64,000 nt of DNA, from NCBI RefSeq assembly GCF_030409905.1, contig NZ_JAUFQT010000001.1, positions 890,001 through 954,000 of the forward strand, written 5' to 3'. Made by a program: the position numbers and the translations under genes. The notes beneath the pieces are model-generated. The model did no database searches. It was not told the origin of the DNA and saw only the letters and a program-made list of their open reading frames with translations. Below, one piece after another: positions 1-64,000 of the stretch. The number at the start of each line of letters is the position of its first letter. Position 1 is the stretch's first letter. This stretch comes from Echinicola jeungdonensis. Lineage in GTDB: Bacteria; Bacteroidota; Bacteroidia; Cytophagales; Cyclobacteriaceae.

Positions 1-530
1 TCATCAGTGGACCAACTCAATGAACAGTGGTCAACTATTATATTCTTTTGATACCTTCCTTCCAAAGCATCTGCTTCCTGGGCCCCGGTATCCCCCATTC
101 TAAATCGCAGATACCTGATTATCACATTTTCCGTACCTATTACAACCGAATAATTTTTGATGGTAATTCCATCCCCTGGCGCCGTTTGGCCTGCAATGGT
201 TATATCTTTATTTCGGATGGTAATGCCTCTTTCCAATTCTATGTTTCCTGAAACTTCAAAAACAACTATCCTTGGTCCTACTCCTTCCACTGCATTTCTA
301 AAACTTCCTACCCCAGAGTCATTCAGGTTGGTAACCTTTATGACTCGACCTCCTCGACCACCTGTAACTTCCTGACCAAAACCTTCGGCTCCGGGAAATG
401 CATAGGCATCTTCCTCTTTCGCATTTGAGTTGTTATTGCCATCTCCAGGATTTTCTTCTTCAGAATTACATCCAAAACTCAGCATAATTCCTAGGGCCAA
501 GTACAATAATGGGTTTATTAATTTTCTCAT
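1..530 (-). CDS. Pectate lyase-like (PL1-type) lipoprotein, N-terminal part, runs off the left edge
   Basis: I translated this by hand from the ATG at 530; 176 residues are visible and the frame is open to base 1. It starts with a lipoprotein signal ([10 protein letters not shown]..., lipobox LSFGC) and a short low-complexity linker. Then comes the start of a right-handed beta-helix lyase: [51 protein letters not shown] and [11 protein letters not shown]. These blocks are characteristic of secreted bacterial pectate lyases of the PL1/pectate_lyase superfamily, which cleave polygalacturonate by beta-elimination. The calcium site and catalytic Arg would lie beyond the edge, so substrate is not certain. 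A LacI-type palindrome lies about 400 bp upstream. It may be the first gene of another utilisation locus to the left. Confidence 0.85.
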
Positions 531-1926
531 GTTCGTTATTAATTGATTTTATTAAGCCTAAATTATCTTCAGGACTAGCACTTACCCTTTAGAATCTCCC
601 TTTTCCCTCAATCAAATCATTGCATTTTGAAGCTTTATCTACAGATAATCACCTTAAAAAAAGGTGATACTATATTTTTCTTACTAATCCTACAGAAGGA
701 ACCCTAATTAAACTTGAAAAAAATCAAAGGTCATTGACTTTTCAAGAATAAATAGGGGGAATTGAGATATAAAAAAATCCGAGAGCCAAATAATGATGTC
801 TTGTTTATACAAATTTTTTAAAGGGATTTGGCTTTTACCCTTTTTCCTCTCAAATGAGATAGCATATTTCTAAAATTCATATTTATGATTGGGATTTATT
901 ATTGACTATTAATTCCATAAACTGCAAAGGATTGCGCAATCGATTGCATTTTACAAATTAATCCTTGAATGAACAAATCCATTTTTTGCACAACCAGAAT
1001 TTATCTTCTTTTCTGGACGGTAATTAAACTAACTTTGGGTTTCCTGGAGCACTTTGGAGCATCATATACAGTGGTACAACAAAACCATGAAAAAGAGCAA
1101 AGATCGCTGCAGTTTGACCATTGGGCAGTAGATAAGCCCTTCGTTTCTACAGTTCCACCATCTGAAAAAATCCCAGAAACAAATTAACATACTCCGACCA
1201 GGTTTTTTACTTCAAATAATAACCTGATTTCGATTTTAAAAGTAGAATATTAAAATCGCTAAGGTCTTTGAAAACCCTTTAGCGCTAGGGATAGGGAGGG
1301 AAAAAGGGTGCGCAATCTCATTTTTACGGGATTGCCATGGCATCCTCCCCACCACTAATTTAGTATGACGTTTTATTAAATCGAACTGAGGTTAATAGGT
1401 TATGATTATACGCTTTTGTGCCAGTAAGAAAATATACTGGCGAATATCATTTGAATTTGGGCCAATAATCAAATAACTGACTATCCGCTTACTTGCATGT
1501 GGTTAATGAAGTGTGAAATATTAAGTATGACCATTTGGGCGACCTTTGAAGCATCTGGTTTTTGTTCAGTTGAGACGGGCGTTTAAAAAATGAAGTAGCT
1601 CGCGGATCCATTCATTTTTAGCCCGCAGCAATTGGGCAAACGAAACCTTAATCGAAGATGAAACTGGCCCAATTTGAAAGATACTTCACAGGGCTTGCCC
1701 TGAAAATTTTCGGGGTTGGACACTTTGCCCTTGATGAAAAAGTGTTGAATCCTAAAAACTAAGGAAGAACAATAAATTATTACGAAACGTGTAAAGTTCC
1801 GGATACTCAAATAAAATTAGTGCTTATCGCTGTAAACTTGCCTGACGGCAATCTGGTTCGCGGACCTCTTCTGGTTTTGGAAATTACTGGCACGATTGCG
1901 GACCTACATAAAAAATAAAATCGGGT
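531..1926. other. Gene-poor spacer between the lyase gene and phoU
   Basis: I see no convincing gene in these 1.4 kb. Two short open frames (969-1187 plus, 1583-1810 minus) show no signal peptide, domain or usable start context. The only ordered element is the palindrome at 934-948. The stretch around 1560-1900 is slightly richer in GC than the rest and could be a decayed sequence, but I cannot assign it to a family. Confidence 0.5.
934..948. promoter_or_regulatory. LacI-family operator-like palindrome
   Basis: The core GCAATCGATTGC (936-947) is a perfect 12-bp palindrome centred on CG, the usual form of LacI/GalR-family operators. It overlaps a second palindrome, GATTGCGCAATC (930-941). It lies in the region upstream of the pectate lyase gene (start at 530), about 400 bp from its ATG. 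No LacI-type regulator gene is in the window, so the assignment rests on sequence shape only. Confidence 0.4.
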
Positions 1927-2601
1927 TTATTCCTTTTTCTTCTTTTTGACTTTATGCTTGACAACTTTAGCCTCCCTGTAAAATATTATTTCTTCCGAAA
2001 TATTGGATACCTGGTCTCCTACCCGTTCGAGCCTTTTAATGATGGAAAGCAAGATCAAGCCCTGCTTTATTTTTTCAGGAGCATCTTTAACATAGGTTAA
2101 AACCGTTTTATCCGATTTTCGATAAATTTTATTCAATACCTTATCGCGCTTAATTAGTTCTTTGGCGAGGGTGGTATCATTTTCTATAAAGGCCTTTTGA
2201 CAATCTTCAAACATATTAATCGCTTCCTCATACATGAATTGGACCTGCGTCTTTTCTAAAAGCAATGGGTCTAAAGGCACTTCATGCTTTTTTACTAAAT
2301 AAGCAATTCCTTTGGCTGTATCTCCTATCCGCTCCAGATTAGCATTAATTTTCAGGATAGCAAGAACCGTCCGCAAGTCAACTGCTACGGGGGTAAACAG
2401 CGCAAAAAAGTTTTCACACATCCTATCGATTTTAATATCGTAGTTATTGACTTTCCTCTCCAGTTTAATTACTTCCTTTGCAGTTTCTTTATTAGAGTTC
2501 ATCATGGCTTCCTGCCCCTTATGCAATTGCTCCCCTACCAGGTCCCACATTTCCATGAGTTTCTCTTTCAGTTGCTTTATTTCAATATCTATGTGTGACA
2601 T
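1927..2601 (-). CDS. phoU: Phosphate signalling protein PhoU
   Basis: 224 residues, the usual PhoU length. Two three-helix PhoU repeats are visible, with the characteristic blocks LFTPVAVDLRTVLAILKINANLERIGD in the first half (where E and D form the metal-binding E/DxxxD motif) and LLSIIKRLERVGDQVSNISEEIIF in the second. PhoU is a cytoplasmic peripheral protein that couples the PstSCAB transporter to phosphate sensing and restrains uptake under phosphate excess. It is the last gene of the pst operon, about 140 bp downstream of pstB. The C-terminus is very lysine-rich (KVVKHKVKKKKKE), a mild oddity. Start at the ATG at 2601 matches the family N-terminus. Confidence 0.95.
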   Translation of the reverse strand: MSHIDIEIKQLKEKLMEMWDLVGEQLHKGQEAMMNSNKETAKEVIKLERKVNNYDIKIDRMCENFFALFTPVAVDLRTVLAILKINANLERIGDTAKGIAYLVKKHEVPLDPLLLEKTQVQFMYEEAINMFEDCQKAFIENDTTLAKELIKRDKVLNKIYRKSDKTVLTYVKDAPEKIKQGLILLSIIKRLERVGDQVSNISEEIIFYREAKVVKHKVKKKKKE

Positions 2602-2742
2602 ACTAAATATGCTTAAAACAGTGGCTTAAATAAAATATTAAAATTTTTGATAATGTCAAGAAGGTATTAGTACCAGTACCTACCTGAACACCAACCATCA
2701 GGCTTTCTTATTGACAATAGCCCAGGCTTAAAAACTATACAA

Positions 2743-3504
2743 TTAACCAAAACGACCGGTAATGTAGTTTTGCGTTCTTTTATCATGGGGGCTGGTGAAT
2801 AAGGTTTTGGTTTTAGAGTATTCAACCAACTCTCCTGAAAGAAAAAAAGCGGTATAATCACTCACCCTGCCCGCCTGTTGCATATTGTGGGTAACGATAA
2901 CAATCGTATACTGCTCTTTAAGTTCATAAATCAGTTCTTCGATCTTGGCAGAAGAAATCGGATCCAGCGCTGAGGCTGGCTCATCCATAAGGAGTACGGT
3001 GGGCTCAATGGCTAAAGCCCGGGCAATGCAAAGCCTCTGCTGTTGCCCGCCGGATAAAGCCAGCGCTGATTTATGGAGCTTGTCTTTTACTTCATCCCAA
3101 AGAGCGGCCTGCTTCAGGGAACTCTCCACTGCTTCTTCAAGCACCTTCTTTTTATTGATTCCCTGGATTCTAAGCCCGTAAACAACATTTTCAAAGATAG
3201 ACTTGGGAAAAGGATTCGGTTTTTGAAAAACCATACCTACCTTTTTCCTGAGCTCATCCACCTGCACTTTTTTGCGATAGATGTCCTTATTGTCCAGCAA
3301 AATCTTTCCTTCCAGCCTAAAGCCTTCAATGTAATCATTCATTCGGTTAAAGAGGCGGAGGAAGGTTGATTTACCACATCCAGAAGGACCAATAAAAGCC
3401 GTTACTCCTTTTTCTTCCACTGCCAGGTTTATCCCTTTAATAGCATGGAAATCACCATAATAAGCATTCACTTCTTTGGCCTCAAATTTATATTGTTTAC
3501 TCAT
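2743..3504 (-). CDS. pstB: Phosphate ABC transporter ATP-binding protein PstB
   Basis: 253 residues from the ATG at 3504. An open frame extends 20 codons upstream, but that extension overlaps pstA and is not family-like, whereas [17 protein letters not shown] is a normal PstB start. Walker [10 protein letters not shown] (residues 39-47), ABC signature LSGGQ (150-154) and Walker B LLMDEP (171-176) are intact, followed by the D-loop SALD and switch His in THNMQQ. It energises inward phosphate transport with PstA and PstC at the inner membrane. The ATG lies 7 nt after the pstA stop, so the two are probably translationally coupled. Confidence 0.97.
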
Positions 3505-3511
3505 AAAGAAC

Positions 3512-4369
3512 TTACCACTTAACTTTTTTCTGCTGACGGTAACGAAGATATACGGCGACACCATTCAGCATAAATGTAATCAATAATAAAACGATAATTG
3601 CTGCAGCAACATTAATTAAGAATTCTTCCTGAGGCCGGGTGACCCAGTTAAATATTTGGATAGGGAGTACAGTAAATTCGTCCATCGGGGTTTCTGGCAC
3701 AAAGGGAACATAGGCTAATGCTCCGATAACAATAAGGGGAGCTGCCTCTCCCACTGCTCTTGAAAGAGATAAGATGATACCTGTCATTATTCCCCCGGAA
3801 GCGGCAGGCAATACTTGCATCCAAATGGTTTGCCATTTGGATGCACCAAGTGCAGAGGAAGCATCCCGCAAGCTTTGTGGGATTGCTTTTAATGCTTCCC
3901 TGGTCGTAACAATAATAATGGGAAGAACCAGCAGGGAAAGCGTAAGTGCTCCGGAAAGCAGGCTCCCACCCAAATGCATCTGGCGGACAAATATCTCAAG
4001 TCCTAATAACCCGTAAATAATAGAGGGTACCCCAGCCAGGTTGCTGATGTTTATTTCCAGGAAGTTGGCCATTTTACTCTTTTTCCCATATTCTTCCAGA
4101 TAAACGCCTGCCGACACACCTAATGGAATGGCAATAATTGCGGTAAGGACTAATATCCAAAGTGTTCCCGCCCAGGCAGTAAGAATTCCTGCCCGGCTTG
4201 CTTTCCTGGAAGGCAGACTGGTAAGGAAATCCCAATCGATACGACCAAGCCCCTCCAGCAGTATATCAATGAGAAAGATAGCCAAAACAACCAATCCTAA
4301 AAAGGTACAGAATAGGCCAAAAACCTGGAAGATTTTATCCTTTAAGCGATTTAATTCAGAATTAGTCAT
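3512..4369 (-). CDS. pstA: Phosphate ABC transporter permease PstA
   Basis: 285 residues with six predicted membrane helices and the binding-protein-dependent permease domain. The coupling-helix region that contacts PstB reads [25 protein letters not shown], matching the EAA-type loop of PstA. It forms the inner-membrane channel with PstC. The ATG at 4369 overlaps the 3' end of pstC by 8 nt, typical of tight operon coupling. Nothing is missing relative to family members. Confidence 0.96.
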
Positions 4370-5237
4370 ACTTTTCCTGATATTTTCTTCTGATCCAGAA
4401 GCTGATGTTATTCAGCAAAAAGGTGAAAACAAACAAAGTAATACCTGCTGCAAAGATGGTTTTATATTCCAGTGAACCATGCGGAACATCACCCAAACTT
4501 ACCTGTACTATGTAGGTAGTGATGGTTTCAATAGGAACTAAGGGGTTTAGGGTAAGACGGGGCTGCTGACCAGCGGCAATGGCCACAATCATGGTTTCAC
4601 CCACGGCCCTGGATATCGCCAAGATAACGGAAACCACAATTCCCGAAGAAGCAGCAGGCACCATCACTTTAAAAGCGGTCTGAAAAGGGGTCGACCCCAT
4701 GCCATAAGCCGCATCACGCAATGAACGTGGAACAGCACTGATGGCATCTTCACTTAGTGAAGATATCATCGGAATAATCATTATCCCCATCACAATACCA
4801 GCAGACAGGGCATTGAAACCAGCCAGGGCAGGAATGAAATTCTGCAGAAATGGTGTTACTACCGTTAGTGCAAAAAATCCGTAAACCACGGTAGGAATCG
4901 TGGCAAGCAGTTCCAGCACAGGCTTTACAATTTGCCTCATTCGCCCCGGCGCATATTCATTCAAATAAATAGCCGCCGTAAGCCCCAGTGGCAAAGCCAC
5001 CGCTATGGCAATAAGAGTGGTTAAGAAAGTGCCCGCAACCAATGGCATTATCCCAAACTTCTTGTCCGCAAAAAGAGGGGTCCACTCGGTTTCGGTAAGG
5101 AAACGAAAAATGGAAACCTCCTGAAAGAAGCCGAAGGATTCGGATACCAGCACCCAGATGATGCCTACCGTTATCAGCACCGTAAGGATTGCCGCCAAGG
5201 CGAGCATGCTTTCAATAACTTTTTCCTTTATCCTCAA
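4362..5237 (-). CDS. pstC: Phosphate ABC transporter permease PstC
   Basis: 291 residues with about six membrane helices. The coupling loop [28 protein letters not shown] is the PstC form of the EAA motif. The frame opens with TTG at 5237 ([16 protein letters not shown]...); no ATG exists upstream before the in-frame stop near 5270. The next ATG (5207) would remove the cytoplasmic residues before helix 1, so the TTG start is preferred. It pairs with PstA as the phosphate channel. It begins 38 nt after the pstS stop and overlaps pstA. Confidence 0.95.
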
Positions 5238-5275
5238 GATGTTCTGTTTAGCAAGTAAAAAGAAATTTCAGCTGC

Positions 5276-6268
5276 TTACTGCTGACTGTTTTCCTGAACG
5301 AACTGCTCAAATTTCTTTTTCTGTTCCTGGTAATTTTCTTCCGGAAGCTGGATGTACCCTACTTCTTCACTTAAAGTGGCGGCATTATCGAGATAGAAAT
5401 TGACAAATTCTACTACTTCCGGCCGCTTTGTTGCATTGGAATTTACATAGATGAACAAAGGACGGGAAAGCGGAGCATAGGTTCCCTCCTTTACTGTTTC
5501 TCGCGAAGGCAGGATGGCACCCTGTCCATTGCTCTCATTCTGGTCATCTACAGCCACTGCTTTTAGCTTATCCTGATTTTCCTCATAATAAGCATAGCCA
5601 AAGAAACCAAGTGCATAAGGGTCAGTGGAGACTCCCTGCACCAGTACATTATCATCTTCGCTGGCGGTATAGTCTCCCCTGCTTGAATGGCTTTCTCCTA
5701 CTATCGCTTCTGTAAAGTAGTCGTAGGTACCCGACTCCACCCCCGGACCATACAGGTGAATTTCTTCATTTGGCCATTCCGGCCGAACCTGGTTCCAATG
5801 GGTTATGGTACCCTGAGCTGCAGGTTCCCATATTTTCTTGAGTTCGGCAAGGGTAATTTCTTCCACCCAGTCATTCTCCGAATGTACCACTACTGTCAGG
5901 CCATCATAGGCTACAGGTAGTTCAACAAAGCTGATGTTATTTTCTTTTGCAACTGCACTTTCGGCCTCGTTGATGGCCCGGGAAGCATCCACTATATCAA
6001 TCTCCCCTCTGGAGAACTTCTTCATTCCTCCCCCTGTGCCAGATACTCCAACCGTTACTCTAACGTCTGGCGCCTCTCTGCGGAATTCTTCCGCAACAGC
6101 CTCAGTTACCGGATACACTGTTGAAGAGCCGTCAACTTGAACACTACCGGAAAGCTCTCCATTTGCTCCTGACTTACTATTTTGGCTACCACAGCTACCT
6201 AACGTCAATGCGCTTCCAAAGATGAAAGCAGCATAAAGGGTCGAAATTTTTAATCGGTTTGAATACAT
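5276..6268 (-). CDS. pstS: Phosphate-binding lipoprotein PstS
   Basis: 330 residues from the ATG at 6268. A TTG-initiated extension to 6304 is open but would bury the lipoprotein signal. From 6268 the protein begins MYSNRLKIST... with lipobox LTLGSC, so it is probably lipid-anchored at the outer face of the inner membrane. Phosphate-binding blocks of the PstS/PBP-like fold are clear: VDGSSTVYPVTEAV, GVSGTGGGMKKF, DIVDASRAI and YGPGVESGTYDYFTEAI. It delivers orthophosphate to PstCAB. It is the first gene of the operon, so the operon promoter should lie between 6269 and about 6500; no pho-box could be recognised there. Confidence 0.95.
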   Translation of the reverse strand: MYSNRLKISTLYAAFIFGSALTLGSCGSQNSKSGANGELSGSVQVDGSSTVYPVTEAVAEEFRREAPDVRVTVGVSGTGGGMKKFSRGEIDIVDASRAINEAESAVAKENNISFVELPVAYDGLTVVVHSENDWVEEITLAELKKIWEPAAQGTITHWNQVRPEWPNEEIHLYGPGVESGTYDYFTEAIVGESHSSRGDYTASEDDNVLVQGVSTDPYALGFFGYAYYEENQDKLKAVAVDDQNESNGQGAILPSRETVKEGTYAPLSRPLFIYVNSNATKRPEVVEFVNFYLDNAATLSEEVGYIQLPEENYQEQKKKFEQFVQENSQQ

Positions 6269-7125
6269 AGTATCGAAAGTAATATTTTTGAAGAAACCAT
6301 TCAACTACCAGCCTGAAATCTTCTATTCCATTCGGCTGGCAGTATGCATATAAAACGTGTTCATTTAAAAGATTCAGTTCATCCTTCTCTTTTCTGCTGC
6401 AGTAATTCCCGGTAGGTGCTTGTCCTTGCCTACTGATTTAACAATAGAAAAGGTATTTTAACCAGGTTCAAACCCTCTCAGATGACCTTAATCAACTGAA
6501 ACGAAAGTAGCATAATAGATACTCAATATCTGCCCTCCTTAAGAAGGGCCCAGGGAAATCGCCTTTAGATATGAGGTTTCTTACTCAAAGGGCACCTGCA
6601 TTCTGAGAGCGTTTTGTCATCCCGACAAGGGAGGGGTCCTGACAGGATCAATATCGATATTGAAAACTAAAACCATCTTAGCGATACGAATTCGAAAAGA
6701 TGCTTCCTATCGTCAGCATGACAAAAGTACCTTATATATTGCTTTCAAGTTAAAAGCGATTCCCCCAAAGAAGAGCCTGCTAACCATCTTCTGGGAGTGT
6801 TTAATATTACAGCATCATTAACAGGAAAGTGTTCCTCTTAACACGGATACAAATTGAATGAAAAACAGCTTTTTATTTAAGAATACAATGTTATATAATT
6901 GTTAATTTTCTACAAGGATTCTTCTTTTACTTTAATAAAATTAAAAGATCCCCATCCAAAGGAAGGGAATTTGTGAGAACACCTGTTAGGGGATGAGACC
7001 TTGCCAAACCTCCTTCATTACTGATCTCAACTCACAGCCCCTAGGAAAAATGATCTCCCTTATGCCAAGGGAAGGCGTAATGCAAAACAATCTACTGGAA
7101 AAGCGTACAAGACCTGCCTTTTCTC
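6269..7125. other. Spacer upstream of pstS
   Basis: No gene is supported here. It contains the near-perfect palindrome GCCCTCCTTAAGAAGGGC (6532-6549), which may be a terminator-like hairpin or operator in the pstS leader region. It also holds the inverted-repeat element listed separately (6612-6726). The remainder is AT-rich. Confidence 0.45.
6612..6726. repeat. Intergenic inverted-repeat element (MITE/REP-like)
   Basis: The left end TTTTGTCATCCCGACAAGG (6612-6630) is matched in inverted orientation by the right end, which reads CGTCAGCATGACAAAA (6711-6726). The two ends therefore form an imperfect stem of roughly 25 bp around an 80-bp interior. The TGTCATyCyGACrA...GTCAkCATGACA form resembles short non-coding elements scattered between genes in Bacteroidota genomes (from memory). 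There is no open frame inside. Confidence 0.5.
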
Positions 7126-7389
7126 TCAAGATGGCCAATAAGCCTGTTGGGGGAATAAAAACTTGTTAAGGTTGGTTTTTGTTGGCTTGGCTAAAGCCAT
7201 TAAAAAAAGTGCCAAAATAATCCCCTGGGACTGTGAATAATCCGAGGTGGAAATTGAGGAAACGGGACTACCCAAAGAATCATTGGAGTTTCCCCAATGG
7301 TGGCATTTACCATCACCGGAATAATTGGCAAAAAGGAAAAAGAACAGGATAAAGCCAATCCCATTTATTATATAATCTCTTTTATGCAT
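7126..7389 (-). CDS. Possible small membrane protein (hypothetical)
   Basis: 87 codons from an ATG at 7389. The N-terminus is a good membrane segment (IINGIGFILFFFLFANYS, about residues 7-24). A second hydrophobic stretch follows (GIILALFLMALA, about residues 56-67), with a short polar loop between them. A strongly AT-rich block lies directly upstream, as expected of a promoter. No family is recognised, and the C-terminal tail looks compositionally random. It may be a real two-helix protein or only an AT-driven open frame. Confidence 0.3.
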   Translation of the reverse strand: MHKRDYIINGIGFILFFFLFANYSGDGKCHHWGNSNDSLGSPVSSISTSDYSQSQGIILALFLMALAKPTKTNLNKFLFPQQAYWPS

Positions 7390-7733
7390 AAGAATCTTAT
7401 AATTATATATTTTATCAAATTAAAAATATTTTAAAATTATTTATACAAATTAATACAATTTTATTTTCTAAAATACTAACTAAAAGCATGTCGATTTTTT
7501 TTTCACTTTAGCCCTACTTTGCCCGCTTTTCATTTACTTTTTTTATCCTCTCCATTTTAAAGTTCCTCCCAACAACCAATTTCTGGAAAACCTCAGAATA
7601 TGGTTTTAAAACATAGGATATATGTAACTTCCTCCCTATCTTGTACAACCCTTAATAGCCTAAAAACCATCACCTTTGTCCTATCAGCTTTTAAAAGCTG
7701 GCAAAACAGAAGTGCCCCACAAAAAAAGGTGAA

Positions 7734-8041
7734 ATGAAAAAATAACTCTTACTAATGAGCTCTTTACCTTTCCGGTATCCGATTGTCAGGCACAGGAAAA
7801 AAATCCTTTCGAAAGATCAGTTTGCAAGGCTTACTCACCTGAGGGAAAAGGGTTTACACAGGAAGCCAAAACAGGTATGCCAGTAGTTGTATTATTATCT
7901 ATTCCTGTACTGGACTACGTTGGAATTCAATCAGAGCTACACATTTCTCAAAAAGGATTTAAAGCAACAAGAAGTTTAGAAGGAAATGTTTACAATTTGG
8001 TTTCCCCTGGGGCAGTTTATTTAATTTCATCACCCCTATGA
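7734..8041 (+). pseudogene. Decayed outer-membrane beta-barrel (PorT/OmpW-like) gene fragment
   Basis: An ATG at 7734 reads only ATG AAA AAA TAA. If one base is added in the A-run, it continues as MKKITLTNELFTFPVSDCQAQ and joins a frame open to the TGA at 8041. That frame encodes NPFERSVCKAYSPEGKG..., EAKTGMPVVVLLSIPVLDYVGIQ and SELHISQKGFKATRSLEGN. The block KTGxxVxVLLxIPVxDxxxIQxELxxSQKGFK is typical of the N-terminal strands of the ~200-residue beta-barrel family PF13568 (outer membrane protein beta-barrel/PorT). Only about 100 residues remain, then the frame ends out of register. The gene is therefore broken at both ends: a start-proximal frameshift and loss of the C-terminal half of the barrel. 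Confidence 0.55.
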
Positions 8042-8206
8042 GCTGAACTTCAGGAATCTTACATTTTTCCTGCAAAACGCTCTTTAGCCAAACTTAATCT
8101 TAACAAATCAAGCAGCACAAAGCTCGGAATGGACCGGTAGTAACCGGTAGATTTGTTTCCAGAAAGCAGTCCTTACATCAATATCTTTAGATTTTAAATC
8201 AGAATT

Positions 8207-10492
8207 ATGAAAATAGCTTACATATCTACCTACCTTCCCCGAAAATGCGGAATTGCCACTTTTAACGATAATCTGGAGAAGGCACTTCGGGTAAACTTCC
8301 CGGACCAATCCTCCTACGAAAAAAGCTTTGGAATAGCTGTTCATGATGGCGAAGAAATTCCTACAGGTTTTTATCCGGACCATGTAAAAGCGATCTTCCG
8401 GGAGAACTACCAGCAGGATTACATACAGGCAGCCAATTTTATTAACACCAGTGAAGCCCAGGTGGTGGTCATGGAACATGAATTTGGAATTTTTGGAGGA
8501 GAAAGCGGCATTTACATTCTCCCCCTCTTAAACCGTCTGGAGAAACCACTTTTCACCATTTTACATACTGTTTTAAAAGAACCTTCTCACACCCAAAAGC
8601 TGATCATTCAGGAAATTGCAGCATGTTCTGCAGGCTTGGTGGTCATGAGTCTCCGCGGGATGCAATTCCTCAAGTCTGTTTATGGTATACCCTCAACCAA
8701 GATCCATTATATAGAGCATGGTGTACCTGATCTGGAAGCTCCGGAAAACAATCCATTAACAAAGACTCCCCCCTTCCTGAATCACAGGGTACTCCTTACT
8801 TTTGGGCTTTTGAGTCCAAATAAAGGACTGGAAACCGTTATTGAGGCTTTGCCTAAAATAGTCGCTCAATATCCGGATGTAATGTATGTAGTGCTGGGCA
8901 AAACTCACCCTGGAATTTTAAAAAATACGGGAGAGGAATACCGCGATCAGCTGAAGCGTTTGGCTGTTCGTTTAGGAGTAGAAAATCATCTCACCTTCGT
9001 AAATAAATTTGTGACAGACGAGGAACTTATTAATTATCTGACAGCTGCTCATATATATGTTACGCCTTACCTGAATGAGGCCCAAATTACCAGTGGCACC
9101 CTTTCCTACGCTGTGGGAGCTGGTGCAGCTATTGTTTCCACCCCCTACTGGCATGCACTGGAACTGCTCGATGAACAAAGAGGATGCCTGTTCAGGTTTA
9201 AAGACGCTGAAGGGCTGGCCGATACCATTAATAACCTACTTGACCAACCCCAAAAGCGCAATTCCATTAAGAAGAATGCATATGATTATGGTCTTCATTT
9301 ACGCTGGCCCAAAATTGGTGCTCAATATATTCGGATCTTGCAGGATGCAATCGATAAAGAGGCATTTACTGTAAAGAAAATACGCCAGATAGTAGATCCA
9401 GATAGGATACCTGCCTTTAGTCTGATTCATGCGCGCAGGTTAACGGATGGTACGGGCATTGTACAACATGCTAAATATGGGATTCCAAACCTGAAAGAAG
9501 GCTATTGCCTGGATGATAATGCCCGTGCCCTCATTATGGCCCTTATGGCATACCAGCGGAACAAAAGCCAGGAAGCATTGGAGCTGATTCCCATTTACCT
9601 TAGCTTTATTCACTATATGCAGCGGAAAAACGGAAACTTCGGCAATTTCCTGAGCTTTAGAAGGGAATACCTGGATGAAATCGGTTCTGAAGATGCTTTT
9701 GGCCGTACCATATGGTCGCTGGGTTTCCTGGTAAACTGTGCTCCCAACAATTCCTACCGGGAGTTTGCCGGCGAGCTCTTCTACAATTCCGTTCCTCATT
9801 TTAAGGACCTGCACCATCTAAGAGGAATGGCCAATACAATTATTGGTATTTCATACTTTTTAAAATCACACCCGGATAATGAGGAGATGCTTCGGGAATT
9901 AAATGAGCTGACTTCTCCCCTATTGAATGCCTATTATCAGAATTGCAGGAAAGACTGGAATTGGTTCGAAGAAAAGCTTACATACGATAATGCCATTTTA
10001 CCGCTGGCGTTGTTTCACTCCTGTGAAATAACCGGAAATAATAAAGTCCGTGAAATAGCCTTCGAATCACTAAAGTTCCTGGATAAGCTTAGCTTCAGAG
10101 ATGGATTTCTTAGCCCTGTTGGAAACCGCGGTTGGTACTATCGAGATCAGGAAATCCAGGTTTTTGACCAGCAGGCTATTGAAACGATGGCCATGGTGTT
10201 GATGTACCTTAAGGCATACGAAAACAGCCATCATCCGTCCTATATTGAAAGAATGTTTAAGAGCTATCAGTGGTTCCTGGGCGAAAACATTCTACGGGTT
10301 CCCCTATACGACCATGAAACGAAGGGTTGCTGCGATGGCTTACAGGAAACTGCCCTTAACCGAAATCAGGGAGCAGAAAGTACCCTCGCTTACCTGATCT
10401 CAAATCTTACCGTCTTAAAGGCCTTGGAAATGGAACATGAATATGACCATGCGGTAACCGTGGAACCAAACAACCCGAAGAAGGTTTTGTAA
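8207..10492 (+). CDS. GT4 glycosyltransferase fused to an alpha-helical toroid domain
   Basis: 761 residues. Residues 1 to about 400 form a GT-B fold transferase: N-terminal MKIAYISTYLPRKCGIATFNDNL, EHEFGIFGGESG, the nucleotide-sugar domain FGLLSPNKGLETVIEAL, and a motif near GAGAAIVSTPYWHALELL. Residues from about 405 to the end look like an (alpha/alpha)6-type domain, with KEGYCLDDNARALIMAL, FGRTIWSLGFLV, YDNAILPLALFHS and NRGWYYRD. These resemble GH-like toroid repeats often seen fused to such transferases in Bacteroidota. It is followed 97 bp later by a second GT4, and then by a convergent GH130 gene, suggesting a mannoside or oligosaccharide metabolic module. The donor sugar cannot be read from the sequence. 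Confidence 0.8.
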   Translation: MKIAYISTYLPRKCGIATFNDNLEKALRVNFPDQSSYEKSFGIAVHDGEEIPTGFYPDHVKAIFRENYQQDYIQAANFINTSEAQVVVMEHEFGIFGGESGIYILPLLNRLEKPLFTILHTVLKEPSHTQKLIIQEIAACSAGLVVMSLRGMQFLKSVYGIPSTKIHYIEHGVPDLEAPENNPLTKTPPFLNHRVLLTFGLLSPNKGLETVIEALPKIVAQYPDVMYVVLGKTHPGILKNTGEEYRDQLKRLAVRLGVENHLTFVNKFVTDEELINYLTAAHIYVTPYLNEAQITSGTLSYAVGAGAAIVSTPYWHALELLDEQRGCLFRFKDAEGLADTINNLLDQPQKRNSIKKNAYDYGLHLRWPKIGAQYIRILQDAIDKEAFTVKKIRQIVDPDRIPAFSLIHARRLTDGTGIVQHAKYGIPNLKEGYCLDDNARALIMALMAYQRNKSQEALELIPIYLSFIHYMQRKNGNFGNFLSFRREYLDEIGSEDAFGRTIWSLGFLVNCAPNNSYREFAGELFYNSVPHFKDLHHLRGMANTIIGISYFLKSHPDNEEMLRELNELTSPLLNAYYQNCRKDWNWFEEKLTYDNAILPLALFHSCEITGNNKVREIAFESLKFLDKLSFRDGFLSPVGNRGWYYRDQEIQVFDQQAIETMAMVLMYLKAYENSHHPSYIERMFKSYQWFLGENILRVPLYDHETKGCCDGLQETALNRNQGAESTLAYLISNLTVLKALEMEHEYDHAVTVEPNNPKKVL

Positions 10493-10513
10493 GCTAACCA
10501 ATATTTCAGACTT

Positions 10514-10562
10514 AGAAGACGGGCTTTAAACAGGGCCCTGCTCTTCTCATGCTTCCTTTTTT
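10514..10562 (+). terminator. Possible weak terminator or attenuator between the two GT4 genes
   Basis: AGAAGA..GGGC (10514-10524) pairs with GCCC..TCTTCT (10535-10547) with a small internal bulge. A run of six T (10557-10562) follows after about 10 nt. The T-run is set back from the stem, so termination would be partial at best. Confidence 0.3.
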
Positions 10563-10589
10563 CTGGTTAAAAAGCAGACATTCTACTAT

Positions 10590-11594
10590 ATGAAAATAGC
10601 CATATTAGCCCCTATCGCCTGGCGCACTCCACCCCGTCACTACGGTCCTTGGGAACAGGTGGCCTCCAATGTAACCGAAGGCCTGCTTCAGGAAGGTGCG
10701 GATGTAACCCTCTTTGCTACCGCAGATTCTGTTACTACCGGAAAGTTGGATGCGGTAATTGAACGTGCCTATGAAGAAGTCAGGACACAGGATGCGAAAG
10801 TGGTAGAATGCCTTCATATCAGCAATCTTATGGAAAAAGCAGCGGGCTTCGACATCATCCACAACCATTTTGATTTTTTGCCCCTAAGCTATTCCAGGCT
10901 CATTTCCACCCCTATGCTTAGTACCATTCACGGCTTTTCCTCTCCCCGCATCCTTCCAGTTTATCAGAAATTCAATTCGACAACCCATTACGCCTCCATC
11001 AGCAACGCCGATCGCTCTCCACTGTTAAAATACGCCGGCACTGTGTACAATGGTATTCGGACTAATGATTTTTCTTTTACTAAACAACCCGAAGAGTATC
11101 TACTGTTTTTTGGGAGAATCCATCCCCACAAAGGAACAGCTGAAGCCATCCAAATAGCCCTGCAAAGTAAAAAACAACTGCTCATTGCTGGAGTTATACA
11201 AGATCAGACCTATTATAACGAACAGGTAAAGCCATTTTTAAATGATCAGATTATATTTTTGGGTGCTGCCGGGCCAAAGAGACGGAACGAGCTCCTTGGC
11301 AAGGCAAGTGCACTCCTACATCCCATCAGTTTTGATGAACCCTTCGGTTTAAGTGTGGCAGAAGCAATGCTATGCGGCACTCCTGTCATTGCCTTTAACA
11401 GAGGTTCTATGCCAGAGCTCATCCAACAGGAAAAAACCGGCTTTTTGGTGAATAATGTCCAAGAAGCAGTGGAGACTGTGCAACAAATTAAGCAAATCGA
11501 ACGCTCCTATTGTCGGCAATGGAGTATATCAAAATTTTCCCAGGAAAAAATGGCCGCAGATTACCTTCGACTTTATGAACAGATTTTAAAGTGA
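10590..11594 (+). CDS. GT4 family glycosyltransferase
   Basis: 334 residues. It has the GT-B layout with N-terminal MKIAILAPIAWRTPPRHYGPWEQVASNVTEGL (acceptor side; the PRHYGPWE segment is conserved in this subgroup). The C-terminal GT4 signature runs from FGRIHPHKGTAEAI to the donor-binding block HPISFDEPFGLSVAEAMLCGTPVIAFNRGSMPELI, including the EPFGLSxxEAM glutamates. It is cytoplasmic. It follows the fused GT4 gene in the same orientation, and its stop codon overlaps the end of the convergent GH130 gene by 9 nt. This three-gene arrangement is the main functional clue: a synthetic pair plus a phosphorylase or hydrolase of the same glycoside. Confidence 0.85.
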   Translation: MKIAILAPIAWRTPPRHYGPWEQVASNVTEGLLQEGADVTLFATADSVTTGKLDAVIERAYEEVRTQDAKVVECLHISNLMEKAAGFDIIHNHFDFLPLSYSRLISTPMLSTIHGFSSPRILPVYQKFNSTTHYASISNADRSPLLKYAGTVYNGIRTNDFSFTKQPEEYLLFFGRIHPHKGTAEAIQIALQSKKQLLIAGVIQDQTYYNEQVKPFLNDQIIFLGAAGPKRRNELLGKASALLHPISFDEPFGLSVAEAMLCGTPVIAFNRGSMPELIQQEKTGFLVNNVQEAVETVQQIKQIERSYCRQWSISKFSQEKMAADYLRLYEQILK

Positions 11595-13058
11595 ACTGGG
11601 CGTGTTTCGTAACTTATCCAGCAGGGAATTAAGGTCTACACTTGCAAAGGAAGAACAGTAGTCTGACAAGCCGTAGGGAATGACCAGCTGTCCATTGTGA
11701 ACAATAGAACCGCAAGAATAAAGTACATTGGGCACATATCCTTCCCGCTCATTTTGTTTTGGAATTAGCAAAGGCTCTTCCAAATGTCCAATTTCGATGG
11801 TCGGATCATCCAGCTTCAACAAACTGGCACCTATGCAATACTGCCGCATAGGCCCCACTCCATGGGTAATCAGGAGCCAACCACACTCTGTTTCAATAGG
11901 CGACCCACAGTTCCCTACCTGAGTAAGCTCCCAAGGGTATTTTAGCTGTAGTATCTGGACGGGGTTTTCCCATAAGTTAAGTTGGTCAGAATACATGATG
12001 AAATTGTTGCAACCATCATTACGGGAAGCCATCACAAACCTGCCCCCTATCTTACGTGGAAAGAGTGCAAAATTCTTATTTCGAGCTCCTGCACCATACA
12101 TCGGCATGATCTTGAAATTATAAAAATCATGTGTTTTCAGCATCTTAGGTACAATAATTTCCCCATCGTATGCGGTATAGGTAGCGAAATAAACAATCTC
12201 TCCATTCTCTTCCGTAAAACGAACAAAACGGGCATCTTCAATCCCTTTTCGTTCAAACTCCGAAATCGGAAAAATCACCCTGTCAGAAATATCCGTATCG
12301 AGCGAGAAGGTAATCTGGTAATAGGAATCAGCCAGCCATAACACTTTTTCATACTCAAGCTTTACCCGCTTTTCCTGCTCCCCTTTTATCTTTTCAAGGA
12401 TTACCTGTTTGAGGAAATTGTAATCAAAATGCTCGCCCAGCTGGCCAGCTACCTCCTTCAGGATGCGGGGATCGATGCGTCCGCTAAAGGTATTATCAAA
12501 AAATGCGGCTTTTTCATACGCAGCACTATGGATGATCTCAGCTTCATCTACATGATTCCCCACCGGAACTACGCTTATGTCACCATTTTTATCCAGCAGA
12601 GCCCTGCGGAAAGCGATAGAAGAGATATGCCCTTCACCTACAGCCCTGAAGCTCATGATGACCCTTTTCTGTCCTTCCTCCAGGCCAGTCTGATCAAGGT
12701 CCTCCACCATAGAAGGGTTAAAAAATGCGGCTGATTCAATAGAATACTCATGGGTGAAAAAAGAACCGATTAGCAATTTACGGTAATTTTCCAACTCATC
12801 ATAAGGGATCCCCAGCTCTTCAAAAAGGTTTTTTAACCTTCCACAATGCCTGTAGAAAATTTTGGTAATGTTCCGATGCCTCTTGGAATACTCCTGAAGA
12901 GTCGGAGAGATGGTCCCGAAAACCTTCTCGTCACTCATTTCCATTACCCTCAAAATCACCCCCTTTGCCCTATCTTTCCCCGAAAAGAAAAAGCGGGCTA
13001 TCACCCGCTTTACATCCGGATATACTTTTACATCTTTTCGTTTAATAATGAGTCTCAT
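11586..13058 (-). CDS. GH130 glycoside phosphorylase/hydrolase
   Basis: 490 residues. An N-terminal all-alpha region (about 1-180) precedes a five-bladed GH130 beta-propeller. Recognisable GH130 blocks are FALFPRKIGGRFVMASRNDG, NCGSPIETECGWLLITHGVG, YCIGASLLKLDDP and YVPNVLYSCGSIVHNGQLVIPYG. GH130 members are mostly inverting phosphorylases acting on beta-mannosides; some are hydrolases. No signal peptide is present, so it should act in the cytoplasm. The extended N-terminal domain marks the subgroup that sits beside paired GT4 genes. In public databases such proteins are sometimes mislabelled as pesticidal proteins. The tail-to-tail overlap with the GT4 gene is 9 nt. Confidence 0.85.
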   Translation of the reverse strand: MRLIIKRKDVKVYPDVKRVIARFFFSGKDRAKGVILRVMEMSDEKVFGTISPTLQEYSKRHRNITKIFYRHCGRLKNLFEELGIPYDELENYRKLLIGSFFTHEYSIESAAFFNPSMVEDLDQTGLEEGQKRVIMSFRAVGEGHISSIAFRRALLDKNGDISVVPVGNHVDEAEIIHSAAYEKAAFFDNTFSGRIDPRILKEVAGQLGEHFDYNFLKQVILEKIKGEQEKRVKLEYEKVLWLADSYYQITFSLDTDISDRVIFPISEFERKGIEDARFVRFTEENGEIVYFATYTAYDGEIIVPKMLKTHDFYNFKIMPMYGAGARNKNFALFPRKIGGRFVMASRNDGCNNFIMYSDQLNLWENPVQILQLKYPWELTQVGNCGSPIETECGWLLITHGVGPMRQYCIGASLLKLDDPTIEIGHLEEPLLIPKQNEREGYVPNVLYSCGSIVHNGQLVIPYGLSDYCSSFASVDLNSLLDKLRNTPSSL

Positions 13059-13230
13059 AGGTATAGATAAACAAGCTTTTGTATTCGCTTAAGTTACCTA
13101 ATGTTAATGAGATTGTTAGATGATTGTAGTTTAATAATTTGAATATTGCATATGGTAGAAAAACTGTGCTTATAATAATCCGAAAGGAGCTTAAAGCTCG
13201 AGTGATAATGGCTTTCTCCTTAAAAGTTAT

Positions 13231-13956
13231 TCATATATGAAAAGTTTTATAGAGATCACGGCCTTTTTTCATCCTGTAGTGCATAAATAGCAGAACGGCC
13301 GCCACAGGTATTACACAGGCCCCCACAATTAAACTCCAAAACATCTGGATATGGTTGAAAATATACATATCAATTACTGCTTCCACGCCAACGCAAAGTA
13401 AGGCCGCAGCCAGGAAGGAATAGGCGATTAAGTTTATTCCTCTTTGCGTGGTAATTCGGAAAACTGATAACAACCCAATAAAAATGATATTTGAATAAAA
13501 TAAAAGGGGAATTCCCAACCAAAGTGCCCAGTTATTACCCCTGGTAAAGAAATCAAGCCCCAAAATAAATAAAGAGGCTGCAATTAAAGCGCAGAGAAGC
13601 TGAATTTCTCTCCTTTTGATCAGGAAAGCAAAGGAGGTCACATAGGAGAAAATAACCAGACAAACAGCTACAGGATACTCTGACCAGGAAATTTCATTAT
13701 TGATGATGAAATTGATGAGGAAGGTAGTTACAATTAACAGGATAAGAATAATGGAGACCAATTCCCAGACTGCCTTCTTCTGAGGCCTGCTCATCCTACG
13801 TTTTTCATTGTAGATAGCTTTGTTCCATCCAGGCTTTTTATTGGCTATCTTTGCACCTTCCTCTGCAGGAACTCCCTGATTGAATGGGGTTTTACACAAA
13901 GGACATACCTCCAAATCCGGATCCAGTTCTACCCCACATTTTTTGCAAATGGTCAT
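13231..13956 (-). CDS. DUF6320-type zinc-ribbon membrane protein
   Basis: 241 residues from the ATG at 13956; the longer frame to 13977 begins with TTG inside the upstream gene and is not needed. The N-terminus is a CxxC..CxxC zinc ribbon (CKKCGVELDPDLEVCPLC). A basic linker follows, then about six to seven hydrophobic helices (from about residue 60 to 230), ending in a basic tail. Proteins of this layout regularly sit beside a condensation-fold acyltransferase and an alpha/beta-hydrolase, as here. It starts 7 nt after the acyltransferase stop, so the two form an operon. Its biochemical role is unknown; a membrane lipid or ester pathway is an inference from the neighbours. Confidence 0.7.
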   Translation of the reverse strand: MTICKKCGVELDPDLEVCPLCKTPFNQGVPAEEGAKIANKKPGWNKAIYNEKRRMSRPQKKAVWELVSIILILLIVTTFLINFIINNEISWSEYPVAVCLVIFSYVTSFAFLIKRREIQLLCALIAASLFILGLDFFTRGNNWALWLGIPLLFYSNIIFIGLLSVFRITTQRGINLIAYSFLAAALLCVGVEAVIDMYIFNHIQMFWSLIVGACVIPVAAVLLFMHYRMKKGRDLYKTFHI

Positions 13957-13963
13957 ATTTTGA

Positions 13964-15247
13964 TCAGTAATTTTCAATTTTAACAGGAATCCCCTGGCTG
14001 ATCAAGAATCTGAAAAAATTTTTTTCCAGATTTTTGGTCTTTGTAATATTTCCGAAACTCAACACAAGCTTATTTTCAAAGCCCACCACCCCGCAATTCA
14101 CCTTTAGTATTTTATTGGCCGGTGGAGGGATAAACACGATTCTTTTAATATTATTATTAACCTCCGGCGTAAAGTCCACTTTCCCCAAATTAGTCAATAC
14201 GCCGCTGTATTTTTGTGTGCCTGCCCTGTAAAGCGTTGAAAGGATAAGAGATTTCAAAAATAGCGGCATTCCCCGAATAAATGGATTCCTTTCCCCTCCC
14301 ACATTCCGCGCCATCATTTTACTGATCAGTTTTTTATCCGTTTCCAACTTCATCTGATGATGGACAACCTTCAGTAGCTCGTCAAAAGAGTACCAGCCAA
14401 GACGCGTATCAATCTCAGGCATTACATATAGGGAGAAGTTTCTCATGGTTTTTGTCGGGTACATTTGGCGAAGGTTCACTGGTACTTGTATCCTTATTTT
14501 TTTATTACTTCTCCGTTTTGCGTTCCTAGACTGATCTCTATGGACTTTTTGTACCGCATAGATATAAACAGCCACCAGGTATTCCGTAAGGCTAACTTTA
14601 TGCTCCTTTGCTTTATTTATTATCTCTTTAATAGGGATGATGCCCAACAATACCTCAAAACGGGGTTTTGGCTTTAAAGAAAAAGGGACATGAAAAGCTT
14701 TAGGAATAGAAATTGTTGGTGCTTCTGTTTTTTTAAAGAACCGGTTAAAGGCATCCTCGTATTCTTCGGAAGAGGGAGTTTCATTTGGCCGAAACCAGGG
14801 AATACCCGCTGGCAATGGTTGGTTGCATTTCTCCAGATAAGTAAATAATAAAGTTTTCAAAAATTCCAAGGAACCTGTGCCATCTGTTAAGATATGGGAA
14901 AACTCCACACTAATCTTATTTCCCATTACCAACACTCTGTACATCAATTCATCCTTCCCAAATGCCCTGCAGGGCATTCCCTTATCTACCATTACCTGAA
15001 TAGGCAAATTTTCATGCTCCAGGAAATACCAGAAGAATCCCCTCTTTAATTTTACCTTATAATAAGGAAACCGATTTTCAATAGCCTGGATGGCTTCACA
15101 AAATGGTCTTGCTTTGATTCTTTCTTTCAGCTCCACCGAAATGCGGATTACGGAGGTCAACTCCCTGCTCCTGATGGCGGGATAAATCTTTGCCGCATTA
15201 TCCAATCTCAGCCAAAAGTCATTTTCCGTGTAGGAGGTATGGTCCAT
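13964..15247 (-). CDS. Condensation-fold (alcohol O-acetyltransferase-like) acyltransferase
   Basis: 427 residues, soluble. The fold is suggested by the central active-site motif VEFSHILTDGTGSLEFLK, a variant of the HHxxxDG motif of condensation/chloramphenicol-acetyltransferase-like enzymes in which the first His is Ser. Further support comes from RIQVPVNLRQMYPTKTMRNFSLYVMPEID, typical of the alcohol acetyltransferase and PapA-like group. It probably transfers an acyl group from CoA or a carrier to a hydroxyl. It is co-directional with the DUF6320 gene and divergent from an esterase, forming a compact ester-making and ester-breaking locus. The acceptor is unknown. Confidence 0.65.
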   Translation of the reverse strand: MDHTSYTENDFWLRLDNAAKIYPAIRSRELTSVIRISVELKERIKARPFCEAIQAIENRFPYYKVKLKRGFFWYFLEHENLPIQVMVDKGMPCRAFGKDELMYRVLVMGNKISVEFSHILTDGTGSLEFLKTLLFTYLEKCNQPLPAGIPWFRPNETPSSEEYEDAFNRFFKKTEAPTISIPKAFHVPFSLKPKPRFEVLLGIIPIKEIINKAKEHKVSLTEYLVAVYIYAVQKVHRDQSRNAKRRSNKKIRIQVPVNLRQMYPTKTMRNFSLYVMPEIDTRLGWYSFDELLKVVHHQMKLETDKKLISKMMARNVGGERNPFIRGMPLFLKSLILSTLYRAGTQKYSGVLTNLGKVDFTPEVNNNIKRIVFIPPPANKILKVNCGVVGFENKLVLSFGNITKTKNLEKNFFRFLISQGIPVKIENY

Positions 15248-15367
15248 ATCAGGTAACTAAAAACAATCAACACTATTATACTAAATAAAAAACGATTCAG
15301 CCACTCAAATTGTTTAGGTAAAGGGGATGCTTTCCGGCAACCCTTTCACTATCTAAAAGCATCCATC

Positions 15368-16258
15368 TTGGTAAGTTTCCAGAGCAAGTTGTTCAATCTT
15401 TTATTAAAGGTTATTAATAAAAAAACCCTTCTGAAAAAGCAGTTCAGGTATAATAAATTTGACCTTTTCACCTCTTCAGAGCCTTCCAGGCAGGTCTTCG
15501 CAAGTTGTAACGTTCACAAATATCGTATCCATGAACATAAGGTATTTACCTTAAGCCCCAAAGGAAAAAAGACAGGAACACAAAAACACATCCTTTACCT
15601 GCATGGGGGGGCTTATGTGCAGGGTTTTGCCCGTCCCCATTGGAATTTTCTGTCCTTGCTTGTGAATAATACCCACTGCACCATTACTGCCCCTGACTAT
15701 CCCCTTGCTCCCGCCCATACCTACCGGCATACTTTTGCCATGGTAAAAGATCTCTACAATGAACTGATAAAAAAGGTAGATCCTGCAAAGTTTATCCTCA
15801 TGGGAGACTCTGCCGGGGGTGGCTTGGCCCTGGCCCTTGCCCAACTCATGAAAAATGAACAAATGCCCCAGCCCAGTCAGATCATTCTGCTTTCCCCATG
15901 GCTTGATTTAAGCCTGACCAACCCGGAGATAAAAGATATTGACCCATCCGATTTATTTTTAGGGGTAGAAGGTTTACAACTGGCCGGAAAAGCCTATGCC
16001 GGAAATACCTCCCCCGGGAATTATTTGCTGAGTCCCATTAATGGTTCTCTCGAGGGGCTAGGCAAGATCTCAATCTTTATGGGGTCAAGAGAAATTCTAG
16101 TAGCAGATGCCCGGAAGTTAAAGTCCATGGCTCATGCAAAAGGCATTGCCCTGAACTACCATGAATTCGAGGGTATGTTCCATACCTGGATGTTACTGAA
16201 TTTACCCGAATCAAAAAAAGCAAAAAAACTGATTATTGAATTAATTAACGATCTTTAA
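15368..16258 (+). CDS. Alpha/beta-hydrolase, hormone-sensitive-lipase-like esterase
   Basis: 296 residues opening with TTG at 15368. The frame is open from 15257 but contains no ATG, so a TTG start is the best choice. Oxyanion-hole motif HGGAYVQGFARPHW and nucleophile motif GDSAGGGLALA (Ser148) mark the HSL family; the catalytic His is probably His272 in EGMFHTW. There is no clear signal peptide, although the N-terminus is amphipathic and basic. It is transcribed divergently from the acyltransferase gene, sharing a 120-bp promoter region. It is likely to hydrolyse short acyl esters. Confidence 0.75.
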   Translation: MVSFQSKLFNLLLKVINKKTLLKKQFRYNKFDLFTSSEPSRQVFASCNVHKYRIHEHKVFTLSPKGKKTGTQKHILYLHGGAYVQGFARPHWNFLSLLVNNTHCTITAPDYPLAPAHTYRHTFAMVKDLYNELIKKVDPAKFILMGDSAGGGLALALAQLMKNEQMPQPSQIILLSPWLDLSLTNPEIKDIDPSDLFLGVEGLQLAGKAYAGNTSPGNYLLSPINGSLEGLGKISIFMGSREILVADARKLKSMAHAKGIALNYHEFEGMFHTWMLLNLPESKKAKKLIIELINDL

Positions 16259-17036
16259 TTCTATTTTGGTTGTTGGTCCTTTGCATAAAGTACAATTTCC
16301 CCTGAAATTGCTGCTCTTTTGGTAAAGGAATTGCTCGAAGTAATTAGTGTTAATGATTTGTAGTGGGAAATCCGGTTTTAGGTTAAAATGGAGGATTGCT
16401 AAAGATTTAAATGTTAACTGATTAACTGAAGTAGACCGAAAGTGGTGGTTTAGAATTTGATAGGGACTGCAAATCCAAAACTTCATGAATTATGGGTTAA
16501 AACCCTAAAGGTTCTACTTTTGGCTGTGTATCATTTTCACAACCGAACATCCACCACCTCCCGGGCCTGAAAAGGTCGGCAGGAAACTAAATAGCTGAGG
16601 GCAAAACATAAAGACCATATTGTTATTCGAATAACCAATTAAGCCTGTTTAAACAATCACTGGGCAGGAACCCACTGTAATCCATCAAGCCCCTTCATTT
16701 TTTACACCCCACTCAAAAACCAACCTTTGCGAACATCAGGTCTCCTGCGTGAACCTTTTGCTTACATACCCTGAAAGTCCCAATGCGGACATTGCAATTC
16801 CACTTACTTGTCCTATTTGTCTTGAAATTTTACTTTGGTAAATAGCAAGTATAAAAAAAGGAGAAAAAAACCCTTATATGACCAACCACAAATTACCTGT
16901 GATCAATTACAAAATACCCTATAAAACGGTAAAACTTAACTATCATAAATATAACAACTCCACCTTACGCTTTATAAGTTTATAGTTTTTTACTATTTAT
17001 TAATATCTTTAAAAAAATTAAAAGAATTACTATTTT
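16259..17036. other. Gene-free spacer upstream of the hybrid kinase
   Basis: No gene, RNA or strong repeat is recognised in this 780-bp stretch. Just before the kinase start, the AT-rich run TAATATCTTTA (17001-17011) resembles the Bacteroidota -7 promoter consensus TAnnTTTG. It is a weak candidate for the kinase promoter. Confidence 0.4.
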
Positions 17037-20000
17037 ATGAATAAGGGTAAAACAAACTTTAATCCTTTACCCCATACCAAACTCCCAAAGGGGATTATAT
17101 TTGACCGTCTAGTTCAATTGGCGCAAAATATTATTGGCAGCCAGGCGGTAGGAATTGGTTGGATTGAAAACGGAGATTACAGGTTGTTATCCCAAAAGGG
17201 TTTATCAAAGTCCTCTTATATAAAAAGTGGGGCTTTTTGTAAGGCTACGCAAGAAAGGGGAGATTTTTTTGAGGTCGAGAATGCCAAAGTGGATTCCAGG
17301 TTTTCATCCATTAATATTGTGAAAAAACAGGGTATTAACCATTATGCGGGTTACCCGATTTACAAGAAATCCGACAAATTCTTCGGCACCTTCTTTATAA
17401 TGGATTCCCGATCCAAAAAACTAAATCCCAGCCAAAGGGAGTCCCTGAAATTATTGGCCAAAGAAGCAGAAGAGCTGATTAAAGAAAAAATCCATTCCAA
17501 TGCTTTAAGGCGCACCGAGAGGCAATACAAAAACTTTTTCGAAAAATCCCAGGGCTTGATGTGCACCCATGACTTGGAAGGAAGATTGACCAAGCTTAAT
17601 GAGTCCAGTGCGTCCAGTTTGGGATATAACCCTTCGGAATTGGAGGGAAAAACCTTATTTGACATTATCCCAGAGGATCATCATGAAGGAGTAAGAAATT
17701 ATTTACAGGAAATTGCTTCTACAGGGATATCTAAAGGTTTGATGAAAACCAAACATAAAAATGGAAGCCATTGCATTTGGCTTTATAATAATGTCCTGGA
17801 AAAACACCCCAACGGTGAAACTTATGTTTTAGGAAATGCCCTGGATATTACCAGAAGACATCAATTAGAACAAGAACACAAGAAACTCCAGGAAATGCTG
17901 GAGGAAACCAATTCGGTTGCCAACATCGGAGGGTGGGAATACGACCTAATCAAAGATCAGGTCACCTGGTCCCCCATTACCAAGAAAATCCATGAGGTTC
18001 CCCAAGATTTTCAACCGGACATTATTTCAGGTATTAATTTCATCAAGGAAGGTAAAAGCCGTGATTCAATCCAGGAAGCTATTAAAAAATCCATAGAAAA
18101 AGGCATTCCTTGGGATTTAGAACTGATCCTTATTACTGCCAATAATAAAGAGAAATGGGCACGAGCTGTTGGGAAACCGGAATACCATAAAGGAAAATGT
18201 GTAAGGCTTTTTGGCACCTTTCAGGATATTGATGAACGGAAACAGGCGGAATTGGAAATCAAAAACTCCAGAAGGTTGCTCAAAAATGTTCTGGATGCTG
18301 CCACCACCGTAAGTATTGTGGCCACTGACCCTAAAGGAAAAATCACTGTTTTTAATAAGGGAGCTGAGAACCTTTTAGGTTATAAGGCTGAGGAAATGGC
18401 AGGAAATTGCACTCCTGAAATCCTTCATGATCCCCAAGAAATACAAGAAAGAAGCAAGGAACTTTCCCAAAAATATCAAACCTCAATTAAAGGTTTCAGA
18501 GTGCTTGTCCATGAATCTGAAAAAAATGAATCCGACCAAAGGGAATGGACATTTATAAGGAAAGATGGATCTAAATTTCAAGTTTCTCTGGTTATAACCA
18601 CTATGTGGGATCCAGCCGGTAAGATTCTTGGTTACCTAGGATTAGGGGTGGATATTTCAGAGCAGAAAAAAGCCCAACAGGAACTGTTCATAGAAAGAGC
18701 AAGGCTTGAGGCATTTGTAACCTATGCTCCAGCTGCGGTAGCAATGTTTGACAAAGAAATCAAATACATTGCCTATAGCAACAGGTGGTTGGAGGAATAC
18801 AAACTGATGGGCCAGGACCTGAAAGGTAAATCCCATTATGAGATTTTCCCCAATGTCTCGGATGAATGGAAAGAAATACATCAAAGATGCCTAAATGGTG
18901 AAGTTATTAGCAAGGAGGAGGACATTTGGCGACCTGAAGGATGGAGCCATGATCAATACCTGCGCTGGGAAGTCCGGCCTTGGAAAAGGCATGATGGATC
19001 AATAGGGGGAATTCTGATGCTGACCCAGGATGTCACCGAGGCGGGTTTACGGAAAGTTGAATTGAGAAAGGCTAAAATCCAGGCTGAATTGGCCAGCCGG
19101 GCAAAATCCGAATTTTTGGCCAACATGAGCCATGAGTTAAGAACACCCTTAAATGGTATCATTGGTTTTACTGATTTGGTACTAAAAACCCAGATGACAC
19201 AAACCCAAAATCAATACCTTTCCATCATTAATCAATCTGCAAATGTCTTACTTCAAATTATCAATGATATCCTTGATTTTTCCAAAATAGAAGCGGGAAA
19301 ACTGGAATTGGATATCGAGCAATGTGACATTTTTGAATTAAATAATGAATCCACTGATATCCTTTCTTATCAAATTCATAAGAAAGGATTAGAGTTATTA
19401 CTTCATTTGTCCCCTGAGCTACCCAGGTATATTTGGGTGGATAAAGTAAGAATCAAACAAGTATTGGTCAATTTGCTCAGCAATGCAGCTAAGTTTACTG
19501 AAAAGGGGGAGATCAAATTGGAGGTTACTCCTTTAACAAGCTTAAATGAAAAAAATGAAATCAATTTAAGATTTTCTGTTCAGGACACAGGAATTGGGAT
19601 AAAACAAGCCAAGCAGCAAAAAATATTCGAGGCTTTTGCCCAGGAAGATATAAGTACCACCAAAAAGTATGGTGGAACAGGCCTAGGACTGGCCATTTCG
19701 AATAGCCTGCTCAAAATGATGGGAAGTCATTTGCAGTTGGAGAGTAAGGTGGGAAGGGGAAGCAATTTTTATTTTGACATAAAAGTTAAAGCTGAAATGG
19801 AAAGAGCAGGTGACATTGCTCCCATCCAGATCAACAACGCCCTTATTGTGGATGACAATGAAAATAACAGGCTGATTCTAAAAGAAATGTTGACCCCTAA
19901 GGGTATTGATTTTGAGGAAGCAACAAATGGCATGGAAGCCCTGCAAAAAATCCAACATCATCCTGAATTTGACCTTATCCTAATTGATTACAATATGCCC

Positions 20001-21023
20001 TTCATGGATGGTTTGGAAACCATTCGGAAAATCAGGGAAAATTTTGACCAAAATAAAAAAAATCCAAGCATCATTTTATTGCTTCATAGCTCCATTGATG
20101 AAACTGATATTTACGAAAACTGTAAAGAGCTGGATATTGTCCCAATGACCAAACCCATCAAATTGGCCGCCATTAATAAATTTTTTCAAGGGAAGGATGA
20201 AAAGGAATTGGAAGAAAAAACATTGCCGGACTCTACCTCCGGGAATATTGCACCTGGGTTGAAAATCATGATTGTAGAAGACAATATGATCAATATGTTG
20301 CTAGCCAAAACGGTAATCAGTAAAATCAGTCCCAAAGCCAAAATAGTGGAGGCCAACAATGGAAGCGAAGCACTTAAAATTTACCAGGACCTCAAACCGG
20401 ACCTTATTTTTATGGACATCCAATTGCCAGGAATGAATGGCTATGAGGTTACCAAAAAAATCAGGGAAGACCAAAATCAAGAAAAACCCCTGATCATTGC
20501 CCTAACTGCTGGAAATGTTAAAGGTGAAAAGGAAAAATGTCTGGAATCAGGCATGGACGACTTTATAGCCAAGCCATTTGTGGAAAAGGATTTGCTCAAG
20601 CTAATGGAGAAATGGTCGATTGATAGCAATAATTCAAACCCCAACCAATCCCCTGAAGAAAAAAAAGATCAACTCTCATTTGATTTAAAATGGTTCCAGG
20701 AATTTCTAGGTGAAGAACTTTCTGATGAAATTATTGTCCAATCATTATTAAATACCTCCCTCAATGAATTGGTCAAAACAAAAAAACTTCTGGTCAAATC
20801 ACAGAATGAGGGAGACCTTAAACAAATAAAAGCCATGGGACATAAGTTATATGGTTCCTCCCGTTCCTTAGGATTAAAAAAGCTTTCTGAATTGTCCGCG
20901 GAATTGGAAACTTTCCCAACTGAAGACTCTGAAGAACCTGAATTAAACGATTTAATTCAAAAAATCCTTAAAATGCTTGATCGGAACATCCGGGAAATTG
21001 AAGTCCATACACTTCAGGGATAG
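17037..21023 (+). CDS. Hybrid sensor histidine kinase (GAF-PASx4-HisKA-HATPase-RECx2-HPt)
   Basis: 1328 residues, no membrane segment, so a cytoplasmic sensor. The order is a GAF-like domain (about 20-155), four PAS/PAC units (about 165-285, 290-405, 410-545, 550-680), and HisKA with phospho-acceptor His699 in NMSHELRTPLNG. Next are the HATPase domain with N-box LLSNAAKF and G-boxes DTGIGI and GGTGLGLAI, receiver 1 with Asp984 in LIDYNMPFMDG, and receiver 2 with Asp1127 in FMDIQLPGMNG and Lys in AKPF. A C-terminal HPt domain has His1269 in MGHKLYGSSRSLG. The complete His-Asp-His relay lies in one chain, but no DNA-binding domain or partner regulator is adjacent, so it is an orphan. Lysine- and asparagine-rich codon use is similar to neighbouring genes. 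Confidence 0.93.
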   Translation: MNKGKTNFNPLPHTKLPKGIIFDRLVQLAQNIIGSQAVGIGWIENGDYRLLSQKGLSKSSYIKSGAFCKATQERGDFFEVENAKVDSRFSSINIVKKQGINHYAGYPIYKKSDKFFGTFFIMDSRSKKLNPSQRESLKLLAKEAEELIKEKIHSNALRRTERQYKNFFEKSQGLMCTHDLEGRLTKLNESSASSLGYNPSELEGKTLFDIIPEDHHEGVRNYLQEIASTGISKGLMKTKHKNGSHCIWLYNNVLEKHPNGETYVLGNALDITRRHQLEQEHKKLQEMLEETNSVANIGGWEYDLIKDQVTWSPITKKIHEVPQDFQPDIISGINFIKEGKSRDSIQEAIKKSIEKGIPWDLELILITANNKEKWARAVGKPEYHKGKCVRLFGTFQDIDERKQAELEIKNSRRLLKNVLDAATTVSIVATDPKGKITVFNKGAENLLGYKAEEMAGNCTPEILHDPQEIQERSKELSQKYQTSIKGFRVLVHESEKNESDQREWTFIRKDGSKFQVSLVITTMWDPAGKILGYLGLGVDISEQKKAQQELFIERARLEAFVTYAPAAVAMFDKEIKYIAYSNRWLEEYKLMGQDLKGKSHYEIFPNVSDEWKEIHQRCLNGEVISKEEDIWRPEGWSHDQYLRWEVRPWKRHDGSIGGILMLTQDVTEAGLRKVELRKAKIQAELASRAKSEFLANMSHELRTPLNGIIGFTDLVLKTQMTQTQNQYLSIINQSANVLLQIINDILDFSKIEAGKLELDIEQCDIFELNNESTDILSYQIHKKGLELLLHLSPELPRYIWVDKVRIKQVLVNLLSNAAKFTEKGEIKLEVTPLTSLNEKNEINLRFSVQDTGIGIKQAKQQKIFEAFAQEDISTTKKYGGTGLGLAISNSLLKMMGSHLQLESKVGRGSNFYFDIKVKAEMERAGDIAPIQINNALIVDDNENNRLILKEMLTPKGIDFEEATNGMEALQKIQHHPEFDLILIDYNMPFMDGLETIRKIRENFDQNKKNPSIILLLHSSIDETDIYENCKELDIVPMTKPIKLAAINKFFQGKDEKELEEKTLPDSTSGNIAPGLKIMIVEDNMINMLLAKTVISKISPKAKIVEANNGSEALKIYQDLKPDLIFMDIQLPGMNGYEVTKKIREDQNQEKPLIIALTAGNVKGEKEKCLESGMDDFIAKPFVEKDLLKLMEKWSIDSNNSNPNQSPEEKKDQLSFDLKWFQEFLGEELSDEIIVQSLLNTSLNELVKTKKLLVKSQNEGDLKQIKAMGHKLYGSSRSLGLKKLSELSAELETFPTEDSEEPELNDLIQKILKMLDRNIREIEVHTLQG

Positions 21024-21442
21024 TGGAAAAAGAATGAGTTTGCTTTTTGGATTTTAAGATTAAAATAAAATATAGTAATGTTAAAAATGGTTCCATCGTC
21101 CAGAAATAAGCTAAGAAGTAGGAGAATATCTGAAAAGAATACGGTATTTGGAGTATGTGGGATATGGAAACTCCAACTTAAGCATAATCATTAAACTATG
21201 ATTATTTTCAAGAATTGTCGAATGGATCAACCTTCAAACTGGATCAAGAAATAGGAAGGGAAGATAATATGGCCCCTCAAGATTCTAATATCTTGATAAT
21301 TGGTTTTTACTTGGGAACCTAATGGAACTCATTTCGACCACCTATTTCCAAGGTTCCTATTTTTCAAGCTAATGCATTGAATTGCGTTAGCCATTTTTCC
21401 ATTTATTTTTTACATTGAGCCGCAACAGTATCAACTAATTCA
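21024..21442. other. Spacer after the hybrid kinase
   Basis: No gene or clear terminator was found in this 420-bp interval. It must contain the promoter of the phosphoesterase gene at 21443. Confidence 0.4.
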
Positions 21443-22099
21443 ATGGATCTTTTTATCATAGGTGACATTCACGGTTGCTGGAACACTTTTCAAAAGCTAC
21501 TGGAAAACTGGACCCCCAATAAGGAATTCCTTATTCAGGTGGGGGATTTGGTGGACAGGGGGGCTTACAATCCCCAAATGCTCCAAACAGCAAAAACTTT
21601 GCAAAGGAAATACCCAGACAAAACCTGTTTTTTGAGGGGCAATCATGAGCAAATGATGATAGATTATCTTCTGGGAAAGGACCCGGTAAAAAATTGGATT
21701 CGCAATGGAGGTTCAGGCACCTTGGAACAAATCCGGCAATTGGGGTTGACTCCAGAATCCTTCTTGCCATTTCTGAAACACCTTCCCTTCCACTGGCACA
21801 ATGAGCACGTTTTTGTTAGCCATGCAGGCATTTCCCATACTGAAGATCCTTATGCCCCACTAAACCCAGAGGGAATACTTTGGAACAGATCACCGCTAAA
21901 AAAATTATCCCAAATGCAGGTCATAGGACACACGCCCCTTCCAAAAGGAAAAGCAGCATATGATCCACATTCCAATTCCTGGAATATTGATACAGGAGCT
22001 TACCGTGGTGTTTGTCTTACTGGCATAAAATTGGATGAAAAAGGCCATTTCCTTAAGGAAATCAATATTCCTACAGCGGAACAGGACTTGCCGCAGTGA
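21443..22099 (+). CDS. Metallophosphoesterase (ApaH/PrpA-like Ser/Thr phosphatase family)
   Basis: 218 residues. The complete calcineurin-type metal motif set is present: GDIHGCW near the N-terminus, GDLVDRG, LRGNHEQM, VSHAG and VIGHTPLP. This spacing matches bacterial PPP-family enzymes such as PrpA or symmetrical ApaH-like proteins, which dephosphorylate phosphoproteins or cleave dinucleoside polyphosphates. It is cytoplasmic. The 3' end overlaps the 3' end of the convergent Ppx/GppA gene by 29 nt. Substrate cannot be determined from the sequence. Confidence 0.85.
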   Translation: MDLFIIGDIHGCWNTFQKLLENWTPNKEFLIQVGDLVDRGAYNPQMLQTAKTLQRKYPDKTCFLRGNHEQMMIDYLLGKDPVKNWIRNGGSGTLEQIRQLGLTPESFLPFLKHLPFHWHNEHVFVSHAGISHTEDPYAPLNPEGILWNRSPLKKLSQMQVIGHTPLPKGKAAYDPHSNSWNIDTGAYRGVCLTGIKLDEKGHFLKEINIPTAEQDLPQ

Positions 22100-23618
22100 C
22101 AACAATTTCTTTTTTCAGGGCTTTTTTGAGGACTTTTCTCTGTCTCATGGCATCCCAGATTTCCAGATCAGGGTTTTCTTCCCCATAGACGGTGATGATG
22201 ATCTTATCTTCCTCCACCTCACAGGCCACCTCTTCAATCCACTGATTTTTGGTTTTATCCAACCCTACAGCAATTCTTAGTATTCCTGCCAAAACACGGA
22301 TGATTTTCTTTTGGCTTTTATCAAGTTGTTTGAACTCCTTGTGTTTTTTCTTTGGTTTGGCTTTTCTATGGTATCTGGCCAAATGGCCCAACAGCAGAAT
22401 CTCTTCATTGTTGAACCCCCTTAAGCGGGAATGGGATATAATATATCGGGAGTGCTTGTGATATTTGGGAAAACCAATAAAATGACCAATTTCAAAGATC
22501 AGACAGGCAAATTCCAGTAATTCCCGTGGCTTTTCTTTCAACTGATGTATGCCCTTTAGTTGATCAAAAAGCTGCAAGGCTAACATGGACACATGCTTTT
22601 TTTGCTCCAAATCGGTATTGTACCTTAATGCCAAATGCTGTACACTCCGGTGCCTCAAGTCGCGTTCCGGAAAAATGGTTTCTTGCTTTTTACCAATCCG
22701 GTCCAAATAATCCAAAATCAATCCCTCCCGCAATGAAGCATCACAGAGGGTGATCTTTTCCGCTTTGGCCATTTGGAGCAGTCTAATCAATAACAGACTG
22801 CCCAGATGAATAGCATCCACTCTATTTCCACTGATTCCGGGAATTTCCCCTCTTTTGTCCGAGGGCAATTTCATCAATTTCTTGGATAACTTTTCGAGGT
22901 CATTGGTAGCAATTTCTTCTGCATTCACCGTACTGATCGGACTGCCCTTTTCTGAAATATGAACGGCTTCTCCTAATGTCCGGATGGTCCCAGAGGTTCC
23001 AATTACTTTGCTAAATCCCTTGCTGACTGCCTGGCTCATAATATCCTTTGCTGCCAAATTAATATGTCCTTCCATTTCGGCCACCTCTTTTTTATTGAGG
23101 GTAGATTTTCCATTGGCAAGATCAAACAGCCTCAGCACCCCTAATTTTATGCTGCGTTTAAAAAATATCTCATCTTGATTACCTACGGTGGCTTCAGTGC
23201 TCCCGCCTCCAATATCCAGCACCAACACTTTTTCATCCCCAAAGGCTATGGCCCTTCTTACGGCCAGGAAAATCAGCCTGGCCTCTTCCTTACCAGAAAT
23301 CACATGAGGAGTAAGACCGGTTTCATAAGCAAGACGATCCAAAAACTCACCCCCATTTTTAGCTTCGCGGGTAGCACTGGTGGCAGCAGTAATGATTTCA
23401 TCCACTCCGTATTGATCGGCCAGTTGGACATACCTTTTGATTACTTGTATGCCCCGGTCAAAAGCTTCCGGCGAAAGCTGGTTGGTAGCAAATACCCCAA
23501 CGCCCAGTTTGACCATTTCTTTTTCGTCGATCAATACCTTAATATTTTGCCGGGAAGTTACTTCGGCTATTACCAAATGGATGGAATTGGTCCCTATATC
23601 AATCGCTGCTAAATTCAT
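22071..23618 (-). CDS. ppx: Exopolyphosphatase / pppGpp phosphohydrolase (Ppx/GppA)
   Basis: 515 residues. The N-terminal actin-like ASKHA domain shows AAIDIGTNSIHLVIAEV, AATSATREAKNG and the phosphate-binding loop VLVLDIGGGSTEA. A C-terminal helical HD-like extension begins near residue 310 (DLRHRSVQHLALRY...LLGHLARYHRK), as in full-length Ppx enzymes. It removes terminal phosphates from polyphosphate and/or pppGpp in the cytoplasm. Ppx-only versus GppA activity cannot be separated by eye. It lies some 16 kb from the pst operon, so any functional link with phosphate uptake is by pathway only. Start ATG at 23618 matches the family. Confidence 0.9.
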   Translation of the reverse strand: MNLAAIDIGTNSIHLVIAEVTSRQNIKVLIDEKEMVKLGVGVFATNQLSPEAFDRGIQVIKRYVQLADQYGVDEIITAATSATREAKNGGEFLDRLAYETGLTPHVISGKEEARLIFLAVRRAIAFGDEKVLVLDIGGGSTEATVGNQDEIFFKRSIKLGVLRLFDLANGKSTLNKKEVAEMEGHINLAAKDIMSQAVSKGFSKVIGTSGTIRTLGEAVHISEKGSPISTVNAEEIATNDLEKLSKKLMKLPSDKRGEIPGISGNRVDAIHLGSLLLIRLLQMAKAEKITLCDASLREGLILDYLDRIGKKQETIFPERDLRHRSVQHLALRYNTDLEQKKHVSMLALQLFDQLKGIHQLKEKPRELLEFACLIFEIGHFIGFPKYHKHSRYIISHSRLRGFNNEEILLLGHLARYHRKAKPKKKHKEFKQLDKSQKKIIRVLAGILRIAVGLDKTKNQWIEEVACEVEEDKIIITVYGEENPDLEIWDAMRQRKVLKKALKKEIVVTAASPVPL

Positions 23619-23814
23619 AATTTTAGGTTATTTTGATTTAATTATTTAGGTATCCCCCAAACTCAGCTTCTTCCTCCCATTTTATTATATTATAATTCTA
23701 TCTTTAATTATCAGCTTACCTGCCAGGAAAATTATTTTGAAGAATAATTTTTAAATATGTTCCTCCAGTTAAATTAATTAGTGCACTTAAATGGGATTTT
23801 TTTAGCCTTTTGGG

Positions 23815-25266
23815 TCATTCTTTTTTCCCGGCCTTCCACTGGGTATGGAAAAACTTTTCCCTGGACTTTCCAATTCGTTGATATCCATGCCCTCCAAAAT
23901 AATCCCTTTGAGCTTGAATTAAGTTTGCTGGGGAATCGGCTGTGGTCATTGACAAAATATAATTCAAGGCAGAGGACATTACCGGCAGGGCCATACCTGC
24001 CATTAGACCTTCACCCACTACTATGGCCAAAACCTTCCGGCTATTTTTTATTAAAGGCTCCATTTTTGGACTGGTCAAAATGTCGGAATTTGAGGCAAAG
24101 ACATTCACCAACTCTTCCATCAAGGGAGATTGGATGATGCTACCACTGCTCCAAGTACGGGCTATTTCGGACAAATCCAGTGACCACTGCTTTTGTTCTC
24201 CAGCCTCTCTGATCAGTTCAAATCCAACATCATGATTAATCATCCGGACCAGGTCGTAGGCAATTTTCAAATTTTCTAAAATAGGCTTAGGGTCTTCAGG
24301 GACCTTAAATGGGCTTTTTTTAAATACTTTTTCCAAATGAATCCTTTTGTCCTTCTGGGAGGAAATCAAACGGGCCATTACGGCCTCGGCCAAAGGGCTA
24401 TAGGGAACATGAAAATCCATAGCCTCATTTACAGCCCATCCTCCAATGCCTTTTTGGGCGGCCAGATCCAAGATATGATCCAAAAGGAAATCTCCATCCT
24501 CCTTAAAAGTCAGGATATTTTGGCTGATTTTAAGCAAAAAACTACCAGAACCCGATTTTTCCCACTTTTTCCATTCCTGCGAAATGGCCTCCGGAGATAA
24601 TTGCAGATAATACCGCATCAAATTATAAGTTTCAGCCAAAAGCTGCATTTCCGCATATTCGATACTGTTATGCACCATTTTCACAAAATGCCCCGAACCT
24701 TCTTGCCCCACATAATGCATACAAGGGCGGCCCTGTTTGTCTTTAGCGGCTATTTTTTCCAAAAAAGGTTGAACAAGGTCAAATCCCTCTTTTGCCCCTC
24801 CTGGCATTAAACTTGGACCTTTTCTAGCTCCTTCTTCACCTCCACTAACTCCCATGGAAACATATAAAATTCCCTCATTTTCCAAGTACTTTTGCCTTTT
24901 GGTGCTATCCTTATAGTGGGAGTTTCCACCATCTATGATTACATCCCCTTTATCCAGAAAAGTCTCTAACCGGGCAATCTGCTGGTCAATGATTTGGCCA
25001 GCTGGAATCATCATCAAAATTTTCCTTGGTTGTTCCAATGACTCAACGAAGTCCGCCAATTGATCAAAGGCTTTTACTGATTTCAGTTCCGGATTTTCCT
25101 CCACTGCCTTTTGGGCTACTTTCTCCTCTTCACCTTCCACATGCCTGTTATAAATGGACAATTTCACCCCATGACCGGCTAAATTAATGGCCAGGCTCTT
25201 GCCCATAACCCCCATTCCAATAATACCAAAAGATGACAAGGTAGATTGTTTTTTATGTTGTTCCAT
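23815..25266 (-). CDS. gnd: 6-phosphogluconate dehydrogenase, decarboxylating
   Basis: 483 residues, close to the usual 470-480 of long-form enzymes. The Rossmann motif GIIGMGVMGKSLAINLA is followed by an NADP-type basic residue (YNRH). The substrate-binding block VIDGGNSHYKDS has VIDGG where many enzymes have IIDGG. The signature SMGVSGGEEGARKGPSLMPGG is intact, as is the C-terminal substrate loop IQAQRDYFGGHGYQRIG. It oxidises 6-phosphogluconate to ribulose 5-phosphate and CO2 in the pentose phosphate pathway. It appears monocistronic: about 200 bp separate it from ppx and 630 bp from the next upstream gene. Confidence 0.95.
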   Translation of the reverse strand: MEQHKKQSTLSSFGIIGMGVMGKSLAINLAGHGVKLSIYNRHVEGEEEKVAQKAVEENPELKSVKAFDQLADFVESLEQPRKILMMIPAGQIIDQQIARLETFLDKGDVIIDGGNSHYKDSTKRQKYLENEGILYVSMGVSGGEEGARKGPSLMPGGAKEGFDLVQPFLEKIAAKDKQGRPCMHYVGQEGSGHFVKMVHNSIEYAEMQLLAETYNLMRYYLQLSPEAISQEWKKWEKSGSGSFLLKISQNILTFKEDGDFLLDHILDLAAQKGIGGWAVNEAMDFHVPYSPLAEAVMARLISSQKDKRIHLEKVFKKSPFKVPEDPKPILENLKIAYDLVRMINHDVGFELIREAGEQKQWSLDLSEIARTWSSGSIIQSPLMEELVNVFASNSDILTSPKMEPLIKNSRKVLAIVVGEGLMAGMALPVMSSALNYILSMTTADSPANLIQAQRDYFGGHGYQRIGKSREKFFHTQWKAGKKE

Positions 25267-25477
25267 TTTGCAATTGATGATTTGATTTGAAAAAGAAATA
25301 TTAAACCGTTTATTCCCGATATTCTTACATGGATTTCTCCATAAAAATCCTTCTATTAATTTATGGAATTAATTGAAAAATAAAGGATTAATTGCCGAGT
25401 TTATATTTTTGAATATTGGGTTAATGAGTTATCGGAATTCCCTCTCCCATGGGAATTTTGGAAGCCTGCGTAAAATA

Positions 25478-25516
25478 CGATATTAGGGTGAAGTAGGCCA
25501 ATTCACTCTAATATCG
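25478..25516 (-). terminator. Strong hairpin, possible terminator
   Basis: CGATATTAGGGTGAA (25478-25492) and TTCACTCTAATATCG (25502-25516) form a 15-bp stem with one G-T mismatch and a 9-nt loop. On the minus strand it is followed by TATTTTA. It lies 380 bp beyond the DUF2264 stop and 210 bp upstream of gnd, so it may end read-through from the utilisation locus. Alternatively it is part of a mobile repeat. Confidence 0.4.
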
Positions 25517-25796
25517 ATGACAATTGGGATTTAAACTTTTCTCTCCTGCCTGAAAATTGAATTCAAAATTCAACAAGATATATGGGGTAACCCCAGACAT
25601 ATTGCAAGTTCAATTCTGGTTTTAATTAGGATCCCATTACTAAAAAAACTAATCATTAGTTGTCCACAAACTCCAGGGAATAACACAAATATTCAATGAG
25701 TCGTTTGATATTCAAGTTAATGTTCAACCACCATTTAGACATAAAAAACAAAGGCGTTAATTCTTTTAAAGGCAAAAATATCCAAAAAAAAAAAAA

Positions 25797-25874
25797 GCGA
25801 ACTCCGCGTGTTCCTTTCGCCCTTTTAGGTTTATTTTTACCGCAAAGAACGCGTTGGATTTTCGCCAAGTTCGC
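25797..25874. repeat. Intergenic inverted repeat of the GCGAACTTnGCG type
   Basis: GCGAACTCCGCG (25797-25808) is matched by the inverted CGCCAAGTTCGC (25863-25874). The interior carries a further degenerate pair: CCTTTCGCCCTTTTAGG and ACCGCAAAGAACGCG. The element is flanked by a 13-A run. It resembles the short non-coding elements with GCGxACTTTGCG motifs that recur between genes in many bacterial genomes (from memory). It contains no coding sequence. Confidence 0.5.
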
Positions 25875-25895
25875 TAGTTATTTATTTTTCCTTAT

Positions 25896-27941
25896 TTAAT
25901 AATAAACGGTTTTGGTCCCGCCGTTCTTGAATGTCAATTTTACCGCTTTATCTTCTTTGTTGAATTCCAGTTCCTGAATAGGCATCAATTCCTTTTCGCT
26001 CCATTTTTCCCCTGACTTTTTCCACAGCATCAAGGTGGCATAAATGCTGATATGCTCGGTTTCAGGGTCAAAATCATCAAAAACATTGATCACCGCACTT
26101 TTATCACTTTGGGGATGCAAACCAGTGGCTTCCACCACCTCTATGCCAGACCAACCTTTCAGCGGCACCATGGCCAATTGGTATTCTCCATTATCAATAA
26201 TCTGAATTTCATAACCTTTTACCTTTTTCACACGCTCTTCGATTCCCTCTCCCAAATCAGGCAGGGCATAATGGCCTAAACGCATGGCAATGGAATCTTT
26301 GCTTCGGTTTCTATCTACTCTTAAAATTCCATTTGGAAGTGGAATTTCTGCCAAATCCATTTGGACATCCTCATTGGTTTCCAGTTTTACATCCCGGTAA
26401 TAAATTCCGCGGTTATACTTCTTAAACGTAAATAATCGAAGCGCTTCCCATTCTGCCTTTTCATTTTTGAAAACATAATTCATGGCCACTTCACCGTTCT
26501 TACCATCTTCTTGCCAGGGGAAAGCACTGTTATAGGAAAGACGGTTGTAGTTTTCACTTCCCCTGAATTTTTCCCAGGCAGGGATAATGGCCACATGACA
26601 CCAGGCACGGATTTCCGAGGCACCGATTCCCGGATAATTCGTGATCAAAATATCAGATCCTTGCTGAAAATGGTTATATATTTTATCATCCTCAAATTTA
26701 TTCTCCCAAGGGCCTTCATTTTCTGTTGAGGTCCAGAAAGGGCTGTCATCTGGCACCATCAAACCAAGAAAAGCTTTACCCATCCAAAAGACACTTCCAC
26801 GGCAACTATACCCCTGCACAGCAGGTTCAAAGGGTCCATAAAAACCTAAGGTGGGGACATTGTCTTTAAGAAAATCAGGATGCTGCAAAAATTGAAGCAT
26901 AGTACCGGAAGCAATCCTTCTCATCCAGCCATAATTCAGGTCTTTATCTTCTTCAAACCCCATCAAAGGTAAGGGAACAATCGAGCCCATTCTATAACTG
27001 ATACTTCTCCCCCACATGATCATTTTACCATCCTGGCTAAACAAATAGGGGTAGTTGTCCTTTAAATCATTAAAGTTTTCTTTGAACTGTGCAGCATATT
27101 CGGGGTAATATTCATTGCCAAAATACTCTGACCATATCATCCCATACATTTGGAAAGCCCACATGCTATAGTAATCAAAAGCGGGGTTGTCATTGTACCA
27201 ACCATCACCGCGATAATGGGCCAGGGATTTTTGCAGGTATTCTTCCAATAGTGCTTCGTTGATTTCATAACCTTGGTCTTTGAAAAAGCTCAAAACGAAA
27301 ATATTAAAGAATTTCCAATTGGAGGGGACAGTTGGCCCATCTCCATAGCTGATCATGGTAGCTGCCAATGCATCTTTATTTTCCTGGGAAAGTGGCTCCC
27401 ACAATACATTCGGAGCCAGCATCAGGGAAATCCCCAAAGCACCAAACTCCACCAAATTTTGGCTTGGCCCGCCATTTTTTGCTCTGGGATGAATATATGC
27501 TGGACTGGATCGATCTACCAATTTGCTGATTTGGTATTGATAATATTCAGCCACTGAGATTCCATTGATCTCCAAATCAGGATTTTCTTTCAATAAAGGA
27601 GTGGCCACAAATAAAGTCCGGCAAAGACCTTCCAACTTTTCAGTTGGCACCCGGCCTTCATCATGCGGATAGCTTTTTCCTGGTTGTTTGGGAAATTTCA
27701 TGGGATCATCCAGATTATTGATATAACTAAATGCCCCCTCCAACAAATAGAGGGCTGCATCCTTCCAGTGTTTCTTGGTCATACCTGTATGGGGGCTCAA
27801 CTCATAGTCTGGACCTGCAACTTTAAATATTTTCTTACCACCTTCTTCAACTACATAGGGAGCATTGCCCGATTGGGCGTAACTCCCTAATGAAACTAGG
27901 AAAAGGCAAATTGTCATTAAACTTGATTGTAATTGTTTCAT
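25896..27941 (-). CDS. DUF2264 family protein, probable secreted glycoside hydrolase (long form)
   Basis: 681 residues with signal peptide MKQLQSSLMTICLFLVSLGSYAQS. DUF2264 features are FEEDxNYGW-like repeats of an (alpha/alpha)n toroid, including WKDAALYLLEGAFSYINNL, LVEFGALGISLMLAP, GDGPTVPSNWKFFNIFVLSFF, NDNPAFDYYSMWAFQMYG, GRSISYRMGSIVPLPLMGF and YSCRGSVFWMGKAFLGL. A C-terminal beta-rich domain follows from about residue 430. DUF2264 proteins are, as I recall, placed in CAZy GH154, which includes beta-glucuronidases acting on arabinogalactan-type glycans. It lies downstream of the strong terminator at 28112-28161, so it is transcribed separately or by read-through. A shorter paralogue is at 37423-38673. 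Confidence 0.8.
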   Translation of the reverse strand: MKQLQSSLMTICLFLVSLGSYAQSGNAPYVVEEGGKKIFKVAGPDYELSPHTGMTKKHWKDAALYLLEGAFSYINNLDDPMKFPKQPGKSYPHDEGRVPTEKLEGLCRTLFVATPLLKENPDLEINGISVAEYYQYQISKLVDRSSPAYIHPRAKNGGPSQNLVEFGALGISLMLAPNVLWEPLSQENKDALAATMISYGDGPTVPSNWKFFNIFVLSFFKDQGYEINEALLEEYLQKSLAHYRGDGWYNDNPAFDYYSMWAFQMYGMIWSEYFGNEYYPEYAAQFKENFNDLKDNYPYLFSQDGKMIMWGRSISYRMGSIVPLPLMGFEEDKDLNYGWMRRIASGTMLQFLQHPDFLKDNVPTLGFYGPFEPAVQGYSCRGSVFWMGKAFLGLMVPDDSPFWTSTENEGPWENKFEDDKIYNHFQQGSDILITNYPGIGASEIRAWCHVAIIPAWEKFRGSENYNRLSYNSAFPWQEDGKNGEVAMNYVFKNEKAEWEALRLFTFKKYNRGIYYRDVKLETNEDVQMDLAEIPLPNGILRVDRNRSKDSIAMRLGHYALPDLGEGIEERVKKVKGYEIQIIDNGEYQLAMVPLKGWSGIEVVEATGLHPQSDKSAVINVFDDFDPETEHISIYATLMLWKKSGEKWSEKELMPIQELEFNKEDKAVKLTFKNGGTKTVYY

Positions 27942-28111
27942 TTTTGGAGTATTTATTTTTGGGTTAATGAGTCATTAGGCTTCTTCCAATCATTTAAAAA
28001 ATTAAACCATAAACAAGAATCAACGCAGCCAATACCACAGAAAAACGAATGGACCTTTTTCAATATAAAATTGCAATCCTAGTAAATCGCATGTGCACCT
28101 TTCGGTTAAAC

Positions 28112-28161
28112 AAAAAAGCCAAGCTCAATTGGATGAATAAACCATCCTTCCTGAGCTTGGC
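28112..28161 (-). terminator. Rho-independent terminator ending susCD unit 1
   Basis: On the minus strand, GCCAAGCTCA (28152-28161) pairs perfectly with TGAGCTTGGC (28118-28127). An inner GGATG/CATCC pairing extends the stem. The stem is followed directly by TTTTTTG (28111-28117). It starts about 30 bp after the GH2 stop codon. Confidence 0.85.
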
Positions 28162-28192
28162 AATATTTGCTTAGGGTTAATTGAGGCTAATA

Positions 28193-31330
<3,138 letters not shown>

Positions 31331-31359
31331 TTATTGATCATAAAAAAATGGAGGATGAA

Positions 31360-32346
31360 TTATTCAAAATCATTTAAATTCCAATTATCATTCCACTCCA
31401 CTGTAGGGAGTTCATTTTCCCACTCAATAGGCAGCCAAATATAGGGGCTATTTATCAAGTCATTAGGTTGCCAACGGTCCGCCATAAAGATCAATTGATC
31501 CTCTTTTCCCTGGACAGGAAAAATAAAGGTGGACTGTGCATCAAAGGTAATGTCAGCCTCAGGACCTCTCATGGGGTTTTCATATCGCTTCCAGGGTCCC
31601 ACCAATGATTTGGCCACATGTACAGCGGCAGCATTGGGTTTCCAACCGGTACAGGCACTTGTAATCAAGAAATACTTTCCATCATGTTTAACAATGGCAG
31701 GTGCTTCCCGGTGCTCGCTGAACATCAAATGGTCATCCTTGGTGTGATGCAAGTAATCTTCACTGAGTTTGGCAATTCGCAAATCATAATTTTCCCTGGA
31801 AGAATATATATGATAGGCTGTCCCATCTTCTTCCTGCAAAAGGGTCATATCCCTGGACATATTTCCATTGGGGCGGTAACTGTGTACAAAAGTATAGGGC
31901 CCGGTAACCTTATCACTTACTGCAACAGCTGCACGTGCAGCACTATATCCCTGGCCTTTTAATTCCAGATGAAACCACATCACGTATTTCCCGGTTTTCT
32001 CATTATAAATCACCTTTGGCCGTTCCATCACACAACCCCTGGCAATATCGTGATCATCATCCCCATCAACAGGAGAAAGGGCCAGGCCTTCGGGTTTCCA
32101 ATTATAAAGATCTTTGGAAGAATAAACATTTACCCCTTGGGAGCGGTGTTTCCCTCTTTTTTCCCCAAACCAATAATAAATGCCGTCATCAAATAAAATT
32201 CCCCCACCATGTGCATTGATGATATTGCCCTCTGTATCCATCCAAGGTTTTCCCGGATGAAATGCTTCTTGGGATTCTTGTGCCAAAATATTGCTCACAA
32301 CCAAAAAGACAATGAGCAATAAGGTCGTAGTTTTTAAGGTAGGCAT
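31360..32346 (-). CDS. GH43 exo-beta-1,3-galactanase-like enzyme (subfamily 24-type)
   Basis: 328 residues, signal peptide ending ...SNILAQ. It is a single five-bladed propeller without an added carbohydrate-binding module. The start of the propeller, NAHGGGILFDDGIYYWFGEKRG, and VYSSKDLYNWKPEGLAL are typical of galactan 1,3-beta-galactosidases. The catalytic set fits that group: Glu109 in MERPKV, Glu214 in REAPAIV, and Gln271 in DAQSTFIFP where ordinary GH43 enzymes have an Asp base. The spacing is very close to that I recall for the Phanerochaete enzyme (Glu102/Glu208/Gln263). Such enzymes release galactose or branched units from beta-1,3-galactan main chains, bypassing side chains. This is the strongest substrate clue in the unit. 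Confidence 0.82.
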   Translation of the reverse strand: MPTLKTTTLLLIVFLVVSNILAQESQEAFHPGKPWMDTEGNIINAHGGGILFDDGIYYWFGEKRGKHRSQGVNVYSSKDLYNWKPEGLALSPVDGDDDHDIARGCVMERPKVIYNEKTGKYVMWFHLELKGQGYSAARAAVAVSDKVTGPYTFVHSYRPNGNMSRDMTLLQEEDGTAYHIYSSRENYDLRIAKLSEDYLHHTKDDHLMFSEHREAPAIVKHDGKYFLITSACTGWKPNAAAVHVAKSLVGPWKRYENPMRGPEADITFDAQSTFIFPVQGKEDQLIFMADRWQPNDLINSPYIWLPIEWENELPTVEWNDNWNLNDFE

Positions 32347-32449
32347 TAGGTTTATTTTTTAATTAAGTAAAAAGACCATTATTATGAAGAATGAATTCCT
32401 CAATTTTCATTTTAAATTCTTCATTCCAACGTTCTTTTCTCTTGAATCT

Positions 32450-34606
32450 TTAGTCTAATTTTATGCTTTTTATTCCACTAACTGTTGGTTCTACCTGGGT
32501 GATATTTCCTTCCTCGTCAAAAGTAAGGCGGTCAATACAGACTTCCCGGTGATAACCAGCAGCCCTGCCCATATCAATACCATGAGGGCGGGTAAATCTG
32601 TGGTAAACAATGTACCATTCATCCTTTCCAGGCACCTGGATCACTGAATTATGACCAGTCCCATAGATTCCCTTCTCCGGAGCTTTGGAAATCACTAAAT
32701 TATTTTTCGGAATGGTAAGTGGCCCCATTGGAGATTCTGCAAAGGCATATCTTACGCGGTAATCTTCACTTCGGGTATCATTTTCAGACCAAAAGAAATA
32801 GTATTTGCCATTTCTAAAGATTACCTCTGTTCCCTCCCTGAAAGTACCATCTTCAGGAGTCAAAATCTTAACTTTACTTTTGTCAAAGCTGACCATATCT
32901 TCATTTAGCGGAACAGCAGCCAAATAGCCATTTCCCCAATACAAATATTCTTTTCCCGTCTGTGGATCTCTAAAAACATCCGGATCAATTTCCTGGCCTC
33001 CACGAACTCCTTCTGGCCTAAAATCCACTAATGGTTTTCCGGAATCCACAAAGGGGCCTGCAGGGTCATCAGCCACGGCAACACCAACTTTTTGTGCAGC
33101 GGTGAAATAGTAGAAATACTTATATTCTCCATCGATTTCTTTTTCAATGGCACACGGTGCCCAGGCATTTCTATCAGCCCACTCAACGTCTTTTTTCAGA
33201 TCCAGGATGACACCATCATCCTGCCAATTGGTCAAATCTTCGGAGGAAAAAGATTTAAAATAAGTGCCGGACCACCCGGTAAATCCATCACTGGTTGGAT
33301 AAATATGGAATTTTCCGGTCTTGTTGGAATAAATAATTTCAGGATCCGCATAGTATCCCTTTAGAGCTGGGTTATTGTCCTTTTTCGCAGAAACTTCAAT
33401 TGTTTGAGTTGAACCATCAGGTTTGGTCAAAGTATAGCTTACCGGCCCATTGCTAAAATCCTGTGCACCTGAAGGGCTTAAGGAATAACCTGTAAACATT
33501 TGAAACTCCGGATCAACTGCGCTTAAATCCACCTCATTTTTGACCGGCAAATAAATAGTTTCCTCTTCTTGATCCAAGTCAACATTTTTTTCATAAACCT
33601 GGTCATTATTGACCCCCATGATCAGGTTTTTCTCATCAATTCCATAAGCATCGACTAATCGCTTAGCTTCTTCCATCGTGATGGGTAGCACAACCCCATG
33701 ACGGGGATGAAAATTCATGCTGATATCCTGGTCTATTACTTCAAATTCCTGCAAATCGGTACTTTGGGTAAATTGATATTCACCCTTCATATAAACATCG
33801 TACATCAAAATGTACTTCTCACTGTCATTTAATTTAAATATACCTGACCCTTCTACTGCTTCTTTGGTTTGCTGAAGGTATTCATCCTCCATGGTGTAGC
33901 CTTCTGTCAACTGATCTGAAACTGCTTTTTTAATTCCATTACCATGTCCTTCCGTTTTAAAGAACAAGTGGTATTGGCCATCCTTTTTGACAATATCACC
34001 ATCGATGCAGGATTTGTTTTCGGGATGGTAAAAAAGTTGCTTAGGTTCAGTTTCCAAGCCAGTAAAATCATCATTGGCGTAAGCATAGTAAATTATATCA
34101 GGACCATTCCCCTGTTTCATGGAGAAATAAACCATGTATTTTTGGACCTCAGGGTCATAAATGGTCTGTGGAGCCCATACCCTATGGACATCCCCAAAGG
34201 TTTCAGGGAAAACCTCAGGAATATGAATCGTACTGTGGGTCCAGTTTACAAGGTCATTGGATTTCAAAAAGACCATTCCTTGATTGGACCAACCGTCATT
34301 GGGGACATAGAGGTCGGTAAGTACCATATAAAATGTTTTGCCATCATCTCCTCGCAAGATATGAGGATCGCGAACTCCCCCTCTTAGGCTGATGCTGTCC
34401 GCCTTTATAACAGGCTGGTTATTATTTAAGGCCCGGTAATTAAAACCATCATTACTGATAGCATAGTGTACAGCTTCTTCTCCTGGACCATTGCCAGTAA
34501 AATAGGCAAAAAGGTAGGCTTCTTTTTCTTGGGTTTGAGGATTACAACCTGTGCCCCAAAATAAAGCACTGGTTAAAATCACAAATAGGGTCAATAGGTT
34601 TTTCAT
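32450..34606 (-). CDS. Double GH43-like lipoprotein (two propellers joined by a linker domain)
   Basis: 718 residues from the ATG at 34606, chosen because MKNLLTLFVILTSALFWGTGC gives a clean lipoprotein signal; an ATG five codons upstream is possible. Propeller 1 (about 25-300) shows the GH43 base region GGVRDPHILRGDDGKTFYM, VWAPQTIYDPEVQKYMVYFS and acid-type SCIDGDIVKKDGQYHLFFKTE. A beta-rich linker follows (about 310-400: VDLSAVDPEFQMFTGYS...TIEVSAK). Propeller 2 (about 405-710) has GYYADPEIIYS, NAWAPCAIEKEIDGEYKYFYYF, EIDPDVFRDPQTGKEYLYWGNG and FREGTEVIFRNGKYYFFWSENDT, a complete GH43 Asp/Asp/Glu set. Propeller 1 is paralogous to the gene at 63204. It is likely surface-exposed; alpha-L-arabinofuranosidase or galactosidase activity is plausible. 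Confidence 0.75.
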   Translation of the reverse strand: MKNLLTLFVILTSALFWGTGCNPQTQEKEAYLFAYFTGNGPGEEAVHYAISNDGFNYRALNNNQPVIKADSISLRGGVRDPHILRGDDGKTFYMVLTDLYVPNDGWSNQGMVFLKSNDLVNWTHSTIHIPEVFPETFGDVHRVWAPQTIYDPEVQKYMVYFSMKQGNGPDIIYYAYANDDFTGLETEPKQLFYHPENKSCIDGDIVKKDGQYHLFFKTEGHGNGIKKAVSDQLTEGYTMEDEYLQQTKEAVEGSGIFKLNDSEKYILMYDVYMKGEYQFTQSTDLQEFEVIDQDISMNFHPRHGVVLPITMEEAKRLVDAYGIDEKNLIMGVNNDQVYEKNVDLDQEEETIYLPVKNEVDLSAVDPEFQMFTGYSLSPSGAQDFSNGPVSYTLTKPDGSTQTIEVSAKKDNNPALKGYYADPEIIYSNKTGKFHIYPTSDGFTGWSGTYFKSFSSEDLTNWQDDGVILDLKKDVEWADRNAWAPCAIEKEIDGEYKYFYYFTAAQKVGVAVADDPAGPFVDSGKPLVDFRPEGVRGGQEIDPDVFRDPQTGKEYLYWGNGYLAAVPLNEDMVSFDKSKVKILTPEDGTFREGTEVIFRNGKYYFFWSENDTRSEDYRVRYAFAESPMGPLTIPKNNLVISKAPEKGIYGTGHNSVIQVPGKDEWYIVYHRFTRPHGIDMGRAAGYHREVCIDRLTFDEEGNITQVEPTVSGIKSIKLD

Positions 34607-34846
34607 TCTAATGTATTTCATTAATTATTAATTGGCTTTTGGACCCCAAATTAATAAATGTTTTTATAACACTTAAGTAATATTTAAAAAAGAGGACGAA
34701 GTACAAAAGTGAGATTAGAACTGTGATTTTATTTAGAGTTATGAAGTGTAAAAAAGAAAGGAGAAAGTTCCATGTATTTTCTAAATCATTTACCAATTCA
34801 GGATACCAAGGCCCCTTCTCTTTTCTCAAATCTCATATCTTTTTTC

Positions 34847-36061
34847 TCAATTCTCCTTTTTCAGTCTTAATAGAGCTTCTACCAAATAATAATCCCCGTA
34901 AGTTAAAGGAACATCCACCTCAGAATTTTCTGGGATATGTCCCACTCCATGTTTGAGTAAGAATCCCCCATTGGTGCCTTTTTCGGCAATGTATTCATCG
35001 GAAGTTAGGGTGGTCAGCATGGTTGCTGCGTTTTCCTTATATTTAGCAGCCAAATCACCATCCACATAATCTGACAGTTCTAACAATGCGGAGGCCATAA
35101 TGGCTCCTGCAGAAGAATCCCTTAAGGCGTCAGGAATATTTGGCGCATCGAAATCCCAATAAGGCACTTTGTCCTCAGGCAAATTGGGATGATCCAAGAT
35201 AAATGCAGCAATGGCCTTTGCCTGTTCCAAATACCTGGGATCCTTGGTTTCTCTGTAAGTCACCGTGTAACCATACAAACCCCAAGCTTGGCCCCTTGCC
35301 CAGGCAGAGTCATCAGAATACCCTTGAGCAGTTCTTTTTTTGTTTACATCCCCAGATTTTGGATCATAATTGAGAACATGGTATGAACTGTTATCTTCCC
35401 TAAAATGATTTTCCATGGTAGTATTGGCATGGGTCACGGCAATATCATAATAGGTAGAATCTCCAGTTTCGGCAGTGGCCCAGAACAATAATTCAAGGTT
35501 CATCATATTATCTATGATCACCAAAAAATCTCCTTCTTTGGAATCCCAGGATTTAATGGCTCCCACTTTTTCACTAAACCTGCTGGATAAGGATTTAGCA
35601 CTTTGGACCAGGATATCCTTATATTCCTCTTTTGGTGCAATTTTAAGAGCATTTCCAAAACTGCAATACATCATAAAGCCCAGATCGTGGGTACTGGTAT
35701 TGAATTTTTCCTTTTCCAATAAACCAAGGCTTCTTTCTGCTTCCTCAAGCAACTTTTCATCTCTTGTAGCTTCATATAGGTAAAGCAAGGTGCCAGGGTA
35801 AAATCCGCTGCACCACCATCCTGAACCACTGGTCTCAAACTTATCATTTTTTGCATGGTAAGTTTTAGGAAATTCTCCAGCTGGAAGAAGTTCCATCATA
35901 TGGTGGTATTGTTCCTTTCCTCTTTCCAAGGTGGGTTCAATCCGATCCTCTAAAACAACAGTTTCTTTTTTCTCCTCTTCATTTCCTGATTTACTATTTG
36001 AACCACAGGAAGTCAAAATAGTGCTTCCGGCCAACAACAGGAATAATAATCGCTTTTTCAT
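34847..36061 (-). CDS. GH88 unsaturated glucuronyl hydrolase, lipoprotein
   Basis: 404 residues, lipobox TILTSC. The (alpha/alpha)6 GH88 fold is evident, with the two key aspartates Asp126 in STHDLGFMMY and Asp184 in VIIDNMMNLELLFW. Further conserved blocks are WWCSGFYPGTLLYLY, GYSDDSAWARGQAWGLYGY and DSSAGAIMASALLELS. GH88 enzymes hydrate the double bond of 4,5-unsaturated uronic acids left at the non-reducing end by polysaccharide lyases. Its presence implies that a lyase acts in the same pathway; the adjacent BNR_4 propeller is the obvious candidate. It lies 46 bp downstream of that gene in the same orientation. Confidence 0.9.
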   Translation of the reverse strand: MKKRLLFLLLAGSTILTSCGSNSKSGNEEEKKETVVLEDRIEPTLERGKEQYHHMMELLPAGEFPKTYHAKNDKFETSGSGWWCSGFYPGTLLYLYEATRDEKLLEEAERSLGLLEKEKFNTSTHDLGFMMYCSFGNALKIAPKEEYKDILVQSAKSLSSRFSEKVGAIKSWDSKEGDFLVIIDNMMNLELLFWATAETGDSTYYDIAVTHANTTMENHFREDNSSYHVLNYDPKSGDVNKKRTAQGYSDDSAWARGQAWGLYGYTVTYRETKDPRYLEQAKAIAAFILDHPNLPEDKVPYWDFDAPNIPDALRDSSAGAIMASALLELSDYVDGDLAAKYKENAATMLTTLTSDEYIAEKGTNGGFLLKHGVGHIPENSEVDVPLTYGDYYLVEALLRLKKEN

Positions 36062-36106
36062 ATAAGTATTTAATTAATTCTTTTATCCAATCTCCTCAAA
36101 TACAAA

Positions 36107-37423
36107 CTAAGGATTTAATTCTATCACCTTAACTGCTGTATTCATTTCTTGAGCAAGTCCCTCACTGTCTACTTGCTGGACCTCCTGAACAAAAACATGA
36201 AGTTGTTTTTTTTCCTTCCATAATTCAATATCATAATTTGGTTCCCACTGCCCAACACCATATTGGGTCAGGTCCATGACTTCCCAAAATCCATTATCCT
36301 CGAGTGCAGAAGTGTAGGCCAAGGAAACTTTATTTCCCCGTTCTTCATCCCTAAAAAGGATAAACAAAGACTTGTCGGAGCCATTTTCCTCCACCAATAT
36401 CTGTGGCCTTGAAATGGGAATCCGTTTGGTTCCACCACCGCCTAACTGAAAGCTGGTATTCCGGAATCCAGTATTGGCTTTTTTCCACTCCTGTCCGTCC
36501 TGATATACAACCTGATATTGAGTAACTCCATTTTCTTCCCAATAGGTCACGATATAAGGCTGACTATTCTCATCCGCATACATAGCAGTTTGATTGATCA
36601 AATTGCTTTTTTGTGGAATATTCCAGGCATATTCTGCTGTAGAATTGGTAATAGGCAATTGGTATTTATCACCATTGGACCTTTCCCAGCTTTGGCCCCC
36701 ATCGGTTGATCTGGCATAAGCCAAATCATGATTGGTAGAGACATCCCAGGTTTCCCGCCACACCCAGCTCAGATGAACCGTGCCAGCCTTATCCACAAAA
36801 GCCTGCCAATAGGCATTTCTTTGGCCTTCACCATCAATTAATTTGTCATGAAGTTGTATCCAGGATTGTTGCTCCACATCATACCTATTCATAACCAAAT
36901 TTCCTTGCCCGGAAGCGCCCGACCGATAGAAAAACAGCAAATCTCCATTGGGTAAAGCATGAAATTCCGGATAAGTCACCTTTTCTTCTTCTACCCCAGT
37001 CATTGGCTCTTTAGGTCCCAATTCTAATCCCAAAGGGGCTTTACTTTTTGCATACCTTAATGGATTGTCGTGATGATCCCAGGAAACATGTAAATATCCA
37101 GCTCCATCCACTGCAATGCTGATGGTATTATGGGCATCTTTTACATTGCCCGTGTATTTAGTTTGATGGGTTTCCCAATGCTCATCGCCCAATTCCCTCT
37201 TGGCCAAAACCACATGACCGGAAGGGTCATAGTAGGCGGTGAATTGGGTGTCTTCAAATGTTGTCAAGGCATTTCTTCTGAAGATAACCGTATTAACAGA
37301 ATTATTGCCCCAGCCTTCTCCGACATAAGTTTCCCGAACCTGGCTGTCCTGGAGCATTTGGGCTTTACAAGCTCCCAATGCCAGGATCAACCCCATTTGT
37401 ACCCAAATTTTTTTGACATTCAT
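36107..37423 (-). CDS. BNR_4 beta-propeller protein, probable uronate lyase (PL24/PL25/PL42-like) or GH145-like
   Basis: 438 residues with a signal peptide or lipobox near ILALGAC. The whole chain is a seven-bladed BNR_4 propeller. DAHNTISIAVDGAGYLHVSWDHHDNPLRY carries His98 and His118, YPEF carries Tyr151, and FFYRSGASGQGN carries Arg167. Propeller ulvan lyases use a His/His/Tyr/Arg set with Tyr and Arg 16 residues apart (recalled from PL24 and PL25 structures), and the same spacing occurs here. Related BNR_4 families include rhamnosyl-glucuronate lyases (PL42) and alpha-L-rhamnosidases (GH145). Its ATG overlaps the TAA of the upstream DUF2264 gene by one base, and GH88 follows, supporting a lyase-plus-hydratase pair. 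Confidence 0.7.
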   Translation of the reverse strand: MNVKKIWVQMGLILALGACKAQMLQDSQVRETYVGEGWGNNSVNTVIFRRNALTTFEDTQFTAYYDPSGHVVLAKRELGDEHWETHQTKYTGNVKDAHNTISIAVDGAGYLHVSWDHHDNPLRYAKSKAPLGLELGPKEPMTGVEEEKVTYPEFHALPNGDLLFFYRSGASGQGNLVMNRYDVEQQSWIQLHDKLIDGEGQRNAYWQAFVDKAGTVHLSWVWRETWDVSTNHDLAYARSTDGGQSWERSNGDKYQLPITNSTAEYAWNIPQKSNLINQTAMYADENSQPYIVTYWEENGVTQYQVVYQDGQEWKKANTGFRNTSFQLGGGGTKRIPISRPQILVEENGSDKSLFILFRDEERGNKVSLAYTSALEDNGFWEVMDLTQYGVGQWEPNYDIELWKEKKQLHVFVQEVQQVDSEGLAQEMNTAVKVIELNP

Positions 37424-38673
37424 TAGTAAAGCGCTTTATCAATATTTGCTTCTCCTCCGCTCCAAATCTTTTTCTGGGTCCAGGGCTGGGCGGGTGCAGC
37501 CCAAAACTCTCCATCAGCAGGAATCCCCAATACCAAAAACACTTCAGCACATAGGTACAAGCTTCCAGTGGAAATATAAGGTTCGGCAATTTCCCGTTGG
37601 TGTCCATAAAAACCAAGGGTCAGCCATCCTTCTTCATCAAACATATCTTCTGCTTCCATATGCTTTTTGATCACGGCTTCAAGGGCTTCCCTCACTTGGG
37701 CAGGGGAAATTTCCTGTGGCAATTCTTCCCAAAGGGCCACTTGAGACAACAACTGGAATGCTCCAAATCTATAGGCCATTGACCTTCCGATAACAGGATA
37801 GGTTCCTTCTGGTGAAATCAGCCTTTCTTGAATTTCTGCGTATCTTTTGGCTCTTTTAAGGAAAAGATCGTGGTCTTTGCCCATATCATTCCCTTTTTCT
37901 TTAAGGACTTTCGAAATGTCCAGTAGCATTGGCTGGATCACAAAACTATTATAATAATCCCAATGGAAATCCGGCCCATCACCGTACATACCATCTCCCA
38001 GGTACCACTCCTTATGCTTATTCAGCCCATACGCCATTCTAACATGGTCGGCTTTACCGTCAAACTTAAGCAAGGCAGCTTCAACCATTCCTGAAAAAAG
38101 TAGCCAGTTGCTATAATAGGGTGAAATAACCCGGGATGATTTCAAGGCATCAATCACATTCTCCTGTGTTTCGGGTTCTAGCCTTTCCCATAATTGGTTA
38201 GGAGCTCTTAATAAAGCATGGGCAAAAAATGCAGCATCTACCAAGGGCTGTCCAAGTTGGGTAAAATTCATAAAATCCGGAGATCCCGGATCTGTGGCAT
38301 TGTGGATGCATTTTAATGCCAATTGAATATATTTCTCTCTTAAATGACCTTCCACTGTTTCATCAGGCCCCAATTCCAGCCAGGGAGCCATACCTGAAAG
38401 CAAGCGACCAAAAGCTTCCAGGTAGGTCACTTGATCCCTTCCTCCATAAGCATTAGGGGCCACTTCCACAGGCATCTTAGCTTTGAGTTGGTTCTCACTC
38501 AAAGCCTTTAAAACGGGGTCGGCAATTTTTGTCATCACCTCGATATAATATTTCCTGGCTTCCTTTCCCTCTTCCCCCACCTGGTTGGACTGAGCCAAAA
38601 CAAGTTGGTTTACACTCATTAAAAATATTATTGTGGGGAATACTTTTCCCAGGAAATTTTTCATCAATCTCAT
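37423..38673 (-). CDS. DUF2264 family protein, short form
   Basis: 416 residues with an N-terminal signal peptide (KVFPTIIFLMSVNQLVLAQS). It has the same toroid blocks as the longer DUF2264 protein at 25896-27941: YLEAFGRLLSGMAPWLELGP, NFTQLGQPLVDAAFFAHALL, YSNWLLFSGMVEAALLKF, YGDGPDFHWDYYNSFVIQPML, PVIGRSMAYRFGAFQLL and YISTGSLYLCAEVFLVLG. It lacks the C-terminal beta domain of that paralogue. It is probably a periplasmic exo-acting enzyme; a glucuronidase role (GH154-type) is recalled, not proven. It is translationally coupled to the BNR_4 gene (TAATG overlap at 37421-37425). Confidence 0.78.
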   Translation of the reverse strand: MRLMKNFLGKVFPTIIFLMSVNQLVLAQSNQVGEEGKEARKYYIEVMTKIADPVLKALSENQLKAKMPVEVAPNAYGGRDQVTYLEAFGRLLSGMAPWLELGPDETVEGHLREKYIQLALKCIHNATDPGSPDFMNFTQLGQPLVDAAFFAHALLRAPNQLWERLEPETQENVIDALKSSRVISPYYSNWLLFSGMVEAALLKFDGKADHVRMAYGLNKHKEWYLGDGMYGDGPDFHWDYYNSFVIQPMLLDISKVLKEKGNDMGKDHDLFLKRAKRYAEIQERLISPEGTYPVIGRSMAYRFGAFQLLSQVALWEELPQEISPAQVREALEAVIKKHMEAEDMFDEEGWLTLGFYGHQREIAEPYISTGSLYLCAEVFLVLGIPADGEFWAAPAQPWTQKKIWSGGEANIDKALY

Positions 38674-38740
38674 TTTAATGTCTTTTTTCTTGAAACTTAA
38701 ATCTTGATACGGGATTCTGTTTTTCTTTACTCAATATGCA

Positions 38741-39643
38741 TTACTCGCTACTATCCTCTTGAAATATCCTCACATAATCCACCAAATATTCCCGTGGAAA
38801 GTCAGTTTCAGCTGGATCGCCCCCATTTGATCCCAAGGCCAGGTTTAACAAAATATAGTGGGGTTGATGAAAAGGGTTAAACCCATCGGGGTTTTGGGTT
38901 TGGCTAAGGTCAATTTCATTTAACAATTCATCATCCAAATAAAGGCGGATAAAATCCTCTGTCCAATGCATTTTCCACAAGTGGAATTTGTTGGGCCAGT
39001 CAGGATCGCTTTCCAAAAAATTTGAAAATGGTATTTTACTTTCATCCCACTCAGCTTCATATCTACCACCAGCCTTTTTCCAGGCTGCATTGGCCAAAAT
39101 GGTGGCTTTGCCATCCACTCTATAATATTCCATTATATCCACTTCACCATTAGCAGGCCAGCCTTTGGTTGTTCCCAAAGTCCAGATGGCAGGCCACATA
39201 CCAAGAGCAGTATCTATTTTTGCCCTGACTTCTATGATGCCATATTGAAATTCTTTTTTACCACGGGTATTGATACTTGCGGAGGAATACTGGGCGAATT
39301 CCCTGCTTTTCCTCCAATCATTGCTTTCAGAATTAAAAAATTCATTTTTAATTTTTTCTCTTTTCCCCTCAATGACCAAAAAACCATTTTTAACATTGGC
39401 ATTTTCTGGTTGGTACCATTGCAGTTCATTATTGCGGACAAATCCAAATTCAAAAGACCAAAAAGTTGAATCAGGTTTTCCATCTTCCTCAAATTCCTCA
39501 CTCCAGACCAGTTTATAGCCTGGATATTCCACCAACTCATAAGGAACATACCTATCCACAGCCCTGGTATTAGAATTGGAGCAGGAGGAAAATCCCATTA
39601 TCATTAAAAAAGAAAATAGAAGAGTTATTGAGTTTAGTTTCAT
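38741..39643 (-). CDS. GH16 endo-glycanase lipoprotein (laminarinase/galactanase type)
   Basis: 300 residues from the ATG at 39643, which gives MKLNSITLLFSFLMIMGFSSC with a lipobox; a longer frame to 39688 would bury it. Beta-jelly-roll GH16 catalytic motif GEVDIMEY contains Glu167, Asp169 and Glu172 (nucleophile, helper, acid/base) with the extra Met of the bulge-type subfamilies. Other blocks are YKLVWSEEFEEDGKPD, WPAIWTLG, WPNKFHLWKMHWTEDFIRLYLDDELL and YILLNLALGSNGG. Bulge-type GH16 enzymes cut beta-1,3-glucans or beta-1,3-galactans. Beside an exo-beta-1,3-galactanase, an endo-beta-1,3-galactanase is the better guess. It lies just downstream of SusD and is probably surface-exposed. Confidence 0.85.
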   Translation of the reverse strand: MKLNSITLLFSFLMIMGFSSCSNSNTRAVDRYVPYELVEYPGYKLVWSEEFEEDGKPDSTFWSFEFGFVRNNELQWYQPENANVKNGFLVIEGKREKIKNEFFNSESNDWRKSREFAQYSSASINTRGKKEFQYGIIEVRAKIDTALGMWPAIWTLGTTKGWPANGEVDIMEYYRVDGKATILANAAWKKAGGRYEAEWDESKIPFSNFLESDPDWPNKFHLWKMHWTEDFIRLYLDDELLNEIDLSQTQNPDGFNPFHQPHYILLNLALGSNGGDPAETDFPREYLVDYVRIFQEDSSE

Positions 39644-39763
39644 TTTTTGAAGGCCAAAACCAGGCTTAACTTTATTGGTTGGGTTCATTAGGGGACGGCC
39701 GAAACCATCCCCATAACAAACCTCAAAATGAACTTTAAATTTCAGCTATTAAATCAAGCTTAA

Positions 39764-41449
39764 TTAGTTATATCCAGGATTCTGCTCCAATTCAGCATCC
39801 TTATTTAATTCAATTTCTGTCAATGGTATTGGCATCAAGGTATGGGTTTCAGTAAGTCCATTGGTTGTTTCAATGGCTCCATCGGCCAAAGGAGTTGTTC
39901 CTGTCAATTCTTTTGCTCTATCTACTAAGGTTCCGGTACGCACCAAGGTTTTCCTTCTGTTTTCTTCTGCCAACAATTCCCTTACCCTTTCATCAAGAAT
40001 AAAATCCAGGGTTATATCTGATGGTTCAACTAAACTGGCATTGGCTCTTTCCCTTAGTTCATTGATATCATCCGCAGCTCCGGAAAGGTTTCCTTGTTTA
40101 AACCTGGCTTCTGCACGGAACAGGTAGGTTTCACCTAATCTCATTAGCATAAAATCCTTCCACATACCAAAACCAAAATTGTCCCTTTCATCATAATGTC
40201 CCCATTTTCGGGTATATGGAACGTACTTGAAAATAGTATCAGCGGCAAAGATTCTAATAACCGTTTCACCATCCGCAAGGGTAAATTCCGCATCCTCCCC
40301 ATATGGAACTGGCAACCCTCTGATATTGTCATAATTTTCACCTGGATGGTTAAAGTATAATTGGCGTTTGAGATTGAATTTAGAATTCCTCATATCCTCC
40401 TCCTCGTAGAGTTCATAAACTACCCAATTATTCAAACGGACTCTGGCAATCCCTCTGCCTCCTAAAGAATCAGTAGGCTGCATTCCGGGTAGGTCATGGT
40501 AGGAAGAACCCCAAATCCTTCTTTGTTGTGGAAATCCTGAACTACCACCAGTTACATCGGTTGGATTTTCAGCTTCCAGCACCCAAATGGCTTCTGAATT
40601 TCCCTCTCGTCTTCTTTGGTTACCAAATAAAAACATATCGGAAAAAGCATCCCCTGGTTCATTGGCGTTGACTCCATATCGTTCTTTTACCAAGCTTAGG
40701 TCACTATTGATGATTTCATCACACTGGGCTTCTGCCAGTGCATTTTCACCTCTTCTCAAATAAACTTCAGCCAATAGATGCCTTGCCATTTCCTTATTTC
40801 CTCGGGCATCATAAGAGGCGGTTCCAATGGTAGGCAAACCATCTATAGCAGTCATTAAGTCATCAATAATTACCTGATCTACTTCATTCACCGATGTTCG
40901 GACAAAATCCGTTTTAGGGCTCCTCAATGGTTCGGTAACTAAGGGCACATCCCCATACAATGTTACTAGCATATTATAAGCCAGGGCTCGGAAAAACCTT
41001 CCTTCTCCATTATAGATGGCCAATTCCTCTTCAGTCACTCCAGACACGCTTTCAACATTGGTACTGGATATCAAGATATTGGCATTATTGATAATGCTAT
41101 ATAACCATTGCCAAACCTTACGGGAAGCGTTGTCCGCCGGCATAAGGGTTTCATAATTGAAATAATGCCGGGCATCCCCATTGGATCGGCCAGCAGGAGC
41201 CCATACTATGTCGGTACCCAGATGCCAGATTCCCTGCAGGGTTTGGTCATTTGTAGTAGTTAAGAAAGTTCCATATTGATAATGAAGACCTACAACTGCA
41301 GCTTCAAAGCCTAATTTATCATCCAATACCTCAGGAGCATAACTGTCCAGAACTTCCTCATCCAAAAAGGAGTCCTTACAGCTATTCATCGTGGCCAATA
41401 AGCAAAAACCACTTAAGAATAATTTTATATATCGATTCATAACATTCAT
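39764..41449 (-). CDS. SusD/RagB-family outer-membrane nutrient-binding lipoprotein 1
   Basis: 561 residues, lipobox LATMNSC. SusD hallmarks are FLDEEVLDSY after the anchor, the TPR-like segment AEVYLRRGENALAEAQCDEII, and the C-terminal block MLMRLGETYLFRAEARFKQGNLSGAADDINELRERA. This last is the conserved SusD_RagB region, followed by FILDERVRELLAEENRRKTLVRTG. It forms the lid on the SusC transporter and captures oligosaccharides at the surface. It starts 15 nt after susC1, the standard arrangement. Two in-frame ATGs (41449, 41440) are possible starts. Confidence 0.95.
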   Translation of the reverse strand: MNVMNRYIKLFLSGFCLLATMNSCKDSFLDEEVLDSYAPEVLDDKLGFEAAVVGLHYQYGTFLTTTNDQTLQGIWHLGTDIVWAPAGRSNGDARHYFNYETLMPADNASRKVWQWLYSIINNANILISSTNVESVSGVTEEELAIYNGEGRFFRALAYNMLVTLYGDVPLVTEPLRSPKTDFVRTSVNEVDQVIIDDLMTAIDGLPTIGTASYDARGNKEMARHLLAEVYLRRGENALAEAQCDEIINSDLSLVKERYGVNANEPGDAFSDMFLFGNQRRREGNSEAIWVLEAENPTDVTGGSSGFPQQRRIWGSSYHDLPGMQPTDSLGGRGIARVRLNNWVVYELYEEEDMRNSKFNLKRQLYFNHPGENYDNIRGLPVPYGEDAEFTLADGETVIRIFAADTIFKYVPYTRKWGHYDERDNFGFGMWKDFMLMRLGETYLFRAEARFKQGNLSGAADDINELRERANASLVEPSDITLDFILDERVRELLAEENRRKTLVRTGTLVDRAKELTGTTPLADGAIETTNGLTETHTLMPIPLTEIELNKDAELEQNPGYN

Positions 41450-41464
41450 TTTTTCTGGTGAAAA

Positions 41465-44434
41465 TTACAGGGTCAGGTTAATACCAAAGGAAATGGATCT
41501 AACCAATGGATAATTGTTGGTCCAGTCACCGGAACCTCTGGGAGAGTAGTTGTTTTCCGGATCCCATCCAAACCAGTCCGTAAAGGTGTGCAGGTTCCTG
41601 CCAGCGGCATAAACCGTCAAACCTTTGATGTGGTATTTCTCCAACATATAAGCAGGCACCACATAACTCAAGCGTGCATCTTTGATCCGCACATAGCTGT
41701 AATCTTCTGCAAATCCATAACCTCTATAATTCCTAAAAGCTGCTAATGAAGGCCAATAATTGCTCGGGTTTTCAGGGGTCCAGTAATTAAATTCAGCTGG
41801 TAGGTTTCTCCTTCCTGCCTCATCAGCATAGGTAAGGTTATTATTGTTTTTCATGCCTCCCTGGGAGGTTTGGATAAATACACTTAAGTTCCAATTTTTG
41901 TACCTGAAGGTATTAGTCAGACCTCCTATCCACTTGGGGTCTACTTGACCTACAATTACCCTATCTGCATCAGTAATTTGACCATCATTATTTTGATCCC
42001 TGAATTTGATATCTCCAGGATTGGCCAATGGGTCTGTATCAGAAGCGTCCTCACCTTCTTGCCAAATGCCTAATTTCTCATAGTCATAAATCACCCGGAG
42101 AGGTTCTCCAATAAACCAACGGTTACCAACATCATCCTGGCCATCACCATACAATTCAAGAATCTCATTTTTATAAGTAGAAAAGTTTAAAGAGGTTTCC
42201 CAGGAAAAATCCTTATTCTCAATATTTACCGTATTAATGGTAAATTCAATACCCTTATTCTGCATTTCTCCTAAATTAGTCAAAACACTTCCATACCCTG
42301 TTACAGTTGGTAGGTTTCTTCTAAGCAATATGTCCTTGGTTTTGGTTTTATATACTTCAACCGTACCTCGTACACGGTTATTTACCACACCAAAATCCAA
42401 TGCCAAGTTGGTGGAGGTCGTTGTCTCCCAATTCAAGTTGGCATTCCCCAGGGAATTATATATAACTCCTACTAAGGCTGCTCCTCCAAAAGGTTGCAAA
42501 ACAGTTGCTGCTGTGGAGGCAGTTTGATTGACACCAATGGCTTGGTTCCCTGCTTGTCCATGGGATAAACGCAATTTGAGTTCCCCTACGGATGGGTGAT
42601 TTTTCATAAACTCCTCATTATGGATATTCCAACCTATGGCCATGGAGGGGAAAAATCCATATTTGTCCGTATCAGCTCCAAATGCGGAATATCCATCCCT
42701 TCTACCGGTTACGGTCAGTAAGTAACGGCTATCATAGGAATAATTGATCCTACCCATTTGGGAAAGTAAAGTATAGCTATTTCCTTCCGAATCCGTGGAT
42801 TGCGTAGTACCCGCACTCATATTATAATAGGAAAGGGCATCATTGATAAAACCCCTGGATTGGGCTGAGTTATTAAAGTAAGTAACTTCCTGGGCACTGT
42901 ACAAGCCAGTAATATCGATATGATGTTTGTCAATGTCCTTTGCATAGCTAATGATATTTTCCAATACCCAGTTAGATCTTTCAGTATTAGATACATTGGC
43001 CGTACCACTTTGGTCATTTGCTGCCCTACCAGTGTATTGAGCAGTCCTGTCAATGTTGTAAACGTAAGTTCCGTTTAACCTATATTTTAATCCAGGAATA
43101 AAGCTAGGTGTAATCTCTGCATAACCACTCCCTGATAAGGTCTTATCTCTATCTACCCTGTCAACTGTTAATCCCAAAAGTGGGTTTCTGAACAATTCCT
43201 CCGGAGCCATTGGAAAAGTGATATAATTACCTTGATCGTCAAAAGGGACGGAATAGGGACTCATTGCAGTAGCCTCCAATAAATTCACCCTTCCACCATC
43301 AGAATTATTATCGGAGAAGAAAGCAGAGGTTCCCACCCTTAAGAAGTCTGTAATATTGGCATCCAGGTTGGAACGGATGCTGGTCCTTTGAAATTGATAA
43401 CCTCTTACAACACCTTTTTGCTTTAACCTGCTTCCTGAAACATAATATTGAACATTTTCTGTTCCACCGGTAATGCTCAGGTTATGTTCGTTAATGCGTC
43501 CTTGTTGATCAGCCTGATCCAACCAATCCGTAGTTATTCCAGCATTGTAATTTTGAACCTCTGAAGCATTGGGAAGAACATCGGTCATTGGAAGGTCATT
43601 GGCAGATACGAAATCTGCATATTTTTGAACATACCTATCAGGTCCCATTGGTTCTAATACATGGGCCATATTTTCAAAACCAGTATATCCACTGTATTTA
43701 ATGACGGGCTCACCAGCAGTTGCCGAACCGCGTTTGGTAGTAATAAGAATCACCCCATTGGCACCTCTGGTACCATATATGGCCACAGCAGAAGCATCTT
43801 TAAGGATTTCGATAGATTCAATATCATTGGGATTCAAGTCATTGATGGATCCAAAAAATGGAACTCCGTCTACCACAATAAAAGGGCTGGTGTTTGCATT
43901 GATGGAGTTCACCCCACGTATCTGCATATTAGCTGAACTCCCAGGAACAGAAGAAGTCTGGGAGACATTAAGTCCGGCTGTGGTTCCCTGAATGGCCTGG
44001 GTCACATCGGTTACAGGAAGGTTGGTTAACCTTTCTTTTGGGACAGAAGCAACTGAACCCGTGATATCTGATCTTTTTTGGGTACCATAACCTACTACTA
44101 CTACTTCATCAAGCTGGCTGATATCTTCACTCAATTCTACATTGATCTCAGAGGCATTGCCCACTTCGATTTCCTGAGTAGTATATCCAATAAAAGATAC
44201 TTGTAAAACCGCATTTTCAGTGGTTAATTCCAGGGTATAATTCCCATCCAGATCTGTAGCGGTACCATTAGAAGTCCCCTTCTCAAGGACAGTTGCCCCG
44301 GGGATGGGCTGTTGGGTGGCTTGGTCCACCACCATTCCATTAATTGTTTTGCCGGACTGTGCCCAAGCGGACAAGCTGACCAAAAGAAAGCAAAGCACTA
44401 AAGCCGCCATCTTTTTTTGTAAATACTGTTCCAT
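41465..44434 (-). CDS. SusC/RagA-family TonB-linked outer-membrane transporter 1
   Basis: 989 residues, intact. Signal peptide ending SAWAQS, carboxypeptidase-regulatory-like domain (INGMVVDQATQQPIPGATVLEKG...), TonB box region LDEVVVVGYGTQKRSDITGS, plug domain with VTQAIQGTTAGLNVSQTSS and IEILKDASAVAIYGTRGANGVILITTKRG, then a 22-strand barrel ending in SISFGINLTL with a terminal hydrophobic residue. It imports glycan fragments across the outer membrane, energised by TonB. First gene of unit 1; the triple-TTTAAC operator lies 145-180 bp upstream. Confidence 0.97.
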   Translation of the reverse strand: MEQYLQKKMAALVLCFLLVSLSAWAQSGKTINGMVVDQATQQPIPGATVLEKGTSNGTATDLDGNYTLELTTENAVLQVSFIGYTTQEIEVGNASEINVELSEDISQLDEVVVVGYGTQKRSDITGSVASVPKERLTNLPVTDVTQAIQGTTAGLNVSQTSSVPGSSANMQIRGVNSINANTSPFIVVDGVPFFGSINDLNPNDIESIEILKDASAVAIYGTRGANGVILITTKRGSATAGEPVIKYSGYTGFENMAHVLEPMGPDRYVQKYADFVSANDLPMTDVLPNASEVQNYNAGITTDWLDQADQQGRINEHNLSITGGTENVQYYVSGSRLKQKGVVRGYQFQRTSIRSNLDANITDFLRVGTSAFFSDNNSDGGRVNLLEATAMSPYSVPFDDQGNYITFPMAPEELFRNPLLGLTVDRVDRDKTLSGSGYAEITPSFIPGLKYRLNGTYVYNIDRTAQYTGRAANDQSGTANVSNTERSNWVLENIISYAKDIDKHHIDITGLYSAQEVTYFNNSAQSRGFINDALSYYNMSAGTTQSTDSEGNSYTLLSQMGRINYSYDSRYLLTVTGRRDGYSAFGADTDKYGFFPSMAIGWNIHNEEFMKNHPSVGELKLRLSHGQAGNQAIGVNQTASTAATVLQPFGGAALVGVIYNSLGNANLNWETTTSTNLALDFGVVNNRVRGTVEVYKTKTKDILLRRNLPTVTGYGSVLTNLGEMQNKGIEFTINTVNIENKDFSWETSLNFSTYKNEILELYGDGQDDVGNRWFIGEPLRVIYDYEKLGIWQEGEDASDTDPLANPGDIKFRDQNNDGQITDADRVIVGQVDPKWIGGLTNTFRYKNWNLSVFIQTSQGGMKNNNNLTYADEAGRRNLPAEFNYWTPENPSNYWPSLAAFRNYRGYGFAEDYSYVRIKDARLSYVVPAYMLEKYHIKGLTVYAAGRNLHTFTDWFGWDPENNYSPRGSGDWTNNYPLVRSISFGINLTL

Positions 44435-44577
44435 TTGTTTTTGGGTTTTATTTTTTTAAGAATTGATTAATCTCCTGATGGACCAAAGGGAAGCCAATCC
44501 TTTCTCCAACTGAAAATCAAATCAACTGCGTCACACAACGCTTAGTAAATGAACCTAAATGAAGCCAAAAACAAAAG

Positions 44578-44615
44578 TTAATCTGACTTTTAACGGTAGT
44601 TTTAACGGTTAAAAG
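44578..44615 (-). promoter_or_regulatory. Triple TTTAAC operator, copy 1 (upstream of susC1)
   Basis: TTAATC (44578-44583, degenerate), TTTAAC (44589-44594) and TTTAAC (44601-44606) are spaced 11 and 12 bp. They are followed by the inverted GTTAAA (44608-44613). The terminal 20 bp (44596-44615) are identical to those of copies 2 and 3. The element ends about 145 bp upstream of the susC1 ATG. It is the candidate binding site of the membrane winged-helix regulator at 61840-62988. Confidence 0.7.
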
Positions 44616-44879
44616 CGCACCCTACCCAGTATGAAAACCAGGTAATTAATGGATTTTCAAAATAAAATTTGGTTGTCGCTTTCAAAAAATTCTGCCTAAA
44701 CTCAAGCAAAAAGAATACCTAGTAATAGTTTAGTTACCCCTCATTGTTTACCCATTAATTAAATCCAGATTTCTTAACTTACATCCTCTGAAAAAAAATA
44801 GAGCTTAACCTTCAATAATGAAGTTTGGATTTCTCGGAATGCCCCCAGTTCAAATCCCTATACTCATCTCTAAAATCTA

Positions 44880-45683
44880 TTATTTCAAATCTAATATCTC
44901 AATTTTTCTAAACTCCACACCTTGCCCTTCTGACTGTAAACCAATATAACCTTGCCTTAATGGTTTCCCGTCTTTTTTCACTTTAGGGTCATACCCATTT
45001 ACCACTCCTCCACCGATTTGGGGTTTAGTGTATTGCAATACCGTATCCCCATTTATTAAGTGAGTGACCAAACTGTCCTCATAAACAATCAAATCAGCTT
45101 TCACCCATGCATTCCATTTATATGTGGGTGATGAAGAGTTGATACAATGTCTGGGATCCATTTCTCCATTGTAAAACACCTCTGTTCCTGGTGAACACAT
45201 ATTACCGGTCGGCCTTTCTACTCCTTCTTCCACTTCTGCCAACATCTGAAATTCCACGGATATTGGCCAATCCTGTTCTTTGAAAATACTTTCTGGTGAC
45301 TGGGAATGAAACATTACTCCACTATTGCGATAGGTATAGCTAGGGGCATCTTCCAGCCATTCTTCTGTAAAACGATATTCCCATTTCAAGTGAAATGAAG
45401 AAAATGGCTGTTTATAAAACAAATGCCCATACCGTTCCTCAAAACCTTCATAGCCTTCATAATTAACCTGGATTTTATCATTTACAACCCTGAATGTTTT
45501 GGCATAATTATCACCCAATTCATGATGATGGATTTTGGGCACCCAACCCTCCAGGTTTTTCCCGTTAAATAAGGAAATCCATTTTTTATTTGCTTTTGAA
45601 TTCCCGGAAGCGCAGGAAAAGCTTATTCCCAATAGAAGGATTCCTACAATTAGCTTATCTACTTTAATTTCACTTGCTAGCAT
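44880..45683 (-). CDS. DUF1080 (3-keto-disaccharide hydrolase-like) lipoprotein
   Basis: 267 residues, lipobox ISFSC. DUF1080 (concanavalin-like jelly roll) features are WISLFNGKNLEGWVPKIH near the start, FSSFHLKWEYRF, RNSGVMFHSQSPE, SVEFQMLAE and the closing LRQGYIGLQSEGQGVEFRKIEIL. Family members are known as 3-keto-glucoside/disaccharide hydrolases or are uncharacterised. It is a single gene between two hairpins and the susC1 operator. It may remove oxidised sugars from glycans, but no partner oxidoreductase is present here. Confidence 0.8.
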   Translation of the reverse strand: MLASEIKVDKLIVGILLLGISFSCASGNSKANKKWISLFNGKNLEGWVPKIHHHELGDNYAKTFRVVNDKIQVNYEGYEGFEERYGHLFYKQPFSSFHLKWEYRFTEEWLEDAPSYTYRNSGVMFHSQSPESIFKEQDWPISVEFQMLAEVEEGVERPTGNMCSPGTEVFYNGEMDPRHCINSSSPTYKWNAWVKADLIVYEDSLVTHLINGDTVLQYTKPQIGGGVVNGYDPKVKKDGKPLRQGYIGLQSEGQGVEFRKIEILDLK

Positions 45684-45768
45684 TTCGATTTAATTTATTT
45701 GCCTTCTAAACTACATAATCCCGATCATACCTTTCATCATATTCAACTTGGTATTTCTCCAAAAAATG

Positions 45769-45791
45769 AAAAAATCCCGCCCCTTCGGGGC
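45769..45791 (-). terminator. Terminator-like hairpin upstream of the DUF1080 gene
   Basis: On the minus strand, GCCCC-GAA-GGGGC (45779-45791) is followed by GGGATTTTTT (T-run at 45769-45774). It probably ends transcripts from the zincin lipoprotein gene before the DUF1080 gene. Confidence 0.6.
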
Positions 45792-45976
45792 TCAAGGATT
45801 GGAGATTATGAGAAAATAATACCTCAATTCTTGCCCGAGGTGGATCTTCCATAATTCGACCGGGCAGGTTGTTAAATTTGTTTGAGGCGGATTAGTGGAC
45901 CTCTTTTTTTCTTGAAAGAAGGTATGGCCTCAGAGAAATGGACCTAAGAAGCCTTTTTAAGGCTCCAACTAAAATA

Positions 45977-45998
45977 ACCCCGGGTCAAAACCCGGGGT
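45977..45998 (-). terminator. GC-rich hairpin downstream of the zincin gene
   Basis: ACCCCGGGT (45977-45985) and ACCCGGGGT (45990-45998) form a perfect 9-bp stem with a 4-nt loop, followed on the minus strand by TATTTTAG. A small second hairpin, AACCCTGGAAGGGTT, is at 46020-46034. It lies about 90 bp after the zincin stop; either a terminator or an intergenic repeat. Confidence 0.5.
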
Positions 45999-46089
45999 AT
46001 CTCGTCAAAATTTCTAAACAACCCTGGAAGGGTTAAACTAATTTGAGTTCCAGTTCTGGAATAAATGTGCATAATCAAATCACCTTTTA

Positions 46090-47298
46090 TCAAAAACTTG
46101 GAAGTCCATCATCTTTCATTCCCTGCATGATCAGCGCATGCCAAATATAAAGCTCAGGACTTCCTGAATCTTCATGGGCACCATTGATACCATAGGGCCA
46201 AAAATGAGTTCCATCTCCTCTGAGGATTGAATTATTGTCTCCTGATAAAATCTGTATTATTTCATTGGCCCTTGGACCGACATAAGTCCCCCCTTGAATG
46301 AGTTCTCCCCATTTCCAATGGGTTCCTACCCCCACAACATGGGCAATTTCATGCATTGCCGTTCCTGTTCTTTGATAACTGACATTCGATCCTATCCGAA
46401 TGGTGCCATTAATATTGCCGTCTGCTGTAGGCACTCCTGGGTTATAGTATACATTAATATGTTTTTCAATACTTGTATAACTATTATAGTATTCAACTGC
46501 CTTTTTAAATGCTTCCTTAATCCGGTCATAATTTTCCTGTAATTCGGTAGAAGGATTGGGATCCTCATGGAGGGTAAAAGTGATATTGCCCTTCTTCCGG
46601 GTTGTCACCTCAAGGGTATTTCCATAACTGACCCCTTTTTCATTTTTTGCATAAGCCCTGAGGTAATATTTCTTTTCAGGATCCAAACCTTTTATTTCAG
46701 CTAGAAAGCTGTTCATTCCATTACCCATCTCTATAACCTCCTCATCAATGGAAGGAGAAGGTTCTAAATCCCAGCATACCCCTTTCTCAGTTATTGGAAA
46801 ACCTCCATCATTGTTTAACGCCACCCTTAGATGGATGCTATGGGCTGCCGAGATATATTTCACACCTGTTTCCACTTCAGGCTTGTCGGCAGCAGGAGTC
46901 TCGAATTTCAATTTCTCTCCATATCCAACTCCAATTTCATTTACTGCATAGGCCCTTGCACTGTATTTTATTCCGTCATTAAGTGCGTTTAATGATGCAC
47001 TAAACTCTCCACTTCCTTTTACAGATGATGCTTCGATATAATGGTTTTCCAAAGTCGGTACTCCATCTCCCTCCATAAAACAAACTCCTCTTTCCAAAAC
47101 AGCATATCCCCCATCATTTTCAACTTTACTATCAAAAATGGCACTAGAATTGGTGACCTGAACCATTTCCAAACCTTGCAAGGTAGGCACCTCCCCTTCA
47201 TTGTTGGATGGCTCTTCTTCAATTTTCGGTGGGTCGACTTCCTGATTACAACTTAAAATCAACAGGACTAATAAACTGATATTTATTATTTTATTCAT
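46090..47298 (-). CDS. Lipoprotein with two Ig/FnIII-like domains and a zincin metalloprotease domain
   Basis: 402 residues, lipobox LLILSC. After an acidic linker, two Ig/FnIII-like repeats follow (about 40-130 and 140-235), sharing the motifs GGYAVLERGVCF / GGFPITEKGVCW and KYSARAYAVNEIGVGYG / KYYLRAYAKNEKGVSYG. The C-terminal domain (about 245-402) carries AMHEIAHVVGVGTHW with His316, Glu317, His320 and His327: a zinc site HExxHxxGxxxH, one residue longer than the canonical metzincin HExxHxxGxxH. The segment after it (ANEIIQILSGDNN, HFWPYGIN, HALIMQGMKDDG) recurs in secreted Bacteroidota zincins. It is probably a surface peptidase. It stands alone between terminators at 47489-47533 and 45977-45998. 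Confidence 0.7.
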   Translation of the reverse strand: MNKIINISLLVLLILSCNQEVDPPKIEEEPSNNEGEVPTLQGLEMVQVTNSSAIFDSKVENDGGYAVLERGVCFMEGDGVPTLENHYIEASSVKGSGEFSASLNALNDGIKYSARAYAVNEIGVGYGEKLKFETPAADKPEVETGVKYISAAHSIHLRVALNNDGGFPITEKGVCWDLEPSPSIDEEVIEMGNGMNSFLAEIKGLDPEKKYYLRAYAKNEKGVSYGNTLEVTTRKKGNITFTLHEDPNPSTELQENYDRIKEAFKKAVEYYNSYTSIEKHINVYYNPGVPTADGNINGTIRIGSNVSYQRTGTAMHEIAHVVGVGTHWKWGELIQGGTYVGPRANEIIQILSGDNNSILRGDGTHFWPYGINGAHEDSGSPELYIWHALIMQGMKDDGLPSF

Positions 47299-47488
47299 TT
47301 AAGAATACATTTGAAAGGAATTAATAAAAAATCCTTTTTGGTTAATAAATCAATAAAAACAAATCCCCTTCTGCAAGAGATAAAAACCAGTTGGGTAACC
47401 ATTTTTTAAGGGAGGTAATAAAAATTGTTTTAGGGTCAAAACCACGGTAACCTTGGACTGTTAACAGTGGATTGTCGCTCCCTAATTG

Positions 47489-47533
47489 AAAAAACAACCC
47501 TCCCCAACCTCAAAAAGAGCCAGGGAAGGTTGT
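47489..47533 (-). terminator. Rho-independent terminator of susCD unit 2
   Basis: On the minus strand ACAACCTTCCC (47523-47533) pairs with GGGAGGGTTGT (47494-47504), an 11-bp stem with one mismatch. A T-run (47489-47494) follows directly. It begins 13 bp after the stop of the DUF4998 gene. Confidence 0.75.
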
Positions 47534-47545
47534 CAAACCCCAAAA

Positions 47546-48745
47546 TTAATTCTGTACAAAATCAAATGCACGGATATTGCAATACCTACCTGGCCAACCA
47601 TCTGGCTGCGTTGTCAGGTAACCCACTGCTATTTGTACCGGTCCATCTTGAATTTCAAAATCAACTTTTAAATCAAGAACGGATTTTCCACTATAGATAT
47701 GGCTATAACCTATTGCAGAATCAATATTTTCCACATCCGGCAACTCATCTCCATAGGCTACAACCAAGTAAGCATTATCATTTTCAGTCAAATTGGTATT
47801 CATAAGATCCTTAATCTTAAAGGTAAAGCTCCCTGCAGGTACCTCAAAAGTCTGATAAATCTTTCCATTAGAAACAGCAGGAGCACCCCAACCTGATTCA
47901 AGGTTGAAAATATTATTATTCCATTCGTCCCAGCCTCCCTGGCCATTATGGATTTTTGCTGCATCATTAGTGATCCATCCAGCTTGCGTTCCCCAACGTC
48001 CACTCCTAGTAGCTGCTTCAAATGGAACCTGCATATTTCGCATATAAGTAACTTTAGGCACAATAGCTTCAAAACTGGAAGGGAAAGTGTCCAAGCTGTG
48101 TTGTTCAGGCTTGTAGTAGGTTCTGACCTTAAATTCATTACCCACTTGATAATTTTCCAATACTACCTCCGAAACATCAATTGGGATCTGAATCGTGTGC
48201 TCATCCTCATTTACATCAATGTATTTGACTTCAGTGTAGATTGCCCCGGAAGCTTCATCTGCTTCTCCAAAAACCAATTTGGTATTAGAATTCCAAACAG
48301 TCAAGTTAGAGGCCTCCAAAGGTCTTTGGTTCAAAGAATTCTGGTACCGCTCTCCATAAGCAGCACCCGTTGCAAACACGGGTACAGATTCATTACCTTG
48401 ATTGTCTATGGTTACTACTTCAAAGGTATAATTGTTCTCCTCCAAACCTTCGATGACATATTTCATCGTATCCACAGCAGAAGTCCTTTCAACTGGAACC
48501 GTAACAGATTCCGCTCCGGCATTCCAGGAAATTCTGGCTTGCTCTATTTTGGGATCTGCTTTAAACAGCCCCCAAATCATTACTTTATTTTCCCCTCCAA
48601 TTATCTGAAGGGAATCGATTTTTCCACTATAGGTCTTTTCGCCATTGGGGACAAAATCCTTGTAGGCATCCATCTCACTGCATGACCAGAAGGCCATGGT
48701 GAGCAGGGACAATGCCAAAATATATTTATTGATATGCTTGATCAT
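47546..48745 (-). CDS. DUF4998/DUF5013-type surface glycan-binding lipoprotein
   Basis: 399 residues, lipobox MAFWSC. The N-terminal half has a DUF4998-like beta domain: YSGKIDSLQIIGGENKVMIWG, then MKYVIEGLEENNYTFEVVTIDNQGNES. The C-terminal half is a DUF5013-like jelly roll (RSGRWGTQAGWITNDAAKIHNGQGGWDEW..., YQTFEVPAGSFTFKI). Such proteins occupy the SusE/SusF position downstream of SusD and act as outer-membrane surface glycan-binding proteins. No catalytic signature is visible. It is the last gene of unit 2 and is followed by a strong terminator. Confidence 0.75.
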   Translation of the reverse strand: MIKHINKYILALSLLTMAFWSCSEMDAYKDFVPNGEKTYSGKIDSLQIIGGENKVMIWGLFKADPKIEQARISWNAGAESVTVPVERTSAVDTMKYVIEGLEENNYTFEVVTIDNQGNESVPVFATGAAYGERYQNSLNQRPLEASNLTVWNSNTKLVFGEADEASGAIYTEVKYIDVNEDEHTIQIPIDVSEVVLENYQVGNEFKVRTYYKPEQHSLDTFPSSFEAIVPKVTYMRNMQVPFEAATRSGRWGTQAGWITNDAAKIHNGQGGWDEWNNNIFNLESGWGAPAVSNGKIYQTFEVPAGSFTFKIKDLMNTNLTENDNAYLVVAYGDELPDVENIDSAIGYSHIYSGKSVLDLKVDFEIQDGPVQIAVGYLTTQPDGWPGRYCNIRAFDFVQN

Positions 48746-48771
48746 GTTAATTGATTTTAAGATGGAACAAA

Positions 48772-49971
48772 TTATCTTGGATCACCATAAACCTGGATTT
48801 CTCCAATGGCCATATAGGAACTACCCCCCCAATTTTGTATAGACCGGATTCTCAAATACCTTACCTTAGGAGCATCGATATCAAACTCCCAATTGAAGCC
48901 TTCTACAGCTACGCGGTAATCTTCGTCACTTTGTTGACCAAAGGGCAATCCAGAAGGTTTGGTTGCATTATAAGTACCCAATTTCACCCAGTTGTCATAA
49001 CTTCCATCAGATGGTGGGTCATTAGAACCCCATACTTCAAATTTTTTCAGGTTACCCAAGTAATAGTAAGTCCTTCCATTAAAATACTCTGGATAGTCCC
49101 AAATGACAATTCGGCTCATTTTTGCTTCCACTCCTGTATCAATAGTAATGGTATGTGGACCGGATATTATAGATTGGGTCATGTATATGGCTGGCCAGTT
49201 CATGATTTCTCCATCCCACATACCAGCCATAGAAGTGGATGGGTGATGGGGAGCATCGCCAGGGAGATGGACTCCTCTATAGTTTGACTTAGGCAAGGCT
49301 GATTCATAAAGTGGATAAATATCCGAAAAAACAGTGTCTGTATAATTCAGCCATCTATCTCTTACTGTAAAGGCAAATTCATGCTTTAAGGTATCCATCC
49401 CGCGAAGGGCATAATCAATGGAATCTGTAGAAGTATAAATACTATTAGGGTCAGCCACCCATTCCCCATATTCATTCTGCTCCATGATTAGAATGGCAAC
49501 ATCTTCCCTGTTGGGATTTAATGCATCGACCTGGATTCCTCCAAAAGAAGCTTTCACCTCCATGGATTCATAAACATCCCATAATGGAGCTTTTTCTGGT
49601 TTGATGGTTACTGTAACCGGTTCTGATTCTTGCTGAGCCCGGTTTACTGCATATAATTTCACCTCATGTTCCTCAGTATCGGCGAAGCCTTCCACCATAA
49701 GGGAATTGTTATAGTAGGAGGATTTCACCTCTGCAGTCTTTCCGTTTGATCGCTCAAATTCTGCTTTGACATACAATAAATCCCCATCATCTGGAAGCGC
49801 ATAGGAAATCTTTGCTTTCCCAGGAAGGTTTTCTACAGTGGTTTCATATACCATTCCAGGTGCCTTACCGGAATCCGAATAAGGTGAATGGATTTCTTCT
49901 ACCTCACAGGCCCAGGTCCCTGCTAAGAGGGACATGGCCATGATGTATTTATATTTTTGGAATAATTTCAT
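48772..49971 (-). CDS. DUF4959/DUF5000 surface lipoprotein with a discoidin-like C-terminus
   Basis: 399 residues, lipobox LLAGTWAC. It has an N-terminal DUF4959-like Ig domain (PGKAKISYALPDDGDLLYVKAEF), a middle DUF5126-like domain (KAPLWDVYESMEVKASFGGIQVDALNPN) and a C-terminal DUF5000/F5-8-type-C carbohydrate-binding jelly roll (PHTITIDTGVEAKMSRIVIWDY, KKFEVWGSND, VRYLRIRSIQNWGGSSYMAIGEIQVYG). This triple is characteristic of surface glycan-binding proteins next to SusD. It lies 25 bp after susD2 and 26 bp before the DUF4998 gene, hence co-transcribed. Confidence 0.8.
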   Translation of the reverse strand: MKLFQKYKYIMAMSLLAGTWACEVEEIHSPYSDSGKAPGMVYETTVENLPGKAKISYALPDDGDLLYVKAEFERSNGKTAEVKSSYYNNSLMVEGFADTEEHEVKLYAVNRAQQESEPVTVTIKPEKAPLWDVYESMEVKASFGGIQVDALNPNREDVAILIMEQNEYGEWVADPNSIYTSTDSIDYALRGMDTLKHEFAFTVRDRWLNYTDTVFSDIYPLYESALPKSNYRGVHLPGDAPHHPSTSMAGMWDGEIMNWPAIYMTQSIISGPHTITIDTGVEAKMSRIVIWDYPEYFNGRTYYYLGNLKKFEVWGSNDPPSDGSYDNWVKLGTYNATKPSGLPFGQQSDEDYRVAVEGFNWEFDIDAPKVRYLRIRSIQNWGGSSYMAIGEIQVYGDPR

Positions 49972-49996
49972 TTTTGGATCAATTTAAATTTTCAGA

Positions 49997-51904
49997 TTAC
50001 CAACCTACATTTTGAACCAGGTTGGGATTTTGAATTAAAGTTCCCTCATTGATCGGCCAGAAATAATCCCTAGGAGAAACAAATTTTTGGGAATAGATGG
50101 TATTAACCTGATAATAGCTGTTGGTAGTTTCACCCTGCATATTCCAACCTTGGATAGGCTGGTTCAACATTTCATTGGCTTTTTTCCACCTTTTAAGATC
50201 CCATAACCTGTGGCCTTCAAAGGCCAATTCGATTAATCTTTCCTGATGGATAATTTCACGCAAACCGTTTTTGGTGCTGTACTTATCAGGTTGGGTGGAG
50301 TAATTTTGCCAAGCCTCCTGAACCCCGGCCAATCCAGCTCTTTCACGGATCTTATCCAAATATTCAAATACCGTAGCATTAGGGCCTTCCACCTCATTAA
50401 GGGCTTCTGCATACATCAGGTAAAGGTCAGCCAACCTGATCTCAGGCCAGTCATAAGTTCTGTAATTGGCACCTGAACTACTCATTGCTTGGTTCCAATC
50501 CACCAGTTTTTTAATAAAATAACCGGTTACATTTTTATGGAATGCATGGTTACTTCCTGCATAGTCCACAAACTTAGACCTTACCACATAGGTATCTTCA
50601 TCGGAATTGGAAGGGCTATCATACTTATACCATTTTCCGCCATCAAAACTTAAAGAAGCATAGAATCGTGGTTCCCGGTCAAAATTGATTCTTGCTGTTT
50701 CAAATCCTTCCTCTATATAGAAGCGCTCTTCAGAGGTGGCAATTCTCAATTCATCGATATCACTGAAGTCCAAAGTTCTGTCCTCATTGATAGGCACCCC
50801 ATTTTCAGAATAAAACTGACGGGCAATTTTAAGAGGGGCTGAAAAGATTTTTCTGGCATTATTGTGATTATGTTGGGTAGAAAGTGGCGCCATGGCATTG
50901 GCCTGTAAATCCCAGCCAGCTGGAGAATTTGAATTTCCCCAAACATGTTCTAAGTTCCATCGCTCACAAACTGCCTGACGAATGCTCAGTTCAGTTCTGG
51001 TGGTATCGGTAATTTCAACACCAACTTCATTGAACTCATACAATTTATGACCTGCTTCCTCAGCAACAGCAATAGCTTCTTCTGCAGCATCCGCCGCCAA
51101 CCTCCATTTGTTTTCATCATAGTCCAAATTAAACAACTGTTCTCCCCCTGGACTTTTTAAGGAAGCCATATCCGGGTTACCATTAAATAATGGACTGGCA
51201 GCCATCAAAAGCAACTTAGCTTTGAGGCCTTTGGCCACAGGTCTGGTCACCCTGCCCAGTTCGGTAATTCTATCAGATATGGACATAGGGAGTTTTTCTG
51301 CTGATTGATCCAATAAATCGGAAATATAACTAACCACCTCATCCACAGGCTGTCTCTCCACATTGACCAACTCTTCAGGAGCATCAATGGGTAAATTCTC
51401 ATCTACAATTGGAATTGGCCCATACATTCTCAACAGGTAGAAATGAAAATAAGCTTTCAAAAACTCCGCCTCACCAATCCATCTTCTTCTTTCGATTTCA
51501 CCAAGATCAGGAACGGCTCCTTGTTCCAAATTTTCTATGAAAATATTACAATGGCGGATTCCTACGAAAATCCCTCCATTCCATACATCCACGTAGGGAT
51601 TGGATACTCTTTGGTTCCCTCTTGCAATTTCAAAAGGGTTACTCAGTAAACTTGTTTGATAGGGAATCCACATTTCATCCCCAGCCAAAAAACCTAAATT
51701 CCCGTTGGGATCGCCATTATTTGGCATATAGGAATAACAGGTAAACAGGTATTTTTCCGCTTCATTTCTCAGTTTAAAAGCATGGTCAATGGTGGCCACA
51801 TTATCCGGCACCACATCCACAAAACTCTCGCAAGCTGTTCCACCCAACAGTCCCATAAGACCCAGGGCACAAGCTGTTATTTTATATTGAAATTTATTCA
51901 TCAT
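49997..51904 (-). CDS. SusD/RagB-family lipoprotein 2
   Basis: 635 residues from the ATG at 51904 (a second ATG follows at 51901). The open frame extends 23 codons further into susC2, but only MMNKFQYKITACALGLMGLLGGTAC makes a lipoprotein signal. SusD marks are SFVDVVPDNVATID, GEAEFLKAYFHFYLLRMYGPIPIV, PVAKGLKAKLLLMAASPLFN, WPEIRLADLYLMYAEALNEVEG and IIHQERLIELAFEGHRLWDLKRW. It starts 10 nt after the susC2 stop. It should bind a different glycan from SusD1, with which it shares only family-level motifs. Confidence 0.94.
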   Translation of the reverse strand: MMNKFQYKITACALGLMGLLGGTACESFVDVVPDNVATIDHAFKLRNEAEKYLFTCYSYMPNNGDPNGNLGFLAGDEMWIPYQTSLLSNPFEIARGNQRVSNPYVDVWNGGIFVGIRHCNIFIENLEQGAVPDLGEIERRRWIGEAEFLKAYFHFYLLRMYGPIPIVDENLPIDAPEELVNVERQPVDEVVSYISDLLDQSAEKLPMSISDRITELGRVTRPVAKGLKAKLLLMAASPLFNGNPDMASLKSPGGEQLFNLDYDENKWRLAADAAEEAIAVAEEAGHKLYEFNEVGVEITDTTRTELSIRQAVCERWNLEHVWGNSNSPAGWDLQANAMAPLSTQHNHNNARKIFSAPLKIARQFYSENGVPINEDRTLDFSDIDELRIATSEERFYIEEGFETARINFDREPRFYASLSFDGGKWYKYDSPSNSDEDTYVVRSKFVDYAGSNHAFHKNVTGYFIKKLVDWNQAMSSSGANYRTYDWPEIRLADLYLMYAEALNEVEGPNATVFEYLDKIRERAGLAGVQEAWQNYSTQPDKYSTKNGLREIIHQERLIELAFEGHRLWDLKRWKKANEMLNQPIQGWNMQGETTNSYYQVNTIYSQKFVSPRDYFWPINEGTLIQNPNLVQNVGW

Positions 51905-51914
51905 TAATACTTTT

Positions 51915-54900
51915 TTAGAAATCAACCACAACACCCAAGTTATATACTGATTGCACCGGATAGCCCAGTCCATTTCCTCCCATTTCGGGATCCCACAGAT
52001 CGAACTTGCTCCATACGCCTAGATTGGTTCCATTGGCATAAATCCTACAATGGTTAACCTTAAACCGGTCGGTAATATGCTTAGGGACTGTATATCCCAA
52101 TTCCACATTTTTCAGCCTTAAGAAGGCACCATTTCGCATCCACCAAGAAGATGGTTGATTGTTATTTTCAACAAAATAATTGCTCAATCGAGGCCAGAAA
52201 GCATACAAATCCCTGTTTTCTTCAGACCAATGGCTTTCAGCAATCACATCCAAAAGTCCATTTTGTGCGCCACCATTAATCACAAATGGTGAAATGTTTT
52301 GAGAATTAATAAAAAGCGAGGTACGGGCAACTCCTTGGAAAAAGGCAGATATATCCCAGTTTTTAAAACCAAAAGTACCACCAAAACCATATACAATTTC
52401 AGGAGTTGTAGGATGACCAATTGGCACCTGGTCCAAAGAGGAAATCACGCCGTCATCATTCATATCGTAATACTTGATATCACCGCCACTGTATTCACCA
52501 AATTGGGCAGGAGAGTTGGCTACCTCTTCATCATCCACAAATAAACGTTCGGCGATATATCCAAAAGGTTGACCAATCCTTTGCCCTACTCTTGATAGGT
52601 AACTTACTTCCTCAGGATAGGCATTTTCGTCTCTCTTAAGAATTTCACTGGTCGCATAAGTGAAATTCCCTCTTAAATTCAACCAGGTATCACGTCCAAT
52701 GGACTTGTTATACCTTAAGGTCAAATCTATACCTTTACTCATGGCCTCACCGGTATTAGCAGATGGTTGGGCCATTAAGCCCATGGTTGAGCCAATATGT
52801 GAACGTACTTCAAGGATATTATACCTGTTCTGTTGGAAGGCATCAAAAGTAACATCAAAGGCATTGAACATGGTCAAGTCAAAACCTAAGTTGATCTGTC
52901 TTGATTTTTCCCAGGTAATGTTTCTATTGGGATATCTGGAAATGGATACTCCAGGGCGGTAATATCCAAATTCCTCACCAAATGTCGCTCCATAACCACC
53001 ATTGTTTAGGTTAACTTCGGAAAGGTAGAAGAACCTGTCTTCATCCCGGCCTATAGCATCATTACCGATCCAACCCAAAGTACCTCTTAATTTCAAATGA
53101 TCGATGGCACCTTTGAGCGGATCAAAGAAGTCTTCATTAGAAATACGATAGGCCAATCCAATGGAAGGGAAGAAACCAAAGCGGTAGTTTTCTGCAAAAC
53201 GCTCAGACCCATTATAACCAAAGTTAAATTCCGCCAAATAGCGGTCATCATATCCATAAGTAAATCGGCCTGAAACCCCCGTATTTCTAAAAGGAAGGGA
53301 TTCCTGCACGGTAAACTTACTCCCATCCTCATAGCTATTGAAAATAGCTATTAACATTCCGGAAACCGCATGTTTATCATTAAAGGTCCTGGAATAATCA
53401 AAAGCTGACTGCACATAAGAACGGAGAGTAATGTCCCTGTCTCCTGGCTCAAAGCTCAGGTATTCGGATCCAGTTGGTCCTACAGAACTCGGACCTCCAT
53501 CATTCAATACAGAAAGATCTATTTCTCCAGTTGCCGGATTTAGTCTAGAACTGTAATAAAAAGGATTGTAGGACCTAGCCACATCAAATCGGGCATATCT
53601 TTTCAAATACCCCATAGTACGGAAACTCAAACCTTCTGTAATCATTCCCAAATCCTGTTTGATCTCCATTTGAGGTTGGATCATGGAAGTTTTATAGGTT
53701 TGATAACCTTTTACCATTTCCGCATATGGATTTGTCAACAGGGTAGTGCTTCCTCTTCCGGTAATGGCACCTCCAAACAAAGGATGTTCTACATAAGGCA
53801 ACAACTCCTTAGGATACACAGCAGGGAATTTGACGGGGTTAGACCAAATCGCTCGGTTAAAGGTAGTTGCCCCTCCGCCAATTGGACCATTGTAATCATC
53901 AAACTGGCCATACATTTTCACACTAAGATCCGTAGTTGGGGTCAAAGTAACATCCACATTGGTACGCAAAGAATAATTTCTCAATTTAATGTTACTGTTG
54001 AAATTGTTGATAGGATCAACCTTAAGCACCCCATTATCCTGATTAAATGTACCAGCGATATAGAATCTCGCTTTATCACCCCCACCACTGGCACTCATAT
54101 TATAGCCTTGGTTAATCGTATAATCCTTAATCAACTGTTGGATCCAATTATTGCTCGGGTAAAGCAAAGGATTGGTACCAGCCTCAGTATTGACGATTTT
54201 GGTTTGAGAATAAGGCAATACAGCATTCCGGTCCCTGGTTAGGGCTGCCTCATTGGCTAGATTCATATAGGTGATATTGTCCGCAAACTGGAAGTTTTTG
54301 GTATTGGAAGAAACACGGGTTTCGGCTCGGAAGTGAAATTTTGTTTCTCCTTTTGTACCTGTTTTGGTATTGATCAATACCACACCGTTGGCACCTCTTG
54401 CACCATAAACAGCAGAAGCGGTAGCATCTTTCAAAACAGAGAATGATTCAATATCATCCGGCTGCAAACGGGCCATATCAGTTGTGGTAGATTCCACTCC
54501 ATCAATCAAAATTAAAGGGTTTACCTTACCTGCACCAAAAGAGCCCAAGCCCCGGATAAAGAACTGGGAATTATCCATGCCTGGCTCACCACTTCTTTGG
54601 AAAGCAATCATTCCCGACACCCGGCCTGCTAACATATTGGTCAGGTTACTGGTGGGTCCTTTTAGTTCTTTCGGGTTAACAGTGGTAATGGAACTGACCA
54701 AACTGGCCTTTTTCTGCATACCGTAACCTACTACAACTGCTTCATCAAGACTTTGAAGGTCCTCCTGAAGGGTTACATTGATTTTATTCCGGCCATTGAT
54801 GGGCACTTTTGTTTTTTGGAAGCCAATAAAACTGAAAACCAGATTCCCATCAGCTGGAGCCATTATTTCATAATTTCCATCGATATCAGTAACTACCCCT

Positions 54901-55071
54901 CTGGTAGTTCCCTCAACGAGGATATTGGCTCCAATAATTGTTTCTCCACAAGGGTCCGTCGGTACCCGTCACCTTAATGTCATTGCCCTGAGCCAGCGTT
55001 TCCTGGAGGCCAAACGCCATCCATAAGCCAGCACAAAGCAGCAACACTTTGTGTTGTAATCGTCTTTTCAT
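51915..55071 (-). CDS. SusC/RagA-family transporter 2, apparently frameshifted near its N-terminus
   Basis: The barrel and plug frame is open from about 54968 to 51915: TDPCGETIIGANILVEGTT, LDEAVVVGYGMQKKASLVS, IESFSVLKDATASAVYGARGANGVVLINTKTG, ending YNLGVVVDF. The first ATG in that frame (54863) would omit the signal peptide. In another frame, the ATG at 55071 starts a normal SusC signal: MKRRLQHKVLLLCAGLWMAF, then GLQETLAQGNDIKVTGT. The two join at about 54960. Adding two bases after ACC restores VTGTVTDPCGE, the standard start of the carboxypeptidase-regulatory domain. So this is either a real 2-nt deletion inactivating the gene or a sequence error. The downstream susD2 and binding-protein genes are intact. 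Two long motifs of the barrel domain show no further damage. Confidence 0.85.
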
Positions 55072-55348
55072 AGGGTCAAGAATTGATTAAAATTTGTTAA
55101 TTGATTGTTGAATTAAAAAACAAAGGGCATGTCTTTTCAAAAAGAAGTTGGCCAATAGAAAACACCAACAATTGTCGGGGTAATTCATAATGGTTTTGGG
55201 TTTGATTTAATTAATTGGACTATTTTCGAAGAGCTTTTTCAGGCTGATTTTGAATCAAGGATTATGACCAAACAAAAACCTGATTCCAGATACCTTTTCA
55301 GCAATTTCGATGGTTTGAATATGGTAAATAACAAATAAAAAGTACGTA

Positions 55349-55386
55349 TTTAACGTGGTTTTAACTGTAGTTTTAACGGTTAAAAG
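55349..55386 (-). promoter_or_regulatory. Triple TTTAAC operator, copy 2 (upstream of susC2)
   Basis: TTTAAC occurs at 55349-55354, 55360-55365 and 55372-55377 (spacing 11 and 12 bp), followed by the inverted GTTAAA at 55379-55384. The last 20 bp (55367-55386) are identical to copies 1 and 3. A left flank of about 90 bp (including ATGGTTTGAATATGG, 55309-55323) is also similar to the flank of copy 3. The distance to the susC2 ATG at 55071 is about 280 bp, implying a long leader. Confidence 0.72.
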
Positions 55387-55850
55387 ACCTACTCAAAAGC
55401 TTTTAATTGTGGTTTTTACACTTTTATTAGCGATAAATAATTCTTCTTTATTTCCCCTTATTTTTGAAAATAATAATAGGTTTGGATGTGACACCCCATC
55501 TCCTATTCTAAATTTTCCATTTCGAATCCGAATATTCCAGATTTATAATCTTTGGAAATGGAAAATAGAAGCCATTGTTGTGCTGACTTTACCTGGCCTT
55601 AGCAAGATTTAGGCTTTCACTAAAAAGTGTAGGCTGGAATTATTTATTAAATACTAAAGATTGCGAAATCCTCTCTATTGAGATTCGGGTTTCCAAACCC
55701 CAAATAATAGTGAAAGAATAGTCTAATCAGGGCTATATTCAACATTACGGATTAATATTTAATTTAATAATAGAAAAGTGTTTGCACTTTCCAACATTTA
55801 AGCATTTCAGAACGCTTAATTCAACCATTCAAACCAACCCCTCCAAACAG
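55387..55850. other. Spacer right of operator copy 2
   Basis: No gene is supported. A short plus-strand open frame (55355-55612) overlaps the operator and has no family features. The stretch separates the small lipoprotein gene from the susC2 promoter. Confidence 0.4.
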
Positions 55851-55886
55851 AAAATGGGTCAGACAAAATTATGCCTGACCCATTTT
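55851..55886 (-). terminator. Terminator-like hairpin after the small lipoprotein gene
   Basis: AAAATGGGTCAG (55851-55862) and CTGACCCATTTT (55875-55886) form a perfect 12-bp stem with a 12-nt loop. It lies about 40 bp past the stop of the gene at 55928. T-rich arms on both sides mean it could work in both directions. Confidence 0.7.
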
Positions 55887-55927
55887 AGTTGAATAAATGT
55901 TATCTCCCCTTTATTGGAGATACCTAT

Positions 55928-56572
55928 TTACTTCACGAAAATCCTTCTCATTTTTGACCTTTCTGCTGTATTGGACTTTGTCTTAAGCTCTTGCCCTGCA
56001 TAGCGTTCAACATCCCCTTCATAAGTCATCTCTAAACTCACTCCTGATTTTGTATTGGTTATTTCACCATCACTATAATAAGTTGCAGTTCCAAAACCTG
56101 TAAAACTCACTTTATATTTTTCACCATTTTCAGAAACAGCAAATGTTCCGCTTGTTGGTCGAATGCTTATCCCTTCATTTATGGTGTAGTCATTTTTTGA
56201 TGAATCTATTATCAGGTCGGAACCTAATGCAATTTCCCCCCATTTAGTATAGGTATTCGATTGGGCATCTTCATATTTACCCAAACTGTAAGTTCCGGTA
56301 GCTAAATCATCTTCTTTGGATGAAAATAGTTCAAAATAAACTACTGATGCAGCCTTTTCACTGTTCGCCCCCCTGGCCGAAAAATCAAGGTTATAGGAAC
56401 TTCCTATTTGCCCATAATCTTCAATATATCCTTGGGACAGGTTAATAGTAATATCATCTACTGAAACCGCCCCAAAATTCCCCCCAGGCTCATTATCACC
56501 TTTAGATTCATCACTACATCCCGTACCAACCAATGCAAAGAGTATCGCTATAATGAAATATTTCTTTCTCAT
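55928..56572 (-). CDS. Small lipoprotein of unknown function
   Basis: 214 residues from the ATG at 56572 (MRKKYFIIAILFALVGTGC, clear lipobox); the longer open frame to 56638 adds 22 residues before the signal and runs into the hairpin. The mature part is beta-rich and acidic: VSVDDITINLSQGYIEDYGQIGSSYNLDFS, VVYFELFSSKEDDLATGTYSLG, TSGTFAVSENGEKYKVSFTGFGTATYYSD. It ends with a basic segment (ERSKMRRIFVK). The alternating pattern resembles small lipoproteins that hold a single eight-stranded or jelly-roll domain next to secreted glycanases, but I do not recognise a family. It lies downstream of the GH128-like gene with a hairpin between. Confidence 0.7.
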   Translation of the reverse strand: MRKKYFIIAILFALVGTGCSDESKGDNEPGGNFGAVSVDDITINLSQGYIEDYGQIGSSYNLDFSARGANSEKAASVVYFELFSSKEDDLATGTYSLGKYEDAQSNTYTKWGEIALGSDLIIDSSKNDYTINEGISIRPTSGTFAVSENGEKYKVSFTGFGTATYYSDGEITNTKSGVSLEMTYEGDVERYAGQELKTKSNTAERSKMRRIFVK

Positions 56573-56608
56573 AGTATTTTTATAATGATTAACTAAATTA
56601 TTAATCCT

Positions 56609-56645
56609 AAAAAGCAGCCCTAAGGCACTTAAAAGCACCTTAGGG
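56609..56645 (-). terminator. Hairpin between the GH128-like gene and the small lipoprotein gene
   Basis: CCCTAAGG (56618-56625) pairs with CCTTAGGG (56638-56645); on the minus strand CTGCTTTTTAGG follows. It starts 14 bp after the GH128 stop and ends about 40 bp before the next ATG, so it may be a partial terminator that sets the ratio of the two products. Confidence 0.55.
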
Positions 56646-56658
56646 GTTTAGGAAAAAA

Positions 56659-59600
56659 CTATTTTTTAATTATTCGGGTTGTTAGACCTGTTTTCAAACT
56701 CCTGGCCACATAAAGCCCTGTTGGTAGGTTACTAAAATCAAACCTTTCCTGAACTGAAGAGGTTTGCAGTCTTTTTACGATTACTCCAATGGAGTTGGAT
56801 AAAATGATCATATCATTGGCCTCACTAGACCTGAAGGAAACTGTCCCTTCAGTTAAAGTAGGATAGGCAATAAATTCACCCTTTAATTTCCAACGTCCAT
56901 ATATCTCCATATCTGAGCTATTGTTTCCCTCTATGCTGGATATTTCACTGGTAAAATCAGCATTTAAATACCACCCCATAAAACGATAACTAGAAGCTAT
57001 TGCACTTTGTAATTCTAATACTGTACCTACTTCCTGCTCTGTTGGGTTTGGATTTACCACTCCTTCAAAATCAACATTATGGTAAGTAATGGCATATACT
57101 TCAACAGGAATTTCCTCCCAAATGGCAAATAGTGTAATACTTCCATCAGCATCTGCGGGAATAATGGCAGATAACTCCGTCACCAATTCACCATCAGCTT
57201 TTTTCCACCCCTGAAACAAATGGGTATCAGTATCTTCCATTTCCGGAAGATCAGGAATTTCATCAACCGAGGTAAATCGCATTTCCTGTGGCATTTGACC
57301 ATATTCTGATTCAAACGATATAACATATTGGAAGGGCGCTGGGGTAATTTCTTCTACAAATAAATCCCCAATCTCTCCAGAATTCAGGGCATAATTATAT
57401 ATCCTAAACTCATCCACATTTCCTTTCATCAGAGGGTCAGGCCATTGCGATTTCCCGATCCAGTTTTGGGTCGTTGTTCCCAGATCGGTTGGGTTAAGAT
57501 CCATATTTTCATTTCGACCCACTTCCTTACCATCAATATAAAGAATCCCTATTGTATCTTTTTGGGTTAATGCCAAGTGATGCCATTCATTTAGTGAAAG
57601 CGGTGAAAGTCCATTAATCCGTTGTTCATTCCCTCCTTTTTTAATAGCATATCTTACCGTATTATTGCCACTTTTTGGAGTCAAGAACATATAGGTGCCA
57701 GTTCCTGAGCCAAAATCAAAGATTCTATTCCAGGTAGGATTTTCTTCCAGTTTAACCCAAACTGAAATGGTGTATTCTTTTATGCTTTCCATCACCCCAT
57801 CTACCAAGGCTACATGGGAATTATTATTTCCACTTAGAAAAGCTGATTTCCCAGCTTTTCCTTCCGACCAGAAAGCTCCACCAACGAGTTTTCCATCCAA
57901 ACCGGACCAAGAGTCCTCGGCAATTTCTCCTTCCCCTTCATCAAATCTGAGGTAAATATACTTATCTGATTGCTTAGTGCTAACCCGATTCGAATGCGGT
58001 GACTCACCAAACTCATTTACAGCCACCACTAAATAATAAGTAATGTTCCCATCGAAATTATCCTTAAAATCCGTAGTAGTTATTCCTTCAGCAATTGTTT
58101 CAAAAGGACCTCCCCTTGAGGAAGACTTTTTGATTTTATAGGAAGTGGCAAAGGCTGCTTCCTCCCAGTTCAAGGAAGCTTCATTTTCATTGACCTCAAT
58201 GAACAAATTTCCGGGTGCCTGAGGAGGATCATTCCTCAGAATTTTCACCGTTCGGGAATAGACGGATTCGGTATCCTTATAACTTGTAGCCTTTACGCGA
58301 TAATTAGCGGAATTGTGTCCAAGACTATCGGTGTATTCTACTGTGGTTGATCCATATTTATAATCCTTTGCTGCAAAAAGTGTATCTATTGGGGAGTAAG
58401 AACTTTCACTGTCAAGTTTCCTTTCAATGATATAGTTCTTTCCTGTTTCACTGTTATGGTCATACCAGGAAAGCGTTACATTATGGTAATCTTCTGACTC
58501 CCAAGATCTACAAAACGGGGGTGCAATCTTCCATATATGTTTATATTCATTCTTCTTTTTGAACCCTACTTCAGATTTAAAAGCATTAAAAGCCTCCCCT
58601 GCAGGAGTTAGTTCGCCGTTAATTTCAAGTTGACGAGCATCATTTACCCATTGATACAAGAATTGGTGCTCAAATATATCCACGGTTTCGAAATGATTGA
58701 GAACCTCCAACAGTTTATTTTTTTGCCTTTCTGCATTGGCAGCCGTAAGGGGAAGTGCAACATTTACTTCATTTCCATTTTTATCTAAAATTGGATATCC
58801 GTTTACATCCACGCGGACTCCATTATCATCTGGCCATTTTGAAGCATCCGCACCATTGGTCCAGTTGGCACCATTGTTCCATTCTGTTATCCAAATGGGT
58901 CTTCTCGGGGTCTCTCCTGCAGCCATTCCTCCAAAAGAGGCCATATAAATAAACCAATCCCACCAACCTGTAGATTGATCCTGGTAGGCATGAGTTGCGA
59001 TAAAATCTACTCGCAAATTCGTGCTGTCACAAATGTGCATAAATTCTGTAAGCCAAGCCCTGGGCATGTCTGCTGGAGCTGGAGACCCGATTCTTAAGCC
59101 AGATTCAAACAAATTTGGCCATTGCCTGATTGCTTCAGTAACCGGCATATTGGCTTGATCAGGTCTTTCAGGTTCATTAAATCCAAGAACATGACTGGTA
59201 TTTTGCCTATTGTTGATAAGGCCGTAGCTATCCCAACCGGCATTATGACGCATGGGAATATATTCAGTATCTAAGGTGGATTGCCCTCCCGCACTCCAAT
59301 CATATACAACATCTGCATTTATAGGACCTATATTTCCCGCAGTCCCTTTTTTGGAAGTCCATCGCCATCTGAATACTCTCACAAATGAGATAAAACTTTC
59401 ACCTGTGGTTTCGGAGGCAACAAAACCTTCAGGCATCGTACTGATTTCCAAATCCTCATCGCTGGCAATAAACATCCTACTATGTCCTGTACCATCAGGA
59501 TTATTGGCAAAGGTTGCTGCAAAACCTTTCTTTAATTTGAAGGATTTGATACTATTATTCCATTCCTCAAGATTGTTATAATAGGTTTCTATTTCAATTG

Positions 59601-61074
59601 CTTTGGAATCCCCTCCGAAATTGGGTTCACTATATACAATCAGTGCACTTTCATTGGCAATTTTCATCCCATTTGGAATGATAACACAACCGGACCCATA
59701 AATTTCAACCCTGTCGATAGTTTCATCAAAAACACGCCCGTTTACCGTAACTTGGCCTGATAAATCAGATAAAAACTGTGATGGCCGGAACTCGGAAAAA
59801 TACAACCAGGAATCATTTGACTGTAGATCAATAGAACTATTGACCAATGGATCCCTGCCACTCAGATGGAGTTCTGATTCCCCGCTTACGGAAATATGGC
59901 TATTGATAAGTTTGGTGGCTGAAAAGGTTTCATCTGAAATACTTTTTGAAATGGTCTCCACTTCCATATTGGGTAGTGGGGCAAAGGCTCCATCTTCATC
60001 AAGAGTCACCGATGACAAATCAATATCTACGGCCCCATCCTTGTAATTCTTACCGATAATTATCCTGGATACGGCATCAAGTTTTTTAACCTCAGGATCA
60101 GCTACTATCCAAATTCCGTTACCATCATTTTGAAACATCAGGTAATAGGTACCTGCTTCCGATGTGGTGAAGGATAATGACCCATCAAATAGCTGTTGCT
60201 TTTCATTATATGATCCTTCGAAGCTTGTTTCACTAATAAGATTATTCCCTGTTATTTCTTTGCTCACTCCTACTTTTAGAGAATTAGGGGAACCATTATC
60301 CCAGTAGCCTTGAAGATAACTAAAATTGTAAGCTGTGTTCGCTTCTAATTCAACGGGATAATAATAAGAGGAACCATTGGTCACCCCACTTTCCCAGCGA
60401 AGGAGGATTAAGGGATAAGTATAAGTTTCTCCATTGTAGGAGGTGCCATTCAAGGGATCCATTATCCTAACCCCACTGCCACTGTTGGTGGTTTTCCAGG
60501 GAACAGTGCCCGCACCATTATTCCCCCAGTCTATTTCATTTGGAGTAACAATTTCTCCGTATCCAAAAATATCAGAAACAATATTTTCCCCATAGGTGGA
60601 AACTAAAGGATTTTCAACGCCATCTACGATATCATAAATAGAAGTAGCTGGTTTGGAAACTATATAAAAGCCGTTTTGATAAATATGTACCTTGTTTCCT
60701 TCCACTGCAAAACGAAATGTTTGTTCCTTTGTAGAAGAAAAGTAAAGCATATCCGAAACGGAAAGCGGAGCCCTCCAGTTGAATGTTTCAGTATCTGCAG
60801 AAGTTCTGAAACCATTTAAGTCTCCTTTTCTGGCTTCAATATCAAGCCCTCTGCCCTCCGCTGAATTTATCCGGGCCTTCACCTCTAAGGTAAAATCCCC
60901 TGGTAATTGCGTTGGGATAACTACAGTGTCCACATCAGTCGCACTGTTAAAAGACTTTACCCCATAAAGTTGTACTGGCAAAGTCTCCTTTTCCGTTAAG
61001 TTGGGTTCTTGGGCCCGGATTTGGTTTGAAAGCATAAACAATGCAATCAAAACTAAAAGTAAACGTACTTCCAT
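56659..61074 (-). CDS. Giant secreted GH128-like endo-beta-1,3-glycanase with lectin, FnIII, InlB-type repeats and T9SS sorting domain
   Basis: 1471 residues, signal peptide ending SNQIRAQ. An N-terminal jelly-roll region (about 25-450) is followed by a beta/gamma-crystallin-like segment (about 490-560, LIVYSEPNFGGDSKAIEI). The GH128 catalytic barrel (about 580-840) has acid/base Glu634 in LGFNEPERPDQ and nucleophile Glu731 in PIWITEWNNGANW, with THAYQDQSTGWWDWF between. Then come two FnIII-type domains (about 850-1030), a LamG/concanavalin-like domain (about 1040-1220), two Listeria-Bacteroides (InlB B-type) repeats ending LFAIWEE and IYGRWK, and a C-terminal type A sorting domain (FSNLPTGLYVARSLKTGLTTRIIKK). 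GH128 members cut beta-1,3-glucans; here a beta-1,3-linked galactan is also conceivable. The protein should be surface-attached through T9SS. Confidence 0.85.
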   Translation of the reverse strand: MEVRLLLVLIALFMLSNQIRAQEPNLTEKETLPVQLYGVKSFNSATDVDTVVIPTQLPGDFTLEVKARINSAEGRGLDIEARKGDLNGFRTSADTETFNWRAPLSVSDMLYFSSTKEQTFRFAVEGNKVHIYQNGFYIVSKPATSIYDIVDGVENPLVSTYGENIVSDIFGYGEIVTPNEIDWGNNGAGTVPWKTTNSGSGVRIMDPLNGTSYNGETYTYPLILLRWESGVTNGSSYYYPVELEANTAYNFSYLQGYWDNGSPNSLKVGVSKEITGNNLISETSFEGSYNEKQQLFDGSLSFTTSEAGTYYLMFQNDGNGIWIVADPEVKKLDAVSRIIIGKNYKDGAVDIDLSSVTLDEDGAFAPLPNMEVETISKSISDETFSATKLINSHISVSGESELHLSGRDPLVNSSIDLQSNDSWLYFSEFRPSQFLSDLSGQVTVNGRVFDETIDRVEIYGSGCVIIPNGMKIANESALIVYSEPNFGGDSKAIEIETYYNNLEEWNNSIKSFKLKKGFAATFANNPDGTGHSRMFIASDEDLEISTMPEGFVASETTGESFISFVRVFRWRWTSKKGTAGNIGPINADVVYDWSAGGQSTLDTEYIPMRHNAGWDSYGLINNRQNTSHVLGFNEPERPDQANMPVTEAIRQWPNLFESGLRIGSPAPADMPRAWLTEFMHICDSTNLRVDFIATHAYQDQSTGWWDWFIYMASFGGMAAGETPRRPIWITEWNNGANWTNGADASKWPDDNGVRVDVNGYPILDKNGNEVNVALPLTAANAERQKNKLLEVLNHFETVDIFEHQFLYQWVNDARQLEINGELTPAGEAFNAFKSEVGFKKKNEYKHIWKIAPPFCRSWESEDYHNVTLSWYDHNSETGKNYIIERKLDSESSYSPIDTLFAAKDYKYGSTTVEYTDSLGHNSANYRVKATSYKDTESVYSRTVKILRNDPPQAPGNLFIEVNENEASLNWEEAAFATSYKIKKSSSRGGPFETIAEGITTTDFKDNFDGNITYYLVVAVNEFGESPHSNRVSTKQSDKYIYLRFDEGEGEIAEDSWSGLDGKLVGGAFWSEGKAGKSAFLSGNNNSHVALVDGVMESIKEYTISVWVKLEENPTWNRIFDFGSGTGTYMFLTPKSGNNTVRYAIKKGGNEQRINGLSPLSLNEWHHLALTQKDTIGILYIDGKEVGRNENMDLNPTDLGTTTQNWIGKSQWPDPLMKGNVDEFRIYNYALNSGEIGDLFVEEITPAPFQYVISFESEYGQMPQEMRFTSVDEIPDLPEMEDTDTHLFQGWKKADGELVTELSAIIPADADGSITLFAIWEEIPVEVYAITYHNVDFEGVVNPNPTEQEVGTVLELQSAIASSYRFMGWYLNADFTSEISSIEGNNSSDMEIYGRWKLKGEFIAYPTLTEGTVSFRSSEANDMIILSNSIGVIVKRLQTSSVQERFDFSNLPTGLYVARSLKTGLTTRIIKK

Positions 61075-61735
61075 AGATTGATTTATTTTTTTGTAAATAG
61101 TTTAGGTTATTATTAGAGTTTATTTTTTCCGACATAAGGGAATCTTGCTGTATCAATTGTTCATTAGAAAAACTTTATTGAATAACCTTTAGTAGACTCA
61201 AAGACAAAGCCCATTGGATATTTCTTGATCCTTTGATATGGTTTTCATTGATCACTTACCTTCGCATTTGAGCTGTTATCCAAGAAATTTTAATGAAATC
61301 CAATCATCCCATTTTTTTGAGAATTTCAGATTTTATCATCTCCCGGAGTAAATTTCAATTAAGTGTCATTGCTGCTTATCTTCTTTTGACCGGAGATAAA
61401 AAACAGGAAAGCCATTTGGTTTAAAAAAAGGAAACCAGCAACCTGGCCTTATTAAAAATTACAGCTAATTGCCTTTGCATTTTTTTCTGTAATGAAAACA
61501 GGGGACTCTTAATCACTTTGACATGGACAAAAATTCTTATTCCTTGAAAAAACCAGTTGTTGTAGATTTTATTCATAATCATTTTGGGTTATAATTGTTT
61601 ATTGTATTTTCTTTCTAAACTCCTTATCATACCAATTTCAGAATGAAGCATTTGACAAAACAAACTTTTATTTCCAATTCGCTTCCCAGTATGATCAATG
61701 GTTTGAATATGAAGAATTAAAAATAAAAGCGTACA
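61075..61735. other. Long leader or promoter region of the GH128-like gene
   Basis: No gene is supported in these 660 bp. The right part (about 61650-61735) resembles the flank of operator copy 2, including ATGGTTTGAATATG (61699-61712) and the AAATAAAA run. The two control regions therefore look like duplicates. The rest may be an untranslated leader, or may contain a second promoter. Confidence 0.45.
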
Positions 61736-61773
61736 TTTAACGTGTATTTAACTGTAGTTTTAACGGTTAAAAG
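61736..61773. promoter_or_regulatory. Triple TTTAAC operator, copy 3 (between the GH128-like and regulator genes)
   Basis: TTTAAC lies at 61736-61741, 61747-61752 and 61759-61764 (spacing 11 and 12 bp), followed by inverted GTTAAA at 61766-61771. The 20 bp at 61754-61773 are identical to copies 1 and 2. The site is 66 bp before the regulator ATG (plus strand) and 660 bp before the GH128-like gene (minus strand). It could thus serve both activation of the enzyme gene and autoregulation. Confidence 0.72.
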
Positions 61774-61839
61774 TATTGTCTTTAAACCTTTAAAACTTGA
61801 TTTTAACAAAACCCAAAATTGATTATTAACCCTATTGTA

Positions 61840-62988
61840 ATGGAAAAAAAGTTAAAAAAAGAAGTACTGGATGATGTATTGCAGAGCCCTCCCTTTAGAA
61901 GATCCCCCTCCAGCTGTACTCTTTTGAAATTTTTGGTAGAAGCCACCCTTGCTAACAAAGACCTAAAGGAAGCAACTATCGGTATGGAACTTTATGGCAA
62001 ATCTTATGAGGACGAAAAAAGTGCTGCCAATATTCGAGTCAATATTTACCACCTCCGGAAAAAGTTGGATAAATACTATCAGGAGGAAGGAAAAGACAAT
62101 GCCTATCGAATAAAGATCAAAAAGGGACAGTACCAGGTAGAGTTTTTAAAAAACAAGGAAGAACAACCCCAGGAAAAAACCAATCAAAAAAAATATTATA
62201 TCGCCGGAGGTATTGTTTTGGCATTTTTGGCTTATTGGTACTTCAGCAGTAACAAGTATGTACCCTTATGGAATGAATATTTTGACAATAATGAAGAAAC
62301 CACCCTTTTTATTGGGGATTTCTTTGGGGTAATGGGCACAACTGTCACCGGTAGTCATGGATGGAACAGGGATTATAATATTAACAACTTAGAAGATTAC
62401 TATAGGTTTTTAGAACAACATCCAGATAAAAAAGAAGATATAAAACCTGCAAATTACCCTTATGTCACAGGGATGGCCGCAATCGGCACAATGAATATTT
62501 CAAGGCTTTTTCACAGGCAAAACAAAGATTTCAATATTCTTTTCAGCTCCCAAACCAGTATAAAAGATATCACCGAAACCAATTCCATTTATATTGGCCC
62601 CATCAAAAACGGCAACCTTTTTATTGATTTCTTCAATGATGCCAATCCCAATATTTCTATAACAAGGGGAATGCTTTCCTATACCAACCCTAAAACTGAA
62701 AAAGATACTTTAATCAACCTCAGCATAGAAGATGGCTCCATTTATGAACATGCTGTGGTTTCCCGTTTTCAGGGCCCTAATAATAGAGAACAATTCATCT
62801 TCTTTTCCGACCATGATATTGGCGTAAAGGCTACCACAGAAAGGTTTACTGACATAGAATGGATTGATAGTGATTTCAAAGAAATGATTGGTGAACACCC
62901 CTATTTTACTGCCATTTTTCTGGTTAAAGGAAAAGAAAGAACCAGCATGCAATTGGAATTGCTGCTTTGGGATGTTTTGGAGGAATGA
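61840..62988 (+). CDS. Membrane-anchored winged-helix regulator (ToxR/CadC-like one-component regulator)
   Basis: 382 residues from the ATG at 61840; an upstream in-frame TTG (61819) is less likely. Residues 5-103 form a winged-helix domain of the type found at the start of many TPR/adenylate-cyclase-like regulators: VLQSPPFRRSPSSCTLLKFL, LKEATIGMELYGK, the recognition-helix region AANIRVNIYHLRKKLDKYY, and wing IKIKKGQYQVEF. A lysine-rich linker precedes one transmembrane helix (about 119-136, YYIAGGIVLAFLAYWYFS), so the DNA-binding part is cytoplasmic. The remaining 245 residues lie outside the membrane (FIGDFFGVMGTTVTGSHGWNRDYNI...), form no family I know, and are presumably the sensor. No kinase, receiver or TPR part is present. 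It is flanked by operator copies 3 and 4. Confidence 0.8.
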   Translation: MEKKLKKEVLDDVLQSPPFRRSPSSCTLLKFLVEATLANKDLKEATIGMELYGKSYEDEKSAANIRVNIYHLRKKLDKYYQEEGKDNAYRIKIKKGQYQVEFLKNKEEQPQEKTNQKKYYIAGGIVLAFLAYWYFSSNKYVPLWNEYFDNNEETTLFIGDFFGVMGTTVTGSHGWNRDYNINNLEDYYRFLEQHPDKKEDIKPANYPYVTGMAAIGTMNISRLFHRQNKDFNILFSSQTSIKDITETNSIYIGPIKNGNLFIDFFNDANPNISITRGMLSYTNPKTEKDTLINLSIEDGSIYEHAVVSRFQGPNNREQFIFFSDHDIGVKATTERFTDIEWIDSDFKEMIGEHPYFTAIFLVKGKERTSMQLELLLWDVLEE

Positions 62989-63106
62989 GCTTAGGAAAGC
63001 ATTCTGCTTTTGAATAAATTGGGGTGCTACTAATAAGTATTTGGAATTTGAGTTGCTAGGAATATTTGTCTTAGCTTTCTCAAATCCACCATCACAATTC
63101 TACCCA

Positions 63107-63124
63107 AGTTTTAACTGTAAAAAA
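63107..63124 (+). promoter_or_regulatory. Degenerate fourth copy of the TTTAAC operator
   Basis: AGTTTTAACTGTAAAAAA (63107-63124) matches the conserved AGTTTTAAC core of copies 1-3 and keeps the downstream GTnAAAA arm imperfectly. Upstream half-sites are weak (TTCTAC at 63098-63103). It lies about 80 bp before the ATG of the right-edge GH43 gene. Confidence 0.4.
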
Positions 63125-63203
63125 CACACCATACTGTATTGTTTGTTGTTTTAAGGTTTTATTGGCACTATTTTGGCCCTTTGATCAATAAACCTATTAC
63201 AGC

Positions 63204-64000
63204 ATGAAGAAATCATTATTCGGATTATTACTTTTTTTCGCGGCAAGTTTTCAATTATTTGCCCAAACGGATGAAGTGTATCTTTTCTCCTATTTTATGG
63301 GCAATGGGGAAGATGGATTACATCTCGCCTACAGTGAAGATGGCCTCAAATGGAAAGCATTGATTGATAATAAAAGTGTACTTGCCCCAACTGCAGGAGG
63401 AGACAAATTGATGCGAGATCCTTGTATCATCAAAGGCGGGGATGGAAAATTCCATATGGTATGGACTGTAAGCTGGAATGAAAAGGGAATTGGCTATGCC
63501 TCTTCAGAGGATTTGGTAAACTGGTCCGAACAACAATTTATTCCGGTAATGGCCCATGAAGAAGGTGCCAGAAACACCTGGGCACCTGAAATCTTTTATG
63601 ATGATAAAAAAGACAGGTATATGATTTTCTGGGCCAGTACAATTAAAGGGCTTTATCCCGAAACCCAGGATACCTTGGAAAGTGGTTATAACCACAGAAT
63701 GTATTATACCACTACCAAGGATTTCAAAAAATTCAGCAAAACAAAATTATTTTATGAACCAGGCTTTAACGTAATTGATGCTACCATCATCCCTCATGAT
63801 GGAGAATATGTCATGTTTGTTAAGGACGAAACCCGCACTCCGCCTGCCAAGAATATTAGGATTACAAAAAGCGATAAACTGACACAAGGATATCCTGCAG
63901 CAGGTGAACCCATTACTGGAGATTATTGGGCAGAAGGGCCTACTCCATTAATGGTAGGTAAGCGTTGCATCCTTTATTTTGACAAATACCGGGAACACCA
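63204..64000 (+). CDS. GH43-like glycosidase, N-terminal part, runs off the right edge
   Basis: Translated by hand from the ATG at 63204; 265 residues are visible and the frame is open to the window end. Signal peptide MKKSLFGLLLFFAASFQLFAQ. GH43-type propeller blocks are DEVYLFSYFMGNGEDGLHLAYSEDGLKWKAL, LMRDPCIIKGGDGKFHMVWTVSW, NTWAPEIFYDDKKDRYMIFWAS, and FNVIDATIIPHDGEYVMFVKDE as the likely acid region. GDYWAEGPTPLMVGKRCILYFD is near the edge. It is the same type as propeller 1 of the double GH43 lipoprotein (32450-34606), sharing YLFxYFxGNG and the S-x-DG-x-x-x-x-AL pattern. It lies 215 bp after the regulator gene, in the same orientation, and has a degenerate operator upstream. Confidence 0.88.
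   Translation, partial: MKKSLFGLLLFFAASFQLFAQTDEVYLFSYFMGNGEDGLHLAYSEDGLKWKALIDNKSVLAPTAGGDKLMRDPCIIKGGDGKFHMVWTVSWNEKGIGYASSEDLVNWSEQQFIPVMAHEEGARNTWAPEIFYDDKKDRYMIFWASTIKGLYPETQDTLESGYNHRMYYTTTKDFKKFSKTKLFYEPGFNVIDATIIPHDGEYVMFVKDETRTPPAKNIRITKSDKLTQGYPAAGEPITGDYWAEGPTPLMVGKRCILYFDKYREH

What the first reader, a model, noticed from the sequence alone, without database searches (positions are those of the whole stretch)
44578..61773. Three copies of a triple TTTAAC operator share an identical 20-bp core
Seen: at 44578-44615, 55349-55386 and 61736-61773 three TTTAAC-type half-sites occur with the same 11/12-bp spacing, ending in an identical 20-bp core (44596-44615, 55367-55386, 61754-61773). 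The sites lie upstream of susC1, upstream of susC2 and between GH128 and the regulator. The near one-turn spacing is what winged-helix proteins binding in tandem on one DNA face need. The sites define a likely regulon joining both susCD units, the GH128-like enzyme and possibly the regulator itself.
Basis: partly seen in the sequence, partly recalled or inferred. Interest (0 to 1): 0.85.

Follow-up and report, generated by a model that had tools for sequence, protein, structure and literature searches.

The report
Operator array of membrane sugar regulator
Three copies of a DNA switch sit in front of two sugar-uptake gene sets and one sugar-cutting enzyme gene in a marine-type bacterium, and the same switch lies beside the gene for one family of membrane-bound regulators in many related bacteria, so it is very probably that regulator's landing site.

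Summary
The arrays are at the stated places, and their exact dyad TTTTAACGGTTAAAA occurs only three times in the 4.53 Mb genome. Two corrections: a fourth, inverted half-site was missed, and the first repeat of site 1 is degenerate.

The decisive evidence is comparative. A 34-bp array pattern fixed on close relatives recurs, with up to 3 mismatches, upstream of the regulator gene in 69 of 80 fetched family members. With up to 1 mismatch it occurs in 18 of 390 family genomes, all of which encode the protein family. On the target side, 18 of 69 arrays have a perfect -7 box (TAnnTTTG) exactly 24 nt away, against one at any other offset; the regulator side shows no phasing.

Best reading: the cognate operator of an uncharacterised membrane-tethered, PhoB-like winged-helix activator, with a local regulon. 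In this genome it is present in three copies. One drives a SusCD unit whose 82%-identical counterparts in two same-genus genomes sit behind ECF sigma/FecR genes and carry an STN-like N-terminus; here and in one relative that N-terminus is different and shorter, suggesting regulatory capture. Binding, activation and ligand are untested.

The parts
44578..44615 (+). operator array site 1 upstream of susC1: half-sites 44578-44583 (degenerate TTAATC), 44589-44594, 44601-44606, inverted 44608-44613
55349..55386 (+). operator array site 2 upstream of susC2: half-sites 55349-55354, 55360-55365, 55372-55377, inverted 55379-55384
61736..61773 (+). operator array site 3 between the GH128-like gene and the regulator: half-sites 61736-61741, 61747-61752, 61759-61764, inverted 61766-61771
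44546..44553 (-). candidate -7 box TTCATTTA, 24 nt from site 1 (weak, 4 of 6 consensus positions)
   Evidence: counted by eye; position by comparison
55316..55323 (-). candidate -7 box CATATTCA, 25 nt from site 2 (weak, 3 of 6)
   Evidence: counted by eye
61704..61711 (-). candidate -7 box CATATTCA, 24 nt from site 3 (weak, 3 of 6)
   Evidence: counted by eye
61840..62988 (+). regulator, 382 aa: PhoB-like winged helix (about 3-104), predicted transmembrane helix 116-137, predicted periplasmic alpha/beta domain (about 139-382)
41465..44434 (-). susC1 (TonB-dependent glycan importer); its orthologue is divergent from the regulator in nine of the relatives fetched
39764..41449 (-). susD1
51915..55071 (-). 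susC2; apparent frame break between the signal-peptide frame (54913-55071) and the main frame (51915-54863); no room for an STN region before the CarbopepD domain
49997..51973 (-). susD2
56659..61074 (-).

Best explanation
The three sites are copies of the cognate operator of the regulator at 61840, a membrane-tethered one-component transcription factor. Several winged-helix domains bind the direct repeats TTTAAC(GGT) head-to-tail on one DNA face at 11/12-bp spacing, anchored by the dyad TAACnGTTA at the end away from the target promoter. The promoter-proximal repeat ends 24 nt before the -7 box of the target gene, next to the -33 region, so bound regulator can recruit RNA polymerase, much as PhoB does at a pho box (recalled). 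The periplasmic domain probably senses a glycan fragment, possibly uronate-containing. The regulon is local: the susC1, susC2 and GH128-like transcription units, with the regulator gene next to site 3. In this lineage the operator-promoter was copied so that each unit has its own. Shown by computation: sites, conservation, co-occurrence, phasing in relatives, predicted fold. Inferred: binding, activation, ligand, order of duplication.
Against: No binding or expression data. The -7 boxes of the three window sites are weak (3 or 4 of 6 positions) and site 1 lacks CATATT. 51 of 69 arrays have no perfect box at offset 24. The near absence of a -33 TTTG (0 of 69 within 10 nt, 5 of 69 within 24 nt) is weak support, because that motif was not found in Flavobacterium johnsoniae promoters in general (passage of PMC7366714). 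11 of 80 members have no array at up to 3 mismatches, nine of them with a divergent neighbour. 33 of the 51 family genomes with a protein match have no array at up to 1 mismatch. The roughly 620-nt leader before the GH128-like gene is long. Conservation beside a regulator could also reflect repression.
Confidence: 0.75

Rival explanations
1. The regulator binds the array as a repressor of the divergent genes (and perhaps of itself) and is released by ligand.
For: The array lies in a shared intergenic region; array end to regulator start is 16-125 nt, median 44, in 69 loci.
Against: Where a -7 box is recognisable the array stays a fixed 24 nt upstream of it and not over it, which suits activation better. 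The lack of a -33 TTTG is not decisive.
Confidence: 0.18
2. Another DNA-binding protein of the cell, not the 61840 regulator, binds the arrays.
For: No direct binding data exist.
Against: With up to 1 mismatch the array was found in 0 of 339 family genomes without a match to the protein family, and the linkage is kept in 69 of 80 loci from many genera.
Confidence: 0.06
3. The extra copies are only a by-product of recent segmental duplication, with no regulatory role for copies 1 and 2.
For: Leaders of sites 2 and 3 align over 207 bp at 73%; the first half-site of site 1 is degenerate.
Against: The 20-bp cores are identical although the leaders of sites 2 and 3 have drifted to 73%, and although outside the array the leader of site 1 gave only short pieces of at most 24 bp against the other two. 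Relatives show the array upstream of both susC1 and susC2 orthologues.
Confidence: 0.08

Closest known systems
PhoB and the pho box (OmpR/PhoB winged-helix regulators; pho-box features recalled)
   Same: Winged-helix fold (1gxp), direct repeats near one helical turn apart, array next to the core promoter
   Different: No receiver domain seen; fused to a predicted transmembrane helix and periplasmic domain; array ends in an inverted half-site; Trans_reg_C score below its cut-off
ToxR/CadC-type membrane one-component regulators (recalled)
   Same: N-terminal winged helix, one transmembrane helix, periplasmic C-terminus (predicted)
   Different: The C-terminal domain's best structural matches are BcsB and the N-terminal domain of GH67 alpha-glucuronidases; neighbouring genes are mostly glycan-use genes of Bacteroidota
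SusR-like PUL regulators (passages of PMC3878776 seen)
   Same: Membrane protein with periplasmic sensor and cytoplasmic DNA-binding domain acting on sus-type operons; operators described there as direct repeats
   Different: Those repeats are described as having a long spacer; here 11/12 bp plus a dyad. Sequence relation to SusR was not tested
Hybrid two-component systems of PULs (passages of PMC3878776 seen)
   Same: PUL regulator with periplasmic sensing and direct-repeat operators
   Different: No kinase, receiver or AraC domain found in the 382-aa protein
ECF sigma / FecR anti-sigma control of SusC
   Same: By gene order, the likely control of the susC2 counterparts in G001 and G002
   Different: In the window genome and G008 the susC2 gene instead follows the array, and its STN-like region is missing

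Membership tests
PhoB/OmpR-type winged-helix DNA-binding proteins | Trans_reg_C sequence profile above its cut-off | tested here: not met
   E 0.0017, 18.8 bits against cut-off 26.2; 21 of 58 members match at E up to 0.01
PhoB/OmpR-type winged-helix DNA-binding proteins | Winged-helix fold | tested here: met
ToxR/CadC-type membrane one-component regulators | N-terminal winged helix, single transmembrane helix, periplasmic C-terminal domain | tested here: met
   Predicted only: hydrophobic helix 116-137 between the two domains; topology not measured
ToxR/CadC-type membrane one-component regulators | Control of transcription while membrane-bound | not testable with these tools
   needs experiment
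SusR-like regulators | Homology to SusR | not tested
   no SusR sequence was compared
Hybrid two-component systems | Histidine kinase, receiver and AraC domains in one protein | tested here: not met
   No such domain at E up to 10 in Pfam or NCBIfam
Cognate operator of the 61840 regulator | Conserved linkage of motif and regulator gene across genomes | tested here: met
Cognate operator of the 61840 regulator | Direct binding | not testable with these tools
   needs EMSA or footprinting

The most novel reading that the evidence does not exclude
A previously undescribed, Bacteroidota-wide family of membrane-tethered PhoB-like activators uses a glucuronidase-like periplasmic domain as glycan sensor and one conserved four-half-site operator phased to the -7 box. 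In this genome the operator-promoter behaved as a portable module: it captured a SusCD importer from ECF sigma/FecR control, while the importer's STN-type signalling N-terminus was exchanged near the conserved EAVVVGYG motif.
Probability: 0.45. Interest if true: 0.75.

Novelty: new variant of a known kind. Interest (0 to 1): 0.6.

Why it matters
For Bacteroides, three types of PUL control were proposed: SusR-like, hybrid two-component and ECF sigma/anti-sigma (PMC3878776, passages). A further membrane-bound class with a defined operator would let regulons be predicted in many marine genomes. The operator triplication and the exchanged SusC N-terminus give a directly testable case of how an uptake unit changes its regulator.

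Tried and rejected
Rejected: a genome-wide regulon (only the three sites). Rejected: chance repeats. Rejected: my first labels susC0/susD0 in the script; those genes are GH2 (28193-31309) and DUF2264 (25896-27941). Rejected: my first reading that L037, L040, L042 and L052 lack the array; those loci were not turned to the regulator strand. Searches show arrays for G009 (L037), G001 (L040) and G017 (L042); L052 (G004) still has none. Rejected: origin of the short susC2 N-terminus from susC1 (in the CarbopepD part the G008 copy is identical at 31 of 77 positions to window susC1 and 32 of 77 to the ECF-type susC2), so its donor is unknown. Not followed: exact dyads TTTTAACNGTTAAAA at single places in G055:C20, G020:C4, G006:C1:3402641 and G044:C2, none of them a place where one search found a regulator. 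No PDB sequence match to the family profile at E up to 1; the one weak chain (E 0.015) was not followed. In the 50 rows no ToxR or CadC chain appeared, which excludes nothing.

Literature: one search found 0 papers for one four-word phrase; (polysaccharide utilization + CadC) found 1, unrelated by its title; one search found 8 and listed 7, of which I saw passages of one (PMC3878776); (at least 4 of Bacteroidetes, ToxR, winged helix, membrane-bound transcription, SusC) found 5, none on this by title. Of PMC7366714 and PMC9723704 (found, 10 of 16 listed) I saw passages only. I say only that these searches of an open-licence library showed no description of this family.
Full report
OBSERVATION. 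The three arrays are at the stated coordinates. The 20-bp core is exact three times and has no other window match with up to 3 mismatches (shuffle mean 0.01). The three-repeat pattern is exact at sites 2 and 3 and has 2 mismatches at site 1. In the whole genome the dyad TTTTAACGGTTAAAA occurs exactly three times, and the fuller array TTTAAC-N5-TTTAACNGT-N5-TAACNGTTA with up to 3 mismatches occurs only at these three. With the three repeats alone one further place has 2 mismatches (C2:277888, not studied); at 3 mismatches that pattern is background (27 places against 70 for the reversed pattern).

SURROUNDINGS. Site 1 precedes susC1 (41465-44434, minus). Site 2 precedes susC2, whose signal-peptide frame starts at 55071. 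Site 3 lies between a GH128-like gene (56659-61074, minus) and the regulator (61840-62988, plus). The rest of the locus holds susD1, GH16, DUF2264, BNR_4, GH88-like, GH43, GH2 and 3-keto-disaccharide hydrolase genes.

RELATIVES. The regulator has one match in its genome. Of 98 genomes searched, window genome included, 18 have a match. In 12 of those other than the window's there are 16 regulators. One search found arrays upstream of 14 of them, plus two 3-mismatch places away from any regulator (G005:C1:533514, G001:C18:433912); the reversed pattern gave 2 hits in the 13 genomes. In nine relatives the regulator is divergent from the susC1 orthologue (in G009 that gene is split in two frames); in G008 it is divergent from the susC2 orthologue (88.7% identity). 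In G008 no susC1 match reached E 1e-200, but only 70 of 120 first-look candidates were scored there. Record titles show that the closest named genomes are Echinicola; the window genome itself is unnamed.

FAMILY-WIDE TEST. One search returned 80 loci (the best 80 of 174 confirmed) from genera such as Echinicola, Belliella, Flammeovirga, Aquimarina, Zobellia and Labilibaculum; by recall these span several classes of Bacteroidota. By equal contig length at least 11 of the 80 are places already seen. The array pattern had been fixed, before these loci were fetched. In the 300 nt before the regulator start the array has 0 mismatches in 51, 1 in 11, 2 in 2, 3 in 5 and more than 3 in 11 of 80. Of 1600 shuffled upstreams the best had 5 mismatches; of 80 inside-gene windows the best had 7. 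The dyad TAACNGTTA is present in 67 of 80 (shuffle mean 1.02, maximum 4). The loci are related, so they are not 80 independent cases. 78 of 80 regulators have a left neighbour on the opposite strand; the two that do not, L195 and L200, lack the array (9 and 10 mismatches), but nine with a divergent neighbour lack it too. For 20 left neighbours that I chose out of the 80, Pfam hits were SusC/TonB receptors, GH2, GH43, GH88, GH115, BNR_4, 3-keto-disaccharide hydrolase, glucuronate isomerase, mannonate dehydratase, a beta-helix protein and a GFO/IDH/MocA oxidoreductase.

CO-OCCURRENCE. In 390 genomes of the same family, window genome included, 51 have a protein match at E up to 1e-15, some of them to the winged-helix part only. 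There are 21 arrays with up to 1 mismatch, in 18 genomes, all among those 51; 20 of the 21 adjoin a regulator gene, the exception being site 2. The other 33 genomes with a protein match have no such array, so the array marks a part of the family. With exactly 2 mismatches there are four: site 1, a regulator-linked site in G279, and one each in G178 and G102, which have no protein match; the reversed pattern gave 6 hits at up to 2 mismatches, so two is background. More distant members (25-29% identity, for example in G044 and G028) carry a related but different site built on the same dyad; I did not count these.

PHASING. In the 69 loci with an array, a perfect TAnnTTTG lies 24 nt beyond the promoter-proximal half-site in 18, against one at any other offset. 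With at least 5 of 6 positions there are 32 at offset 24, 10 at 25 and at most 7 elsewhere. On the regulator side the highest count is 1 perfect and 3 near-perfect. After thinning to 52 promoters under 70% identity, 14 are perfect at 24; in 500 shuffles no single offset exceeded 3. A TTTG lies within 10 nt of the array in 0 of 69 and within 24 nt in 5 of 69. TAnnTTTG is the -7 box, at -12 to -5, in Flavobacterium psychrophilum (PMC9723704, passages) and the Bacteroides primary sigma box, with TTTG near -33; [quoted passage not shown] johnsoniae (PMC7366714). The array thus ends near -37 and adjoins the -33 region, but the missing TTTG is weak evidence for activation. In ten relatives the element at that place is CATATT followed by TC, CC or GA (read by eye); in the window it is CATATTCA at sites 2 (25 nt) and 3 (24 nt) and TTCATTTA at site 1. 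These are weak matches.

CAPTURE OF susC2. At 82% identity, susC2 counterparts in G001 and G002 lie elsewhere, behind ECF sigma and FecR genes, with no array at up to 4 mismatches in their 18-kb stretches. Their N-termini carry a weak STN match (E 0.0016 and 0.00017, both below Pfam's cut-off). The G008 copy has only a signal-peptide stretch of 34 residues before its CarbopepD domain; its identity to G001 is 32 of 77 in the CarbopepD part but 111 of 117 just after EAVVVGYG, and the N-terminus is not from susC1 either (31 of 77). The window copy has the short form too, with a frame break. A second ECF/FecR-type relative (60%) exists on contig C2 of the window genome. Leaders of sites 2 and 3 align at 73% over 207 bp. 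The GH128-like protein was matched in 1 of 12 genomes searched. The order of events is inferred.

VERDICT. The finding is sound: a very probable cognate operator, conserved over many genera and locally triplicated here. Binding and activation remain to be shown. On checking I lowered the main reading from 0.80 to 0.75 and raised the repressor rival from 0.15 to 0.18, because the missing -33 motif is less telling than I first wrote.

Noticed in passing
window 54863-55071: susC2 appears frame-broken between its signal-peptide frame and the main frame; the G008 counterpart is one open frame. Could be a real mutation or an assembly error.
   Followed up: partly
window 63109-63123: TTTTAACTGTAAAAA, one mismatch from the dyad pattern, upstream of an open frame from 63204 that resembles the locus's GH43 proteins; possibly a decayed fourth site.
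   Followed up: no
L099, L101, L103: Distant family members are divergent from PSD1/PSCyt (planctomycete-type cytochrome c) genes; those of G044 and G028 (L099, L101) have a variant site GTTAAA...GTTAACnGTTAAA.
   Followed up: partly
L098 (G017:C16:80000-99999): A paralogue beside a BNR_4 gene has a changed dyad TTTACCGTAAAA, perhaps an altered specificity.
   Followed up: no
L048, L053-L060 (G091): One genome of another family in the order has 11 matches to the regulator, a possible local expansion; its genome is fragmented (750 contigs, 84% complete).
   Followed up: no
window 61074-61700: A roughly 620-nt stretch without an open frame that I found convincing by eye separates site 3 from the GH128-like gene.
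   Followed up: partly
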